A stretch of 64,000 nt of DNA, taken from positions 310,001-374,000 of the forward strand of contig CAWUHX010000097.1 in NCBI GenBank assembly GCA_963922205.1. Reading direction: 5' to 3'. This document shows, in pieces, positions 1-64,000 of the stretch. This stretch comes from Romanomermis culicivorax (lineage: Eukaryota; Nematoda; Enoplea; Mermithida; Mermithidae). The translations under genes and the position numbers were made by a program. The notes under the pieces were generated by a model. That model had not been told where the DNA came from. It made no database searches and saw only the letters and a program-made list of their open reading frames with translations. The number at the start of each line of letters is the position of its first letter. Position 1 is the first letter of the stretch.

Positions 1-876
1 TTTTCCACAGGTAACATAAAAGGCTTTATCTGTGCTTTCCTATACCTATGCTAAACATTAGGAAATATGCATTTTTTTACAGAATTTCTAAAAAAACCTA
101 AAAAACATAAAAACCTAAAAAATCAGTCCAACCTAGATTTTTTAAAAAAACCTAAAAAACCTAGGTTGAAAAAAACCTATGTTTGCCAGCCCTGCTTGAC
201 GTATTGATCTTTCTCAAAAGGAAAAAAGGCGAATCTTCATTGAATATTACGATAAAATGTTGAAGATTATCAATTAAAACATGAGATACTACGTTTAAGA
301 TGATGAAAACTATTATAGATTAAGTGATAAATGAAGGTAAACATGATAAAAGCCACGCCTGAGCTACTTAATGAATAATGATGATTATTAAAGTTACCGG
401 CGCGAAGCGCCGGAAAATTTTGAGACTTGGACCTCCTAAAATGCACCAAAATGCAACTTTTCAATATGAAAACCCCAAATTTTTCTTCCACATTTGTGGA
501 AAGACCTCAAAAATTTTTTCCACATTCCAGATTTTTCTCCACATTATAGTGCAAATGTGGAAAAAACAGTGATTCGCTGCACAAAAAATTGGTGTTGGGA
601 ACAAAATGTCTACAGTAATTAAATCGAACTGTTGATCAATTCCGTTTCTGAGAATTCCCTGATTGTCAATCTTATTTATTAACAACATCTGACGTTCTGA
701 CGTAGAAAAACCCTAATGATGATAGAAGACATAAGTATCTGTTGAGAGAACGTAATTTTTAATTTTCAAGCTAATTTTTATTATGAAGGTACAGTGAACA
801 CTCTTTTTAATTGCACTGACGTTTATTCGGTAATGCTGCTTTTGGCGGATATTTCTCGCTTGGATGATGTAAATGA
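1..876. other. AT-rich spacer, no gene seen
   Basis: No supported coding sequence. Positions 90-180 are a degenerate run of AAAAACCTA units, a simple low-complexity repeat. A GC-rich hairpin at 397-413 is listed separately. The rest shows no motif I recognise. Confidence 0.6.
397..413. repeat. GGCGCGAAGCGCC mini-hairpin, copy 1
   Basis: CCGGCGCGAAGCGCCGG is a perfect inverted repeat with a GAA loop, standing out in AT-rich DNA. Close copies lie at 60723-60738, 62391-62404, and as the variant GGTGCGAAACGCCG at 41627 and 59749. The core GCGAAGC is known from DNA biophysics as an unusually stable mini-hairpin. No function is known here. Confidence 0.7.
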
Positions 877-1470
877 TTGATATTTATTGTGACTTATAGA
901 CGCCTTTTTTCGATCATGATTAATCTGCTTTTCATAGCTGTTATTTGGTGTTGGTGCAGTTTAACGCCATCGACCATAGTGGATGGAGTCATGACGGACG
1001 ACGACGACGACCGGTTTGGAAAACCATTCAAAGCACTAGGGCCCAGGTGTGTAAGGACCAAATTCCTGATATATTCCATTTATTTTGAAATGATCGATGC
1101 GGCGAGATCGCAATTAAACTTTAATAGCGTATACGGTAGGACTATTTGTAAGGCCTTTACGTCCGCTAGGCAACCATTGCCACCTTACTCGCAGGTCAAA
1201 TTTAAATTTCTTTTGTTCTCCTTTATCCATGCAGCAAAACTATAGCTCACTTTATTTGAATTGATAGATGCAGCAAAGAACGTAAAAGTAAGTTCAGTTC
1301 GATACACAGTATCCACTCAATGGAAAATTCTATACTGTAGAGAAATGCTTAACTTCTATTGTCAGAATAGGAAAGGCCAAAATTATAGAAATACATTCAC
1401 GCTTATCCATTCTTCATTTGGGGAACTGCGTCGGAACCTGAGTGCTGCTCAAGAAATTTGGACCTACTAA
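877..1470 (+). pseudogene. Degenerate ORF pair, unrecognised, with a diverged repeat copy at 3.4 kb
   Basis: Two weak plus-strand frames (877-1245 and 1261-1470) contain a repeated phrase: FEMIDAARS near 1087-1110 and a similar IDAAKN near 1264. The block 1345-1440 resembles 3370-3490; for example, AGGCCAAAATTA followed by CTTATCCATT and TTATTTGG or TTCATTTGG. This suggests two relics of one dispersed sequence. I do not recognise a family. Low-complexity Asp codons (GACGACGACGAC) occur near 1000. It may be non-coding. Confidence 0.25.
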
Positions 1471-3593
1471 CCTAGTTGTTGACGAAAATTTTCACTTGTT
1501 CTGGTTGACGAGTTTAGCAACAGCTACACATCAATCCTATCTGCTCTGTTATGCTCAAACGTTTACAGTTACACCAAGAGTTTTTAATTTATACAGACCA
1601 TAAAGTTCCAATGTTTGGCTTTTCTTCAGTGACTATTTCGTTTTTTATTTTTCATATGACAATACTTTTGATCGGATTGTTCTGCATGTTACACTTAAGG
1701 ATGGAACGCAATGTGCTCCTCGTATGAAGAAAAATAATTCTTTGTTTCCTTCTTTTGTGAGAATTCCGTTCAACAAGCTGGTTTTCTCAATCCTCTCTTT
1801 CAACTTTTGATCAAGAACGAGTTTTGTTGTTTGACTGATACAGGAAGAAACCTGCTGAGCCTTTGGCTATTTTTGAGGTCATCCTCAAACATACCTACCA
1901 AAAAATTTAAAGCTTTTCTCGCCCTTTTCTACAATTTTACTACCTAGACAATTTTGAAATATTTGCGGTACATCATACATGCAACTAGGAGGGTGTAAAT
2001 CCTAATACCTGAGACCCTGGACACTCCTGCCTGGCTCGAAAAAATTGTTAAAGATCCCCTGAAGACATTTTTTGATCATTTTATGCATATTATGTACGAT
2101 AAACATGATCGTGGAAGCTTTTTTTGTTTTTTTGTTCACACACATTCCATTCTATGAAAGTTCGAAGACCCTCTCTTTCCAGAAAATTCTCACCGTGCAT
2201 GTCTGAAGTGTGTCTGAAGATTTTTCTGAAGAAAGTAAACGCATGTGAATCAACGTTATGTTTCAAAATATACTTTCGATAGAACAAAGAGCAATAGATA
2301 TTGATTATCGGAACTATTTTTTTCGCTAATTGGAATGTACGCGAATCATTCCAAAATGACCACTGTTCGGGGAATGTTTTCCAATGTGGTCGGACGAATG
2401 TGTTAGCAGTGATCATTGGCCGAATTGCAATTATCGATAAGATTTACGGCTGACAGGCTTGAAAGAACCAATCAACTCTTGCATATTGTATGCTTCAAAA
2501 TCATTAAGAAATTATATTGTTATCTGCACCATTGTCGTACAGCTTTACCATGAAAATCGACAGAATGTAATTATTGTGTTAAAAATTGAACTTTGCTGAC
2601 CAAATCACAACACCTTCACTTGGAAACGTTCACCCACCATAAAAATGATGTGATCTTGCGTAATGAAGATTATCCTAATCAAATTAACTTTAGAAAGAGA
2701 TTTTGCGCTCTACGTTGATCGATTAAGGTCAAATAACAAAAGGGGGCGTTCGCCTTAACGGCCCGGAAATGTGAAGGATATGGTCATCTCGCATAAAGAA
2801 TCACAAAATGTGCCTTAGCATGCTCATCTTGTCTTCTTCGTATATACTCGCATGTAAGTCGTACATAGTGGACATTCTAGGGCATTAGGTAACAAATCGT
2901 GCATGTTCAGGTCGATCAATGAGGTTTTACCTTTTCCTTTGGAATAATCACCACTTGCAGTTAGTATTCATTTTTCAACTTCCGCTATTGCTTCCGCTTT
3001 TGCTTCCGCTTTTTAGCTTCTGCTTCCGGTCAGCTCCGTGGTTTTGGCTGGAGTAGCTGACCAAAGTATGTGTCAGATCTGAGCTGGAGCAGATGTTCTT
3101 CTACACCACTTGATGGACTTCATTGGAATAGCCATCCGAGATTAAGCGTCTACAGTGAAACTCGAGTATGCTCACAAATTTTCAGTCCAACAGAAATATG
3201 AAAAAGTGCTTGCTTTCCATATTTATTATTCACAATCATTTCAAGAAAAATAGACTACATAGCAATTTATTCATCTATTGCACGTTTACTTTGATGAAAA
3301 GAGACACGATGACAACCAAAAAATGTGGGCCAATTCGATACATCATTTTCAAGGGGTGGAAAATTTCGAACTTTTAAGAAACTTCACATTTCTTCAGCTC
3401 AATAAAGCCAAAATTAGAGAGAGACCACGATGCTTATCCATTTTTTATTTGGATCTGTGTTCGACAGTCGAACACTACTGGAGAAATTCTGATCATTTAA
3501 ATTGGAAGAAAATTGAAGCAAGAGCTCAAAATCGTTAGATTAGGTTTTTTTGCAAGCTTCTATCTGCAGGAATGACCGAAGAAAATCTGCAAT
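1471..3593. other. AT-rich spacer, nothing recognised
   Basis: No supported gene, RNA or transposon end. A short TTCCGCTTTTGCTTCCGCTT-like run near 2978-3025 is simple repeat. The segment 3370-3490 is the diverged partner of 1345-1440. Confidence 0.5.
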
Positions 3594-4189
3594 TGTTGCG
3601 GACGTACTTACGGTAGCAGTCATCCCATAACTATGCAAAATTGGTCAAGTGGAGGAAGCCACAATTCGACCAGGAAATGGGATATTTAGGCATTTTTACA
3701 ACTTCGGTGTGTTGTGGGTGAGTCGTGTCCATTTTATATTATATTTGTTTACTTTTCGTCCAGTAAACGGAATGCCGACAGCCCCTCACAATTTACATAT
3801 TATTATATAATATTATTATTATTATTAATAATTTATTACTCGCGCAATTAGCGAAGGCGGGAGCCTAATTACACGGAATCTGTTACCAAGGAAAGCCCCA
3901 GCCTTTCCTGGACTTCAGTATAGTGAGTTCTATTTGTTTGTGTGAGTCTTTAGGAAGCATCTGGGGAGACCCTGATTGCTGTTAGATTGCAAGAGTTAGA
4001 GTTTCCAGTTACTTATTAGTGACTGAAAGTTGTGTTTATTTCTGCTGGCAGACTGTTGCACTGTACTTAGAGGATTGCTAATAGGAAGCTCCTTTGAGTG
4101 ACCTACAGTAGTCAGTTGAATGCAAGCCAATAGCTTCTTTACTTATATTGCTGACATCTTTGGACCTAAGCAGAGAAGTAAACATAACA
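3594..4189 (+). repeat. Element A 5' LTR
   Basis: It begins TGTTG and ends AACA, giving a TGTT...AACA terminal inverted repeat. Positions 3594-3981 match 16771-17154 with many substitutions, including the distinctive AT microsatellite TATTATTATTATT near 3800-3830 and the phrase GGAAAGCCCCAGCCTTTC. The last ~200 bp have no counterpart in the truncated 3' LTR, so the 3' edge is set by the AACA end and the adjoining PBS-like site. Confidence 0.7.
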
Positions 4190-4191
4190 AG

Positions 4192-4209
4192 TGGTGGCTT
4201 CTGACACTT
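4192..4209 (+). promoter_or_regulatory. Candidate primer-binding site of element A
   Basis: TGGTGGCTTCTGACAC starts two bases after the LTR. TGG is the expected complement of a tRNA CCA end. The tRNA identity cannot be assigned without a host tRNA set. Confidence 0.45.
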
Positions 4210-4214
4210 GCAAT

Positions 4215-6760
4215 ATGGAAAAGCGCAGAGTCATCCGAGGTGCTACAAAACCTAAAGGTTTTTACAAAGATTTAGGACTCAAGATGTCCAAGAATACTGA
4301 GGACTTAACCTCTGGTACAACTTTACCAAGGACTCCGCCTAGTACAAGGGATGATGAGTCCGATAAATCCTTTGCACTGCCCATAATATCTAATACTATG
4401 AGCAAGCAAAAGGGCTCTGATTCAAGTGCCATAGACCAGAAGGCTGAGGTAAAATTGGACCTGGTAAGTGCACCTAATCCTGCAGGGCCCATAAGGGCCA
4501 ACAATAATAATATTACTAATATGGCCCTGGCAAAGGAACTATTTACTGCCGATGATAGAGATGCTCCAATTAATGCGTCTATCGATGGAAGGCTGAAATT
4601 GGCCGGGGATCAAAATGATCCATTTAATTTTGATCAAAGGAAAGAGGAGACAATGATTTGATACATATCATCATTAATATGTCCAGGATAATTTCGACTC
4701 AATTCTTTATAAATACCGTCATGATCCATTGGATGAATTAAGTTTTGAAATGAGCCAAAAGGATGACAAAATTCGACAGCTAAACATCAAAATTGATAAA
4801 ATGGCGGATTCAATGATCAGAGTCCAAGGCCTATCAAAAAAGTTCATTTTGGATCAAAGAGAGAAGTATATCGGAGTGAGTAGGACTATTGATGGACCGT
4901 TGTAAACTCAGAGATGTGTGTCAAACTCTGCCAATGATGTATACAACCTGTATTGCCAATGAGCAAAGGTTATGGCAGATGGAAGTGGATGAGTCAGAGC
5001 AAAAGTCCAGTGAAATCAAAGGTTTCTACAGAAAAACATGTAACTGAAAAACTTGCTGCTCGAGAACAAGCAAGTGATATAGTTGCACAATTTTTCCAAA
5101 AGACTGATAAGGAAGCAGCAGGCAGTCATTGAGAAAGCAAACATACTACATTGAAGCACAAATGATCCAAGAAGTTCACATGAGGAAATTCATCAGACTC
5201 TAATGACTGCTCAGTGGATGAATTGGAGCCTACTGTATCAGATAAAGTGAAGGCTGTAAAGCCAAAGCTACTCCTAGATGACATGGCTGAAACACAAGTT
5301 CTCAGTTTCCTAAATGATTTGGAGGCAGAGTTTACATCAGAGACTACCAATAAAATGAAGCTGGCTGCATTACGAGCACTTTCTAAAGGAATACTGAAAG
5401 CTACTGCCAAAAGGTTAAATGCTACAAGAAAGCCCGAAGAAAGTTACTCAAAGTGATTCAAATGTTGGTATGCAAACAGATTCAAATGTTGGTATGCAAA
5501 CAAGGGAACTGATGAACATAAAGCAGGAGTTTGATGAACCTCCAGTGAAATTCCTCAAGAGAATAAGTGTGCAAGTAGATAGATTGCACCGTAATAAGAC
5601 TGAAGAGTTCAGAGATTGCTTCATTATTGATACTTTTTTGTATAAAGCAGCTAAGGAGTATCAGATAGAACTGTTGGATCAAGGGGAGAAGTATGAAACA
5701 TGGCATGATCTGGCAGGGGATGTACATAAAATAGATAAGTGGATAACAGCTGCTTATAAAAAGAGAGGAACTGCAGAATCTCCAATTGTGATAAATGAAG
5801 TGACTATGGGTGAAGGGCAAGCTGAAGTGGCTTATGTCAGTAGAAATAAATTTGGCAATGACCCACAAAGGCAGTTTCAAAAAAACCTATGCGACAGCAA
5901 GCAAGGAGAGAGAAGCAAACCCTGATCCTAGCATCAAAGAAGATGGATTCCAATACTTCTTTAGAGGAGAATAATTAACAGGGGACTCAAATGGCTACTA
6001 CTCCTCAGAAGGGAAAAGAACCTGAGGAACCTAGTAGTGATTTGGTTCTAGCAAAGTTATCACAGGAGATTATGAAGTCGGCTCAATGCCATCAGGAAAT
6101 AAGCCAAACAAATTGTGCCAAATTGAATGAAATTTCTCCTAAAATTAATAAGGGCAAACAAACCCCAAAAACAAGGTGGAAAAGGGTTCATGAAACGATA
6201 TTGTCCATACCATAGAAAAAATTATCATGATACATCCGAATGTAAAACCCTTCAATGGAAAAATGTACAAGGGCGTAATTGGAAAAATCGATGTAATGGA
6301 AACAGAGGTTTCAGGCAACAGTTTGGAGGCTTTAGAGGACGATATGTTAGCAGGAGCAGTAGAGGAGCTCATGCCCTAGGTTATTATGGTGATACTATGG
6401 ATTATGATACTTATCAACAGTTCATTGATTACCAGAATAGATTGCAGAATGTGCAACTCTATATGGCACCACAACTGCCAGCCCCTAGCCAACAGCTGAT
6501 GATCACAGCTCCCCCTCAAGGTCAGGTTCAAATCAGTAACCCTAGCCCAAGTGTGCAAGCAGTTTCCAGTAGTCAACCATCCACGTTGAGTCACACAGAG
6601 TTCGGATCTGCTGGAAGTGTTAAAAGCATTGCCACTACGGGTCAAGGTGTTAGTGAGATGAAATGGTCTGGAGTATTGAAGTGTGCCATGATGAAAGAAG
6701 ATTATTCAAAGGTTACAACGGCATTCAAGCATGGGATAATTCATAGGTTTTCTAAGTTTC
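4215..6760 (+). pseudogene. gag: Element A gag, broken into several frames
   Basis: The first ATG after the PBS is at 4215; that frame runs to a stop at 4661. Gag-like sequence continues in other frames: 5214-5456, 5419-5925 (capsid-like helical stretch around VKFLKRISVQVDRLHRN) and 6127 onward. A zinc knuckle CPYHRKNYHDTSEC lies at 6202-6243, followed by a Gly/Arg-rich then Gln/Pro-rich linker. Role in the family: capsid and RNA packaging. At least three frame changes or stops make it non-functional as read. A 24-bp direct repeat, GATTCAAATGTTGGTATGCA..., occurs twice at 5455-5503. Confidence 0.7.
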
Positions 6761-7210
6761 CTCGAACTCTCCCATTTCACATTAATGTGACCATATGTAA
6801 TACTAACAGCAAGGTTTTAGTGGATACTGGTGCTCAGTGTTCAGTGATGTCTTCATGGTTTCTTAAGGAAGCTTTTGATGAAGAATATACCGGATACCCT
6901 GAGATACTAAAAGTCACTGTTGCTGATGGTGCAGTAGTTGGTTACATGCACATGGTTACATGCACATGGTGCAGCACATGGTTACATACAATTCAAAATG
7001 CATTGTGAATTTGGAGTTTTCTTGGCGAAGGCCATAATCATTTCAAATGCTGAGGAAAATCTTAGAATTGGTACTGATTTTTTAGCACATCCAGATGTTG
7101 GAGCAAGGATAGATTTTGGTAAATTTATCATGAAGCTTAATGGAGTTGAGAAAGCTATAACTGTTGTACCTAAAGATCATGCAATCATATACAAGCTATT
7201 GATCATATAG
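6761..7210 (+). pseudogene. Element A retropepsin (protease)
   Basis: The active-site motif LVDTGAQCSVMSS is present, with the Asp codon at 6823-6825. The C-terminal half, including IGTDFLAHPDV, lies in a different frame at 7060-7100. Between them, a short tandem expansion of GGTTACATGCACAT units at 6939-6986 coincides with the frame change, so slippage in this microduplication probably broke the protease. Family role: aspartic protease that processes Gag-Pol. Confidence 0.75.
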
Positions 7211-7330
7211 GGGAAGCACCTATAGTGGAATAAAGAAAAAAAGAAGTTTAGAATGGATAGCACATTGGTTGATGGTAAACGGGAAGATTTTGTCCTGATG
7301 ATTTTGAATACTACAGGTTCAGGATGCTAA

Positions 7331-8930
7331 TTGCAACCTAATCAGGTTGTAGGCTACTGTGACTCAATACTACAAGACGATTCAGGAGTATCAGAAGTAC
7401 ACTGTACGAGCTGTGGGATATTTAGCATTGAGCATAATTATAATGCCACTCCCCGAATGTCTGTGCATGATGCATTAGCATTTAGCAATGGGCCATATAA
7501 AATGATCTCCAAAGCTGATATCATAGAGGAATTAAAGGAAAAAGCTGTAGCAAATTTGTTTAAATACACAGATGTTTTCAGCCTACCCAATGATCCTCTA
7601 ACTACAACACTGTATCTTATGTGCAAAATTGATACTGGTAATGCGATGTCAATAGCAAAGCATTATTACAGAGCTCCCATAAACCAAAGATCAGGGATGA
7701 GAGCTCAAGTCCAAGTTCAGTCAAGTCCTGTTAAATAAAGGAATTATTAAATCGAGTCAGTCACTGTAGGCTGCTCCACTTTTCCTAGTTGGGAAAAAGG
7801 ACAGTACCGCAAGACCAGTTGTGGACTTCAGAGGTATAAATGAAGTTACTAAGGACGATAGGTATCTTATACCTAGAATGCATGATTATTTGGATTGTCT
7901 AGGTAATGCCAAATTTTATACCACCTTGGATCTAAAGCCTGGATATTGGCAAGTCCCGCTCGAGGAAAGTAGCAAGGAAAAAACTGCATTTTTATGTCAG
8001 GAAGGCTTATATCAGTTCAAGGTCATGCTTTTCAGACTTGAAAATGCACCTGCAGAGTTTCAAAGAATGATGGAGAGAGTTTTGCATGGTCTAGGGTGGA
8101 AAATTTGCTTGGTATAAATTGATGATATCATAGTATTTTCCAAGACTTTTGATGAACATTTGGAGAATCTAGAGTTGGTCTTGCAAGCTCTTCAGAAAGC
8201 AAAGCTAACACTTAAACCGGAGAAGTGTGAATTTCTTCCAAAAAGTGTTCATTTTCTTGGACACCTACTGGACAAAAATGGAATCTCACCAGAAAAGTGA
8301 AAGCCATTATGGAATTTGAATTTCCCAATAGCATGAAGCGAATGCAAAAGTTTTTGGGTTATTGCAATGGTGTAAGGAATTTATTCCAAACCTTGCACAG
8401 CTCACTGAACCATTGTACAAGCTTACCACTATGGGAAAGAAAAAATTCCGAGCTACAGCGGAATATAGCAGAGTATTTGAGGAACTGAAAAAAGCACTCA
8501 CCTTAGTGCTATTTCTGCGGGAACATGTTTTGATGGAACTGTGCAGTTCATTCTCCAAACAGATGCCAGTGGAACTGTACTGGGAGCAGTACTTTATCAG
8601 AAGACTGAAGATGACCAATGAGTAAAAGCCTATAGCAATGAGTGTGATGTGATGTGCTACAGAGTGAGAATGCCTAGCGGTTGTCTATGGTCTTAAAGTT
8701 TATGGGCACTATTTTTTGGGCAAAAAGTATTGATCAAAACTGATCATAAATCTTTTTTATCAATGAAAGTCAATACTCAAACCAATGATAAATTGAAAAG
8801 ATGGTATTCCATTATAAATCAATTCAATCATATATTGGAGCATGTGCCTGGTAGACAAAATGGGATGACTGATTTCCTCTCAAGAAAGGATGAACCCCAG
8901 GAAGCTAAGGACAAAAATTCACCGAAATAG
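7331..8930 (+). pseudogene. Element A reverse transcriptase and RNase H, inactivated
   Basis: RT motifs are visible: DFRGINEVT near 7824, FYTTLDLKPGYWQVPL near 7915, and KCEFLP...FLGHLL near 8225-8270. The YxDD box reads LV-stop-IDD: TAA at 8116-8118 replaces the Tyr codon. Another stop follows at about 8298. RNase H remnants include TDHKSFLSM near 8739 and the DFLSRKDE end near 8870, with extra frame changes between 8300 and 8700. The gene order matches Ty3/Gypsy pol. It is certainly non-functional as read. Confidence 0.85.
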
Positions 8931-10424
8931 GAATATGTCTTCAAAATTCAATTTCGTAATTTTGTAACTCAAACCGATGAAATTGAAAGCCAAGAATTGG
9001 TACAACAATTTCAGAGGATAAGGGAAGAAGAGGTTGGAAGTCGAGATGGAAAAGTTGTCTCCATGCAGACCAAGGAATTGATGGATATCCTGGAGTTGAC
9101 AGTAGGAAAATAAAATATTGCACCAACTACCAAAGATACATTGCAAATCAGAAATGAAGTGCAGAAGCTTATGGTAGTTGATGTAGTTACAACTAGAAGA
9201 CAAGCAAAAATTCAGGATCAGAGTGTAGCAAATCAAGAACCAGGTACATCTGTACCGATTAATCCTGAAAATATTGCTTGGCTGTTCTCAAATAAAGAGA
9301 CAGAGTTTGAAGAGGTGAAAGAAGGAGAAAAGGAAGAAGATGATGGTGATAAAGTCAATTATCCAATAGATATGAAGGTTATATCTCAATTTCAAAAAGA
9401 AGACATTAGTCTTACTCCTATTTGGGAAAGATTGGGTGTCAAAAGCACTACCAAATATCATAGTAGATTCTATGAGGATAACAGAGTTCTTTATAGGGAA
9501 ACTAAGGGACATGGCCATGATCAGATCATGGTCCCAAATTCCCTCAGAGACAGCATTCTTCACCAATATCACAGAGCTGTTATAATGACAGGCCATGGGT
9601 TCAAAAGAACTCTGAGTGTTGTCAAACAGCAGTTCTGGTGGCCTGGCATTGAAAAAGATGTCAGAAATTGGCTGAAGTTTTGTCCTGTCTGCCAAGTGGC
9701 TACACCCAGTAAAAGCTCCATATCCTCATTGATACCCCTTACACCAGAGGGTCCCTTCAATATTGTGTCTGTGGACATAGTAGGGATTGCTCCCTTGGAG
9801 GGACATGGCCCATATGTCATTGTCTTTCAGGATTATTTCACTAAATGGGTTGAAGCTATATTGATTCCTGATCAGACAGCTGAAACCATAGTAGATGCAT
9901 TCTTAGAGCATGTGATATTTAGGCATGGTACCCCAAGAAAACTTCTTAGTGATAATGGATCTGGATTTAATCCAGATCTTATGAAAGCAGTCTGTGAACT
10001 GTTAGAGTGCAGGAAAATTTTCACAATGGCATACCACCCACAGAGTAATGGTATGGTTGAGAGATTTAACCAAACTCTAATAAAGCAGCTGTGGAAGGTT
10101 ACAATTGAAGATAATAACAAATGGCCAAGGTACCTCAGTGCAGTCATATTTGCATACAAATCCACACCCCATGCAGCAATAAAATGTTCTCCCTTTTCAC
10201 TGCTGCGGGGACATGAAGCAAATATTGGTATCAACTTCATTGCTGCCCTTAAAATAGTCATGCCAAATGACTATGAGGCTTACAAGTATGTTTTGGCTAC
10301 CCATCTTACAAATTTGTATGAAAGTATTGCCAAAAACATACAAAAAGTGCTAAGGACAGCAAGAAATATTTTGATAACAAAATTAAGACTTCTGGTTTTA
10401 AAAACCAAGATTAGGTTCTGTTGA
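8931..10424 (+). CDS. Element A integrase
   Basis: A 427-codon frame is open from 9141 to the stop at 10424; upstream sequence from 8931 is pol linker with stops. An HHCC zinc domain (HQYHR...H and CPVCQVA) spans about 9560-9705. The DDE catalytic core shows SVDIVG near 9770, LLSDNGSGF near 9946, and HPQSNGMVERFNQTL near 10036. The family function is insertion of the cDNA into the host genome. The C-terminal chromodomain or GPY/F module is not evident; the frame ends in basic residues soon after the core. This is the best-preserved gene of element A, though the rest of the element is dead. Confidence 0.85.
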
Positions 10425-11845
10425 AAGTCAACAGACAAAAAAAATTGGGGTTACCTTAGCAGGGGCCATATATCATCATTGATGATAAAAGATTGAATGA
10501 GAATGTGCTTATAAGAGCGCATTGGAATAACCTGCTAAAGAAGCAGGTCATATTGGCAAGCGGGCTAAAAGACTTTCGATACAAAGGTACCAGATGGTCT
10601 TGGCATGAAAAGTTGCAATTCTGGGATACTCCAGTTACTGTAACTGGAAATCTTGTGGAGTTCGAAAATCATCTGGTCATTATTTTGCTGTCTACAAATT
10701 TTTAGCGGAAAATGGGGCATACATATTTTTTGTGAATAAAATTTTTTATTCATGTGTTTTTTAATTGATTAATATTCATTTCATACTTTTAAATTTTATA
10801 GCAAAGGGTCAAATTTTCAGAATGACATTGTTAATTTATAAACCCGATGCTAAAATTTTTTGGTTTGCACTTTGGAAGGTTTGCGACCATTTTTCATTCT
10901 CATTTTTCCAAAAGTCGTTTTTTTGTGCTCCATGCTGCACATTTTTTCTAAATGAATATTTTGTCCAGCCCAAGGACCCAAAAAATATTTTGGTAATTTT
11001 GAATATTGTATTTATATTGAAGTAATGATAAATGTTTCTTAACATTTTGTTTACTTTAGAGAAATACAAGGCGAAAAAATTTTAGAAAAATTTTTTAATT
11101 GTATTGTCAATGTTGAAATTAGGCGTGGCGCCCTTCACATGAAAATATTGTGCTCATGCGGACCACGTGAAAGCAGGCCAACCACAAATAAAATAACTGT
11201 TATTGTTTGACTGATGGTAAGTTTTTGTTTATTTATTTCTTGGTAAGTAGGACGAATTTACCCATCTAGGTGTCTTAGGAATGATTTCTTCACACTCAAT
11301 TTTCTGAATGGGTCAACTAAGGGGAAAACGAGTTCAAAGAAAGGGTTGTTAAAATTTTAGGAAAGGTGAAAAGAAAAAACCTAATGGATTTATTTCCCTT
11401 AAAAAGCCAAAATCTAATGGTTTTTACCTTGGATCCGATTCCCAAGCATTTATTTATGGTATTTATTTATGCCCCTGGTTTACTAAATTTATTTTTTGAT
11501 TAATTAAAACCTTAATTGGTTATTCACTCATTGTTTAATTTTGGTACTGAGGCATGGAGTTATCACTAAGGTAAGTCTTAAATCGGCGGTGGCCAACATT
11601 GACAAGTGAGAGGTGGTGCAAATGTGAGGTTCCTGAAAAATTGGTGTAGCATTTGCGTTAACCACGGGGCCTGCTTGCTTTATGACTTTGACACCTAACC
11701 TAATCCACCTAATTTATTTTCCCCATGCTGAATCTTTTTCTAAATTTGGTGCCGGTCAAATTGGCTTATTCATTTGGTGGCAGTGGCCTAATATTTGATT
11801 TTCAAAGGGTCAAGGGACAAATTATTTTTGATTTTTAGATTTCAA
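10425..11845 (+). other. Non-coding stretch between integrase and the extra ORF of element A
   Basis: AT-rich with no supported reading frame. By analogy with element B, where an acceptor precedes the extra ORF, this could hold the intron or leader of a subgenomic message. I could not fix splice sites here. Confidence 0.4.
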
Positions 11846-12950
11846 CATCAAACATCTGGTCTGCATTGGAAAAATCGAACAGTGGTTCGTCGGCGCAATG
11901 GGATATTAGCCACAAAGACCAATAAAACCAGAATGGGTCCGCGGTGGCAACATCGAACCAATCCTGAAACAATTGGCCACAAGCCAGTTTCGGGCACTAG
12001 GCATTGTCGGATTTGACATGGAAAAAGAAGGCCGAGGTATGTGTAGTACCTTATAAAGTGTTTATTCAGAACCCGGAAGGGCAAGAGTTGGCAAGGCTGG
12101 TGTCATTTGTGCATATAGATGGTTCCAGCTATGTTATCAACCTGATAAGGTTGAAGCCACAGGAATGGGATCTTTTGATTTCATTCCTCTCATCCATGGA
12201 TTACTTCCTGGTTGATTTCAAAGTTATGGATGATCTGGTCATGATTTTGAATGTCAACAGATCTGGGTCAGGTGCCTCAACTCATGATGAGACAAAAATT
12301 ATACAAGCCCATACACTCCAAGGATTTGGAAAATACTGGGATTGTGAAATTTGCATCAGAATGATGATGGGGCCCATTGCCAATCATGCCCGTGATTTCA
12401 GTCTATGTCTGGAGAATCTTGGACTAAAAGACCTTTTTACCGAATTTTACTGAGCTGATATCAGTAAATACCAATGTGCCTTCTGTGACAAAAAATTTCT
12501 AGAAGAGTTTTTGGCTTCCAGGATTTGGGACAATGAAATTGTATATGCTGGCCTGGATGCATATTACTGAATTGCCATATTCTTGGGATTTCTTCACTAT
12601 GGATTTTGTGGCGCATTGAATGGGCTTATGGCAACATACCCCCATGATATGGTGTCACTGGTCCAAGTGAAGACTTTGGCTTTCCATCTTTATATGGTCT
12701 ATTCTCAAGACCTAATGGGGTTTGAGGATCGAAACTTCGTAGAAGAGGAAGACGTCATGAAAAGGCAGTTATTCAACATTTATCACATGATGCAGCAAGA
12801 AGTAATGGCCAGGTGGGCTATGCAATTTCAGGCTGATTTGCCAGCATACTCCTGTCCCACAGGTATTAAAAATCCCACTAAAGCGACAGACCACACTTTA
12901 TTGTCTGGGGTTTATCCCAGGACACTAAAAGCTGGTCCTAGCTAGAAAAA
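11846..12950 (+). pseudogene. Element A extra ORF, part 1: DEDDy 3'-5' exonuclease-like domain (decayed)
   Basis: Three exonuclease motifs are in order: VGFDMEKE (Asp at 12015, Glu at 12021), FKVMDDL (Asp pair at 12229-12234), and YAGLDAYY (Tyr at 12544, Asp at 12556). This is the DED-Y pattern of RNase D/WRN-type 3'-5' exonucleases. Following motif III, FLHYGF...YPHD aligns with FGRYGF...FPHD in element B. The frame changes between motif I and II, and TGA sits directly after motif III at 12568. Known family members trim RNA or DNA 3' ends; its role in a retrotransposon is unknown. Position downstream of integrase is where env genes usually lie. Confidence 0.65.
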
Positions 12951-13050
12951 ATTAAATCAGTAAGAAGATCTAAATGATCCAGAGGACACGGATACATTGG
13001 ATTAGGAAGTAAACAGTACCAATGACATGAACAACTGACAGCATACAGAA

Positions 13051-14570
13051 ATGTATCAAGGGGTTTCATTCTTCAAATTAACAGATCCGGTAGATATTGT
13101 GTGGTATATTACAGCAGGTCTTGCCATTAATAAGACTCCTCAACAGGACTGGTCTAAGCAGTTACAATTGTTTAACTCGGAACAGACTGCTACGAGTCGT
13201 TGGAAATTGACACTCACATGGCTAAGTATGACAGAAACCACTGGATGGTGAACTTGAAGAATAATGAGCATGTCATGGACTCAACAAAGTTTTCTGCATT
13301 GGAGAAAGCATGCAACCTGATTCCTCTACCATTCTTTGTTTTCTGGCCTCATAGTCATGCTGAGTATGATTGCATACTGAGGGAATTATTGAACTATAAT
13401 TTCCTCAAATTCTACTCAAAAGAGGATTCAGAATTAATAAAAAAGATAGCATGGGAGACTGATGATAGGGTTCTCCAGAATCAAAATATAGTAGCTTCCT
13501 CACCACTGATGGAACCTGAGCGCACTGTAAAGAGTGCTAGGGTTATGACCTGACAAAATCATGTTGGCTTTATGCCCATTCTGTTACGCTTGCGTGACAA
13601 AATAGGCTCACTAATTTCAACTGAAAAAGCAAAGGACAATATAACCCATAATAGGGATTATTGGGCCAACTGCTTTTTCTATGTAAGGTTCTACTATGCC
13701 AAATTTGAAGCCAAGACCCTGTCCCTTCGATATGGATTGTCACCAGACATGCTGACTTTGCAATTCAACCAGGTTAGATGTATACTGGATGATTATCGGA
13801 TGTATACTTAAGAATTTCCTGAAGCGTGTATTCATCAGAGGCCTCTGCTGTGGGAATGGCCTATGGTTACTCATCAGTATGGTAATGAATCCAAAAAATC
13901 CGATTTTAAGATGAAATCTGATATTCTTGATGCTGATAATCAATCAAAAGTTTGGTCAGTTCGAGTGGATGATGATGTTATATAATTGGAGAGTGAGGAA
14001 GAGGTAGATTCCACACTCCTGGGAGAGAAAAGCTACAAACAGGTCGATGAGGAAGACACATTTTTGTATATTTCAATTGCTGACCCAGAGGTAGCCGAAT
14101 CAGTGCTGATGTCATCTTCTGTCATGCAGCCGCAACTGCAACCACAAGTTGTGATGCAGCTGCAGACAAAGATGATGTTGCCACCAGGTTTACCTGTGCT
14201 GCAAGTGATACAAGCATCTACTATGGATGGGAGTCAGTACTTGCCCAGCATAGAAAACCAGGCTCAGTCACAAGAAATTTTGATTGCCCAGGATGAGCAG
14301 AATGTGTATGACCAAGCTTATATCAGTCAATACATGGATGCTGAAGGTGTAAAGAAGAAGCAAGAGGAGCAGACAGCTGTGGCACCTATCCATACTGTAG
14401 TGGAAACACCACAAGAGTTAGTGACCCAGCCGGCTGAAGAAGAGAAGGAAATTCACGTTTTGGCCTTGACCTGGGATACAGAAGGTGTTCCTGGATACTA
14501 TACTGCTGAAACCATAAAAAATATGAAAGAAAGAGGATTAAATGATAGGCAAATTATCATTAACTTGTAA
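13051..14570 (+). pseudogene. Element A extra ORF, part 2: linker and Gln-rich region
   Basis: Successive open segments (13051-13251, 13200-13553, 13572-13811, 13986-14570) look like one decayed protein: high coding density, frames offset by stops. 13986-14570 is acidic, then rich in Gln and Met (QPQLQPQVVMQLQ). No known domain is seen. It links the exonuclease-like part to the C-terminal helical domain and corresponds in position to the Pro/Ala-rich region of element B. Confidence 0.5.
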
Positions 14571-14619
14571 AAGAAACCAAAAATAAAAGCCTGTCAGGAG
14601 AAGAAGGTGGAAAAAGCAA

Positions 14620-15838
14620 TTGCTCAGCCTGCAAAGGTTTATGCAGCCGAAAACCACTAAAATTTCGACTCTGGTTTCAGTAATGGTATCTGTGACCACT
14701 GCATCTTTGACTACTCCTATGTCACAGACTGCCTCTACAAATATTTTATCCATGGCTATGAGTCAGTTCATGCAATCTATTTTGCAGACTATGGACACCT
14801 CTGCTTCCGGACAGCATCAGCCTAAGGTGCAGGGAGCTCCTGGCAAGCAGCAGGTTGCAGAACAGAAAGTTCAAATCTTTACACCTGGGAAAAAAGTGGT
14901 TAACTCTGGTTACTGTTGACCCAAATCAACAAACATCAGAAATGATGATGGAGTTGTTCGCGGATGTATTGCTGAACTTTTGGCAAGTTACCAAAGATAA
15001 AAGTAGAGCCAGAGGTCCAATTCCTTTTGCTACACCAGAATTGGCTGATTATTTCTGCAATGAGCAGTTTGAAGATCGGGAGATTTGGCTGGTGCTTAAT
15101 AAAGTGGTCAGGACTATATACAAACTGTATCAGCCGCAGTTTGATGTCCAAGGAGGATTTTTATATGACTCAAAAAATATTCCAGAGCCACTATGGGATA
15201 GGATCTTTCATGAAATTATTCTTGAATGGCTCACTGAATATCAAGCCAGTGTGGTGTTCACAGCAGCCAGATATTTATGCTTAGTGATATTCCTTATGCT
15301 TGACTGTGTGCCGCTTATAGCTGAGCAGATCAGTAAACGATTAGTCTCAGCCAAAGTGTTCCCAAATGTCATGCTGTTACAGAAATATCCGAGTGCCACT
15401 GCTTCGAATTTTTTCGAGCCTGCCTATTGCTTGGTGATGTATAATTACAGTCAACAAGCCGGGGAAATGGATGTCAAAAGGTCAGGTAGCCCAAGTCCTC
15501 TGACTACAGCTAAATTTAGCAAAGTTCAGAATGATGTGGGACAGATCCTTCAGGCACCTGGACTCCCAAGTAGTCAAGCTGGTGGTCAAGGCGCCACGGC
15601 TAGTGTAACCAGCCAGATCTCCACTGGCCCCAGTGCTGGCACTGGGCAAGCCTCTGGAACCATTCCTAAACAACATCAACCTATACAGCATTCACAAGGT
15701 GCTAAGAGAGCTCATGGAGGGCGGGGAAGGGAAGCCCAACCAGGCCAGTTTTATTTTAACAATCGGAAAGGGGGCAGAGGTGGTTACATTAGTGGCTGGG
15801 GTATATACCGAGTACAACACCCTTGTGGTGCATTCTGA
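14620..15838 (+). CDS. Element A extra ORF, part 3: helical domain with RGG-like tail
   Basis: The frame 14855-15838 (327 codons) is preceded by an overlapping piece at 14620-14919. A helical domain spans roughly codons 35-200 (ELADYFCNEQF, then EIILEWLTEYQASVVFTAARYL). The same spacing of Trp, Glu, Val and Ala is seen in element B around 19640-19800 ([20 protein letters not shown]), suggesting a shared domain. The tail is Ser/Gly/Gln-rich, ending with GGRGRE and KGGRGGY, an RGG-like RNA-binding composition. Function unknown; the family is not recognised. Confidence 0.5.
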
Positions 15839-16770
15839 CGTTGCGGAGGTCACCAACAAGGCCAGCAGCAAGATTGCAGGCAACAACAGTAATTTTAGCT
15901 GCAAAAGTTTTGGTCTAAAATCCTCCGTTTTTAGCAAATTTCATTTATTCAAAAAATACAAAAATACAACAACATAATAAAATCGCAAAAATTCCAAAAA
16001 CATCATAAAATACAAAATACAAAAATATTATTTAAACTTTTGGTTGTGTTTTTGCTTGGAAAATCTCATTTTTGGCCAAGCTCATTGCTTGAGTCCACTT
16101 TTTGGTTTAAAATTTTCACTTATTTTTGTGCAGTTCTCATGTTTGATTCTCAACATTTTTTGCTCCGTAATTTTCTCATGTCATTATTTTTTGTGCCTTG
16201 ATATTTTTCTTGTCATTGTGCCTCATATTTTAAAAATTTTGCTCAATATTTTTTCGCCCATACTAGTTTTGTAAATACTTGTTCGCCATGTAGTATTCTT
16301 AGAGTCTTTGTGAAAAAACATTGGGGAACCAAAAGGGTGAGAAATGAAGGACAGTACCCAATTACTGCAGGGATTATGGAGCTGCTACCAAAGACACTCG
16401 ACACCACTCAATGGGACGAAGCGATTGACAGTAGAGGAAGGTACTCAGGAGCCCCAAGGCATGCTGGCTGAGCCAGAGAAAGTCAAGCCGACGCAGAGTG
16501 GTCGATCCATCAGATGCTGGATCAATGATCCATTGTGCCTTAGTGGACAGACCTAGATAACCTTGTAAAAAGACTTGATGTTGGGGGTAGTCATAACCCA
16601 TACACCCTTGGGGGTCAGGTCATGACAATTATGACCCATGCACCCTTCAGGGTCAGATCATAATCTTTTATGGAGTTGGGATCCAGAAGTAGGTCACACC
16701 ACTAAAGGTAAAAGCCCTGCTCACGATTTCCTTCTTCACCTCCCCTTCGTCAGTTTCATGGCCCAAGGGA
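15839..16770 (+). other. Element A 3' untranslated region
   Basis: T-rich sequence from 15940 to 16300 without coding signal. At 16588-16670 a ~45-bp unit is imperfectly duplicated (CATACACCCTTGGGGGTCAG and CATGCACCCTTCAGGGTCAG). No convincing polypurine tract precedes the LTR; only a short CCCAAGGGA is present. Confidence 0.5.
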
Positions 16771-17154
16771 TGTTGGGAATGCATTTACAGTAGCAGTCAT
16801 CTCATATCCATGCAAAATTGGTGAATCGACCAAGGAACAGGATGTTCAGGCATTCTTACAGGTATGTGGGTGAGTCTGTTGTGGGCAAGTTGCATGCATT
16901 TTATATTATATTTTTCGTCCACTTGTTGTCCAGTAAGCAGAACGCCCACAGCCCCTCACAATTTACATATTATTATATAATATTATTATTATTATTAATA
17001 ATAATTTATTACTCGTGCAATTAGCAGAGGTGGGAGCCTACTTACACAGGATCCATCACCGAGGAAAGCCCCAGCCTTTCTTGGACATCAGTATAGTGAG
17101 TTCTATTTATTTGCGTGAGCTTTTAGGAAGCATGTGTGGAGACCCTGATTGCTA
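16771..17154 (+). repeat. Element A 3' LTR, truncated
   Basis: Begins TGTTGGGAATGCATTTACAG and aligns with 3594-3981 through the shared AT microsatellite and GGAAAGCCCCAGCCTTTC. Homology stops after CCCTGATTGCT, so the last ~200 bp are missing. Because of this no TSD can be read. Confidence 0.7.
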
Positions 17155-17263
17155 TGCCTGTGATTGAGAAGGCGTCATTAAGTCCTATAAAAAACCGATA
17201 ATTAGTTGCACTAACCCAATCTTCGAATAATCTGAATGTCTGGATTAAATTGTTGATCCTCAG
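17155..17263. other. Short spacer ending in a TSD-like octamer
   Basis: No gene. ATCCTCAG at 17256-17263 is the left target-site copy of the adjacent decayed DNA transposon. Confidence 0.4.
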
Positions 17264-17784
17264 CCGTGTTTCATACTAAGTACCCGGGTATTTTGGATAC
17301 CTGGGTATATCTACCCAGGTCAATTTCAAAATTCAGTTTCTGGGTGCTACCTATACTCTGTTTTTCTTGGAATGCTTCTAAATAATAAAAGTGGAAAGCA
17401 AGTACTATTTCAGTTTTTTACAATTTTCTGTTAAACTGTTCATCAGGTGAGAATGAATCTTTGTGAGCTTATTCAATCAACCTTAAGCAATTTTTTGACT
17501 GAAAAATCTTAATGTGAGAGCTTTGTGTACCCAATTTTAATGACATAGTTAATTTTTGTTCTTTTTCAATTTAGAAGCAATTCGTAAAGAACAAACTATA
17601 GGTATTCAGGTGACCTGTTTACCCGAATCTCTAACAAGATATTGTATGGGTAAAACACTTATATACTCCAATGTTCAAATACTTGGATATAGTGCTCAGG
17701 TTGGGTATGCAGAATACCTGGGTAACATGAGTACTGTGAAAACTAGGTACCCAAGTCATAAGATTTTCAAAGTGTTAAGCACTC
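17264..17784. mobile_element. Decayed hAT-like non-autonomous element (same family as 61553-63335)
   Basis: Ends CCGTGTTTCATAC and GTGTTAAGCACTC are degenerate inverted repeats and match the 13-bp TIR of the intact copy at 61553. Flanks ATCCTCAG and ATACTCAG agree at 7 of 8 positions, as an old 8-bp TSD. The interior carries TACCCGGGTA-type palindromes at both ends and a segment (AACAAGATATTGTAT near 17632) shared with 61625. No transposase is encoded. Eight-bp TSDs are typical of hAT; the superfamily call is inference. Confidence 0.65.
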
Positions 17785-18038
17785 ATACTCAGTTTCAGCT
17801 AATCACAATGTCAAGATTATTTTCTTGCAGAAGTAACTCCTCACACCAGGCTTAAGATAAGTTAATACTAAGGTGTAAGCCCAGGTATAGGAATTGCAGT
17901 CTAAAAATAAAAATTCAAGAAAATAGTGCAACCCGACAGCTCAAGATGGGAATAATCCTGGAGACATCGAGATTATAGCAAACACTTGATATCATAGACA
18001 TGTTAGAGCAACCACTGAAACTGACGTGGTTGCCATTT
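17785..18038. other. Spacer, nothing recognised
   Basis: No gene seen. ATTT at 18035-18038 abuts element B and matches ATTT at 31728-31731, a possible 4-bp TSD. Confidence 0.4.
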
Positions 18039-18574
18039 TGTTGTATTTGAAAAGTAGTCGGGGCTTTGGGCTTTGAGTTCAGGCAGGATTGGGATCCCAG
18101 GATTCGTCCTTAATGTACGTATTTCCCTCGCCCACGCTTACCCGATTTACTTAATTAATTGTAGTTAAACCTGACACAAATATTCCCACCAATCAAGGAA
18201 AAGACGCTTCCTTAATTGTCTCCCAAATTAAATACAAACTGGAAAGGAAAGACCTTTCTAATTTTATCTTATGTAATGAAAAACACTTACTTACAAACGG
18301 GACCGGGCGAGAATACAAACGATTCACTCCCACGCACTGGGAAGGAAAACAAACAAAGACGTGCATGGGGGGAGGCAGTGAGTTCGGAATATATCTAATG
18401 GTTTATAAAACACAAAACAATAATGCACAATGAGAGAGCCAGCGCATGCGTACCGATGTGCACTACAGTAAGAGGACTGTTGATGGTCCGTGTTGCTCGC
18501 TCCACTTGGTACTTGCAGGCCTCATGCGTGAATTTGACAAAATATGACAAAATCGGCGGAAACACACTACAACA
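18039..18574 (-). repeat. Element B 3' LTR
   Basis: On the minus strand it starts TGTTGTAGTGTG (right edge 18574) directly after a purine tract and may end CAAATACAACA at 18039, giving TGTTG...CAACA ends. Positions ~18246-18574 match 31394-31727 with scattered substitutions; the remaining ~207 bp have no match at the 5' LTR. The right edge is firm, the left edge is less certain. Confidence 0.65.
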
Positions 18575-18591
18575 CCCCTCCCCCCTTGTGG
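18575..18591 (-). promoter_or_regulatory. Polypurine tract of element B
   Basis: Read on the minus strand this is CCACAAGGGGGGAGGGG immediately upstream of the LTR TG. A purine run in this exact position is the primer for plus-strand DNA synthesis in LTR elements, which independently fixes the element's orientation and LTR edge. Confidence 0.8.
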
Positions 18592-19338
18592 TAGATCGCC
18601 CTAAGCAATCGTCAAGAAATAACCAAAACGTGCAAGGGGAAAGGGCACCGCCTCTACAGGCTGTCACCGGGGTGGCCAAAGAGATCTTCGGCATCACGCA
18701 GTGGGACCGAGGGAGTCATTGCAGTCATTTGAGCCGATTTTGGACGGCGTGTAGGATGAGACCTCCCAACATGGGTTGCAATTAGCAAGGCTGTAAGTTC
18801 GGCAATGCCGCAGCTCGCATTGTCACTCCCTCCGCACTGATATACTGGAGCGCACCAGTATACAACGCCATGCGAATGGGAGGGTGAGGCCGGCCACTAC
18901 AGCGGCGGGGGTAACGATATGGCACGAGGCGGCAGATCCAGAAAGGACCGAATGGCGCAAGTGGGGGCGTCTGGCGGTAGAACAAGTCGAGTCGTCTTAC
19001 TGCATGGTCTTAGCATCGGCTGCACGTGCACTGGGAATACTAGTACAAAATAAAGCACACAAAAGAGATTAGAAAAACAAAACAACCGGTATTAACGAGG
19101 TTAATGAAAAACAAAAAGGAAAAAACAGATGTTACTGTACAAAAGCTTGGAATCAATGGTGGCAATGATGGCAAGTGTCTGATGAGGATCGAGATTGTTG
19201 CTGATTGTCGCGGCAGTTGCGGTTTTCTTGGGGATAGTGGTCATTGTGATAACCATGGGGGTCACGGGGATCGTCATGGCCATTGAAACGAATGGAACGA
19301 GAATGGTGGGGATAGCGGCCGTAGTCAGCGGCATCGCA
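18592..19338 (-). other. Element B 3' untranslated region
   Basis: Lies between the C-terminal ORF and the polypurine tract. No supported reading frame. Confidence 0.5.
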
Positions 19339-20801
19339 TCATCGGGAAGACGAAGTGAAGGTTTGCGATGGTAACGGTGAGAGAGGGTTGACGCCGGGAG
19401 GCGGCAGCTGTGTAGCTATTGATGAGGGGCGGTCCAAAGGTAGCCCTGTTGGTGGCAATGGTCGCAGTGGTAGCAAGTTCCACCAGGCAGAGAAATTGTG
19501 CCGACGCAGCAGGAGTACAGGACGGTCGTTTTCGCTATGGTATTGAAGGTAGATTTGTTGGATGTCGGTGATTTCCAGCGGTTGTTCAAATGGTGAAGAT
19601 TGCGGGTAGGCCATCCAGCTGTCGATCAAGCCGACAGTGGTGTTGTAGGCTTGCAATAAACAAGACGGATTGTCCAGGCCTTGTGCTTCGTACAGAAAGA
19701 GAGCCAGATGGGCGGTGTGCAGGGCGTTGACTACGCCAAGCTCCTCAGCCCAGAGGCCGGCGACCCATCGCAGAATGAGCGCGGTGACATCAGGTGATAT
19801 GGGTGGTTGCTGTTCATGATAGGTGGTATGGTAGTGATCACAGAAGTATTGGTACAAGGCCAGCGATGCATTCCTTGCGCGAATGTGAAAGGCCATGGTA
19901 ACGGGAATGCCTAGGCAGCCGAAGAAGTTGATCAAAACCATTTTGTGCAAGGTACAAGGCCTGAAAAACTCGATGGATGAATCGATAGGCTGCGGGTGAC
20001 AGGCGTCGCCAGGGTAATGCAGTGCGGCCAGTCCATGGTTCGGAAGTGGGTGTAATTTGGCAGTTGGGTTGCTTCGCTGGGTAAACCTTGCTCGAAACTT
20101 TGTGCGTAACTGGTTGGGGGAGCAACTCCGAGAACCGGTCTTGTTGTAACAACCAATTGTGGTTGGGCGGGTGTAATGCTCTGAACCAACGTTGGGGCCC
20201 TAGGGGGCAGGGACATGGCCATGAGTGGCAGCGACGTTGCTGATGACGTGGCTGGTTCCACGTCCATCGGGGGTGGCGGCGGAAGCGGGACCTTGAACAC
20301 GGCTTTCAGCAGATTTTTCAAAGCTTCCCAACGTTTTTGAATTTCGGCGTCACGCTGCAATGGGCTAATATAGTCGGTTAACTTTGGTGGAGATTGGCCG
20401 AAACCGTGTTTGTATGTGTCTTCATAGAAGCCTGTGGAGTGCACCTGGTGCATTTGTTCGCTTTGAGTGCGGCGCAGTGGTGCATCGTTGCAGCATTCGT
20501 GTTGAGGACTGTCACGTCTTGTAGTGTGGGATTGTTGAGTTTCTTTCCGGTGGTGGTCGTCACGAGAGAGTGACTCGTGGCATGAATGGTGACTTTCCGA
20601 GTGGTGGGCAGGCGGCATTTGTTTCACCGGTGCTGCTGTTTTTGTAGACATGACCTTCGGCTGCAGCATCCCACTAGTCTGGGAACTAGATTGAGGGGCC
20701 TCTTCCTGAGCTTTTTGTTGATTGGGTTGTTCACGGGGACGGGTTGTTCGTTTGCTGGGCGTTTTGCCGCACTCAGTACGCGAATTACTGGGTGGCCGCA
20801 T
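19339..20801 (-). pseudogene. Element B extra ORF, C-terminal part
   Basis: Two overlapping minus frames (20801-19932, 289 codons; 19950-19339, 203 codons) form one protein with a frame change near 19940. The first part is Gln/His/Ser-rich, then a ~40-residue helical patch ([15 protein letters not shown] near 20320) and Pro/Ala/Thr-rich sequence. The last part has a helical domain ([20 protein letters not shown] around 19740) resembling the element A domain at 15190-15290, and a Pro-rich tail. No known family is recognised. Confidence 0.5.
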
Positions 20802-20849
20802 TCACCGGGTGCAGGGTTTGTCCGTTGTACGCGTTTTGTGAGACTCAGG

Positions 20850-22211
20850 GTAATCAGCTTCTTCCTGAAGATGTTGATTGCGTTTCATGGAATGTTCGTA
20901 ACGTCCAGGTTTTTGAATAGGCTGGCCATGGCAATCTAAAGCGAGCGCAGACGTGCTGGGAGCCTGTGGGGTTTGAACATCCATAGGTGCCGTCCGTGGC
21001 AATAGAGTCCCAGGCGGTTGCTGTTTTTGTACTGGCAGCGGGGGTAGTGTGGTGGTACGGCTGCTTGAGCGATGACCGGAGCCGGTTGAGCAACTTGGGG
21101 AACTGGTGCAGCTGGTGTCGGTTGCAGCAGCAGAATATGTTGTATCTCTTCCTTGAGCACATCCGGATAGTCCATCCAATGGTGTTCAGGGAACAACATA
21201 CTGGGCGTCGGCGAGGGAAAATGATACGCGGTGAGGGCTGCAGCCAATGCTTGCCATTGCTGATCTGAAATAATATGTTGCGAAAAACAAACAGGAGCAC
21301 TATACCTGGCAGTGGCAACAGTGGCGATAATCGGAGGACCGGGCAGGGTTGCCGGAGTGGCCAAATAAATGCGCGGGTCCACAGCAGGCGGCGGCGGAAG
21401 GGATACTGTTGCGGGGTCTGCAGGCACGATGTCCATTGATGTGGACTGGTTGACGGTGCTTTCTTCGCTTAGGGTTTGATCCGTGGTGGTGTTTGTTTCG
21501 GCATCCATCGGCACTGGGGCGAGGGTTGATATCTCGTCGAGCATCAGTTTCAAAAAATCGGTTATTTGTGTGGCTGTCGCCGTAAGATTGGCTGTGGCAG
21601 CAGGCCGAGGAAGGGCCAACAGGTTGGTTGATGGCGGCAGCTTCACTATATTCAAATCGAAAATCGGCGTGTCCAAAAGCTCTTCATCAGCGGGCTTTAA
21701 GTCTATCGCTGAAGTTGGGTGGTCCAGCAGTTCCTCAGCGGTGAGCATGAGTACGGAGGCTGTAGTTGGCAAGGGGTACGCATACACTGGTGCGGGGAAC
21801 GAAAATCGATTTTGAAAGTCGATGATGTTGAGCAAAGTTGACTAGAAATGGAAGCAGCTATAGGGGTTGGCCATGTAATTGGATTCGTCAATATCGATTT
21901 GTTCAACAGATGTTTCCATGTGGAATTCCTTGTCGAAGATGATCGGGCGTAGAGTGAACCGGTTGCAGACGTATGTTCCAGGGTCGCTTGCGAAAGATGG
22001 CTCTCCTTCTGGTATGCAGTTCATTCATTCGGTAAGGTACTTTCGGGGGTTGCCGTCTGCGCGGTACCACATACAGTTGAAGAAGGTGGTATGCATTGCC
22101 GAATCGAAACAAATCATTAACGTAGGTGTATTTGGGGGCAGAACAAATGGAGGCCAAAAGCGCGGCCAACGGCATGAAAGTTGTTAGGCGTCGAAACCAG
22201 TCGCCATCCAC
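20850..22211 (-). pseudogene. Element B extra ORF, middle Pro/Ala/Thr-rich part
   Basis: The frame 21835-20936 (299 codons) is acidic then Pro/Ala/Thr-rich, with repeated ELLD and PPPP motifs; it continues in a shifted frame to ~20854. Upstream, 22024-21842 and 22211-21903 are further open pieces. Low complexity suggests a flexible linker, matching the Gln-rich part of element A in position. No enzymatic motif seen. Confidence 0.45.
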
Positions 22212-22307
22212 CTGTAAAAAACTAAAAATGGTGGAGGGGTGATAATGGTAATGGGTACCCTGGTAGGTTCGATCGAGGAGTGGTTGGTCGGCATCGACAT
22301 GTTCAAT

Positions 22308-24252
22308 TCACACGTCTTCAACCTCATGCGGAATTGGTGGCAGCCCATGGTCAGTGTTGTATTGAAGGCCATCGTGGATAGCTAGTTTGTACATAGGCAA
22401 AACCCGAAAGTTGAGCAATTCCATGAGTCGGTCTGTGAGCCCGCTCTTCATGGTGGAAGTGACGGCTGCTTGAAGGCGTTTCGGGTCATCAAACATCGAT
22501 CTAGGTTGGAGAGCCAGATCTTCGTCGTCTGATATGTCCAGCGATTTGTTCCATTTGTCTTTTTGCTTCTTCTTTTTCTTTTTGGGCACTTTTGGGGCGG
22601 TGAGAAGCTTCGGGTGTGTCGTACGTGTCAATACTTTGACGCTGCAAAAACAGTTGGGCACTGTTCCTAAACAAAAAGACGAACCGTGGTCAGACGATGT
22701 GCAATCAAACATAAAAAATTTGCATGCGGAAAGAACCTCGTCTCGCATATTCGCAGGGAGGGCGATTTGCGAGATAGTGGGATAAACTCTATCAGCGGAA
22801 TTGGTGGGTAGAACTTCCGACAATGGGACGTTGTGGAAAGCGGTGATTATTGTCTCGGCGAGGTGGTCGATTTCGGTGGCATCCAATGAGTCGTGGGGAA
22901 ACAACGCGGGAGCATTGTATACTTTGGGGACGAAGCCATAACGGCCGAAAGCCAGAAACAATAAAAGCGGGTAATAAGCATCGAGGGCCGCGTACGCGAG
23001 AACGTCCGATTGCAGGAATGATGTTGCGGTATGTAAGAAGCCCAAAGCGGCGGGAAATTTGAGCGTGAGTTTTGAAACATCCAGGCCCCACATGGCCTAG
23101 ACGATAGCTTTCAAAGTGCGCTTTTCAGGGAAAAATTCAATTTGCCGAGCCAGCTCGTACAGCACCGCGGAGATGTCGATGTTTCCGATCACGCATTACA
23201 CATCGAAATGGATTGCTTTTACGACGGGGTCCTTATTCTTCTTTTGGCGATCGGTCCGGAACTGGGTACCTAACAGAGCATATATTCCCACCCAGTTGTT
23301 GGCTCCATCAAAAGAAACAACAATCGCTGTCGACTAGAGAGAATAGCGCAGTCCAGTCTTCCGGGGTAGTGACGAAGGTTTCAAAAACAAACATCATGCC
23401 ATTGGGGAACGGGAGCTGAACATATCCCGGGTAGCTGGACGCCATGGAATCGGCCGGCATGGGCACGGCAAACTGGAAATTCTTCATATCCACGGCCATA
23501 ATTGACTCAGTGTCGAAGCCGACCAAAGTGTAGCCAGGGAAGTTTGGTGTGGGTTGGGCGGCCAAGGCCTGCCCCAAACTTCCGGGTGAAAGGAAGATCG
23601 GCCGCGGCAACACGTTCAGAGATCTGGCGTACATGGAGATGTACCAAGATTCCAAGTCAGCAGCGCGGATCAATTGTTTGACGCTATTTTCTTAAACAAG
23701 AGCAAGCGCGATATTCGGCATATGACACAGTGGGCTCCAGACCGAGGAATCGAAATGGGATCACAAGGTTGACTTTAGAATAGAACCAAGAAGATACGGC
23801 ATTGCTTGCTGTTCGAAAAGGGAGACACGCCCTGAGGGGATGGTGGCTTGGGCAGCGATGTCACTTTGATGAGCACATTTTGTCAACTGGATCGGGCTAG
23901 GATAGCCAGATGACAAGAGTTGTCGTATGTGGGGGTCAAAGCAGCGGCCATTTGTGGTGTAGGGGTTGCCACAACTTGGCGATGACTGGATCGTGGCAGC
24001 TGACCATGGGCTCTAGCGCGGGGCTACAGAGTGAGGGGGGTTTCCCATGGGGTCCCAAGCAGAAAAGAACATGCAGAAGTAAAGCAAAGAAAGTGGTAAA
24101 AATAAAATGTACCGTCGCAGCAGAAGCTCAAATCGTTTTTGGTGTGGCTGCTGTTCGGCCCATCGTATGTAATATTCGTTGACGTTTATCGATTCACGGT
24201 ACGGTGGGGGTTCATGGGCTGCGGAGGTGGAAGAAGTTGATGGTGTTATCAT
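22308..24252 (-). pseudogene. Element B extra ORF, N-terminal part: DEDDy 3'-5' exonuclease-like domain
   Basis: The ATG at 24252 begins MITPSTSSTSAAHEPPPY just after a TTTTCCAG acceptor. Motif I is VGFDTES (Asp codon 23514-23512, Glu 23508-23506), followed by a VQLPFPNG..FVFE strand. Motif II lies in NIDISAVL (Asp 23177-23175). Motif III is YAALDAYYPLLLF (Tyr 22994-22992, Asp 22982-22980). A GLDVSKLTL helix sits between II and III as in RNase D/WRN-type enzymes. Beyond it comes a Lys-rich KKKKKKQKDKW stretch then acidic SDDED. In-frame stops occur near 23698, 23196 and 23098, so this copy is broken. Known relatives remove nucleotides from 3' ends; no retroelement role is known to me. Mermithid-like hosts may carry intact copies elsewhere. 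Confidence 0.75.
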
Positions 24253-24276
24253 TTCGAAAAATATTTTTGAGAGCAG

Positions 24277-24284
24277 CTGGAAAA
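24277..24284 (-). promoter_or_regulatory. Candidate 3' splice site before the extra ORF of element B
   Basis: On the minus strand, TTTTCCAG sits 25 bases upstream of the ATG at 24252. This matches the nematode-type acceptor consensus (TTTTCAG). It suggests the extra ORF is expressed from a spliced subgenomic RNA, as env genes are. Not proven without transcripts. Confidence 0.5.
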
Positions 24285-24863
24285 TGCAGCTACTGTGGGC
24301 AGAAGCGAGAAAAAGAAATGAAATAGTAAAAGAATAAGCCGCTGAAAGGTGAAGAAAGTGTAAAGTAAGAAAATGCAAAACAATGGTTACAAACAAGCAA
24401 TACAAACACCACTATGTTAATGGGAACTAAAATCAACCTTTCCCAGTTAATTTTATGAGAGTGAATGCGGCCAGGGTCGGGCCGAAGTAAACGGAATGGC
24501 CTCAGGGGGAACAGAACCTAACATTAAAAGAAGATACCCCCTCCTACGGCAAAAGTGTGGAAACCGGGAAGATATGTAAGGCCATGGTGTAAAGTCAGTA
24601 GAGTTTGCTGGTGATGAATTGGGCGGAGAGAATGTAACCGTACGGGTTACACTTAGTCCGCAGTCATTGGCTCATCAACATGGTCGCCAGGATCTAAATT
24701 AAACAAAATGTGGGGATTATGTACAACTCGGCGTGATGAGTGCCGTATCACAAAAGAAAAATTTCAAAGCAAACTATTGGCGGCGTGAAGTGTGAGGCAA
24801 TCGCCGTCTGCCAGTTTCGAGGTCAAAAACGTCTTTAGCGGGGCGTGGTATGAATGGTTTTAG

Positions 24864-25760
24864 TCACGTCCTGGAAACAGTTTGCGGCTGGCCATGAGCA
24901 TCGAGTGAATTGATGGTGATGACATTTTCGGCAGCACGGGACGCGTCTGTGATAATAGAAGGTTCAATGAAATCGGGTTGGATTTTGTTCGCCTTTGGCA
25001 TGTTGGTCAAGAGGACAAGATCATTGATGGCAAAATCGTGTGTTCAGGCTTTGCGATCAAAGTATTCTTTACTGACTGCGGCGGCTATGTCAAGGTTAGC
25101 TTTGATCCTCTTGTGCATCTTTAGTTGCGCTTGCGTGAGGATATGCTGATATGCGTCGTAATTGAGTGGTAGTGTGAGTCGGCGGGCGCAGTCATTGTCA
25201 AAGGTTATGCGCGGTTCCTAACCTCGTAATAAGCTGAAGGGTGAGTAACGCGTAGCCGTATGCGGCATGGCGTTATAGGCAAATACAGCATATGGAAAGT
25301 AGCGCTCCCAATTGTCCAGATCCTCGGCGGTGTACTTCTTTAGTTGGGCAATCAACGTTTGATGGAAATGCTCAATCATTCCATTGCACTGGGGATGGTA
25401 TGCGGTCATTTTGACTTTTCGTATTTTGAGTAGGTCACAGATATCCTGCATGAGCTTTGAGGTGAAACATCCACCCTGATCGGAAAGGAGGACAAGCGGG
25501 CTACCGTGTGTGAGGACGACATCATTCACGAAGCATTCGATGATGGTGGAGGCCTTTTGATCAGATATAGGGTGCGTGGAGACCCATTTTGTAAAGTAAT
25601 CCTGAAAAACGATAATGTATGGGCGTTTCTCACCTTCTGGCGATATATTGACAATATCGGTGGCGATGATCTCAAAAGGGTGCTTCGGCTGGATCGGCAA
25701 CAACGGCGGAGGCGGTGATGTACGCGGCGTTGTCAATTGGCAAATCTTGCAGGACTTGAT
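24864..25760 (-). pseudogene. Element B integrase
   Basis: The DDE core is clear in the 172-codon frame 25736-25218: [16 protein letters not shown], and [15 protein letters not shown]. The zinc domain is split: its HH half is at the end of the RT frame and its CKICQ half follows a TAG at 25763-25761. A second TAG at 25220-25218 and a TGA near 25046 interrupt the C-terminal domain, which continues readable (FAINDLVLLTNMPK) to a final stop at 24864. At least three in-frame stops make it non-functional as read. Confidence 0.85.
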
Positions 25761-27671
25761 CTAATCGCGAACGTTTTCTTCCATGCGGGCCCACCAAAAA
25801 TGAGCTTTGATGGCTGCGAGGGTGCGGCTTGATCCTTGGTGATTCAAAATTTTCGCGCCATGGAACTGGTGTAGCGTTTGGTCAGCCATGGATGCCGGAA
25901 CGACTAATTGTTTGTTGTCTTTGATTTGTCGATACAAAAGTCCGTCTTCTGTGAAGAAAATCGGCTGGCGTTTTGCGGCATTGTAAAATTGGAGAGAGGC
26001 GATGATCGGGGTGATGGCTGGATTGGCAGCCTGCACTCGTGAGACTTCGTCATAGGAGGCAATTGTTATGGCTTCGACCCAAGGTGGCGCGTGATCGGCC
26101 GCCAATGGTATGGAATCGGAGAGTGTGGGTTGACTGATGGTCTTTTTGGTCATTGCCTGAGTGACAGCATTGACTTCCCCATCGATTTCCGTGGGCGGCG
26201 AGACTGCTGCCGGGAGAATATCGGGTACCGTTAAGTCGGCATCTGATAATGCACCATCAGGGTGAAAATTTTTTCGGAAAATCCTGGCAGTCAAGTTTTT
26301 GGTATTAGGAATCGGTGGTTTGTCGCCGTCATCTTTTCTGGACAAAAAATCAGCACAAGCGTTGTCTTTGCCTTTGACGTATTCAACTTTGTAGTCGTAA
26401 TCTTGGAGGTTTATCGCAAAATGTTGGAGGCCCGAATTTGAGTGCTTTTTGTCTTTGAGCCATTTGAGGGGCTTGTGGTCAGTATGAACAATTACCTTTT
26501 GGCCATAAACGTAGTGGCGGTACATCCTGAAGCCGTAGACAATGGCCAGGCATTCGCGCTCAGTTGTACTGTAGCAGGTTTCGGCATCGGTGAGTACGGG
26601 GCTGTTGTAGGTAATGACCCATTGATGGTTTTCGTTTTCCTGGTATATAATTGCTCCAATGGCAGTTGTACTGGCGTCGGTTTGGATGACAAATTGAGCT
26701 TTACCATCATAGACCGGGTAACGGAGAAAAGGAGCTTTCTTGATGCCTTCAAACACGGCCTGGTGTTTGTCCCTGGCGATATATTGAGCGTCTTTCCGTA
26801 GGAGTATGTACAAAGGACTAGACAATGTCGCCATTTTCGGGATGAATCGCTTGCACCATTGGACTAAACCTAAAAAACTTTGCATACCTTTTTCGGTCAT
26901 TGGAAATTCATACTCGGCGATAGCCTGGACTTTCTCGGGATCAGCAGTGATTCCACGGGCACTAAGAAGATGCCCCAAAAACTTGACTTGTGGCGGCAGG
27001 AATTCACATTTATCGGGCCGAAGCGTGAGGTTGGCTGCACGGAGAGCGTCAAAAACGATTTGTAAATGTTCCAAATGTTCATCAAAGGAATTTGAGAAAA
27101 TGATAATATTGTCGATGTAGACGAGGCAAATTTTCCAAATATACGGGCGGAGAATTCTTTCCTTTAAACATTGGAATTCAACAGGCGCGTTCTTCAAACC
27201 GAACGGCAAAACTTTGAAACAAAACAAACCTTCTTGGCAGATAAATATTGTCTTATCGCGGGAGTCGTTATCGATAGGTACCTGCCAGTACCCTGCTTTG
27301 AGGTCGAGTGTGGTGAAGAATTTCACTTGTCCCATGGCATCCAAATAGTCGTCGATGGGCGGGATCGGGAACTTGTTGCTGGGCGTAACGTCATTTATTT
27401 TACGGTAGTTGACAATGGGTAGCCAAGATCCATCTTTTTTCTTTACAAGGAATAGCGGTGCAGCCCAAGGTGAACGTGATTGTTTGATAAAATTGTTGTC
27501 GAGCATTTCTTGGATATGGCGGCATACAATCAGTCTCTGCTCTATCGCGGCATGGTAATAATGGCAGGATACAGGCTTTGCGGTGCCAGTGTCAATGCTG
27601 ATGGTCAATTGGCTAGTGATAGTTGGTTTGTCGCTGGGCAGGCTGAGTACATCGCGGTTTTGTCCTAGCAT
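25761..27671 (-). CDS. Element B reverse transcriptase, RNase H and integrase zinc N-terminus
   Basis: One open frame of 636 codons. [49 protein letters not shown], then the active-site box YIDN at 27119-27108, where the family has Yx[12 protein letters not shown] follows. RNase [12 protein letters not shown], a [14 protein letters not shown]lu, HTDHKPL and CADFLSRKD. The end [13 protein letters not shown] is the integrase HH motif. The Asp-to-Asn change in the YxDD box removes a metal-binding residue, so RT should be inactive although the frame is open. Confidence 0.9.
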
Positions 27672-28158
27672 GCAGAGGGCCTTTGCTTTTTGCGCGGTGG
27701 TAACCTAAGTTTTTGTGGTCATCTTGTTTAAAGCAAAATCTAATTTTTCCTGGTCGGTGTGGCAAGGGAGTGATTTATCAAGGGTGGCCGGTTTGTGGTC
27801 GGCTCAGTCGCGGTCTGAGACGGCGGTTGCTATTTGACAATTGACGGGGAATTTGGCCTGACCTAGCGTATGTTTTGCCACTGCGATAAGTTGGTTTGGG
27901 CGGAGTTTGATCCTATTCGGCATATTATTGATAAACAGTAGCGGGCAGTGGCCGTTGGTTTCGTTAATGATTGCTGTTTTGATTGGAAGCTCCGCGACTA
28001 TGCTATTGGTTGATAGTGGTTGAACAATCACGTCTGGAATGGTTGCCATTGTTGTAGGGAAGACAGATGCGGTTTACCCGTTGCTGGCAATGTGGCAAAA
28101 TCAAAACCATTACTTGGGCAATGAGGAAAATTGGCTCGGCAAGCTCCCTAACCTCCAG
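27672..28158 (-). pseudogene. Element B linker between protease and RT
   Basis: Minus frame 28049-27804 (MATIPDVIVQPLSTNSIV...) is typical of the PR-RT spacer seen in Gypsy pol. It is separated from both neighbours by stops near 27,800 and 28,060, consistent with decay. Confidence 0.5.
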
Positions 28159-29037
28159 CTACTGAGATGGTGGTTGGTGTGGACTAGGTTGAGCCTGCCG
28201 TACCAGTTGTTCGGCCTCGATTTCTTCAGGTTGGCTAAAAATATCGGATTTATCATCATAGAAACTTACTCTTTCCTCGTCGGGGATTTCTTCAAGAACG
28301 TTATCATTCGAGGCATTTAAAAACAATTCTGTTTGAGGGCAGATGGAGGTGACTACTTTGAGCAGCAGCTTCACGTCTTGGATTTGGATGTAATTTTCCT
28401 TGAAGTTTAAGATGGCTTGGATATCCGAGTGGGCGAGAAAATCAGTGTCAATGATACATTGATCGTTTCCGTCATCGTCGAGGATTACACACTTGATCAT
28501 ATGTTCACCGAACGCAGATTCCATTGTAACAACTACTGGACCATGGGCATTGACAACGGTGCCATCAGCCACTTTGATTTTACCAGAGATCGGGAGTTGG
28601 AGCGATTGCTTGTCAAAAGCGCGTTTGACTAATCCTGAAGACAATACAGAGCATTGGGCACCGGTGTCGATGAGCGCATGTGCCTTGACTGCGCCAAGTT
28701 TGATGGGAATTTGGAAAGCTCGCGTGGGGTCGTATTTGCCGACGGAAGTCTTTGATGATGGCGTGAGATTGTCAATCTGGCAAACGGACGAATGGATGTG
28801 GCAAGGATCTCGAAAAGCATGGCCAGTTGTGTTCCAACAAACGATCCCGGGGCTCATGATCGGGGCGGCGGACACTATTTCTTTAGAAGGGATGACCATG
28901 TTGGCGGCGAAAGTTGATTGATTGAGCGCGTGCATATCCAGAGTATTTGCCGTGACAATAGCAGATGATGGTAGAGCCGGTAGCGCCAGCTGGAGTTCCG
29001 AGGATTGAGAACTGGCCCGCGAGGAATCCGTGGGCAT
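28159..29037 (-). CDS. Element B retropepsin region
   Basis: A 292-codon frame. The active site ALIDTGAQCSVLSS lies near 28670-28630 and matches element A's LVDTGAQCSVMSS; the downstream IIDTDFLAHSDIQ near 28455-28420 matches A's IGTDFLAHPDV. This is the aspartic protease that cuts Gag-Pol. The N-terminal third is linker. The stop at 28159 separates it from RT, so either a frame change or a nonsense mutation intervenes. Confidence 0.8.
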   Translation of the reverse strand: MPTDSSRASSQSSELQLALPALPSSAIVTANTLDMHALNQSTFAANMVIPSKEIVSAAPIMSPGIVCWNTTGHAFRDPCHIHSSVCQIDNLTPSSKTSVGKYDPTRAFQIPIKLGAVKAHALIDTGAQCSVLSSGLVKRAFDKQSLQLPISGKIKVADGTVVNAHGPVVVTMESAFGEHMIKCVILDDDGNDQCIIDTDFLAHSDIQAILNFKENYIQIQDVKLLLKVVTSICPQTELFLNASNDNVLEEIPDEERVSFYDDKSDIFSQPEEIEAEQLVRQAQPSPHQPPSQ

Positions 29038-29099
29038 TGTAATGTATGGGGCTCGTACAGCATTATAGTGAATGTGTTGTTCCCATGGCGCCGGAAAAT

Positions 29100-31269
29100 G
29101 TTGATTTGGATAAACGGCGTAGGTGTTCTGAACAAAATCATTCAGACACTTTATAGGATTACCTTCATGAAAATAATTCCTTGCACGGCGGGAGTAATTT
29201 GAACCTCTTTGTGGTGGTGCTCCGCAGCGTGGTCTATAATTGCTTGGCCACGAATATCATTAGAATTGATCTGAAAATCGGTTTGCGGCGGTTGAGCGGC
29301 ATGGGTTGGGCGGTTGAAATCTTGTTGATTTGTTCATTGAGCATTTTGTCGCTTCAACCAGATGCAATCTTCGGTATTGTGGGTGTGGGACTTATGAGCT
29401 TCGCACCAAAGGCCTGGTGATTGCGTGATGCGGGGGTGGTCTCGGCTTGCGGATCCATCGAAGCGGTTGGCATAAGGTTCTCGAGGTTGAGATTGGTGGC
29501 GAGGGCTTTGTTGCCCGGTATTGGATGAAAATTCCTCGGGGCGTTGCCGTGATTTATGCTCTTCATGGTCACGGTCATATCGTTGAATCAATTGCTCCAG
29601 AAGCATCTCTGTGTGTGGTTGCGATGCAGAGGTTGTTCTAACGGTTGCTGTTGAAAAGATATGAATTTATTGGGCAGCAGCGCCGAATTGTGCAGGCGGC
29701 GATCAGTTGAAAGTGTGCAGTCGTGGTAGTGGTCCTGTGTTCGGTCCGTGCTATGGCGACCGTCAAAACGGCGATTGAATGGCTGCGGGGACCTCGGCGG
29801 CTGCTTTTCTGGGTCAGCTTGGTTGACCAGTATAGGCTGTTCCGCGGTTCCAATTTCAGCTTTAGTTGCGTTGATGACGCTACGGCCTTTGGCGATGGCA
29901 TTGGCCAATTGTTGGATGTTTGTAAAACTTTTGGCTTGCTCTCCAATTGTTAATTGGTAGAAAACAAGCATTTTTGTCAAAAAGGTTCCAATTACTTGTT
30001 TGTGCCGAAAAGTTTGATCCTCATCTTGATATAACAATTGCACATACATCATTACCTTACTCAAAAACATGGCGGGTTCCTCTCCGACTTTTGGGGGTGA
30101 TCAACAGGAGCTCACATTTGAGAGTCATTTGGTTGCAATCCGGGGCTAATTGGAACATGAGGAAATTTTTTGCGTCTTCATAGCGTGTCATATCTTGGAT
30201 CATATCGCTCGGGGTATCGTGGGTAAGCCAGCGGAGTGCGCTCATCTTGACGTGGTTGGAGGCGTCATATCCAAACTCCTTTTCTAAGCAAATGAAAAAG
30301 CGTAGGAGGCGTTTGTTTGTCACAGCTCTGTCGATAGTTAACGGGTGCATATTGTCGACAATGGTTTTGATAGGACTATCTTCTTCGCGGTGAGACATGC
30401 GCCCCAATTCGTACCGAGGTTGGGGGTGGTCGTAATAGTCGTCGGGCCGGTAGTCTGAGAAACCAAATGGATTGGCCGCAGACTAGGGGCGTCTTTGAGG
30501 TGCTGAATGGGATATTTCCTCTTCTCCATGCGTGGTACAAGAAAATTTGTTATTGTACAGGGTGTTGGTAGAAGGTGCTTTAGGTTTGACGTGAATTGGC
30601 GGTCGACCGAAAACCTGAGCTGGTTCAGTTTCACCGAGAGTTTCGTTCGGGATATAAATATCTTGCGTTTCCTCGCCGTGAAATGGTGAAGTCACCAGTG
30701 GTGATCTTGGTGTGGGGGGGGGGTTATGCACAGTTATGCACAATTCGGAAATTATGGACTTTGTTAGCATTTGTGATTGCTAAACTGCTGCAGTGGTTGG
30801 TTACTGAAGAGCAAGTGGCAGTTGGGGCCTGCGGTGGGTCAATGTTGATAAAGGAGTCTGAAGAATCGGTTCTGGCCACGGTTTGGTCGTTGTTGCCTTG
30901 GGCGGGGGTGCTGGGCAGCGGTATTTGTGATACAGCCAGCGTGCTAGCACATATAATGGCGGCAATGAGTGGGTCTTGACTCTGCGGCAGCGGCGCGTGT
31001 GAATTGACTATAGCGGGGGTTGCCGAAATGAGGGGTACTTGAGCCTGTGCGGTCCCGTCCAACACGGAGTTACTGAAAGTAGACAAGAGTGGGTTATGGG
31101 GCCAGAGGCTTACCGTGGGTACCGCTGATGATTGCATAATATTTTTCGGCCGGGGCAGTAACATCTGGTCAAAACTCAAAGCGTGGCACGTGTCCATGGC
31201 AGCGTTAGGCGAGCTTGATCGCGATGAGAGGCATGTGAGATCCGGCGGTGTGTGGCTTACTGTCGGCAT
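29100..31269 (-). pseudogene. gag: Element B gag, broken
   Basis: The likely start is the ATG at 31269 ([11 protein letters not shown]), outside the LTR. Pieces follow in different frames: to 30724, 30770-30483, 30407-30057 (capsid-like, [28 protein letters not shown] shortened), 30070-29588, and 29606-29334, which ends with a zinc knuckle [14 protein letters not shown] near 29375. Order and motif type match element A's gag. Several frame changes make it non-functional. Confidence 0.7.
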
Positions 31270-31393
31270 CTTTTTCCTCAGGGTATAATAACCTTTTTTG
31301 TAACCTTGAGCGCAACTATAGCATGGTCGAATTTTGAAACTTGAGATTGTATTCAGATGCTGGGCAGTGGCGGGGAAAGGAAGCATACAATCC

Positions 31394-31727
31394 AAAGACC
31401 TTTCTAATTTTATCTTACGTAATGAAAAACACTTACTTACAAACTGGACGGGGCGAGAATACAAACAATTCACTCCCATGCACTGGGAAGGAAAACAAAC
31501 AAAGACGTGCATGCAGGGAGGCAGTGAGTACGGAATATATCTAATGGGGCTTATGTTATAAAACGCACAACAATAATGCACAATGAGAGAACCAGCGCAC
31601 GCGTACCGACGTGTGCTACAGTAAGACGACTGTTGACGGTCTGCGTTGCTCGCTCCACTTGGTACTTGCGGGCCTCATGTGCGAATTTGACAAAATATGA
31701 CAAAATCGGCAGAAACACACTACAACA
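31394..31727 (-). repeat. Element B 5' LTR (recognisable part)
   Basis: Matches ~18246-18574; both contain CTTTCTAATTTTATCTTA and CTCGCTCCACTTGGTACTTG. The right edge TACAACA at 31727 is the LTR start on the minus strand. The U5-side ~200 bp seen at the 3' LTR are absent or replaced here, so the PBS cannot be located. Confidence 0.65.
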
Positions 31728-33014
31728 ATTTTGTTCGAGATTATCTTTGAGCTCGAGGTTAAACCTTTAGCAGATATGTGCAATGGTTACAGTCATTGCA
31801 CACTACCTGCAAATAGGACAACATGACAAAGCATACAAAAATGCCTTTAAAAAGTTTTTGATTCAGAAATGTGCATGCTACTTTGACACAATTATCATCA
31901 CCAAACTTATGTCTCTAAATGGATCCATGTTTGATTTTACATGAAACAAAATTGTATTGGGCACCCACATATGAAACACTATTCGCTAATTACTCATCTC
32001 TATCTCTGTTAATGTGATGGGCAAACTTGCTCTGCTCTATGTCATGAAATCTTAATGTATTATAGTCCTTCTTGATCAACCTCTGCATCGAATTGTATGT
32101 CACATTGAACAAAGAGTATACATATAGCGCTGATTGAATGAAAATGCCATGTTTGCAAAGCAATGTTTCATGCCACTCTTATTTTTGAATTTCAGATTTT
32201 TTCCTCGTCTGTAAAGGCTCAGTGAAGTTGGAAGCATACATGTGCGAGGGTGATATGGGGGTATGTACCCCCAGAGCTTTGAAATTGGAAGTCTTTTCCT
32301 GTATAAAAAAAAATTTAGTAAAATTTTTGGAGTTTTTGTCTCAAGAAATCAGGATCCACCCCTTCTGTAACCACTCTTTCCCCAAATTTCAGAGCTGCGC
32401 ATGTATGGTTGAAAGTAGAGATGCATGGGAAGAATTTTCGAGAAGGAAGTAAAATTTTTTGGAAAATCAATATCAAAAAACCTGTTTTTTCATGTGTTTT
32501 CAGATTTTGAAAAAGTCCAGAGAATAGCCACTTGAGTTTTTCCAGAGGCCAGCCGGCTGTATCCAGAGTCTCAGTGGAACGGTTTAGTCCCCGCCCTATG
32601 TGCCTCAGTATTTGGGGGTGTGCTGATGCACTCAGCTGCAGAATATACTTTCCCACAGACATGAAAAAATTTTTAATGAGAAAGAATAAAAATCAAATAT
32701 TACAAAAGTGGATTTTTCAAACATCAACTCAAGTTCTCAAAAATCTAGTCCACTCCTTTTTCTAGCATGGCAATTGTCCAAGCAAGTATATTTTTCTTTT
32801 TTCTGCCCCATCGGAGTATTTTCTAATAAACTAGTCCACCTCTTTTTAGTGGGTGTCAACCATGTATAAAAACCTTCATAGAAGCACATTGAAGTTTTAA
32901 CTTTAGTCATCTTCATATCAAAGAAATAATAAAAAACAATCTTAGAACTAAAAGTTCTCATTTTCGGTAGAAGTAAAAGATGTGTGAATTGCATAGTAAA
33001 ACACGTTGTAAACA
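31728..33014. other. AT-rich spacer, nothing recognised
   Basis: No supported gene, RNA or transposon end on either strand. Confidence 0.5.
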
Positions 33015-33715
33015 GAACGTAAAGTGACCATATCTGTTGAGTTCCCATGGTCAAGAACCCTCAGCCCAAAAATCGCAGAAATACTTTTGTTTACACTGAG
33101 GAGCTTTTTGTGTAAAGTTATTGCATCCATTGAATTCCTCAGGGTCGAAAACCCCTTCCACCAAAAAATCACGAAAACACGCTTATTTACGCCTGGGATT
33201 TTTTTGTGTGTAAAGTGACCGCATCTATTGAATTCCCCGCAGTCGAAAGCCCCCTCCATCAAAAAATCTTGGAAATACGCTTGGGTACACCCGGAATAAT
33301 ATTTTTGTGTAAAGTGACTGCATGACTGCATCTGTTTAATTCCCGCGGTCGGATACTTCTTTCACCAAAAAATTCACGAGAGTACACTTGTTTACACCCG
33401 CGGTAATTTTTTTGTGTTGAGTGACCGCATCCATTCAATTCCCCTTAATAGAAAACCCCTTCCACAAAAAAACCACGAAAGCACGCTTGTTTACAACCGG
33501 GATAATTTTTTTGTGTAAAGTGGCTGCATTTATTGAATATCCCGTGATTAAAAAACCCCTTCCACCCAAAATTCATGAAAATACACTTGTTTACACCCGG
33601 GGTTATTTTTTGTGTAACGTGACCGCATCTATTGAATTCCCAATAGTCAAAGGCCCCTTCCCCAAAAAGACCACGGAAATACCTTTGTTTTACACGCAGA
33701 ATAATCAGATAACAC
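33015..33715. repeat. ~100-bp tandem repeat array, about 7 degenerate units
   Basis: Units start with a phrase like AAAGTGACCGCATC at about 33021, 33113, 33212, 33311, 33419, 33518 and 33615. Each continues with a TTGAATTCCC phrase, a CCCCTTCCACCAAAAAAT phrase and a TTTACACCCGG phrase. Period is 92-108 bp with many substitutions, so the array is old. Forced minus-strand frames through it give repeating peptides but show stops. Confidence 0.8.
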
Positions 33716-34229
33716 TACATATGTTTCACAAAAAAATGATTTTTTTTACCCAAACGAAGGGGATTTTCTCGAACTTTGGTCACTCATATAATTTGACAAA
33801 ATCAATATTTTCAAAAAATAAAAGGCACGGGTAAAAGTATCAACGTCTAGGGATGCATACCCATTGAGAATCCTGCTGCAACTGGGGGGCCCTGAAAAAG
33901 GCCGTTTTTGCATTTTTTTGGCGCACCACCAAGCACTAATTGAATACAGACCCCCAATGATCTTTGACCCCCCTTTGTTTTCCCATATGGCAGATATTAT
34001 GCAAAAAATCTCTTGTCTCTATCTATAACCGTTTTTGCTCTAGGGGGGTTAGTCAGGTTTTAGGGGGCCAAGTATATCGTAGGTTGACGTTACCGTGCCA
34101 CCTATGATTACGGTGCGAATTTTGTGCAAAGCCTGGCAGGAAATTTTTTTTTTGAATCGAAGGAACTTACAATTTACATTGTTTGAAATAAAAAATTAGC
34201 AATTTACAGAATGCAATTTAAAAATAGCC
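33716..34229. other. Spacer, nothing recognised
   Basis: AT-rich with several G-runs (e.g. near 33881 and 34043). No gene or repeat boundary recognised. Confidence 0.4.
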
Positions 34230-34395
34230 TTCGTTTATTTTGGGGGAAACGGGATTTGACAATTTCGGGAAATAAGGATTTTCGGGGGGAAAGGGAAAAT
34301 CGATGTTTGATTTAAAGCATTCTTCGGGAAAACGGGACTCTCGGGGAATCGAGACATTCGGGGAAAAGGGACATTCGGAGAATGGGGATACACCC
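34230..34395. repeat. Degenerate ~20-bp TTCGGGGAAA repeats
   Basis: Repeated phrases of the form TTCGGGGAAANGGGA occur about seven times between 34230 and 34385. Simple tandem array; no coding evidence. Confidence 0.55.
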
Positions 34396-34396
34396 G

Positions 34397-34413
34397 AGGG
34401 TTCGAGACCCTCA
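34397..34413 (+). other. tRNA T-arm-like stem-loop, no full tRNA
   Basis: GAGGGTTCGAGACCCTC folds as a 5-bp stem with a 7-nt TTCGAGA loop, the canonical tRNA T-arm, and contains a B-box-like GGTTCGAGACC. I could not find a matching D-arm, anticodon arm or pairing acceptor strand upstream, so I do not call a tRNA gene. It could be a tRNA-derived SINE relic or chance. Confidence 0.3.
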
Positions 34414-34485
34414 CCGAGCGTTACTTTATTGACGCGCCGGCCGCATGGATAGGGCATACGACACTTGTTTCACCTATTAATGCAG

Positions 34486-34914
34486 AATTACACGAGGCTC
34501 ATCGACGTACGTCGTGACTAGAATTTCAAATTCGAGCGACGCCGCGGAAGAAGAAAATCGTGGCAATTTAATCGCCAGTGTTTCAGCGACGACCGCCGAC
34601 GCGTTGCCTTACGATGCGGGATCTGAGCAACAATCTTCGAACAACGGCGCAGCGGCTGGCCGTGCCCATGGCGTCTTGCTTGAACATTTTACCACGACGA
34701 CAACGACGACGACTAAAATGTTGAAAACGGGTGCTAAATCGTCAACGTTGATTCCTCGCGATCGTCGTGCGACACAGACGGCTGCGGCGGCCGCCGGATC
34801 GTCGAGCGGTCGTCGAGAAGGAAACACTATGATTTACGTTATCAGCGTCATTCTCATTATTGTCCTTTTGATGACATTTCTTTCAACTTGGATTTCATGG
34901 ATAATGGATCGAAG
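34486..34914 (+). CDS. Candidate host exon encoding a single-pass membrane segment
   Basis: Open frame, GC-rich compared with surroundings. It has no ATG near its left end (a GTG at 34514) but follows an acceptor-like TATTAATGCAG and ends at CGAAG/GTAAAA, a good donor at 34915. The protein is Ser/Ala/Thr-rich with a run of eight Thr, then RRATQTAAAAAGSSSGRRE, then a ~22-residue hydrophobic segment (IYVISVILIIVLLMTFL) near its end. Topology would suit a type II membrane protein. I do not recognise the family; it could also be a chance ORF. Confidence 0.4.
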
Positions 34915-35469
34915 GTAAAATTGAGTTGAGAAATTACAATTTGTGACGTCAGCAAGCTATATGTTAGATTCGTAGGATCTTGGATACTGATGCTCGAAAA
35001 GGACAAAATTCAATTCCATGTTGTATTGTCAATTTCCGATCAAAAGCTCTGTATTTTTTTAATCGTCTCAGCGCGTTCTCATGACTGTGATGTTGGATTT
35101 TATGTAATATTGGGTAATATTGCCCGATTGGATAATATGGCCCGAATAATATTGCCCGATTTCAAAAATTTGGACATGTTGTTACCAGCAACTTAGGAAC
35201 AACATGGTTTTTGATATTTTAAAAATTTATTTTTCGTCCATATCAAAATCATGCGTTTTAAATCAAATATTTCGTTATCGACATTCTCCAAAAGCCACTT
35301 CCTAGGACCGTTCTAGAAGAGATGTCCAGGCTTCGAAGGCTTTGTGTATTTGACGGAGATGTCAAAATTTCGATTTTTTTTCCTTCATTCCTATCAAAAA
35401 GATGAAGGTGTATCCGATCATTAAAAATCACAAATTCACAACAATAATTTTTCTTTGTGGGTCGTAAAA

Positions 35470-35786
35470 ACAGAAGTGCATGCATTTTTACCGTGCTGCT
35501 CCTGTGCATGCCCATACATTATTCCAACTGTAAGGGCGTGTCAGATCTTGACTTTTTTTATCGAGCTCTTCTGTCGACACGAGTAAATATTCTCTACCGC
35601 CGTTGCCCAAATTCTTGGGCCATTGGCCCCTCCTGTAAAGCTTACTTTATGTCGCACAGCTCCAATTTCGAAGCAAATAGCCTATTTAATGAGACCGGGA
35701 ACGTAGAGAAATGCCTTTTTCAGGTGGAAAGCTTGCGATGCGCATGCATATTGTCAGCAAAATTGAAGTCCTGTTTGCTACAGTGA
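35470..35786 (+). CDS. Possible Cys-rich exon, unrecognised
   Basis: A 109-codon frame from 35457 encodes a hydrophobic start and a Cys-rich stretch (RRCPNSWAIGPSCKAYF, NETG glycosylation sequon, later CACILSAK). After an AG at 35471 the reading phase fits the donor at 34915 (two leftover bases plus one). This is compatible with an extracellular part of the protein begun at 34486, but the acceptor is weak. Function unknown. Confidence 0.25.
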
Positions 35787-36428
35787 TTTTGCGAAAAAAA
35801 ACTTGTTCACCAACGTAAAGCTTGGTGTTTCTCTCCCTGAGCACTTTTTGCGTTCCAAGTCACATTTAGAAAAAATGGACTGTAGATTTGATGCAAAGCT
35901 ATTACTGTGGGTTTTTGTGGATGAAAATGTTTTTTGGATTCAGCAAAAAGACAGTGCTCGCTGTCAATGACATCTAGAATACTGATGTAGTAATTTTTCA
36001 TGTTCTGCACCAGTTTGTCGTCTAGATCATTCAATTGAAATGTTGAATGACCATCATATCAGTGATGAGTCAAAAATCCGGTACACGACATGACTAACAG
36101 TGTACATACGACAGGAAACCCAGAAAATTTTCGTTGAAAAACTTAAACTTCAAAACAAAACCGCCTTTTTTTGATATTCCAGAAGAACATGCTTCCTATT
36201 CTATAGATATCATTAGAAATATCATCCTCAAGTCTGTTCTGATTTAGAACTGCTTTAAAAAAAGCATGATCATTCTGTTAAAGGCACAATTGCGTTGGCC
36301 ATAAACTGATTGAACTGAATGTAATGTGTAATGTCTTTTATTCCAAGAAGATCAAATTAGAAATGACTTCAGAGTCAAACTGATTAGAAAGTTTTAGTGC
36401 AATGTGCAACGAGTCGCATTGTTTATAG

Positions 36429-36554
36429 ACGCTACAAACCAGACTTACAATCCGCCGAAAAGTGGATAATTGATGGCGGCATTGCAAAACCATACTACGT
36501 TGATGATGAAGGAAAAGCTTACTCAACCGAAATGTCGCCCATAGGCTCAACTCA
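36429..36554 (+). CDS. Possible internal exon
   Basis: 126 bases flanked by a GTTTATAG acceptor and a CTCA/GTAAGC donor, open in one phase. It encodes 41 residues of ordinary, non-repetitive composition (RYKPDLQSAEKWIIDGG, then YYVDDEGKAYSTEMSP). A second AG at 36607 is followed by coding-like HPIRLRYDRENFHDV, but in a phase that does not join cleanly. It may be part of the same gene as 34486 or a pseudogene remnant. Confidence 0.35.
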
Positions 36555-37029
36555 GTAAGCTGCATGATTTATTTTTACATTTATGCATTTATTTTTTTAC
36601 CCATTAGGTCACCCAATTCGTTTACGTTATGATCGGGAAAATTTCCACGATGTCAAACTTGGTTAATACTTGTCTTGATTGTCGATTTTTGGGCACGCTT
36701 GTCCATGGTCACTATTTTTACTGGGAGGATCCTAGTTACCGTTATACATCCTTCACTTGGCACGATCCGTTTTTAAAAACAAATTTAATTTCCTGTTAGT
36801 AAAGTTGTTTTTATGAAAGGTTTGAAGTGACTACAATTTTGCAGTATCATCAAAATCCAATGAATTTGTACAGAAAATGTTTTAAAATGGACGTCATACA
36901 GATTACAGTCGCAATGATAGATGGGTCTACCACAAAATTTTCTTTAAAAAATGTCGCTAAACACAATATTTTACACCAAACATCCCCAACAAAGTATCTC
37001 AAACAAAATGTCCTAGGCAAAATATCCTA
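36555..37029. other. Spacer or intron, nothing firm
   Basis: Apart from the possible coding patch at 36608-36664 noted above, no gene is seen. Confidence 0.35.
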
Positions 37030-37635
37030 AACAGAAAATATAACAAATTACTTTACATTACACTACTTTACATCACATTACTTTACATCACATTACTTTA
37101 CATTACATTACTTCACATTACATTACTTTACATGACATTACTTTACATCACATTCTTTACATTACTTTACATTAGATTACTTTACGTTACATTACATTAC
37201 TTCACTTTACATTACATTACTTTACATTGGATCACTTCACATTGCATTACTTTACATTACATTACTTTACGTTACTTTACTTCACTTTACATTACTTTAC
37301 ATTACTTTACATTACATCACATTACATTATGTTACATTACTTTACTTTACATTACATCACATTACATTATGTTACATTACTTTACTTTACTTCACTTTAC
37401 ATTACATTACTTCACATTACATCACTTTGCATTACTTAACATTACTTAACAACACTTTCTTTACATTACATTACTTTACATTACATCACATTATGTTACA
37501 TTACATTACGTTATATTCCTTTACATTACTTTACTTTACATCACATTCTTTACATCGCTTCATATAACATTACTTACATTGCATTACATCACATTACTTT
37601 ACGTTACATTACCTTGCATTACATTACAAACACTA
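37030..37635. repeat. TTACAT-type microsatellite, about 600 bp
   Basis: A long degenerate run of CATTACTTTACATTACATCA-style units built from TTACAT and TTACTT. The Leu/Thr/His/Tyr-repeat frames through it are artefacts of the repeat, not genes. Confidence 0.95.
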
Positions 37636-38250
37636 GATATCTGAATGTTATCAACTAGATGGCAAATTTTTCCAAAAACCAACTCTGTTCATCTTTTTTC
37701 ACTCGAAAGAATACAAAATTAGAAATAATGAAAAAAATTTTTGGCAAGGTTCTCATTGGGGAATTTAAAACCGAGAAGATGTATTTTGATGAACTTTGGA
37801 AGGTCAAAATCTAAAAACTTTATTGCTTCCGTTAGGTATAATCACTGTTCTTTTTGTGGAGACCCATCATGTCGTTTTTCTCGCTCAAATGCTACCATAT
37901 GCCATGCATGCTTGAGCTTTTCAGAGTAACTTATTTATGCTTCTGCAGTAATTAATTTATCAAAAATTTAAGTTTGGTTTTTAGGTCAGATTATAAGAAT
38001 TTATCAAAATTCACAGTAACAAAAAGCAAAGCGAAGGAAACCTAAATTGCATACAAAATCGAGGGCTGACTAAATGTACCGAGCAGTGTTTTTGTGCCAA
38101 AACATGATTTTTTTGCACGAAAAGGTTTGGAATGGCACGAAAAAACAGTGTTTGTACCGATTGACACAGAACTTGCGGCGGGTCACTAAAAACTGTCTGA
38201 CGATCAAGATTATGCAAATTTCGGAGGAAGCTGATCTCAAGAAGATGTTG
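37636..38250. other. Spacer left of the solo LTR
   Basis: AT-rich, no gene seen. Ends at the target-site sequence TAAC (38251-38254). Confidence 0.45.
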
Positions 38251-38254
38251 TAAC

Positions 38255-39719
38255 TGTCACGTGCCGCTCAATCCTCCAACGTCACGTGATTCCGATCATG
38301 CCGGCATTTTGTTATTTTTCATGTTTTGTTTATTACCCGATCATGCTTTTGTTTATTTCATTTTTACACATGCATTTTACGTTCGTTTTTATATTTTTCA
38401 TGCATTTCTATGTTTCGTTTTGTTGTATTTTTATTTCTTTACAAACGCGGGCTACAGTAGGCCCTTTAGCTAAAAACTTCCGCCAGTCGTGCTCCACGAG
38501 CACATGGCTATTTTTGGTGCACTCACGCACCTCTTATCATCAAAATTAGCGTCGTTTTTGTTACGCAAAACGACTAGCTAAGAAGTTTTAGCTAAAGACG
38601 TTCATATGCTTAGCATAGGCACTGCAGCCGGCCTCAGTGCTAAACGCATGTGAATGAAAAAATGTCTATGTGCTCATAGGCATCTTCTGCATCGCGTCTA
38701 GCTGCAGAAGTTAGCTTGAGCGCCGAGAAACTCCGCCCAAGCTGCAGCTGTAGCCAAACATGTCCTTAAAAGGACATGTTTCTTTAGTTTTTCGCTCATT
38801 CTTGGGTTCACCAAGCTTTCGTCCAGTTGTCACTCCGCGTCCGCCGCCTCCTCGTCAAATTTGCATAATTTTATTATATACCTGTGCGTCCGCCGCCTTA
38901 TTATCAATAAATTTGCATAAATTTACTCGTGTTCACTGCGTCCGCCGCCTCACGTCTACAGTACCCCGCTGCCCATCAGTGCCAGGTGTCCGACCGCCCC
39001 GGTTCGTGAATTAACCGTTGGAGTTTCGCCTCCCGCTCGCTTCCGCTCCCTCCCGCTCGCTGCCGCTCGCCGCCGCTCGCCGCCTAGGACGTTTGAGGAT
39101 CGCATCCCCCGCTCCCAGTGCCAGAAGACCGAAAGCATCCAGGGACTTGCCGCCTGTCGCGTCGTAATCGCTTGAGAAACAGGACTAGGTGAGTCTTCTC
39201 AGGGGATTATTGTTGTTGTTTGTGGGTTATTTGTTGGGAAATCCTTCCTAAGTCGGTTTCCCAAGGTTTCCACAGATAAGTAGGGCCTCCACCTCTCAGG
39301 TACGGGCTAAAAGGGGCTGTCTGGTTCATAATCGGGTCCCATAATTTAGGTCATTTTACGGGTGACCCTGTCCCCACTCTCACGGAGTAGGACTCGGGGA
39401 TTGTCGCACCTAGCCTGGCAGCGTTGTCCATTACCCTACAGCAAGACCCCAAGGACAACCCAAGAGAACCAACTATAGACCTCTCTATAGCCACCAATTG
39501 CCAGGTTAGGCCCCAACGCCAACTTGGGAAGCCTGGGGAAAATGCCAGTATCCATCAGGAGTCACAGCCTATTACTCACTGTAATGGGATCAATCTGATA
39601 TGGTTCACCATCAATGTGACGTCTAAAACACGGTACTACCTGATGAGATACCCAAACCTCCCCAGCTCTCCCAAGACCAACATGTCATACACGTGACATG
39701 GATGGCGCAATATGTGACA
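38255..39719 (+). repeat. Solo LTR of element C family, with TAAC target-site duplication
   Basis: 1465 bp, TGTCAC at the left and GTGACA at the right (6-bp inverted ends), flanked by TAAC at 38251-38254 and 39720-39723. It matches 56377-57841 at a constant offset of 18122; the one difference I found is C at 39000 versus T at 57122. It contains an AATAAA at 38906, a run of CCGCTCGC units at 39028-39085, and a strong splice donor TAG/GTGAGT at 39189. No internal domain follows, so this is a solo LTR formed by LTR-LTR recombination, or one allele of the element C locus. Confidence 0.92.
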
Positions 39720-40269
39720 TAACAAAGCAGCAGTAATATAATTTAAATGTCCGAAAATTAGTGTGAACGTGCAACCAGTTTCATTTGTTTGATAAAAAAA
39801 CGTGTTCATTAAAATGTGCTTTAAAACACTGCATTTTATTTGATTAAACATGTAAATTTATAGCAATGAAAACGTTATTGTTCAACATCACATGCAATAT
39901 GGCAAAAACAACTCATTCTCGATTTTGAGTCTGCCAAAGGATAAGGAATAATTTATGGAGCAATTGATCATATCTATCTGGGACATCCAGAAATAGTTCA
40001 AAAGCATAGGCAAATCGCGTAAGTTGTTAATCAAATTATTGTATTGACTGCCAATTTGACAGGACGAATATACCAACGTCGCTTATCTTGGCGACGTTTT
40101 TGTGTGAGCCATCATAAAGTGCCGAATAAATTTCCTTCATCTTCGAAAAATTCATTGAAATTAATGTCCATCCCTAAAAAACGTTTCAACCATTGAGAAG
40201 TTGAATTTAAGAGAATGTGACAATAAAAATTGTTCACAGTATTTGTGAAAAAAGAGTAAAAATATTCAT

Positions 40270-40700
40270 AAATAGCCGATTTTTCACATATTTTCGATCA
40301 AAACTTTGAAATTTAAATCACATTATGATTAATTTTCAATGAAAAAATGACTAAATTTTCGACTAAAAAACTAATAGATATTTCACATCTTTCCGATCAA
40401 AAAATCAAAATTTTGATCAATTTTCCATGAGAAATTACTAAATTTCCGACTTTGATAAAAAAACCCAGTAAATTTTCACATTTATCCCCAACAATTTAAA
40501 ATTCAAATCTGATTTTGATCAAATTCCATTAAAAAACATTAATAAATTTTGGTTTTTGATTAAAAAACATAAAATTTTTCACATTTTTTGCTCAAACATT
40601 CAGAATTTAAATTGGATTCTGATTAATTTTCCATAAAAAACGATAGATTTTCACCTTCCAAAAAAATCAAAATGTTATTCAGATTTCTATAAGCAAATGA
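40270..40700. repeat. Degenerate ~100-bp AT-rich tandem repeat
   Basis: Units contain TTTTCACAT, then CGATCAAAA, then GATTAATTTTCCAT and TAAATTTTCGAC phrases, recurring at about 40273, 40380, 40474, 40575 and 40646. The same array is present at 58392-58822 in the second flank copy. Confidence 0.55.
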
Positions 40701-41418
40701 TCAATTTTCAGCTTGGATCAAAACAACCAGTAAATTGTTTGCTCAATTTTATCCAAAAATTTCCTGAAATCCGGATTTTCGCCAGATTTTGGCGAATTTT
40801 GACAAGAAAATGACGAGTTTTTACGGTTTTTCGATTTGAAAGTTAAATTTCTGAAAAAAATTATTTGAAATTTTAGTTGTTGTCGATTTTCCTGAAATAT
40901 ATGTCTAGAAAATAGCCATTTTTCCATCCAAAATTTAAAAAAATATATTAAAATTTTAGAACTTTCGCCTTTTTTTCCTTACAAAAAAAGCGGAAGTCGA
41001 ACAAATTTTCACTAGCAAAAAGTGAAATTTTCGTGGAACTAATTCCGAATTTTAAGCTCACCAACTTTACGTCGAATTTGTTTTAAAGTTAAGAATTGAT
41101 TAATGGTTGGTTCAACCCATAAACCGGCTTCGATGGCCTTCAAGGCTTTACAAAATCTTTTCTCATATAAGCCATCACCAAATCGAAAATATAATCACGT
41201 TTTCCGACGTTGTCATCATATTTTTGCAGTAAATCTGAAAAAAAATTATGCTATTCTAAATGATTCCGATTCTGAAATTCGTATTTTGAATAGTCGGAAA
41301 TTATTCTTCTATTTTAGACAATTTTTTAATTGATTCTAAAAAATTCAAATAATTTGATATTCATGAAATTTCCACAATTTAAACATTTTCCAAATTTGAT
41401 TCAGACTTGCTTTTGGAT

Positions 41419-41848
41419 CATACATGTAACGGAGCCCCGAGGTCTGGGGGGAGGGGTTGGGCCACTTTTTTTGGGCCGGGGGTCAGCAATTCCCAAAATT
41501 TTGGGGGGAGGAGTCTCTGAAGAAAAAAAATCGATTTTTTCACGAAAAAATTCCGAAAAACATTTCAAAAAATAGTAATTTTTGTCTAAAATATGATACA
41601 AAATGTATATATATATATATATATATGGTGCGAAACGCCGAGAAAATTGACGTTTTTTTGTTCAAAAACTGACATTTTTCATCAAAAAAATTGACATTTT
41701 TCCGACCAAAAGTATGGGGGTCCCTAGGGCTACCCTATGGCTAACCATAGGATTGGAAAATCCTGTGGTGGTCGCCCAAGGGCTAGCCATATGGTTGACG
41801 ATTTCTGGGGGGGTTCCCATATCACTTCCCCCCCAAATTACATGTATG
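41419..41848. mobile_element. Short DNA transposon with CATACATGTAA ends and 8-bp TSD
   Basis: 430 bp with perfect 11-bp terminal inverted repeats CATACATGTAA / TTACATGTATG, flanked by TTTTGGAT at 41411-41418 and 41849-41856. The interior has G-runs next to the left end and C-runs next to the right end, a TA microsatellite (41606-41626), and GGTGCGAAACGCCG. No coding capacity. A second, independent insertion of the family is at 61705. Eight-bp TSDs fit hAT, P or Merlin; the superfamily is unresolved. Confidence 0.85.
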
Positions 41849-41920
41849 TTTTGGATAGATAAATGTATGAACTTTAAAAAAAATTTGGTTTTATCATCAG
41901 AATTGAAATTTTGCATTTTT

Positions 41921-42048
41921 GATGATTTCGAAATGAAATTTTTTTGGGAAGTCAATTGGAATCAGATGAAAATTTCACATTTTTAATGATCTCGAAATGA
42001 AATTTTCTTGGGAAGTCAATTGGAATCAGATGAAAATTTCGTATGAAA
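41921..42048. repeat. 64-bp direct tandem duplication
   Basis: GAAATGAAATTTTTTTGGGA at 41930 recurs as GAAATGAAATTTTCTTGGGA at 41994, with the following AAGTCAATTGGAATCAGATG also repeated. Two units, few differences. Copied again at 60043-60170. Confidence 0.8.
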
Positions 42049-42353
42049 AAAAATTTTTTGAGCAAGAAACTGAGAAAAATTCAGATTTTTTTTGTAAAAA
42101 TCCGAAATTTGATTTCCATCAATTTGATATTCATTACCCATTTTAAAATTTCTTATTAAACAATGAGTGTAACCCAACGAAGCTTTAGACGTCGGAAACC
42201 GCATTCAACTTGTTTTTCGTACAAAGCATCGTATTTCTGTATCTAAAAAAATAATTTAAACTTTTAAAAAATATAAATAAATGGAATTTTTAATAAAAAA
42301 ATTTTTTAATACAAATGTTAGAATTTGAATGGCTTCTTCAGACAGCAATAACC

Positions 42354-43074
42354 CTGGTTCGTGAATTAACCGTTGGAGTTTCGCCTCCCGCTCGCTTCCG
42401 CTCCCTCCCGCTCGCTGCCGCTCGCCGCCGCTCGCCGCCTAGGACGTTTGAGGATCGCATCCCCCGCTCCCAGTGCCAGAAGACCGAAAGCATCCAGGGA
42501 CTTGCCGCCCGTCGCGTCGTAATCGCTTGAGAAACAGGACTAGGTGAGTCTTCTCAGGGGATTATTGTTGTTGTTTGTGGGTTATTTGTTGGGAAATCCT
42601 TCCTAAGTCGGTTTCCCAAGGTTTCCACAGATAAGTAGGGCCTCCACCTCTCAGGTTCGGGCTAAAAGGGGCTGTCTGGTTCATAATCGGGTCCCATAAT
42701 TTAGGTCATTTTACGGGTGACCCTGTCCCCACTCTCACGGAGTAGGACTCGGGGATTGTCGCACCTAGCCTGGCAGCGTTGTCCATTACCCTACAGCAAG
42801 ACCCCAAGGACAACCCAAGAGAACCAACTATAGACCTCTCTATAGCCACCAATTGCCAGGTTAGGCCCCAACGCCAACTTGGGAAGCCTGGGGAAAATGC
42901 CAGTATCCATCAGGAGTCACAGCCTATTACTCACTGTAATGGGATCAATCTGATATGGTTCACCATCAATGTGACGTCTAAAACACGGTACTACCTGATG
43001 AGATACCCAAACCTCCCCAGCTCTCCCAAGACCAACATGTCATACACGTGACATGGATGGCGCAATATGTGACA
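42354..43074 (+). repeat. Element C 5' LTR, missing its first 744 bp
   Basis: Matches 57121-57841 (offset 14767) and 38999-39719. Begins inside the LTR at CTGGTTCGTG directly after flank DNA ending AATAACC, with a CC microhomology at the join. Ends GTGACA at 43074. Contains the splice donor TAG/GTGAGT at 42544. As drawn, it lacks the U3 promoter region. Confidence 0.9.
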
Positions 43075-43092
43075 TGGCGAGGCTGGAAAATC
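43075..43092 (+). promoter_or_regulatory. Candidate primer-binding site of element C
   Basis: TGGCGAGGCTGGAAAATC begins immediately after the LTR's GTGACA. TGG would pair with a tRNA CCA end. This sequence is absent after the solo LTR, as expected if it belongs to the internal domain. tRNA identity not assigned. Confidence 0.6.
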
Positions 43093-43094
43093 GA

Positions 43095-43440
43095 TCTTAA
43101 GTCTGGCACTCGCCCTTAAGTGTAAAACTTTACCCTTGGGTCGGATCTACCCCCAGGTCGGGTCAACTCCCATTTTAAGTCGGACAAGCCCCCTTAAAAT
43201 TGGGCACTAGCCATCCAATAAGTCGGAAACCCCCCCAAATTCGGGTTTACTGCCTAATGGGTCGGGAATGCCCCTTATTTCGGATTACCGCTACTGTAGG
43301 TCGGATACCCCCACCTCACGTCGCGTGTTATTACTGTAGTCGGAAATTTTTTTCCCGTGCAACCGAGAGTTGTTACTGTAGGTCGGGAATTTATCCCTGA
43401 ACATCAAATTTAATTACTGTAAGACGGGATTTGCCCTTAC
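43095..43440 (+). repeat. ~20-bp GTCGG repeat array with TACTGTAG motifs
   Basis: About 14 degenerate units of the form TTAAGTCGGANNAGCCCCC follow the PBS; the last four contain TACTGTAG or TACTGTAA. More ACAGTA/TACTGTA sites follow to 43860. TACTGTA-rich repeats are common in nematode genomes. Function unknown. Confidence 0.6.
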
Positions 43441-44074
43441 AAGTGATCTAAATGTGATCTATATGTGTAAATAACTATCTCATGCGTGTGTATTATCCCC
43501 TATGAGTAATAAATTCCCCTCTGAGTCGAGTTATCTATCCCCAGAGTCGCGTTATTTGTCCCAGAGTTGAGTTATATATCGAGTATCTGTATTTCTCCTC
43601 TGATTATTTCTGTACATTCTGCCTACTTAAATCGGTGTTGTAAATTCCCTTATCTGTTCTCTTTCCATCATTCCCCCCCCCTTCCTCTAATCCTGGGTGG
43701 TATACTGTAGCCCTCCGGGTGGGTGCCATTACAGTACGCCTGTGCCCATTCCCGTACTGTAACTACAGTATACCCATACGCGGGTACTGGTATCACAGCT
43801 GTAGGGGTTTACGGCCTCTCCTGACTGTTGGTGGTCCGTGACCCCATGATACAGTACACCCTCCACGTATGATTCTGGACGTCATACGCGGCTGCGATTT
43901 GTTAATTGTGTACAGCATTTTTTTCTGTCGGCGGAAACTGTCGGAACTGCTCACTTTTCCGGCCCCAAAATTTACACAGACTGTTTACACATTTAACACG
44001 CGTATGCCCAAATCCCGTATTCCCCGTCTACGGCTATTTTCCTTTCCCTTTTCCTTTCTCGGTCATCTGAGCGG

Positions 44075-44078
<4 letters not shown>

Positions 44079-44119
<41 letters not shown>
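44079..44119 (+). repeat. 41-base poly(A) run
   Basis: An uninterrupted A run followed by five T. It lies in the untranslated leader of element C, not at a 3' end. May be true or an assembly length estimate. Confidence 0.85.
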
Positions 44120-44123
<4 letters not shown>

Positions 44124-44263
44124 TCTGTTTTTTGGACGCCACCGCTACAGTATGACACCCTTACATAAGTTTCTCTCTTCTTCATTTCTACTTACTGTAA
44201 GGTCTGTTTCTTCTACTTTCCGGTTGTTGCATCTAGACCATAGACTTTACGGGTCATGTTCTT

Positions 44264-45298
44264 TGACGTCAGCAACAACAACGTTACGGGTTGTTGTTGT
44301 TGTGTGGTTCAGCCTCACGGATGCAACCACTAACGTCTGCAACAGCCGCTTCACTTGCTGTTGCTTTAAGGGGTGGGTAGCCCTCCGGGTTCTACTCCTG
44401 ACGTCAGCAACCGACACTACGTGTTGTTGTTCAAGTTAACACTCCAGCAGTAATGACTTCTGACGTCTGCAACAGGTGAAGCCGATGTTGTTGCGACAGG
44501 TTCGGCTGGTTCTCTGCACCCCATCTGTGACGTCAGCAATGGTGACGCACCGTGTCACTATTCGAAGATGTGCAGGTCTTATGGATGCCACATCTGACGT
44601 CTGCAACAACTGCATCTCATGTCATTGACCAAAGGTACCAGACCCTCGGTTCCACCTTTTGACGTCAGCAACGGCACCATCACGTGTTGCTGTACACCGA
44701 TAGCTGGCTTCAGGGCCCTATTGCTGACATCAGCGATGACAACGTATCATGCCCTCGCAGCAGGAATTGAGGTTACATGATCCTATTTCTGACGTCTGCA
44801 ACGGTAACATTACGTGCTACCGCAGGGGTTTGCTGGCCTTAGGCACTCACCCCTGGCGTCTGCAACTGCGACGTGATACTTGAATACTCTTATCCCAGGC
44901 ACCTGCAGTCAGCATCAAGGTTATGTGTTGGTCCATACCCCCTACCTTCTGACGTCCGCACCAGGTTACTGTCGGCCCTATGAGTATTCCACTTGAGTTG
45001 TAGGTGGTTGCTGGCGCATGGTCCTATCACCTACCTCTCTTGTTCAAGGGTTTTGTGTGTGTCTGGGGGCTGATGCCTGGGAAACATCAGTCCACATACA
45101 TACACCACCTGAGATGCTCACTAGCCTACGTACTGATCAGGTTGTCCGCCCGGGTAGCGGCACTGTTGATCAGTATGTGGCTGTTTTCAAGCTTTAACTG
45201 CAGGTTTGAACGAGTTACACTCGGCCTCAGCTGGGTTGGTTGCTTGACTCGTGCAGACGATAGGCATTTGCAGTCGGTACTGCCTGTGTCTGACGTCT
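44264..45298 (+). promoter_or_regulatory. Array of CRE-like TGACGTCA / TGACGTCT sites at ~65-bp spacing
   Basis: Sites at 44264 (TGACGTCA), 44331 (TAACGTCT), 44399 (A), 44461 (T), 44528 (A), 44595 (T), 44660 (A), 44725 (TGACATCA), 44790 (T), 44854 (TGGCGTCT), 44950 (TGACGTCC) and 45291 (T). Each is followed by GCAAC or a near match, and many by an ACGTGTTGTTG-like phrase ~15 bp on. The first six alternate strictly between the TGACGTCA and the -GTCT form, so the original unit was a ~131-bp dimer. TGACGTCA is the CREB/ATF palindrome; binding here is inference. Confidence 0.75.
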
Positions 45299-46739
45299 GC
45301 AAGGGTTCGGCAATCTTCTTGTAAATTTCTTATCTAAATTCACTCTTTCTCTTTCATCTCATCGAGCTGTCATACATAGATCTTCTTTAGTGTCCCCGCC
45401 GTAGTGGTTCCCAAGGGACCGCGGCACAGCCTCCGGTTGGGCCTAGAGTGTATAGGACCCCCTGTCATATTTCTTTCACTCGAAGGCCTTCGTTAACTGG
45501 CTTAACGATGCCCGCACTAGAGTCGCCACTGACCCAGAGTCCGCCTCCGCGGTCTACCCTTTATTAGTCATGTAAATAATAGGCACCGTTGAGTCCGCCT
45601 CAGCGAAGGTATTGAGTACGCCTCGATACATACTTTACACTCATATTCAATCAGGGACACCTTGTACCCGTGATCCCTTAGATGTTTTCGGGTGCGCCCT
45701 CAAAACATCCAGAGATTTCATTCTAACTGACTGAGTGTGTCAGAATAGCACCCTTGGTACCCGTGCTCCTTCCCTCTTCTACTGTGTGACCTGCGAACCT
45801 CACTTCATCTCAGTGATCGGCAAACCCGGCCACCAGCTGTGTATAATACTCCTGGAGAGTGTCCGTTCTGTTCGGAATGCGGGCTCCCGTTCCGGACACG
45901 GCTGTAAGTTATTTGCGAATGTCGTCCAGCACGGAACCTCCTGTATAGTCCGTCTCACTATGCAGAGATCGCAATCGCTCCTGGCGAGCGAGGCCCGTTG
46001 CGTAACTGCGCGACCCCTTTGCGTAACTGGGTTTGTAAATTAGTTTTGTCCCTATTTATTGCTCCCTCTTAAGTTCATTTTCAGTTGACCCCATCCTTTC
46101 TACCTTATGCCACTTTATGCGCTACTCCTGGTGAGTAGGATCTTGCCGGCTACGAGTCCGCCTCGCCCCAAGGTTTGTAAACTAGTACAGCGGTCGAACC
46201 TCCAGGAAAAATCCCTCCTGAGCGGGTTTATCCGTCACCTTATTTCTCGGCAGGAAAAACCGCCTCTTCTCTCCTTTCTACATGATCTTCTGTCCTCTTC
46301 ACCTATTGTAATTGCCGGGTCCAGGCCCCAAATTCTACATTTTGGTCGGGATCGATTCCCCATATCTCAGGCCAAGCCTCTGTCCATCACGGGCGACCAG
46401 ATAAATTCCCTTCTGCGTCACCCTGATGTACTCTGACCTTACATCTTATAATCCTATTCCATTCTAGCTCCCTTTCCGTGGTCGCTAGTCTTAAGCTAAG
46501 TCAATTTACGTCTTAAACGCCGTCGCACACGCGTTTTCCCGAATTCACGCGCTCTTTCGCCGCGAATTCAAAAGTAGTACTCACTCTCATTTTACACAAT
46601 AGAGACACCCCGTCGTTCCTGCCGTCCCAGTACCCAGCCTGTACAGACCAGTGAGCCGCTCTCTATTCAATTTGACTTAATTGCTTCACGGGCAAGGACG
46701 TCTGTTCTAACCACCTTACGGGAAAACGAACCCTCGGAC
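45299..46739 (+). other. Element C leader, no gene
   Basis: Several short frames (e.g. 45735-46043, 46107-46436) but none with recognisable features. The leader upstream of Gag is unusually long, 3.7 kb from the LTR. It probably contains packaging, promoter or intron sequence, given the LTR splice donor. Confidence 0.4.
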
Positions 46740-49700
46740 ATGAAGTCGGAAACTGATCTCCCTTCACAGATCGAGAACAAGGTCCAGGCAGCATTTGAGA
46801 ATGCTCTTGGACCCCTCAACCAAAAGTTAGAGGCCATGAATGGTCGGAGGCACCCTCCCGTGTCCAGCTTTATGGCCCCTCCCACCTTCTCCGGTGCTTT
46901 TGGTGAGTCTATCACCGATTTTATGTCGCATCTTACTCGTTTCTTTACACTCCAGGGTGTAAGCGAAACGGATCATGCGTATAAAATCGCCTTTCTGGAG
47001 TCATGCCTCACGGGTCCTGCTCTCGCCTCCTACCGGGACTTTAGCAGCAGCACTCCAATACCTACCCGCTACGAAGAGTTTACGGCTTTTCTACGGAGAG
47101 ATTTTCCGGTAGGGCGCGACTCTGATCTGCATCAGCAGCTGATCCAAGATCGACTGCAGAAGCCAACAGAGTCCGCGATAGTCTACCTTGAGCACCTCAA
47201 GAGACTATCCAGGGTAGCGTATCCAGATCTCGCGACGGATGTCCGAGATTCTATCATCAAACCTATCTTCCTGCGGGGACTGAAGCCGGTCCTCCGAGAT
47301 AGTATCAAGTTTAGGGAGTTCACGACTCTTGAAGAGACACTCAAGGCAGCCTGTTACGCAGAATCCCAAATCTTTCGGGACGAGATCCGGTACACTGCTC
47401 CATCTAACGCCGTTTTCTCTTCAGAACCTAAACACGCCGGATATAATCCCGATATGCCTAACAGAAGCGCAAACGGTCGTCAGAGCAACGCTCCAACGTC
47501 GTCATCCTCCGCCGATGAGGTTCGCCGCTTGAAACAGGAAATGGCCAGGCTCACGGCCCACGTAGTGAAGCTCACGGCCCAGCAACGTGCACCCGCGCCA
47601 ATCCAATGGACGCCGCCTCCACAGCCGTCGACACCAAATCAGTCCGCCGGGCGACGCTCGTCGGGAGCACACCTCCAAACGTGCTCCTTCCACGGACTGT
47701 GTACACATAGCGACGCCGACTGCCGGGCCCAGCGTCCCACCGGTGCCGCCCCCGGTAACAACGCCGCTAACGGTGGTCGCTGTTATTTTTGCCGTACACG
47801 TGCCCACCCCACGGACCGATGTGATAGGCCATGCCCTCATTGTCGTCAAGTGCGAGTGCACCGATCAACTGCCTGTCCGCAGCGCAATCTGGCAAACACG
47901 GGTGAGAATGTCTACCAAGATACTGGTTATTCTTCCCAGGGGACAAATGTGTATCATCAAAGAAATGGTTATCACCCTCCCAACGGGACAGGAAACCATT
48001 ATCGGCAGCCCATACGCCGCAACAACGCCGTTGGGGCTACCGATGGCCCTCCTCACCCAGATCCTCTTGACCTGGATGATGAGGCACTTGCTGAACACCT
48101 GACAGATTCTTCACAACAGTGTTATCCTGTCTGCATAATCAGCATTGGATTTTCAGTGGTCCAAGCAGCCCAGGTACCCGTACCGATGAACGTATCGGAC
48201 ATACCGCTGCCACCACCACCACCAAAGTATGCGATGCCGGTCACTCTGGACCCCTCGACGACACCGCAGTTTGTTGGCCACGCTAACATCCTCGCATCGT
48301 ATCGCATACCTAAACTCAAGACTGCCGAGCCAACTCCAGCCGCAAATACGACGTCTTCGGCGCCACCGGCCCGCACCGTCCCTCCAGGACCACCGCCTTC
48401 GATCCCCACGGATTCGGCTACGGAAGTCCTCGACCAGGTCGAGCCCATGAATTTGTCAGGTATACTACCTTCTTCTTCAGGTGATCCTAGAGTAGGAACC
48501 AGAAATCTATCTCAGTCCACGACTCTATCGATTTCTTGTTCACAGCGCCATCGCCCGTCCAAGACGCGATGTTGGCCATCTGGTCAGTCGACCTGGCCAA
48601 GAAATACCCGCATTTGCCGTGGACTCTCCTCAACGAGCCATCAAATGTCGAAGCGCTCACGGCCGCCGACGTCGTGCTTGCAGCACCCGTCTCGATGCGC
48701 CTATTACGACCCGACGTCGCCCGCCGGGCACTCGAGTTCATTGCCAATGGAACTATCACCATCTCGCCCGTCGAGAAGTTCTTATTGGACGGGGAGCCAT
48801 CCTCGCCTTCAGTCGATGCCGTCCGCCGAGCAGTCGAACAGGCCAGTCGGATCCTCCTGCCTGCTGCCGCCGCTACATCACCGGCAGCAGCGCCACCTGT
48901 TGCCGCGACCTCGCCAACGAAAATGGACATTACTGCTTCCTCGCCACCGGCCAAGGAACCCGCAAATGATCCTACACCGCCGGCAACAGCCCAGACCAAA
49001 TCGCCGGCACCAGCCCAAACGACATCTCCGACCGACGCGACCAAGTCGCCCGTCGTCGAACCCATGGCCGTCGACGAGACCTTACGTCCAGTTAATGAGG
49101 ATGTCAGCATTGTTGAAAAATCACCATTCCCAACGGCAGTCAACCCATGGTCGCCGAAAGTCGGTACCCTTCGGGAAATCCTCCCCAGCGGTGAATTGGT
49201 CCTCGATCTCCCCGACCAGGAACCAATCTCGTCCGACAGCGACGAAGAAGAAATCTGACACTGCCCCTCAGGCCAGATTTGTGAAATTGAGTGAACACTT
49301 ACAAATTACGTTTGTACAGTTGTTTTTGACAATAAAATTGACCTTGGTAGCATCACTGTTTCTAGGGGTGAGTTTGTCAGCACCGGCGGCTCAGTATCAA
49401 TTTTGCGGTCTCTCAAGAAGCGGACATCCACTTGAGTTACCCCAGCGTGTAGAGTGTAAACCACCGCAATCTTCATGGAGCCCGCGGCGCATGAATGTTA
49501 CGGTGTATGTCCCTAGCTCAGACCCGATTACAACCACAGCGTGGAAATGCACATTGCGCTCCCGCAAAGTCTGCACCAACACTGGTTTCTTCGGCTCTAG
49601 GGGCATCACTGCAGACGTCATCACCACTCAGCACTTAGCGCCTGCGGCATGCACGCTAGCACATCGCACTAAAATGTTTGGTTCACAAAAACTTGTCGGC

Positions 49701-52700
49701 ATTCGCCCTGGCTTTTATAGCACCAACCAAACATTGGAAGTGATGTACGAATGGTGCTGCAGCGACGTCTGCAAGACAGTGACTAACCTCTTCATCGAGG
49801 AGGGACAAGTCGCTTCGTGGGACGGCACTACGGCCCTAAGCACCTTAGGCGATGTAGGTGGATGCAGTCCCACTGCGGGCCAGTGCACTACTCTAGACGG
49901 GGTCATTGTCTGGCCTGCACAAAAATTCACGGCGCGGTGTCATTATCACCCCAAGGGAAATTACACTGCGTCCATGTCAGGGAACCACGTCATCATCGAT
50001 GATCTACAGGTTGCCCTCAAGATCCCGGGAAACTCCCGTGTCTTCCAACTGTGCCCAGAACTACGTTCCACCACAGTCCGGACGGATCAGGGTCTTCTCC
50101 TTCGCATCCACGGGAGATACAATTTGACCCAAAACATGTTCAGAGTGGCAACGGACAGCCGTCCCGATCCTGTCAATGCCAAGCTGAACTATCTGGCTCA
50201 GCAGATCAAGGAGTCGGAAATTAACGGTTTCCGGTTCACGTGGCTTGAGCTTTGCTCTCACGCTCAACGCTATCTTGATCTGACTTGGCAGTTGCTTCGC
50301 TTCGACCCTACCCTGGGTGCCCGGGCATTCCTCCAGAGGAATGACCTGACGGCGGAATTCACAGGCGATGCGCTGACAATATGGCCGTGTCAGAAGGTCA
50401 ACGCCACCTACGTTTACCATTCGTACCGGGTGGGGAACGTTTGCTACAAGTACTTACCTGTACAGGTTGGCGGCACCATCTACTTCGCCACCCCCGGTGG
50501 TCCGGATCTCATTAAATCTAGCCCAATTGTGCCGTGTCATCACCACTTTACAGGGATTTTCCGAAATCGCTCGGGCTGGTTTACTGAGTCTGGCGCGGTC
50601 CATGTGAGCCACATCCCACTGGAACTCTTCTGGAAGCAGCGCTTCAACATCACTCACTTTGAGGCACCGGCGCTCTTCCATGACCAGTTGGCGATGACCC
50701 CTTCAAACTTTGCCTTCTTTAAACAGTACGTTTATAAGACTGAGCAAATTGAAGCGGTACTCAACCGGCTGGTGAACTTTACCGCTGGCCTATCCCTGCA
50801 ACCAGACGCCATCTACCAGGCCTTTGCAGGGGTAGGAACCGACATCAAGGCCTCTCTGGAAGGTGTCGGTTTGGCAGCAAACCATGTTATTACGGGTCAA
50901 GAACACACCCTCGCCCAGGGCTTGCACGCTGTCCTGAGCGGGCCGGTCCAGTTGATCTTTAACATCCTAATTACCCTGACAGTGCTGATCGGTGCCGGAT
51001 ACCTTGCCTATCTTGGTGTATCTTATTATCTCAGCTACCGTCTGCGGAGCAAACAGGTCAGGTTTGTTAGCCGTTTCTCCCCGTTGGGTCTTTACCGCAA
51101 AGTCCAACGCTGGATCGGTTTTCACTACGTGCAAAACGATGTACCCTCCCAGCTTGACCGAATCACACCGTGCTTTGTCGTGCTGCTGGACACCAAGGAA
51201 ACTCCTGCTTTCCTTGACACGGGTTGCCCACGCACTATCATTAGCCAACGCCTTCATAAGGCCTTGGCTAAAGAAAGTCCGAAGGCGGTCATGGCGTGCC
51301 AGCAACATCACGACTTTAACCCATTGATGAGCATCAATGGTAAAGCCGTTCATACCATCCTTTCGGGACCATATGAAATCATGTTGCCCGGAAACCGCCA
51401 GCCGAACACACGGATCGATGTACATCTCCATGTGTGCAAGACTACGTCTCCCTTCTGGGCACCTGTTGACCTCATACTCGGACTGGACTTCTTAGAACAG
51501 TTCAAGAACATTATGTTTGACTATCAACGTAATGTCTGTCGGCTGGACGTGGTAGAATTACCCCTCCTGCTGACCACGCCGGAGATTGACCAGATCGACC
51601 CCTGGTGGGAGAACACCCGTGCTCTCTCGCGAAACTCACACAGGTCGGGATCACGATCGCGGTCCAGGGCTTCGTCCATCTCTCGGCCACACTCACGGGC
51701 CTCCTCAGTTGCCTCATCACGTGGGTCAACTAGGGGATCCCGGGCCTCTTCTAGACGGGCAAGTCGTCATCTGTCGACCTTGCACGGGTCAGGTTACCCT
51801 CGACCTCCGCCTGGAACCTCTCCAGTTACGCTAGAGAAAGGCCGATACCGTGAGCCAAGTGATTCAGATGCTCCGACATCACCCGTGCCAAACGCACCTC
51901 CGCTATCGGACACCGAGGTTGAATCACTAGGAGCTACTCAGAGTCCGAAGGATCACTCAGACCACATACTAACGGTACAGGATGAGTCCACCCTTCTGAA
52001 TGACCCGGAACCCTCCGTCGGATACGCTCTAGTAGGCCTCCTACGTCGTACGGGACTGCCGATTCCAAAGCGGTCCGGTAAGACCAAACATGTTAGTGGT
52101 GCCACCACACGTGATTCCGGTCATGTGGTCACGGCTTTTTACCCAAATGATATTCGGACACCCCATATCAAAGTTCTCCTCAACAACTGGGTAGAAACGA
52201 AGGCACTGGTCGACACAGGAGCTGTTTTCTCACTCTTGGACCACAAGTTAGCGGCCCAGCTGCCCAACTTGTCACTATCACCAACCAGGGCACGCCCTAT
52301 CGCAGCCAACGGGTCCCCGATCCCACTGCTAGGAGCAGCCTACATAACAGTTACAGTGGCTGATGTCTCTGAACGGATTCAGGTCCAAATACAGGAGAAC
52401 TGTTCAGCTGAGCTGGTCCTCGGAACCAATTTCCTCGGCCGGTTCAATTGTGTCAGTTTGAACTGGGAGAAATCTTTCCTCCAGTTCAAAGAAAGTAGAA
52501 TCCCCTGTGACGGTCTCATCCACAGCCCACCTTCTGCCCGCGGCGCTTTGCCCCTGAAGGACTTGGTGATTCTAGAGCCTCGCTCCATGACACGATTCAC
52601 TGTACCTGTCCCACCAATCTATACGAACGTGCCTGAGGTGGCCTTCTTTCCGAAGAACCTCACCGGGTCTCAACGACACGTATATTTTGCAGGAAGCGTC

Positions 52701-54539
52701 AGTACCGTGACCAACGGTCACATACCGCTTCAGGTAGTCAACCCAAGTACTCATTCCGTGGTTCTCTACCCGCACACGACCATCGGTCATGTGCAAATGC
52801 ATAGTGAGCCCTCACATGAATCACCGGTCGACTCAGACACCGTCCTCGATCGTCAGTGGGTCGAGGCCAATGCTGTGATCTCACCGGACATCTCCCCTCG
52901 GGACCGGGCAGCCTTACTCGATCTACTGGTTGCATACACCGACCTTTATGCTCTTGATGAAAAGGACACAGGTTCCACTGATCTCGTCCAGCACGAAATC
53001 AGCACGGGTGATGCCCGCCCAGTCCGCCGTTTTCCTTACCGGTCCTCACCTAAGGAAAAGGATCTCATCATGCAGGAGGTCAAGGCGCTCCAGGAGAAAG
53101 GTATTATTCGGCCCAGCACGTCTCCGTGGGCTACTAATACTGTCCTGGTGCGCAAGAAAAACGGTTCTCACCGTATGTGTGTTGACTTTCGTGGTCTTAA
53201 CGAGGTCACGAAAAAGGATGTCTACCCTCTCCCGCGGATAGATGACATCCTCGACACACTCAAGGGTATGAAGTATTTCACTACCCTTGACCAGGCTAAC
53301 GCTTATTGGTCAATCCCGATTGCCGAGGCCGATAAGGAAAAGACGGCTTTTAATACGCCTATTGGACTTTACGAATTCAATTATTTGCCTTTCGGTTTAT
53401 GCAACGCGCCAGGGACATTTCAACGCCTTATGGACCTCCTCCTCACTGGAATCCAATGGCGCACGGTTCTGACTTATCTCGACGACATTTTGGTGTTCGG
53501 GAACTCTCACACCCAAATGCTTGAGCGCCTGGCAGATGTGTTCGCCCGTCTTCGCCAGGGTGGAATGAAGCTCAGACTGAGCAAGTGCAAATTTTCGCAC
53601 TCAGAGGTAGAGTACCTAGGCTATCGCATCTCACAGAGCGGCCTAGAACCTGACCAAGCCAAGCTGGCCGCCGTCCAAAACCTACCCATTTCACAAAACG
53701 CCAAAGACATCAAGTCCTTCCTAGGCCTCGTGTCTTACTACAGGCGTTTCATCCCTGGTTGTGCCCGGCTCAGCGAGCCACTCACCAAGCTCTTACGGAA
53801 GGAAACTACTTTCCAGTGGTCAAAACCTCAGCAGGAGGCGTTCGATGAACTCCGCCGCCTGCTGACCAACCCTCCTATCCTGCGCCATCCGGACTTTTCG
53901 AAATCCTTTATCCTTCAAACTGATGCGAGTATTTCGGGGATAGGAGCGGTTCTTAGCCAGTTAGACGAAAATGGATACGACCATCCTGTTGCGTACGCCA
54001 GCCGAGGGTTAACAGCGGCCGAGAAAAACTACTCCATTACAGAACTGGAGACTCTCGCTGTTGTCCATTTCGTCAAGCACTTTCGACCATACCTCTTCCA
54101 GCACGAGGTGGTCGTTCAGACTGACCATACCGCGGTCAAAGCAGTGTTGGAGAAGCCTAACCCCTCTGCTCGGATCGCTCGTTGGGGACTCGCGCTCGCC
54201 GAATTCAAACTGACAATTCGGCCGCGAAAAGGTCAGTCTAATGGTAATGCTGACGCATTATCACGCCTGCCGGATCCTAACTCCCTCACCGGTCAGAGTA
54301 TTGATGATACTCCCCTCTACAGACCTGAGGGGCACGTTATGATGATCACCGATGGTGCGCAGCACCTGGCGAGATCAAGGACCTTGACCGATGGTGTGCA
54401 GCACCTGGCGCGTTCAAGTAATTCAGCACCGATCACTGTTGGCGCGGAGCGCCCGGTACGATCAGAGTCTTATGCCGAGATATCCGTCGGTGCGCAGCAC
54501 CCCGACCTTTTCGCTGCTCAGCTGGAGGATCCGGAATGA
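46740..54539 (+). CDS. Element C ORF1: Gag, envelope-like glycoprotein, two retropepsins, RT, RNase H
   Basis: One frame of 2599 codons from the ATG at 46740. Approximate residues: capsid 45-235; [14 protein letters not shown] knuckle near 314; two CCHC knuckles 347-380; Pro-rich and low-complexity 440-845; signal-like hydrophobic 861-884; Cys-rich ectodomain 886-1400; membrane segment 1405-1432; retropepsin 1 (LDTGCPRT, Asp 1493; LILGLDF, Gly 1581); RS-rich 1629-1684; retropepsin 2 (LVDTGAVFS, Asp 1825; LVLGTNFLG); RT with [11 protein letters not shown] and YLDD 2246-2249; RNase [12 protein letters not shown] to GNADALSR. A fourfold [14 protein letters not shown] repeat precedes the stop. 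Env between Gag and Pol is unusual, since metavirid env genes normally follow pol. No stops or catalytic losses are seen in RT. Confidence 0.92.
48491..49258 (+). CDS. Overlapping -1-frame ORF inside element C ORF1
   Basis: Opens after a TAG at 48488-48490 and ends at TGA 49256-49258, in the -1 frame relative to ORF1. Its product has ordinary protein character: a helical start ([34 protein letters not shown]), a Pro/Ala/Thr-rich middle and an acidic SSDSDEEEI end. The ORF1 frame over the same bases is Arg/Pro/Ser-rich, like a shadow. So the natural Gag tail may be in this frame, reached by -1 frameshift or splicing, while the ORF1 frame stays open by chance or by dual coding. It has no ATG until ~48566; TTG starts are unlikely in a eukaryote. 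An acceptor-like CTTCTTCTTCAG ends at 48480. Confidence 0.55.
49275..51060 (+). other. Envelope-like glycoprotein domain of element C
   Basis: Domain of ORF1, residues ~846-1440. A hydrophobic signal-like stretch ends near APAAQ, followed by ~500 residues rich in Cys with about nine N-glycosylation sequons (NVT, NQT, NYT, NLT, NAT, NRS, NIT, NFT among them). Near the end a Gly/Ala-rich amphipathic region ([19 protein letters not shown]) leads to a ~26-residue membrane segment and a short basic tail. This is the layout of a class I or III viral fusion glycoprotein. I cannot assign the class. A chuvirus- or herpes gB-like origin is a guess only. No furin RXXR cleavage site stands out. Confidence 0.7.
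51150..51580 (+). other. First retropepsin-like domain of element C
   Basis: [10 protein letters not shown] (Asp codon 51216-51218), a [10 protein letters not shown] strand, and [11 protein letters not shown] near 51471 give the DTG and the C-terminal ILG signature of retroviral-type aspartic proteases. It lies just after the membrane segment and before the RS-rich linker (51624-51790). A second complete set follows at 52175-52500. Confidence 0.75.
52170..52500 (+). other. Second retropepsin-like domain of element C
   Basis: [12 protein letters not shown] (Asp codon 52212-52214), [12 protein letters not shown], and [11 protein letters not shown] near 52410. This is the usual position for pol protease, ~600 bases before RT. 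Both domains keep the catalytic Asp. Confidence 0.8.
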
Positions 54540-55856
54540 GCCGACATCATTCGCTCTCTTAAGCCTCTGGGCGACCAGAATGATGTGCGAGGCTACCATC
54601 TGTTGGACAACGTCCTTCAGAAATGGACAGGCGAGTCCAATAAGATCGTCATACCCAGATCCATGGTTACTACCATTATCTGGGCTCATCACGATGACAT
54701 CTTAGCTGGACATTTCGGTGCTAAACGTACTGCGCGGCTCATTGCTCGCAGATACCACTGGCCCTCCCTCAGTCGGGATGTCAAGTCCTTCTGTCAGCGG
54801 TGTGATCTTTGCCAACGGAATAAGCCCGCTCGACAGAAATCCACTGCGACCCTGAAACCTATCACCATCACGGGACCGTTTCACCGGGTAGGTGTCGACT
54901 GCATGGGACCAATGACCACTAGCGAAGCTGGCAACCGTTTCATCGTAGTCTTTATCGACTACTTTACGAAATGGGTCGAGGCTTTTGCTACTCCGGACAT
55001 CACTGCGAACACCATAGCCCGACTGTTTGTAACGCAAATTGTCTGCCGGCACGGGGCACCGCAGATTCTTCAGTCAGATCGTGGCACTGATTTCACATCA
55101 AAACTGATGACTGAAATCACTGCGATCTGCGCAACGAAGAAAATCCACTCTACCGCCTATCACCCGATGACCAACGGCGAAGTGGAAAGAGCTAATCAGA
55201 CGCTAGCCACACGGCTACGTATGTATGTCCATCAAGGACATACTGATTGGGATGAACACCTACCATACGCTGTGTTTGCCGTCAATATCAGCATGAACGA
55301 GTCAACAGGGTACTCGCCCTTTGAACTCATGTACGGTCGCACACCCATGCTCCCTGTTGACGCCGCGCTCTCATTCAACCCTCCGGCCCATATCATTAAT
55401 GTTTCCTCATATGATATGGAGGTCAAACGTCATTTCACGAATGCGTTAACCTTAATCCAGAGTCGGATTGAGAAAGCACAGGAAGCCTATGCGCGGTCGT
55501 ACGACCGAAGGGCACATGATGTCTCGTACAAAGTCGGGGATCAGGTGCTCAAACTGCGCACCTCCAGCAAACGTGGACTCACTCCTAAATTGCTGCCCAT
55601 CTACGATGGACCCTACCTTGTAACGAATGTGGCATATCCCAATGTCACACTTCGTCTCGAGATGGATCAGGAAGACACGGTACATGTCAACCAGCTTCGA
55701 CTTTACGTGTCCCCTGAACAACCGAGTGAAGCAGAGGATACACCTCCCACTTCACAGGCAACAGATTCGGCACCCTTATTGTATCCCTCAATAAGCCGGG
55801 ACTTCACACCGAATCTGATTGACCCACATCTTGATGCAGAGGTCCCCGACCCGTAA
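54540..55856 (+). CDS. Element C integrase, separated from RT by one in-frame TGA
   Basis: Same frame as ORF1; the TGA at 54537-54539 is the only interruption, and sequence from 54540 is coding-like up to the first downstream start near 54585 (a 423-codon frame). Zinc domain: HHDDILAGHFG and CQRCDLCQ. DDE core: GVDCMGPM near 54892, LQSDRGTDF near 55070, HPMTNGEVERANQTL near 55164. LMYGRTPMLPVD follows, then a GPY-type module (DGPYLVTNV) near 55600, and an acidic tail to TAA-like stop at 55854. The TGA could be a recent mutation or a readthrough site; there is no ATG directly after it. Confidence 0.9.
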   Translation, partial: ADIIRSLKPLGDQNDVRGYHLLDNVLQKWTGESNKIVIPRSMVTTIIWAHHDDILAGHFGAKRTARLIARRYHWPSLSRDVKSFCQRCDLCQRNKPARQKSTATLKPITITGPFHRVGVDCMGPMTTSEAGNRFIVVFIDYFTKWVEAFATPDITANTIARLFVTQIVCRHGAPQILQSDRGTDFTSKLMTEITAICATKKIHSTAYHPMTNGEVERANQTLATRLRMYVHQGHTDWDEHLPYAVFAVNISMNESTGYSPFELMYGRTPMLPVDAALSFNPPAHIINVSSYDMEVKRHFTNALTLIQSRIEKAQEAYARSYDRRAHDVSYKVGDQVLKLRTSSKRGLTPKLLPIYDGPYLVTNVAYPNVTLRLEMDQEDTVHVNQLRLYVSPEQPSEAEDTPPTSQATDSAPLLYPSISRDFTPNLIDPHLDAEVPDP

Positions 55857-56376
55857 CTCAGGATGCACTCTCTTCATTGTCCCCGCTTACGGACGAGGAC
55901 GTCCTTTTTTCGAAGGACCGCCGTGCCCCTCACGAAGTATCCACTCTTGTCCATGCTGGATCTTAGCGGATAGAAGAGAGCGTTCAGCAACCTAAGCGTC
56001 ACGCCTTAGGCGCATCCTCACGCGATAGCCTACACCTCTCAGGGTGCATCCTCTGCGATAGCCCGACAATCTGTACCTCACTGGGCGCATCCTCTGCGAT
56101 AGCCTACACCTTGCCCTGAAAATTTTTTCTTTTCTGTGTTCCAGACCTTCGCACAGGATATTCAATGTCGGCTACTCCACGCATCAACAACCTCCGGTCA
56201 CCATACCACCGAACGAATTACGATCAAAGAAGGCCTCATCCACCGACAACCCAACGGACCTATTCGACCACTCTCGCCGTCACACCTTGGAATGACCTAC
56301 GACCACGGACACGCCGCATAAAACCTCACTACTGACCACTGCAAGGACGAGGACGCCCTTTTTCGAAGGACCGCCG
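55857..56376 (+). repeat. Element C 3' region with short repeats
   Basis: GCATCCTCTGCGATAGCC-type units occur at 56012, 56045 and 56086 (~38-bp spacing). A ~35-bp block GGACGAGGACG...CGAAGGACCGCCGTG occurs at 55891-55925 and again at 56344-56378, where it runs into the LTR. No standard polypurine tract is visible before the LTR; the purine-rich part of this block is the nearest candidate. Confidence 0.65.
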
Positions 56377-57841
56377 TGTCACGTGCCGCTCAATCCTCCA
56401 ACGTCACGTGATTCCGATCATGCCGGCATTTTGTTATTTTTCATGTTTTGTTTATTACCCGATCATGCTTTTGTTTATTTCATTTTTACACATGCATTTT
56501 ACGTTCGTTTTTATATTTTTCATGCATTTCTATGTTTCGTTTTGTTGTATTTTTATTTCTTTACAAACGCGGGCTACAGTAGGCCCTTTAGCTAAAAACT
56601 TCCGCCAGTCGTGCTCCACGAGCACATGGCTATTTTTGGTGCACTCACGCACCTCTTATCATCAAAATTAGCGTCGTTTTTGTTACGCAAAACGACTAGC
56701 TAAGAAGTTTTAGCTAAAGACGTTCATATGCTTAGCATAGGCACTGCAGCCGGCCTCAGTGCTAAACGCATGTGAATGAAAAAATGTCTATGTGCTCATA
56801 GGCATCTTCTGCATCGCGTCTAGCTGCAGAAGTTAGCTTGAGCGCCGAGAAACTCCGCCCAAGCTGCAGCTGTAGCCAAACATGTCCTTAAAAGGACATG
56901 TTTCTTTAGTTTTTCGCTCATTCTTGGGTTCACCAAGCTTTCGTCCAGTTGTCACTCCGCGTCCGCCGCCTCCTCGTCAAATTTGCATAATTTTATTATA
57001 TACCTGTGCGTCCGCCGCCTTATTATCAATAAATTTGCATAAATTTACTCGTGTTCACTGCGTCCGCCGCCTCACGTCTACAGTACCCCGCTGCCCATCA
57101 GTGCCAGGTGTCCGACCGCCCTGGTTCGTGAATTAACCGTTGGAGTTTCGCCTCCCGCTCGCTTCCGCTCCCTCCCGCTCGCTGCCGCTCGCCGCCGCTC
57201 GCCGCCTAGGACGTTTGAGGATCGCATCCCCCGCTCCCAGTGCCAGAAGACCGAAAGCATCCAGGGACTTGCCGCCTGTCGCGTCGTAATCGCTTGAGAA
57301 ACAGGACTAGGTGAGTCTTCTCAGGGGATTATTGTTGTTGTTTGTGGGTTATTTGTTGGGAAATCCTTCCTAAGTCGGTTTCCCAAGGTTTCCACAGATA
57401 AGTAGGGCCTCCACCTCTCAGGTACGGGCTAAAAGGGGCTGTCTGGTTCATAATCGGGTCCCATAATTTAGGTCATTTTACGGGTGACCCTGTCCCCACT
57501 CTCACGGAGTAGGACTCGGGGATTGTCGCACCTAGCCTGGCAGCGTTGTCCATTACCCTACAGCAAGACCCCAAGGACAACCCAAGAGAACCAACTATAG
57601 ACCTCTCTATAGCCACCAATTGCCAGGTTAGGCCCCAACGCCAACTTGGGAAGCCTGGGGAAAATGCCAGTATCCATCAGGAGTCACAGCCTATTACTCA
57701 CTGTAATGGGATCAATCTGATATGGTTCACCATCAATGTGACGTCTAAAACACGGTACTACCTGATGAGATACCCAAACCTCCCCAGCTCTCCCAAGACC
57801 AACATGTCATACACGTGACATGGATGGCGCAATATGTGACA
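56377..57841 (+). repeat. Element C 3' LTR
   Basis: 1465 bp, TGTCAC...GTGACA, followed by TAAC at 57842-57845. Same features as the solo LTR: AATAAA at ~57028, CCGCTCGC run, donor TAG/GTGAGT at 57311. The left neighbour is element C's internal 3' region, so it is a true 3' LTR. Confidence 0.93.
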
Positions 57842-60475
57842 TAACAAAGCAGCAGTAATATAATTTAAATGTCCGAAAATTAGTGTGAACGTGCAACCAG
57901 TTTCATTTGTTTGATAAAAAAACGTGTTCATTAAAATGTGCTTTAAAACACTGCATTTTATTTGATTAAACATGTAAATTTATAGCAATGAAAACGTTAT
58001 TGTTCAACATCACATGCAATATGGCAAAAACAACTCATTCTCGATTTTGAGTCTGCCAAAGGATAAGGAATAATTTATGGAGCAATTGATCATATCTATC
58101 TGGGACATCCAGAAATAGTTCAAAAGCATAGGCAAATCGCGTAAGTTGTTAATCAAATTATTGTATTGACTGCCAATTTGACAGGACGAATATACCAACG
58201 TCGCTTATCTTGGCGACGTTTTTGTGTGAGCCATCATAAAGTGCCGAATAAATTTCCTTCATCTTCGAAAAATTCATTGAAATTAATGTCCATCCCTAAA
58301 AAACGTTTCAACCATTGAGAAGTTGAATTTAAGAGAATGTGACAATAAAAATTGTTCACAGTATTTGTGAAAAAAGAGTAAAAATATTCATAAATAGCCG
58401 ATTTTTCACATATTTTCGATCAAAACTTTGAAATTTAAATCACATTATGATTAATTTTCAATGAAAAAATGACTAAATTTTCGACTAAAAAACTAATAGA
58501 TATTTCACATCTTTCCGATCAAAAAATCAAAATTTTGATCAATTTTCCATGAGAAATTACTAAATTTCCGACTTTGATAAAAAAACCCAGTAAATTTTCA
58601 CATTTATCCCCAACAATTTAAAATTCAAATCTGATTTTGATCAAATTCCATTAAAAAACATTAATAAATTTTGGTTTTTGATTAAAAAACATAAAATTTT
58701 TCACATTTTTTGCTCAAACATTCAGAATTTAAATTGGATTCTGATTAATTTTCCATAAAAAACGATAGATTTTCACCTTCCAAAAAAATCAAAATGTTAT
58801 TCAGATTTCTATAAGCAAATGATCAATTTTCAGCTTGGATCAAAACAACCAGTAAATTGTTTGCTCAATTTTATCCAAAAATTTCCTGAAATCCGGATTT
58901 TCGCCAGATTTTGGCGAATTTTGACAAGAAAATGACGAGTTTTTACGGTTTTTCGATTTGAAAGTTAAATTTCTGAAAAAAATTATTTGAAATTTTAGTT
59001 GTTGTCGATTTTCCTGAAATATATGTCTAGAAAATAGCCATTTTTCCATCCAAAATTTAAAAAAATATATTAAAATTTTAGAACTTTCGCCTTTTTTTCC
59101 TTACAAAAAAAGCGGAAGTCGAACAAATTTTCACTAGCAAAAAGTGAAATTTTCGTGGAACTAATTCCGAATTTTAAGCTCACCAACTTTACGTCGAATT
59201 TGTTTTAAAGTTAAGAATTGATTAATGGTTGGTTCAACCCATAAACCGGCTTCGATGGCCTTCAAGGCTTTACAAAATCTTTTCTCATATAAGCCATCAC
59301 CAAATCGAAAATATAATCACGTTTTCCGACGTTGTCATCATATTTTTGCAGTAAATCTGAAAAAAAATTATGCTATTCTAAATGATTCCGATTCTGAAAT
59401 TCGTATTTTGAATAGTCGGAAATTATTCTTCTATTTTAGACAATTTTTTAATTGATTCTAAAAAATTCAAATAATTTGATATTCATGAAATTTCCACAAT
59501 TTAAACATTTTCCAAATTTGATTCAGACTTGCTTTTGGATCATACATGTAACGGAGCCCCGAGGTCTGGGGGGAGGGGTTGGGCCACTTTTTTTGGGCCG
59601 GGGGTCAGCAATTCCCAAAATTTTGGGGGGAGGAGTCTCTGAAGAAAAAAAATCGATTTTTTCACGAAAAAATTCCGAAAAACATTTCAAAAAATAGTAA
59701 TTTTTGTCTAAAATATGATACAAAATGTATATATATATATATATATATGGTGCGAAACGCCGAGAAAATTGACGTTTTTTTGTTCAAAAACTGACATTTT
59801 TCATCAAAAAAATTGACATTTTTCCGACCAAAAGTATGGGGGTCCCTAGGGCTACCCTATGGCTAACCATAGGATTGGAAAATCCTGTGGTGGTCGCCCA
59901 AGGGCTAGCCATATGGTTGACGATTTCTGGGGGGGTTCCCATATCACTTCCCCCCCAAATTACATGTATGTTTTGGATAGATAAATGTATGAACTTTAAA
60001 AAAAATTTGGTTTTATCATCAGAATTGAAATTTTGCATTTTTGATGATTTCGAAATGAAATTTTTTTGGGAAGTCAATTGGAATCAGATGAAAATTTCAC
60101 ATTTTTAATGATCTCGAAATGAAATTTTCTTGGGAAGTCAATTGGAATCAGATGAAAATTTCGTATGAAAAAAAATTTTTTGAGCAAGAAACTGAGAAAA
60201 ATTCAGATTTTTTTTGTAAAAATCCGAAATTTGATTTCCATCAATTTGATATTCATTACCCATTTTAAAATTTCTTATTAAACAATGAGTGTAACCCAAC
60301 GAAGCTTTAGACGTCGGAAACCGCATTCAACTTGTTTTTCGTACAAAGCATCGTATTTCTGTATCTAAAAAAATAATTTAAACTTTTAAAAAATATAAAT
60401 AAATGGAATTTTTAATAAAAAAATTTTTTAATACAAATGTTAGAATTTGAATGGCTTCTTCAGACAGCAATAACC
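57842..60475. repeat. 2.6-kb flanking DNA, second copy
   Basis: Duplicate of 39720-42353 at offset 18122 without any indel I could find. After 60475 the sequence continues into unique DNA (TCTGCCATTTCC), so this is the copy attached to the natural right flank. No gene is seen in it. Confidence 0.9.
59541..59970. mobile_element. Second copy of the CATACATGTAA transposon (by duplication)
   Basis: Identical layout to 41419-41848 including both TTTTGGAT TSDs (59533-59540, 59971-59978). It is part of the duplicated flank, not an independent insertion. Confidence 0.85.
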
Positions 60476-61552
60476 TCTGCCATTTCCCCATGCTGATGAT
60501 GCCTTATTATTTTCCAAATGCAAAAAGTTATGTTCACAAAAGCCTAAAATTCTGGAGGACCACAAAACGATTTTGATAAAATAATATTTTAAAATCTTGA
60601 TTTTTGTCAAATACGCAAAAAACAATACAAGGTCAAACATTCATCCATAACATGCCGATGTTTCAAAGCATTTTCTAACTGCACAAGAGAACTGATACAA
60701 AAAATCATAGACCATTTGAAATCCGGCGCGAAGCGCCGAAAACTTTTCGGCATTTTTCCTTTTAAAACACATAAAATGGATCTCCAGACCGGAAACTATC
60801 AAATCGGTCATTAGGCTCTAATTTTTACAGGTCAATTTGGCTTGTGCCGCTAAATTTTCAGCAGTCAATCAGAATTTTCAGGACCCATGGCTCCTAATTG
60901 ACCTTAAAAACCCCAGATAAATGTTTGATTTTGAATTGCCTTTTGAAAAACTTGATAAAAACCAAGATTTTTCTCAGTTACTCCCTCAAAATCTTATTGT
61001 GAAAAAAGCTTTGCATTTCGTAAGTCGTAAACATAGCTTTTTGCATTCAGAAAATAAACATATTGAGCCTAGAAAATGGAAGAAATTCTTTCTGGTAGGT
61101 GAATTCATATTTTTGTTAGTTCGCCTGATTGTCGAATTGCGTTTCGTTAAAGGCGAGAACATACCCGTATCCAGGATTTTCAAAAAAGGGATGGAATTTT
61201 CCAAAATTTTTCAGGATTTACTGAATAAAAAGAAAATCAAAATCATTTAAAGACGACTTATTATCAGTTAGTTCATATGTGCCTGGATTAGTGGCTAAAT
61301 TCTATGTTTGACAAAAAGTATGTAATTTGGGAATTCTGATGTATAAGTACAATGATATTGCTGAAAATTTTTTTCTAAAAAAAATTTAGGAGGAATTCCC
61401 GCCTTCCCCCTCTAAATATGGGCCTGGGCGAGAATATCACGATCAATTATCGACAGTTGCCGACAGCGGCTATTACAGGACTAAATTCAGCTTGGTGACA
61501 CTTCAAAAAAACACATATAACATATTATTTACTTATGGAGCCTTATTGACAC
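60476..61552. other. AT-rich spacer, no supported gene
   Basis: A 109-codon Lys/Phe-rich frame at 60921-61250 has no recognisable domain and AT-rich composition; I do not support it as a gene. A GCGAAGC hairpin lies at 60723. ATTGACAC at 61545-61552 is the left TSD of the next transposon. Confidence 0.45.
60723..60738. repeat. GGCGCGAAGCGCC mini-hairpin, copy 2
   Basis: CCGGCGCGAAGCGCCG followed by AAAA, as at 397-413. Perfect stem with GAA loop. Confidence 0.7.
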
Positions 61553-61704
61553 TAGTGCTTCACACCGGATACCCGGGTAAATTTTCTGAATGAAACCTGG
61601 GTAGACCCGGGTACGCGGGTTTCAACAAGATATTGTATAAACGGAATAATTATATACTATTATTTGTATTTATGTGCAGTTACAGTGAATGAACGTATTT
61701 TCAT

Positions 61705-62656
61705 CATACATGTAATGGAGCTCCGAGGTCTGGGGGGCATACCTGTACTTGGGGGGGGGGGGTTGGGGGAGGACCCCCCCCCCCCAACTTGGCCAACCCT
61801 GCACCCAAAATCATTTCCCCCCCCCCAACCCATACCTGTAGTTGGGGGGGGGTTGGGGGGGGGGACCCCCCCCAACTCGGCCAACCCTGTACCCAAAATC
61901 ATTTCCCCCCCCCAACCCCCCCCCCCGCCCCAGTTGGGAAAAAATTAAAAAAATTTGCCAAAAAGTGTATGTTTTTTGGCCTTTTTTGGGAAAAATTTCG
62001 ACTTTTTCCTACCCCCCCCCCCCCAAATTTCGGATTTACCCCCCCCCCCCCAACTGGTCGGAGGTCTTACAGGTATGCCCCAACCCCCCCACCCAGTTTG
62101 GAAAAAATTCAAAAAATTTTCAAAAAGTGTGTTTTTTGGCCTTTTTGGGAAAAATTTCGACTTTTTCCTACCCCCCCCCCCCCCCAACTGGTCGGAGGTC
62201 TTACAGGTATGCTCGGGGGGGGGGGGGGGTTGGAGCACTTTTTTGGGGCCGGGGGGTCAGTGATTCCCAAAATTTTGGGGGGAGGGGTCCCTGAAGGAAA
62301 AAAAAATTCAATTTTTTCCATGAAAAATGTCCGAAAAACGGTTTAAAAAGTAGTAATTTTTGTCTAAAAAATGATAAAATATGTACTTATGGCGCGAAGC
62401 GCCGAGAAAATTGACGTTTTTTTGACCATTTTTTGTTCAAAAATTGACATTTTTCATGGAAAAAATAACATTTTTCATGGAAAAAATGACATTTTTCAGT
62501 ATTTTTCCGACTAAAACTATGGGGGTCCCTAGGGCTACCATATGGCTAGCCATAGGATTGGAAAATCCTGGGGGGGTCGCCCAATGGCTAGCCATGTGGT
62601 CGACGATTTCTGGGGGGGTTCCCATAGCACTTCCCCCCCCCCCAATTACATGTATG
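61705..62656. mobile_element. CATACATGTAA transposon nested in the hAT-like element
   Basis: 952 bp, same 11-bp inverted ends as 41419-41848 and its own perfect 8-bp TSD ATTTTCAT (61697-61704, 62657-62664). The left half has many G/C homopolymer runs (10 or more bases) with repeated AACTGGTCGGAGGTCTTACA blocks at 62050 and 62186; the right half matches the shorter copy, including GGCGCGAAGCGCCG. Pro/Gly-repeat frames here are homopolymer artefacts, not genes. Confidence 0.87.
62391..62404. repeat. GGCGCGAAGCGCCG mini-hairpin, copy 3
   Basis: Inside the nested transposon, followed by AGAAAATTGACGTTTTTTTG as in the 41627 variant. Shows that in this family the hairpin is part of the element. 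Confidence 0.75.
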
Positions 62657-63343
62657 ATTTTCATTAATTAATTCAGTGCATGTACATACTCAACGTGTTA
62701 ACAACACTGCTTATGGCTCTCAAAGAGTCACTGTGGCGTATTTTTAGCAACTAAAAATCTATGTGTTTTAACAATGAAGCACAAAACAGAAATATAAAAA
62801 AGTCTTCGAGAAATTATGTCTGTGTCAAATATTGGTACCCGATGCAGTATAAGAAAACAATAAAAGTTGGAGAGATGCATTATGTATAAGATTGAAGAGG
62901 CATGAAAACCAATGATGATGAACCGGTGTAGAGATGGTTAAACCCAGACCTAGTGGGATATATTGATGATTAAACCCAGACCTAGTGGGATATCTGGCTT
63001 CGTCAAATAGTTGTGATGCGTGACCAGGTCACCACAATTTGCTTAAAAGTGTAAAAAATTTTGAAATATTCATTCTCTCCAAACGAAAAGAAAATTTTTT
63101 TTGAAAAAAAGACTTGTTTGAAGAAAATGTGTTATTGGTTTTTCCTAATTTTTGTTTTTTAGCACTTTGCAAGGGTCATGCCCCAAGATTTATGATTTTT
63201 CTGAAAATTTTCAAAGAGTGTGTTCATTCACTGACTTTTTTAATACTTGCATATAGTACCCGGGTATCCGGGTTTACTCGGGTACCCTAAAGACCGGGTA
63301 CCCGGGTCCTAAAATTTTGAAAGTGTGAAGCACTAATTGACAC

Positions 63344-63568
63344 CACTGTTTCAAATTTTATTCAGTTTTGGTCCGGCAACGAGCAGCGGAAAAATGTTTG
63401 AATTTTCACTTCCTGAAACGCTAGAAAATGAACCTTCAAAACATTGGAAAATAAATTAAAATCAGACTGATGAAGAGTAATTTGTACCCAGAGCACCCCA
63501 TGGGGGGGTATGGGGGGGGGTATTACCCCCGTCTTAGATTTGAAAATTCATTTACTACCCCCATAAAA
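63344..63568. other. Spacer, nothing recognised
   Basis: AT-rich with G-runs near 63508-63530. No gene. Confidence 0.4.
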
Positions 63569-63608
63569 ACAGCTCACTATACCAAAAAATTTTGGTATAG
63601 TGAGCTGT
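63569..63608. repeat. Perfect 40-bp palindrome
   Basis: Left arm ACAGCTCACTATACCAAAA, centre AA, right arm the exact reverse complement. 19-bp stem with a 2-base centre. Directly borders the coding-like fragment that follows. Confidence 0.9.
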
Positions 63609-64000
63609 GGGCCTAGTAATAGGCCAGAAGTTGATGAAGGGCAAAGACTCAATTTTGAGCCCAAAAGTTGGAGAGGTCCAGCTAGAGATCTTTGATTCGA
63701 GGAAGCTAAGCAATCGGCAGACCTTAGGAATCAAAATCAGATAGCTCAGCAGCATCCAACTTTGACAAGAGTGGTCTATGATGGTAGAGGAAATACAGTT
63801 GATCCAAATACCTTTAGACCAGATCAACTAACATTGTTCCCATATAGACTTGACAGAGACAATGTACCATCAAATCAAGGTGTGGCACCCCAACGAGATC
63901 CAAATTGAATCATCTTGCAGTCTCTAAACTCTGATATGGATCCAGTTCTAACAGCAGCATATGATCAGAGGGAGATGCCAACAAATAATTTGGCACAAGA
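63609..64000 (+). pseudogene. Decayed retroelement-like coding fragment, runs off the window
   Basis: A plus-strand frame reads as Gln/Asn/Arg-rich protein-like sequence (QNQIAQQHPTLTRVVYDGRG, then TFRPDQLTLFPYRLDRDN) interrupted by stops near 63701 and 63908. Composition resembles retroelement gag regions such as that of element A, but I see no defining motif. It is cut by the window edge. Confidence 0.4.

What the first reader, a model, noticed from the sequence alone, without database searches (positions are those of the whole stretch)
46740..54539. Envelope-like glycoprotein fused between Gag and Pol in one 2599-codon frame
ORF1 of element C goes capsid, zinc knuckles, signal-like hydrophobic segment, Cys-rich glycosylated ectodomain, membrane anchor, then protease, RT, RNase H. 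In known Metaviridae and retroviruses env is 3' of pol. An internal env would put Pol in the cytoplasmic tail of a membrane protein, or requires processing, splicing or internal initiation. The element is young and the frame is open throughout, so the order is not an old scar.
Basis: partly seen in the sequence, partly recalled or inferred. Interest (0 to 1): 0.92.

Follow-up and report, generated by a model that had tools for sequence, protein, structure and literature searches.

The report
Retroelement with envelope before polymerase
A recently active, multi-copy retroelement in an unidentified genome carries a virus-type membrane-fusion protein between its capsid and its copying enzymes, in the same reading frame as both, an order we did not find in the papers searched.

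Summary
Confirmed, with corrections. Window 46740-54539 is an open 2599-codon frame in a Ty3/Gypsy element. Order: capsid, zinc knuckles, signal-like segment, Cys-rich glycosylated ectodomain, membrane anchor, two retropepsin-like domains, RT, RNase H. The ectodomain core matches Pfam Monjiviricetes_fusion (E 3.5e-14). Not a one-off: 150 loci with this Gag were scored in the 359-Mb genome and 77 keep a frame of 3042 aa or more, long enough to include integrase; all 40 loci fetched carry the envelope segment. The window copy has a private in-frame stop before integrase. In 40 copies the env frame is under purifying selection (shared changes 86 silent, 30 replacement, 0 stop; expected 35/77/4). 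Correction: between capsid and envelope (48491-49258) the conserved protein lies in the -1 frame; the long frame is open there but its residues are unconstrained. Env and Pol share one uninterrupted frame; a DTG motif lies about 60 residues after the anchor, in a weakly supported protease domain. How Env is expressed (polyprotein or spliced RNA) is unresolved. Structure prediction failed, no other eukaryotic genome was searched, the host is unknown.

The parts
42352..43074 (+). 5' LTR of this copy, truncated to its last ~723 bp
   Evidence: 99.72% to 57119-57842; boundaries read
43075..46739 (+). Long leader; PBS-like TGGCGAGG right after the LTR; contains short ORF 46107-46130 followed by the best-scoring 5' splice-site match of the internal region
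   Evidence: ATG and donor present in 9 of 9 sequences compared, 1 of the 9 with a 1-base insertion in the short ORF; function not shown
46908..47354 (+). Gag capsid (Ty3_capsid)
   Evidence: Pfam PF19259 E 1.5e-7
47781..47876 (+). Two zinc knuckles
   Evidence: read, placed; no Pfam hit
48491..49258 (+). Overprinted region: conserved 255-aa frame (-1 relative to ORF1) with acidic C-terminus; ORF1 frame open but unconstrained in amino acids
49299..49388 (+). Signal-peptide-like hydrophobic segment (internal to ORF1)
   Evidence: hydropathy 2.08; no signal-peptide predictor available
49389..50927 (+). Envelope-like ectodomain, 16 Cys and 8 sequons between the two hydrophobic segments
50172..50606 (+). 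Core matching Monjiviricetes_fusion (profile 311-450 of 653)
   Evidence: Pfam PF24664 E 3.5e-14, 2.9e-15 for the core alone; present in 5 of 5 other copies scanned
50928..51026 (+). Membrane anchor
   Evidence: hydropathy 2.14
51162..51575 (+). Retropepsin-like domain 1 (LDTG ... LILGLDFL), DTG about 60 residues after the anchor
   Evidence: 21% identity to domain 2, E 3e-4 for the single comparison; weak Pfam 0.0051, below cut-off; weak DDI1 match 0.0081; profile comparison weak, probability 8%; DTG kept in 38 of 41 sequences
52170..52442 (+). Retropepsin domain 2 (LVDTG ... LVLGTNFL)
   Evidence: Pfam PF13975 E 1.2e-11
53148..53630 (+). Reverse transcriptase (YLDD at 53475-53486)
   Evidence: Pfam RVT_1 9e-36; Ty3 RT best solved relative, 3.1e-90
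53892..54206 (+). RNase H (single domain)
   Evidence: Pfam PF17917 5e-37
54537..54539 (+). In-frame stop before integrase in this copy
   Evidence: no other of the 150 rows has this frame length
54540..55853 (+). Integrase with GPY motif, same frame
   Evidence: Pfam Integrase_H2C2 8e-22, rve 1e-8; motif placed
56377..57841 (+). 3' LTR, 1465 bp, TGTCAC...GTGACA, followed by TAAC
38255..39719 (+). Upstream full LTR between TAAC repeats, part of a duplicated LTR-plus-flank segment

Best explanation
It is a Ty3/Gypsy LTR element (LTR, Gag, Pol and integrase shown) that captured a viral fusion glycoprotein of the chuvirus/bornavirus kind (shown by profile; class III fold not shown) and keeps it between Gag and Pol (shown in many copies). 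Env and Pol are one uninterrupted frame with no stop between them (shown). Most likely working (inferred): the unspliced RNA is read in one frame as Gag - spacer - Env - PR - PR - RT - RNase H - IN. The internal hydrophobic segment directs the ectodomain into the ER and is cut by signal peptidase, freeing Gag upstream, as in flavivirus and alphavirus polyproteins (recalled comparison). The anchor leaves the Pol part in the cytosol, and a retropepsin-like domain behind it cuts Pol from the Env tail. The region between zinc knuckles and Env doubles as a gene in the -1 frame; its protein is conserved, and the ORF1 frame there is only a spacer. How the -1 frame is reached (internal start at 48569, short splice 48460-48545, or other) is open.
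For: Domain order and match. Ty3 assignment. Family-wide: 77 of 150 scored rows (of 3157 candidates) have frames of 3042 aa or more (tallied). Selection on env: changes shared by 2 to 39 of 40 copies, 86 silent, 30 replacement, 0 stop against 34.9/77.2/4.0 expected; 14 of 16 ectodomain Cys invariant and each of 8 sequons kept in 40-41 of 41 sequences. No env stop among 162 env singletons of 20 copies not chosen for an open env (5.5 expected). -1 frame conserved: 68 silent, 58 replacement, 0 stop against 38.3/84.6/3.1 for shared changes. ORF1 frame open across the overlap: 1.6% by chance given the -1 protein (synonymous shuffles). Recent activity: LTR pairs with 0-1 differences in 5 of 8 copies, 4-bp target repeats in 3 of 8.
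Against: For the polyprotein step: in the overlap the ORF1 frame shows no amino-acid constraint (ratio 1.66), shared ORF1 stops are 3 against 6.1 expected, only weakly depleted (two of the three are CpG sites seen in copies that differ by the 24-bp insertion), and 21 of 73 shorter frames end in the overlap, about 9% of the length; of the 20 of these that were fetched, 11 are closed by a substitution, 9 of them with the -1 frame intact. For the -1 frame: no slippery heptamer in register; in those 9 copies its singletons show no constraint (ratio 1.23), and 3 singleton stops occur in it overall (3.4 expected). No structure: pLDDT 35.7 and 32.7. The first retropepsin domain is weakly supported, lost its DTG in 3 of 41 sequences, and 3 of the 20 copies have a stop in or near it. 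Single genome, no independent lineage.
Confidence: 0.55

Rival explanations
1. Spliced Env-Pol: a subgenomic RNA joins a short leader exon to an acceptor just before the signal segment, giving Env-Pol (one chain) without Gag; Gag itself ends in the -1 frame protein after removal of a short intron.
For: The best of 757 GT donor scores is 46130, right after an 8-codon ORF with ATG at 46107. An AG at 49271 is in phase with Env, and a putative intron 48460-48545 would join the ORF1 frame to the -1 frame in phase (read). Its GT is kept in 39 of 39 sequences that cover it and its AG in all 41. Codon-position bias changes from the ORF1 to the -1 frame near 48546, on few changes (12 in 48491-48545). 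Precedent: Drosophila errantiviruses splice env from a short exon upstream of gag (passage of PMC12992720).
Against: Acceptor 49272 ranks 74th of 650 and donor 48459 56th of 757; the top acceptor, 48481, fits neither junction, while 48546 ranks 14th (recalled weight matrices). The putative intron is no more variable than its neighbours in 41 sequences (0.186 against 0.209 and 0.349 downstream), although it looked so in 9 (8 of 86 against 38 of 859 and 10 of 275). No transcript data.
Confidence: 0.33
2. The segment is a one-off insertion or assembly chimera in this copy.
For: This copy does have a rearranged 5' end: truncated LTR and a duplicated LTR-plus-flank.
Against: 40 of 40 fetched loci elsewhere in the genome carry it at the same place; 77 of 150 rows have the full frame; selection keeps it open.
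Confidence: 0.01
3. The membrane segment is a host-derived or non-fusogenic surface protein that only resembles viral glycoproteins.
For: Only about 140 of 597 residues match the profile; the N-terminal 287 residues and the last 157 have no match; no structure.
Against: E 2.9e-15 for the core with a curated viral family, two further viral fusion families weakly on the same residues, collinear length (287 residues before the match against 310 in the profile).
Confidence: 0.06
4. A fossil order kept only by hitchhiking: env is no longer used.
For: About half of the scored rows have shorter frames (73 of 150).
Against: Silent-to-replacement pattern in env (ratio 0.16 for shared changes) is as strict as in the neighbouring tail-protease segment (0.22).
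Confidence: 0.05

Closest known systems
Errantivirus / insect endogenous retroviruses (gypsy, ZAM; Metaviridae)
   Same: Ty3/Gypsy Gag and Pol with a captured viral fusion glycoprotein; Env made from a spliced RNA (passages of PMC12992720)
   Different: Their env is a third ORF (3' of pol: recalled) of the baculovirus F type; here it is 5' of pol, in frame with it, and of chuvirus/bornavirus type
Anakin (BEL/Pao element of mosquitoes with a chuvirus glycoprotein)
   Same: Glycoprotein of the same viral kind captured by an LTR element (passages of PMC7642597)
   Different: BEL/Pao, not Ty3/Gypsy. The passages seen put the envelope-like protein of Roo, Tas and Cer-7 downstream of the polyprotein and did not state Anakin's own order. 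A later paper of the group reports no clear capture by Gypsy or Copia (passage of PMC10084718)
MDG1-group Drosophila elements with sORF2 (passages of PMC11952523)
   Same: Ty3/Gypsy-type elements with a fusogen-like membrane protein that is not after pol: sORF2 lies upstream of gag in most cases
   Different: sORF2 is 63-107 aa, FAST-like, not a captured glycoprotein, a separate ORF, and not between gag and pol
Lokiretroviruses
   Same: Env related to Mononegavirales fusion proteins (passage of PMC9040795)
   Different: Dual RNase H, vertebrate hosts, separate env gene; here one RNase H and Ty3-type RT
Bdelloid TelKA elements
   Same: LTR elements with a fusion protein captured from negative-strand RNA viruses (passages of PMC5408684)
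   Different: Paramyxovirus-type F in ORF3 downstream of pol
Flavivirus/alphavirus structural polyproteins (recalled)
   Same: Cytosolic capsid, internal signal, ectodomain, anchor; in flaviviruses then enzymes, in one chain
   Different: RNA viruses without reverse transcription; analogy of working only

Membership tests
Ty3/Gypsy (Metaviridae) element | Ty3-type RT closer to Ty3 than to retroviruses | tested here: met
   Ty3 RT 3.1e-90; 'Enzymatic polyprotein' 8r0s 1.2e-59; 7kse (A9 protease-RT) 1.6e-37; 8wus Gag-Pol 9.7e-31; HIV RTs about 1e-10 to 1e-12. No tree was built
Ty3/Gypsy (Metaviridae) element | LTRs with TG...CA ends and 4-6 bp target repeat | tested here: met
   TGTCAC...GTGACA; TAAC at the upstream LTR of the window; 4-bp repeats in 3 of 8 other copies, none seen in the other 5
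Ty3/Gypsy (Metaviridae) element | Domain order PR-RT-RH-IN, GPY motif in integrase | tested here: met
Ty3/Gypsy (Metaviridae) element | Ty3-type capsid | tested here: met
   PF19259 1.5e-7, 31.5 bits against 29.1; no PDB capsid found by sequence
Errantivirus | env 3' of pol, baculovirus F type | tested here: not met
   env lies before pol and matches PF24664
Monjiviricetes-type (class III) fusion glycoprotein | Match to the curated profile | tested here: met
   52-56 bits against a cut-off of 27
Monjiviricetes-type (class III) fusion glycoprotein | Match over the whole profile | tested here: not met
   profile about 311-452 of 653 only; N-terminal 287 aa and last 157 aa give none
Monjiviricetes-type (class III) fusion glycoprotein | Signal peptide, ectodomain with even number of Cys, C-terminal anchor | tested here: met
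   hydropathy, 16 Cys; no dedicated predictor
Monjiviricetes-type (class III) fusion glycoprotein | Class III fold | tested here: inconclusive
   AlphaFold2 without relatives, pLDDT 35.7
Monjiviricetes-type (class III) fusion glycoprotein | Membrane fusion | not testable with these tools
   needs experiment
Retrovirus (Retroviridae) | Second RNase H with tether, env 3' of pol | tested here: not met
   one RNase H found; env internal
Retropepsin (domain 1) | Profile match above cut-off | tested here: not met
   best 0.0051, 17.8 bits against 28.2; DTG kept in 38 of 41 sequences

The most novel reading that the evidence does not exclude
A retroelement lineage with a new genome plan, gag - overprinted gene - env - pol in one frame: Pol is made as the cytoplasmic tail of its own envelope protein, so that the enzymes are carried to the budding membrane by Env rather than by Gag, with a protease behind the anchor to release them, and with an overlapping gene in a stretch where the long frame's residues are unconstrained.
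Probability: 0.35. Interest if true: 0.93.

Novelty: new variant of a known kind. Interest (0 to 1): 0.82.

Why it matters
In the passages seen where the place of a captured glycoprotein gene is stated, it comes after pol (PMC7642597, PMC5408684). An element that has multiplied recently with env before pol and in frame with it would show that this order is not required. It makes testable how enzymes can be incorporated into particles, gives an apparent capture of a chuvirus/bornavirus-type glycoprotein by a Gypsy element (the one survey seen reports no clear case), and offers an overlapping gene whose frame usage can be followed across many young copies.

Tried and rejected
One-off insertion, assembly chimera and fossil order were tested and rejected. 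Programmed -1 shift at a canonical slippery heptamer: none in register in 48480-49257. Stop-codon readthrough before integrase: dropped as a family trait, because 77 of 150 rows have no stop there; the RNA fold after the stop is unremarkable (z -1.2). Short intron 48460-48545 as the frame switch: phase fits, variability gives no support (the apparent excess in 9 sequences, vanished in 41). Structure prediction of the ectodomain and of the first protease with 3 window homologues failed, so no fold search was run. Searches elsewhere found no relative: viral contigs with env, RT-RNase H, integrase and the 153-aa core, genome contigs (prokaryotes) with env; with single proteins these reach close relatives only. 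Nine ORFs of at least 250 aa of elements A and B gave no envelope match. PDB search with env: weak hits only, bacterial adhesins at 0.02-0.17 and herpesvirus gB at 0.17, none with the core. The host was not identified (no Rfam hit).

Literature: 9 searches. Phrases for env between gag and pol gave 0 papers or 1 (a Sirevirus database, seen as listing only). Seen as passages: PMC12440569 (also abstract), PMC7642597, PMC10084718, PMC11952523, PMC12992720, PMC9040795, PMC5408684, PMC8672886. Most subscription papers are not held, so absence from print is not shown.

In one search the column of f0 stops for minus-strand copies is an offset artefact and was not used; gaps at the fragment ends there are artefacts too. 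The first 20 fetched copies were chosen among the 77 rows with long frames, so absence of ORF1 stops in them is by choice; the second 20 are 20 of the 21 rows whose frame ends in or just after the overlap. L032 and L035 lack the first ~100 bp of the piece. L041 has 7 gap bases between env and the first protease. The eight LTR pairs come from 8 of the 45 rows with frame 3092. One search was a failed script, repeated. The splice weight matrices are recalled approximations. Changes were classed in the window's codon background; changes found in all 40 copies were left out of 'shared'. Labels of PDB entries as virus groups are recalled.
Full report
What was claimed. One open frame of 2599 codons in element C with an envelope-like segment between Gag and Pol. 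The frame exists as stated. Read in pieces, Pfam gives, in order, a Ty3-type capsid (1.5e-7), a viral fusion glycoprotein (PF24664, 3.5e-14), a retropepsin (1.2e-11), reverse transcriptase (9e-36) and RNase H (5e-37). Two zinc knuckles lie at 47781-47876. Two membrane-type segments, aa 854-883 and 1397-1429, enclose 16 cysteines and 8 glycosylation sequons. Integrase follows in the same frame after a TGA.

What the element is. LTRs of 1465 bp begin TGTCAC and end GTGACA. The window copy has a truncated 5' LTR (42352-43074) and a full 3' LTR (56377-57841); an LTR plus 2.6 kb of right flank is repeated upstream (38255-42353 against 56377-60475, 99.98%). That is either a real duplication or an assembly effect, and does not touch the coding part. 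RT is nearest to Ty3 among solved structures (3.1e-90; the best retroviral-type entry, an A9 protease-RT, 1.6e-37), with a single RNase H and a GPY-type integrase. It is a Ty3/Gypsy element; no tree was built.

What the inserted domain is. The core 50172-50630 alone matches Monjiviricetes_fusion at 2.9e-15, Borna disease virus G at 2.5e-4 and herpesvirus glycoprotein B at 0.12 on overlapping residues, the last two below their curated cut-offs. Its position in the profile (from 311 of 653) fits the 287 residues before it. The N-terminal 287 and the last 157 residues have no match of their own. A PDB search gave gB at 0.17 among weak hits to bacterial adhesins, and nothing with the core alone. 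AlphaFold2 on the single sequence failed (pLDDT 35.7). The assignment therefore rests on profiles and topology.

Other copies. The whole-genome tool answered once. With the first 200 Gag residues it scored 150 of 3157 candidates in the 359-Mb genome, all 99-100% identical over those residues. Of the 150 rows (the window's own among them), 77 have a stop-to-stop frame of 3042 aa or more (45 of 3092, 23 of 3100, 2 of 3116, 7 others), 13 end before the overlap described below, 21 in or just after it and 39 later (tally). A frame of 3092 equals that of the window plus stop codon and integrase; only the window's row has 2653. In 40 further loci the bridge-env-protease piece was fetched: all 40 align to the window over env (20 at 94-99%, 20 at 93-99%, by aligned piece), and 5 of the 40 were scanned with Pfam, all 5 matching. 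In 8 of the 45 copies with frame 3092 the LTR regions were fetched: both LTRs are complete in all 8; LTR pairs differ by 0-1 positions in 5 of 8 and by 3-4% in 3 of 8; 4-bp target repeats are seen in 3 of 8. Those without may be recombinants. The family has been active recently in this form.

Selection. Changes against the window among 40 copies were classed in each frame. Env, changes shared by 2 to 39 copies (116): 86 silent, 30 replacement, 0 stop against 34.9, 77.2, 4.0 expected; ratio 0.16. Tail plus first protease (38): ratio 0.22. The other two frames show ratios above 1 there. Half of the copies were chosen for open frames, so absence of stops in those cannot count. In the other 20, chosen only for a frame that ends upstream, 162 env singletons include no stop (5.5 expected); 17 of these 20 have no stop from env to the first protease, one of the 17 with 7 gap bases. 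Of 16 ectodomain cysteines 14 are invariant in 41 sequences, and each sequon is kept in 40 or 41.

The overprinted region. From 48491 to 49258 codon usage favours the -1 frame (24.4 against -51.6 bits for the ORF1 frame). Shared changes agree: in the -1 frame 68 silent, 58 replacement, 0 stop (38.3, 84.6, 3.1 expected); in the ORF1 frame 27, 96, 3 (38.2, 81.7, 6.1). So a protein of about 255 aa with an acidic end is conserved in the -1 frame (no Pfam match), and the ORF1 frame is open but free in its residues. Insertions there in open copies are 24 or 72 bp, in-frame for both. Is the ORF1 frame kept open here by selection? Given the -1 protein, synonymous shuffles leave it open in 1.6%. Against this, shared ORF1 stops are only weakly depleted, 21 of 73 shorter frames end in this 9% of the length, and in 9 copies the ORF1 frame is closed by substitution while the -1 frame is intact. 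In those 9 copies the -1 frame's own singletons show no constraint (ratio 1.23) and env singletons are more numerous per copy (88 in 9 copies against 89 in 20), which fits older, decaying copies. I judge the case for a needed open ORF1 frame suggestive, not decisive.

How it may work. There is no stop between Env and Pol in the 77 long frames, so Env and Pol are one chain unless unseen RNA processing separates them. The anchor puts the part behind it on the cytosolic side if the first segment is a cleaved signal (inference). A DTG motif lies at aa 1493-1495, about 60 residues after the anchor, in a domain that resembles the second, clear retropepsin (21% identity, 3e-4), but alone it stays below Pfam cut-offs and the profile comparison is weak. 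I favour a Gag-spacer-Env-Pol polyprotein (about 0.55), with a spliced Env-Pol RNA as main rival (about 0.33). The rival has a fitting donor: the top-scoring one of 757, after an 8-codon ORF upstream of gag, a layout known from Drosophila ZAM (passage of PMC12992720). But the acceptor before env ranks 74th of 650, the top acceptor (48481) fits neither junction, and the putative short intron in front of the -1 frame shows no excess of change in 41 sequences.

Comparison. Chuvirus glycoproteins are known in BEL/Pao elements (Anakin, passages of PMC7642597); a later survey reports no clear capture by Gypsy or Copia (passage of PMC10084718). LTR elements with captured fusion proteins are known (errantiviruses, passages of PMC12992720; TelKA in rotifers, downstream of pol, passages of PMC5408684). 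A small fusogen-like membrane ORF upstream of gag is known in MDG1-group elements (passages of PMC11952523), so fusogens before pol as such are not unheard of. Nine literature searches in open PubMed Central papers gave none with a captured env between gag and pol; most subscription papers are not held. I therefore call it a new variant of a known kind: Ty3/Gypsy by the features tested, not an errantivirus, with a glycoprotein that passes the profile test but whose fold and function are untested.

Limits. One genome, host unknown, no transcripts, no relatives from other hosts, no structure. The first protease domain and the signal peptide are called on motifs and hydropathy.

Noticed in passing
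window 38255-42353 and 56377-60475: 4.1-kb segment (LTR plus right flank) repeated at 99.98% on both sides of the element, with a junction inside the 5' LTR: tandem duplication, recombination or assembly effect.
   Followed up: partly
window 48491-49258 (+), -1 frame of ORF1: Conserved overlapping frame of ~255 aa with Ala/Pro-rich middle and acidic end, no Pfam match, under purifying selection among shared changes of 40 copies.
   Followed up: partly
window 51162-51575 and 52137-52484: Two retropepsin-like domains in one frame, separated by an Arg/Ser-rich linker; the first is weakly supported.
   Followed up: partly
window 18248-31727 (-) and 3594-17153 (+): Two other, decayed Gypsy-type elements flanked by LTR-like repeats (90.7% and 79%); both have ORFs 3' of integrase without significant Pfam match; in element A a Cys/His-rich stretch and a weak protease match (0.001, below cut-off) share one 293-aa ORF.
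   Followed up: partly
window 37047-37628: About 117 copies of an ATTAC pentamer.
   Followed up: no
window 44079-44119: Run of 41 A inside the element's leader.
   Followed up: no
L049/L050, L059/L060, L061/L062: Full-frame copies whose two LTRs differ by 3-4% and lack a target repeat, as if recombined between copies.
   Followed up: no
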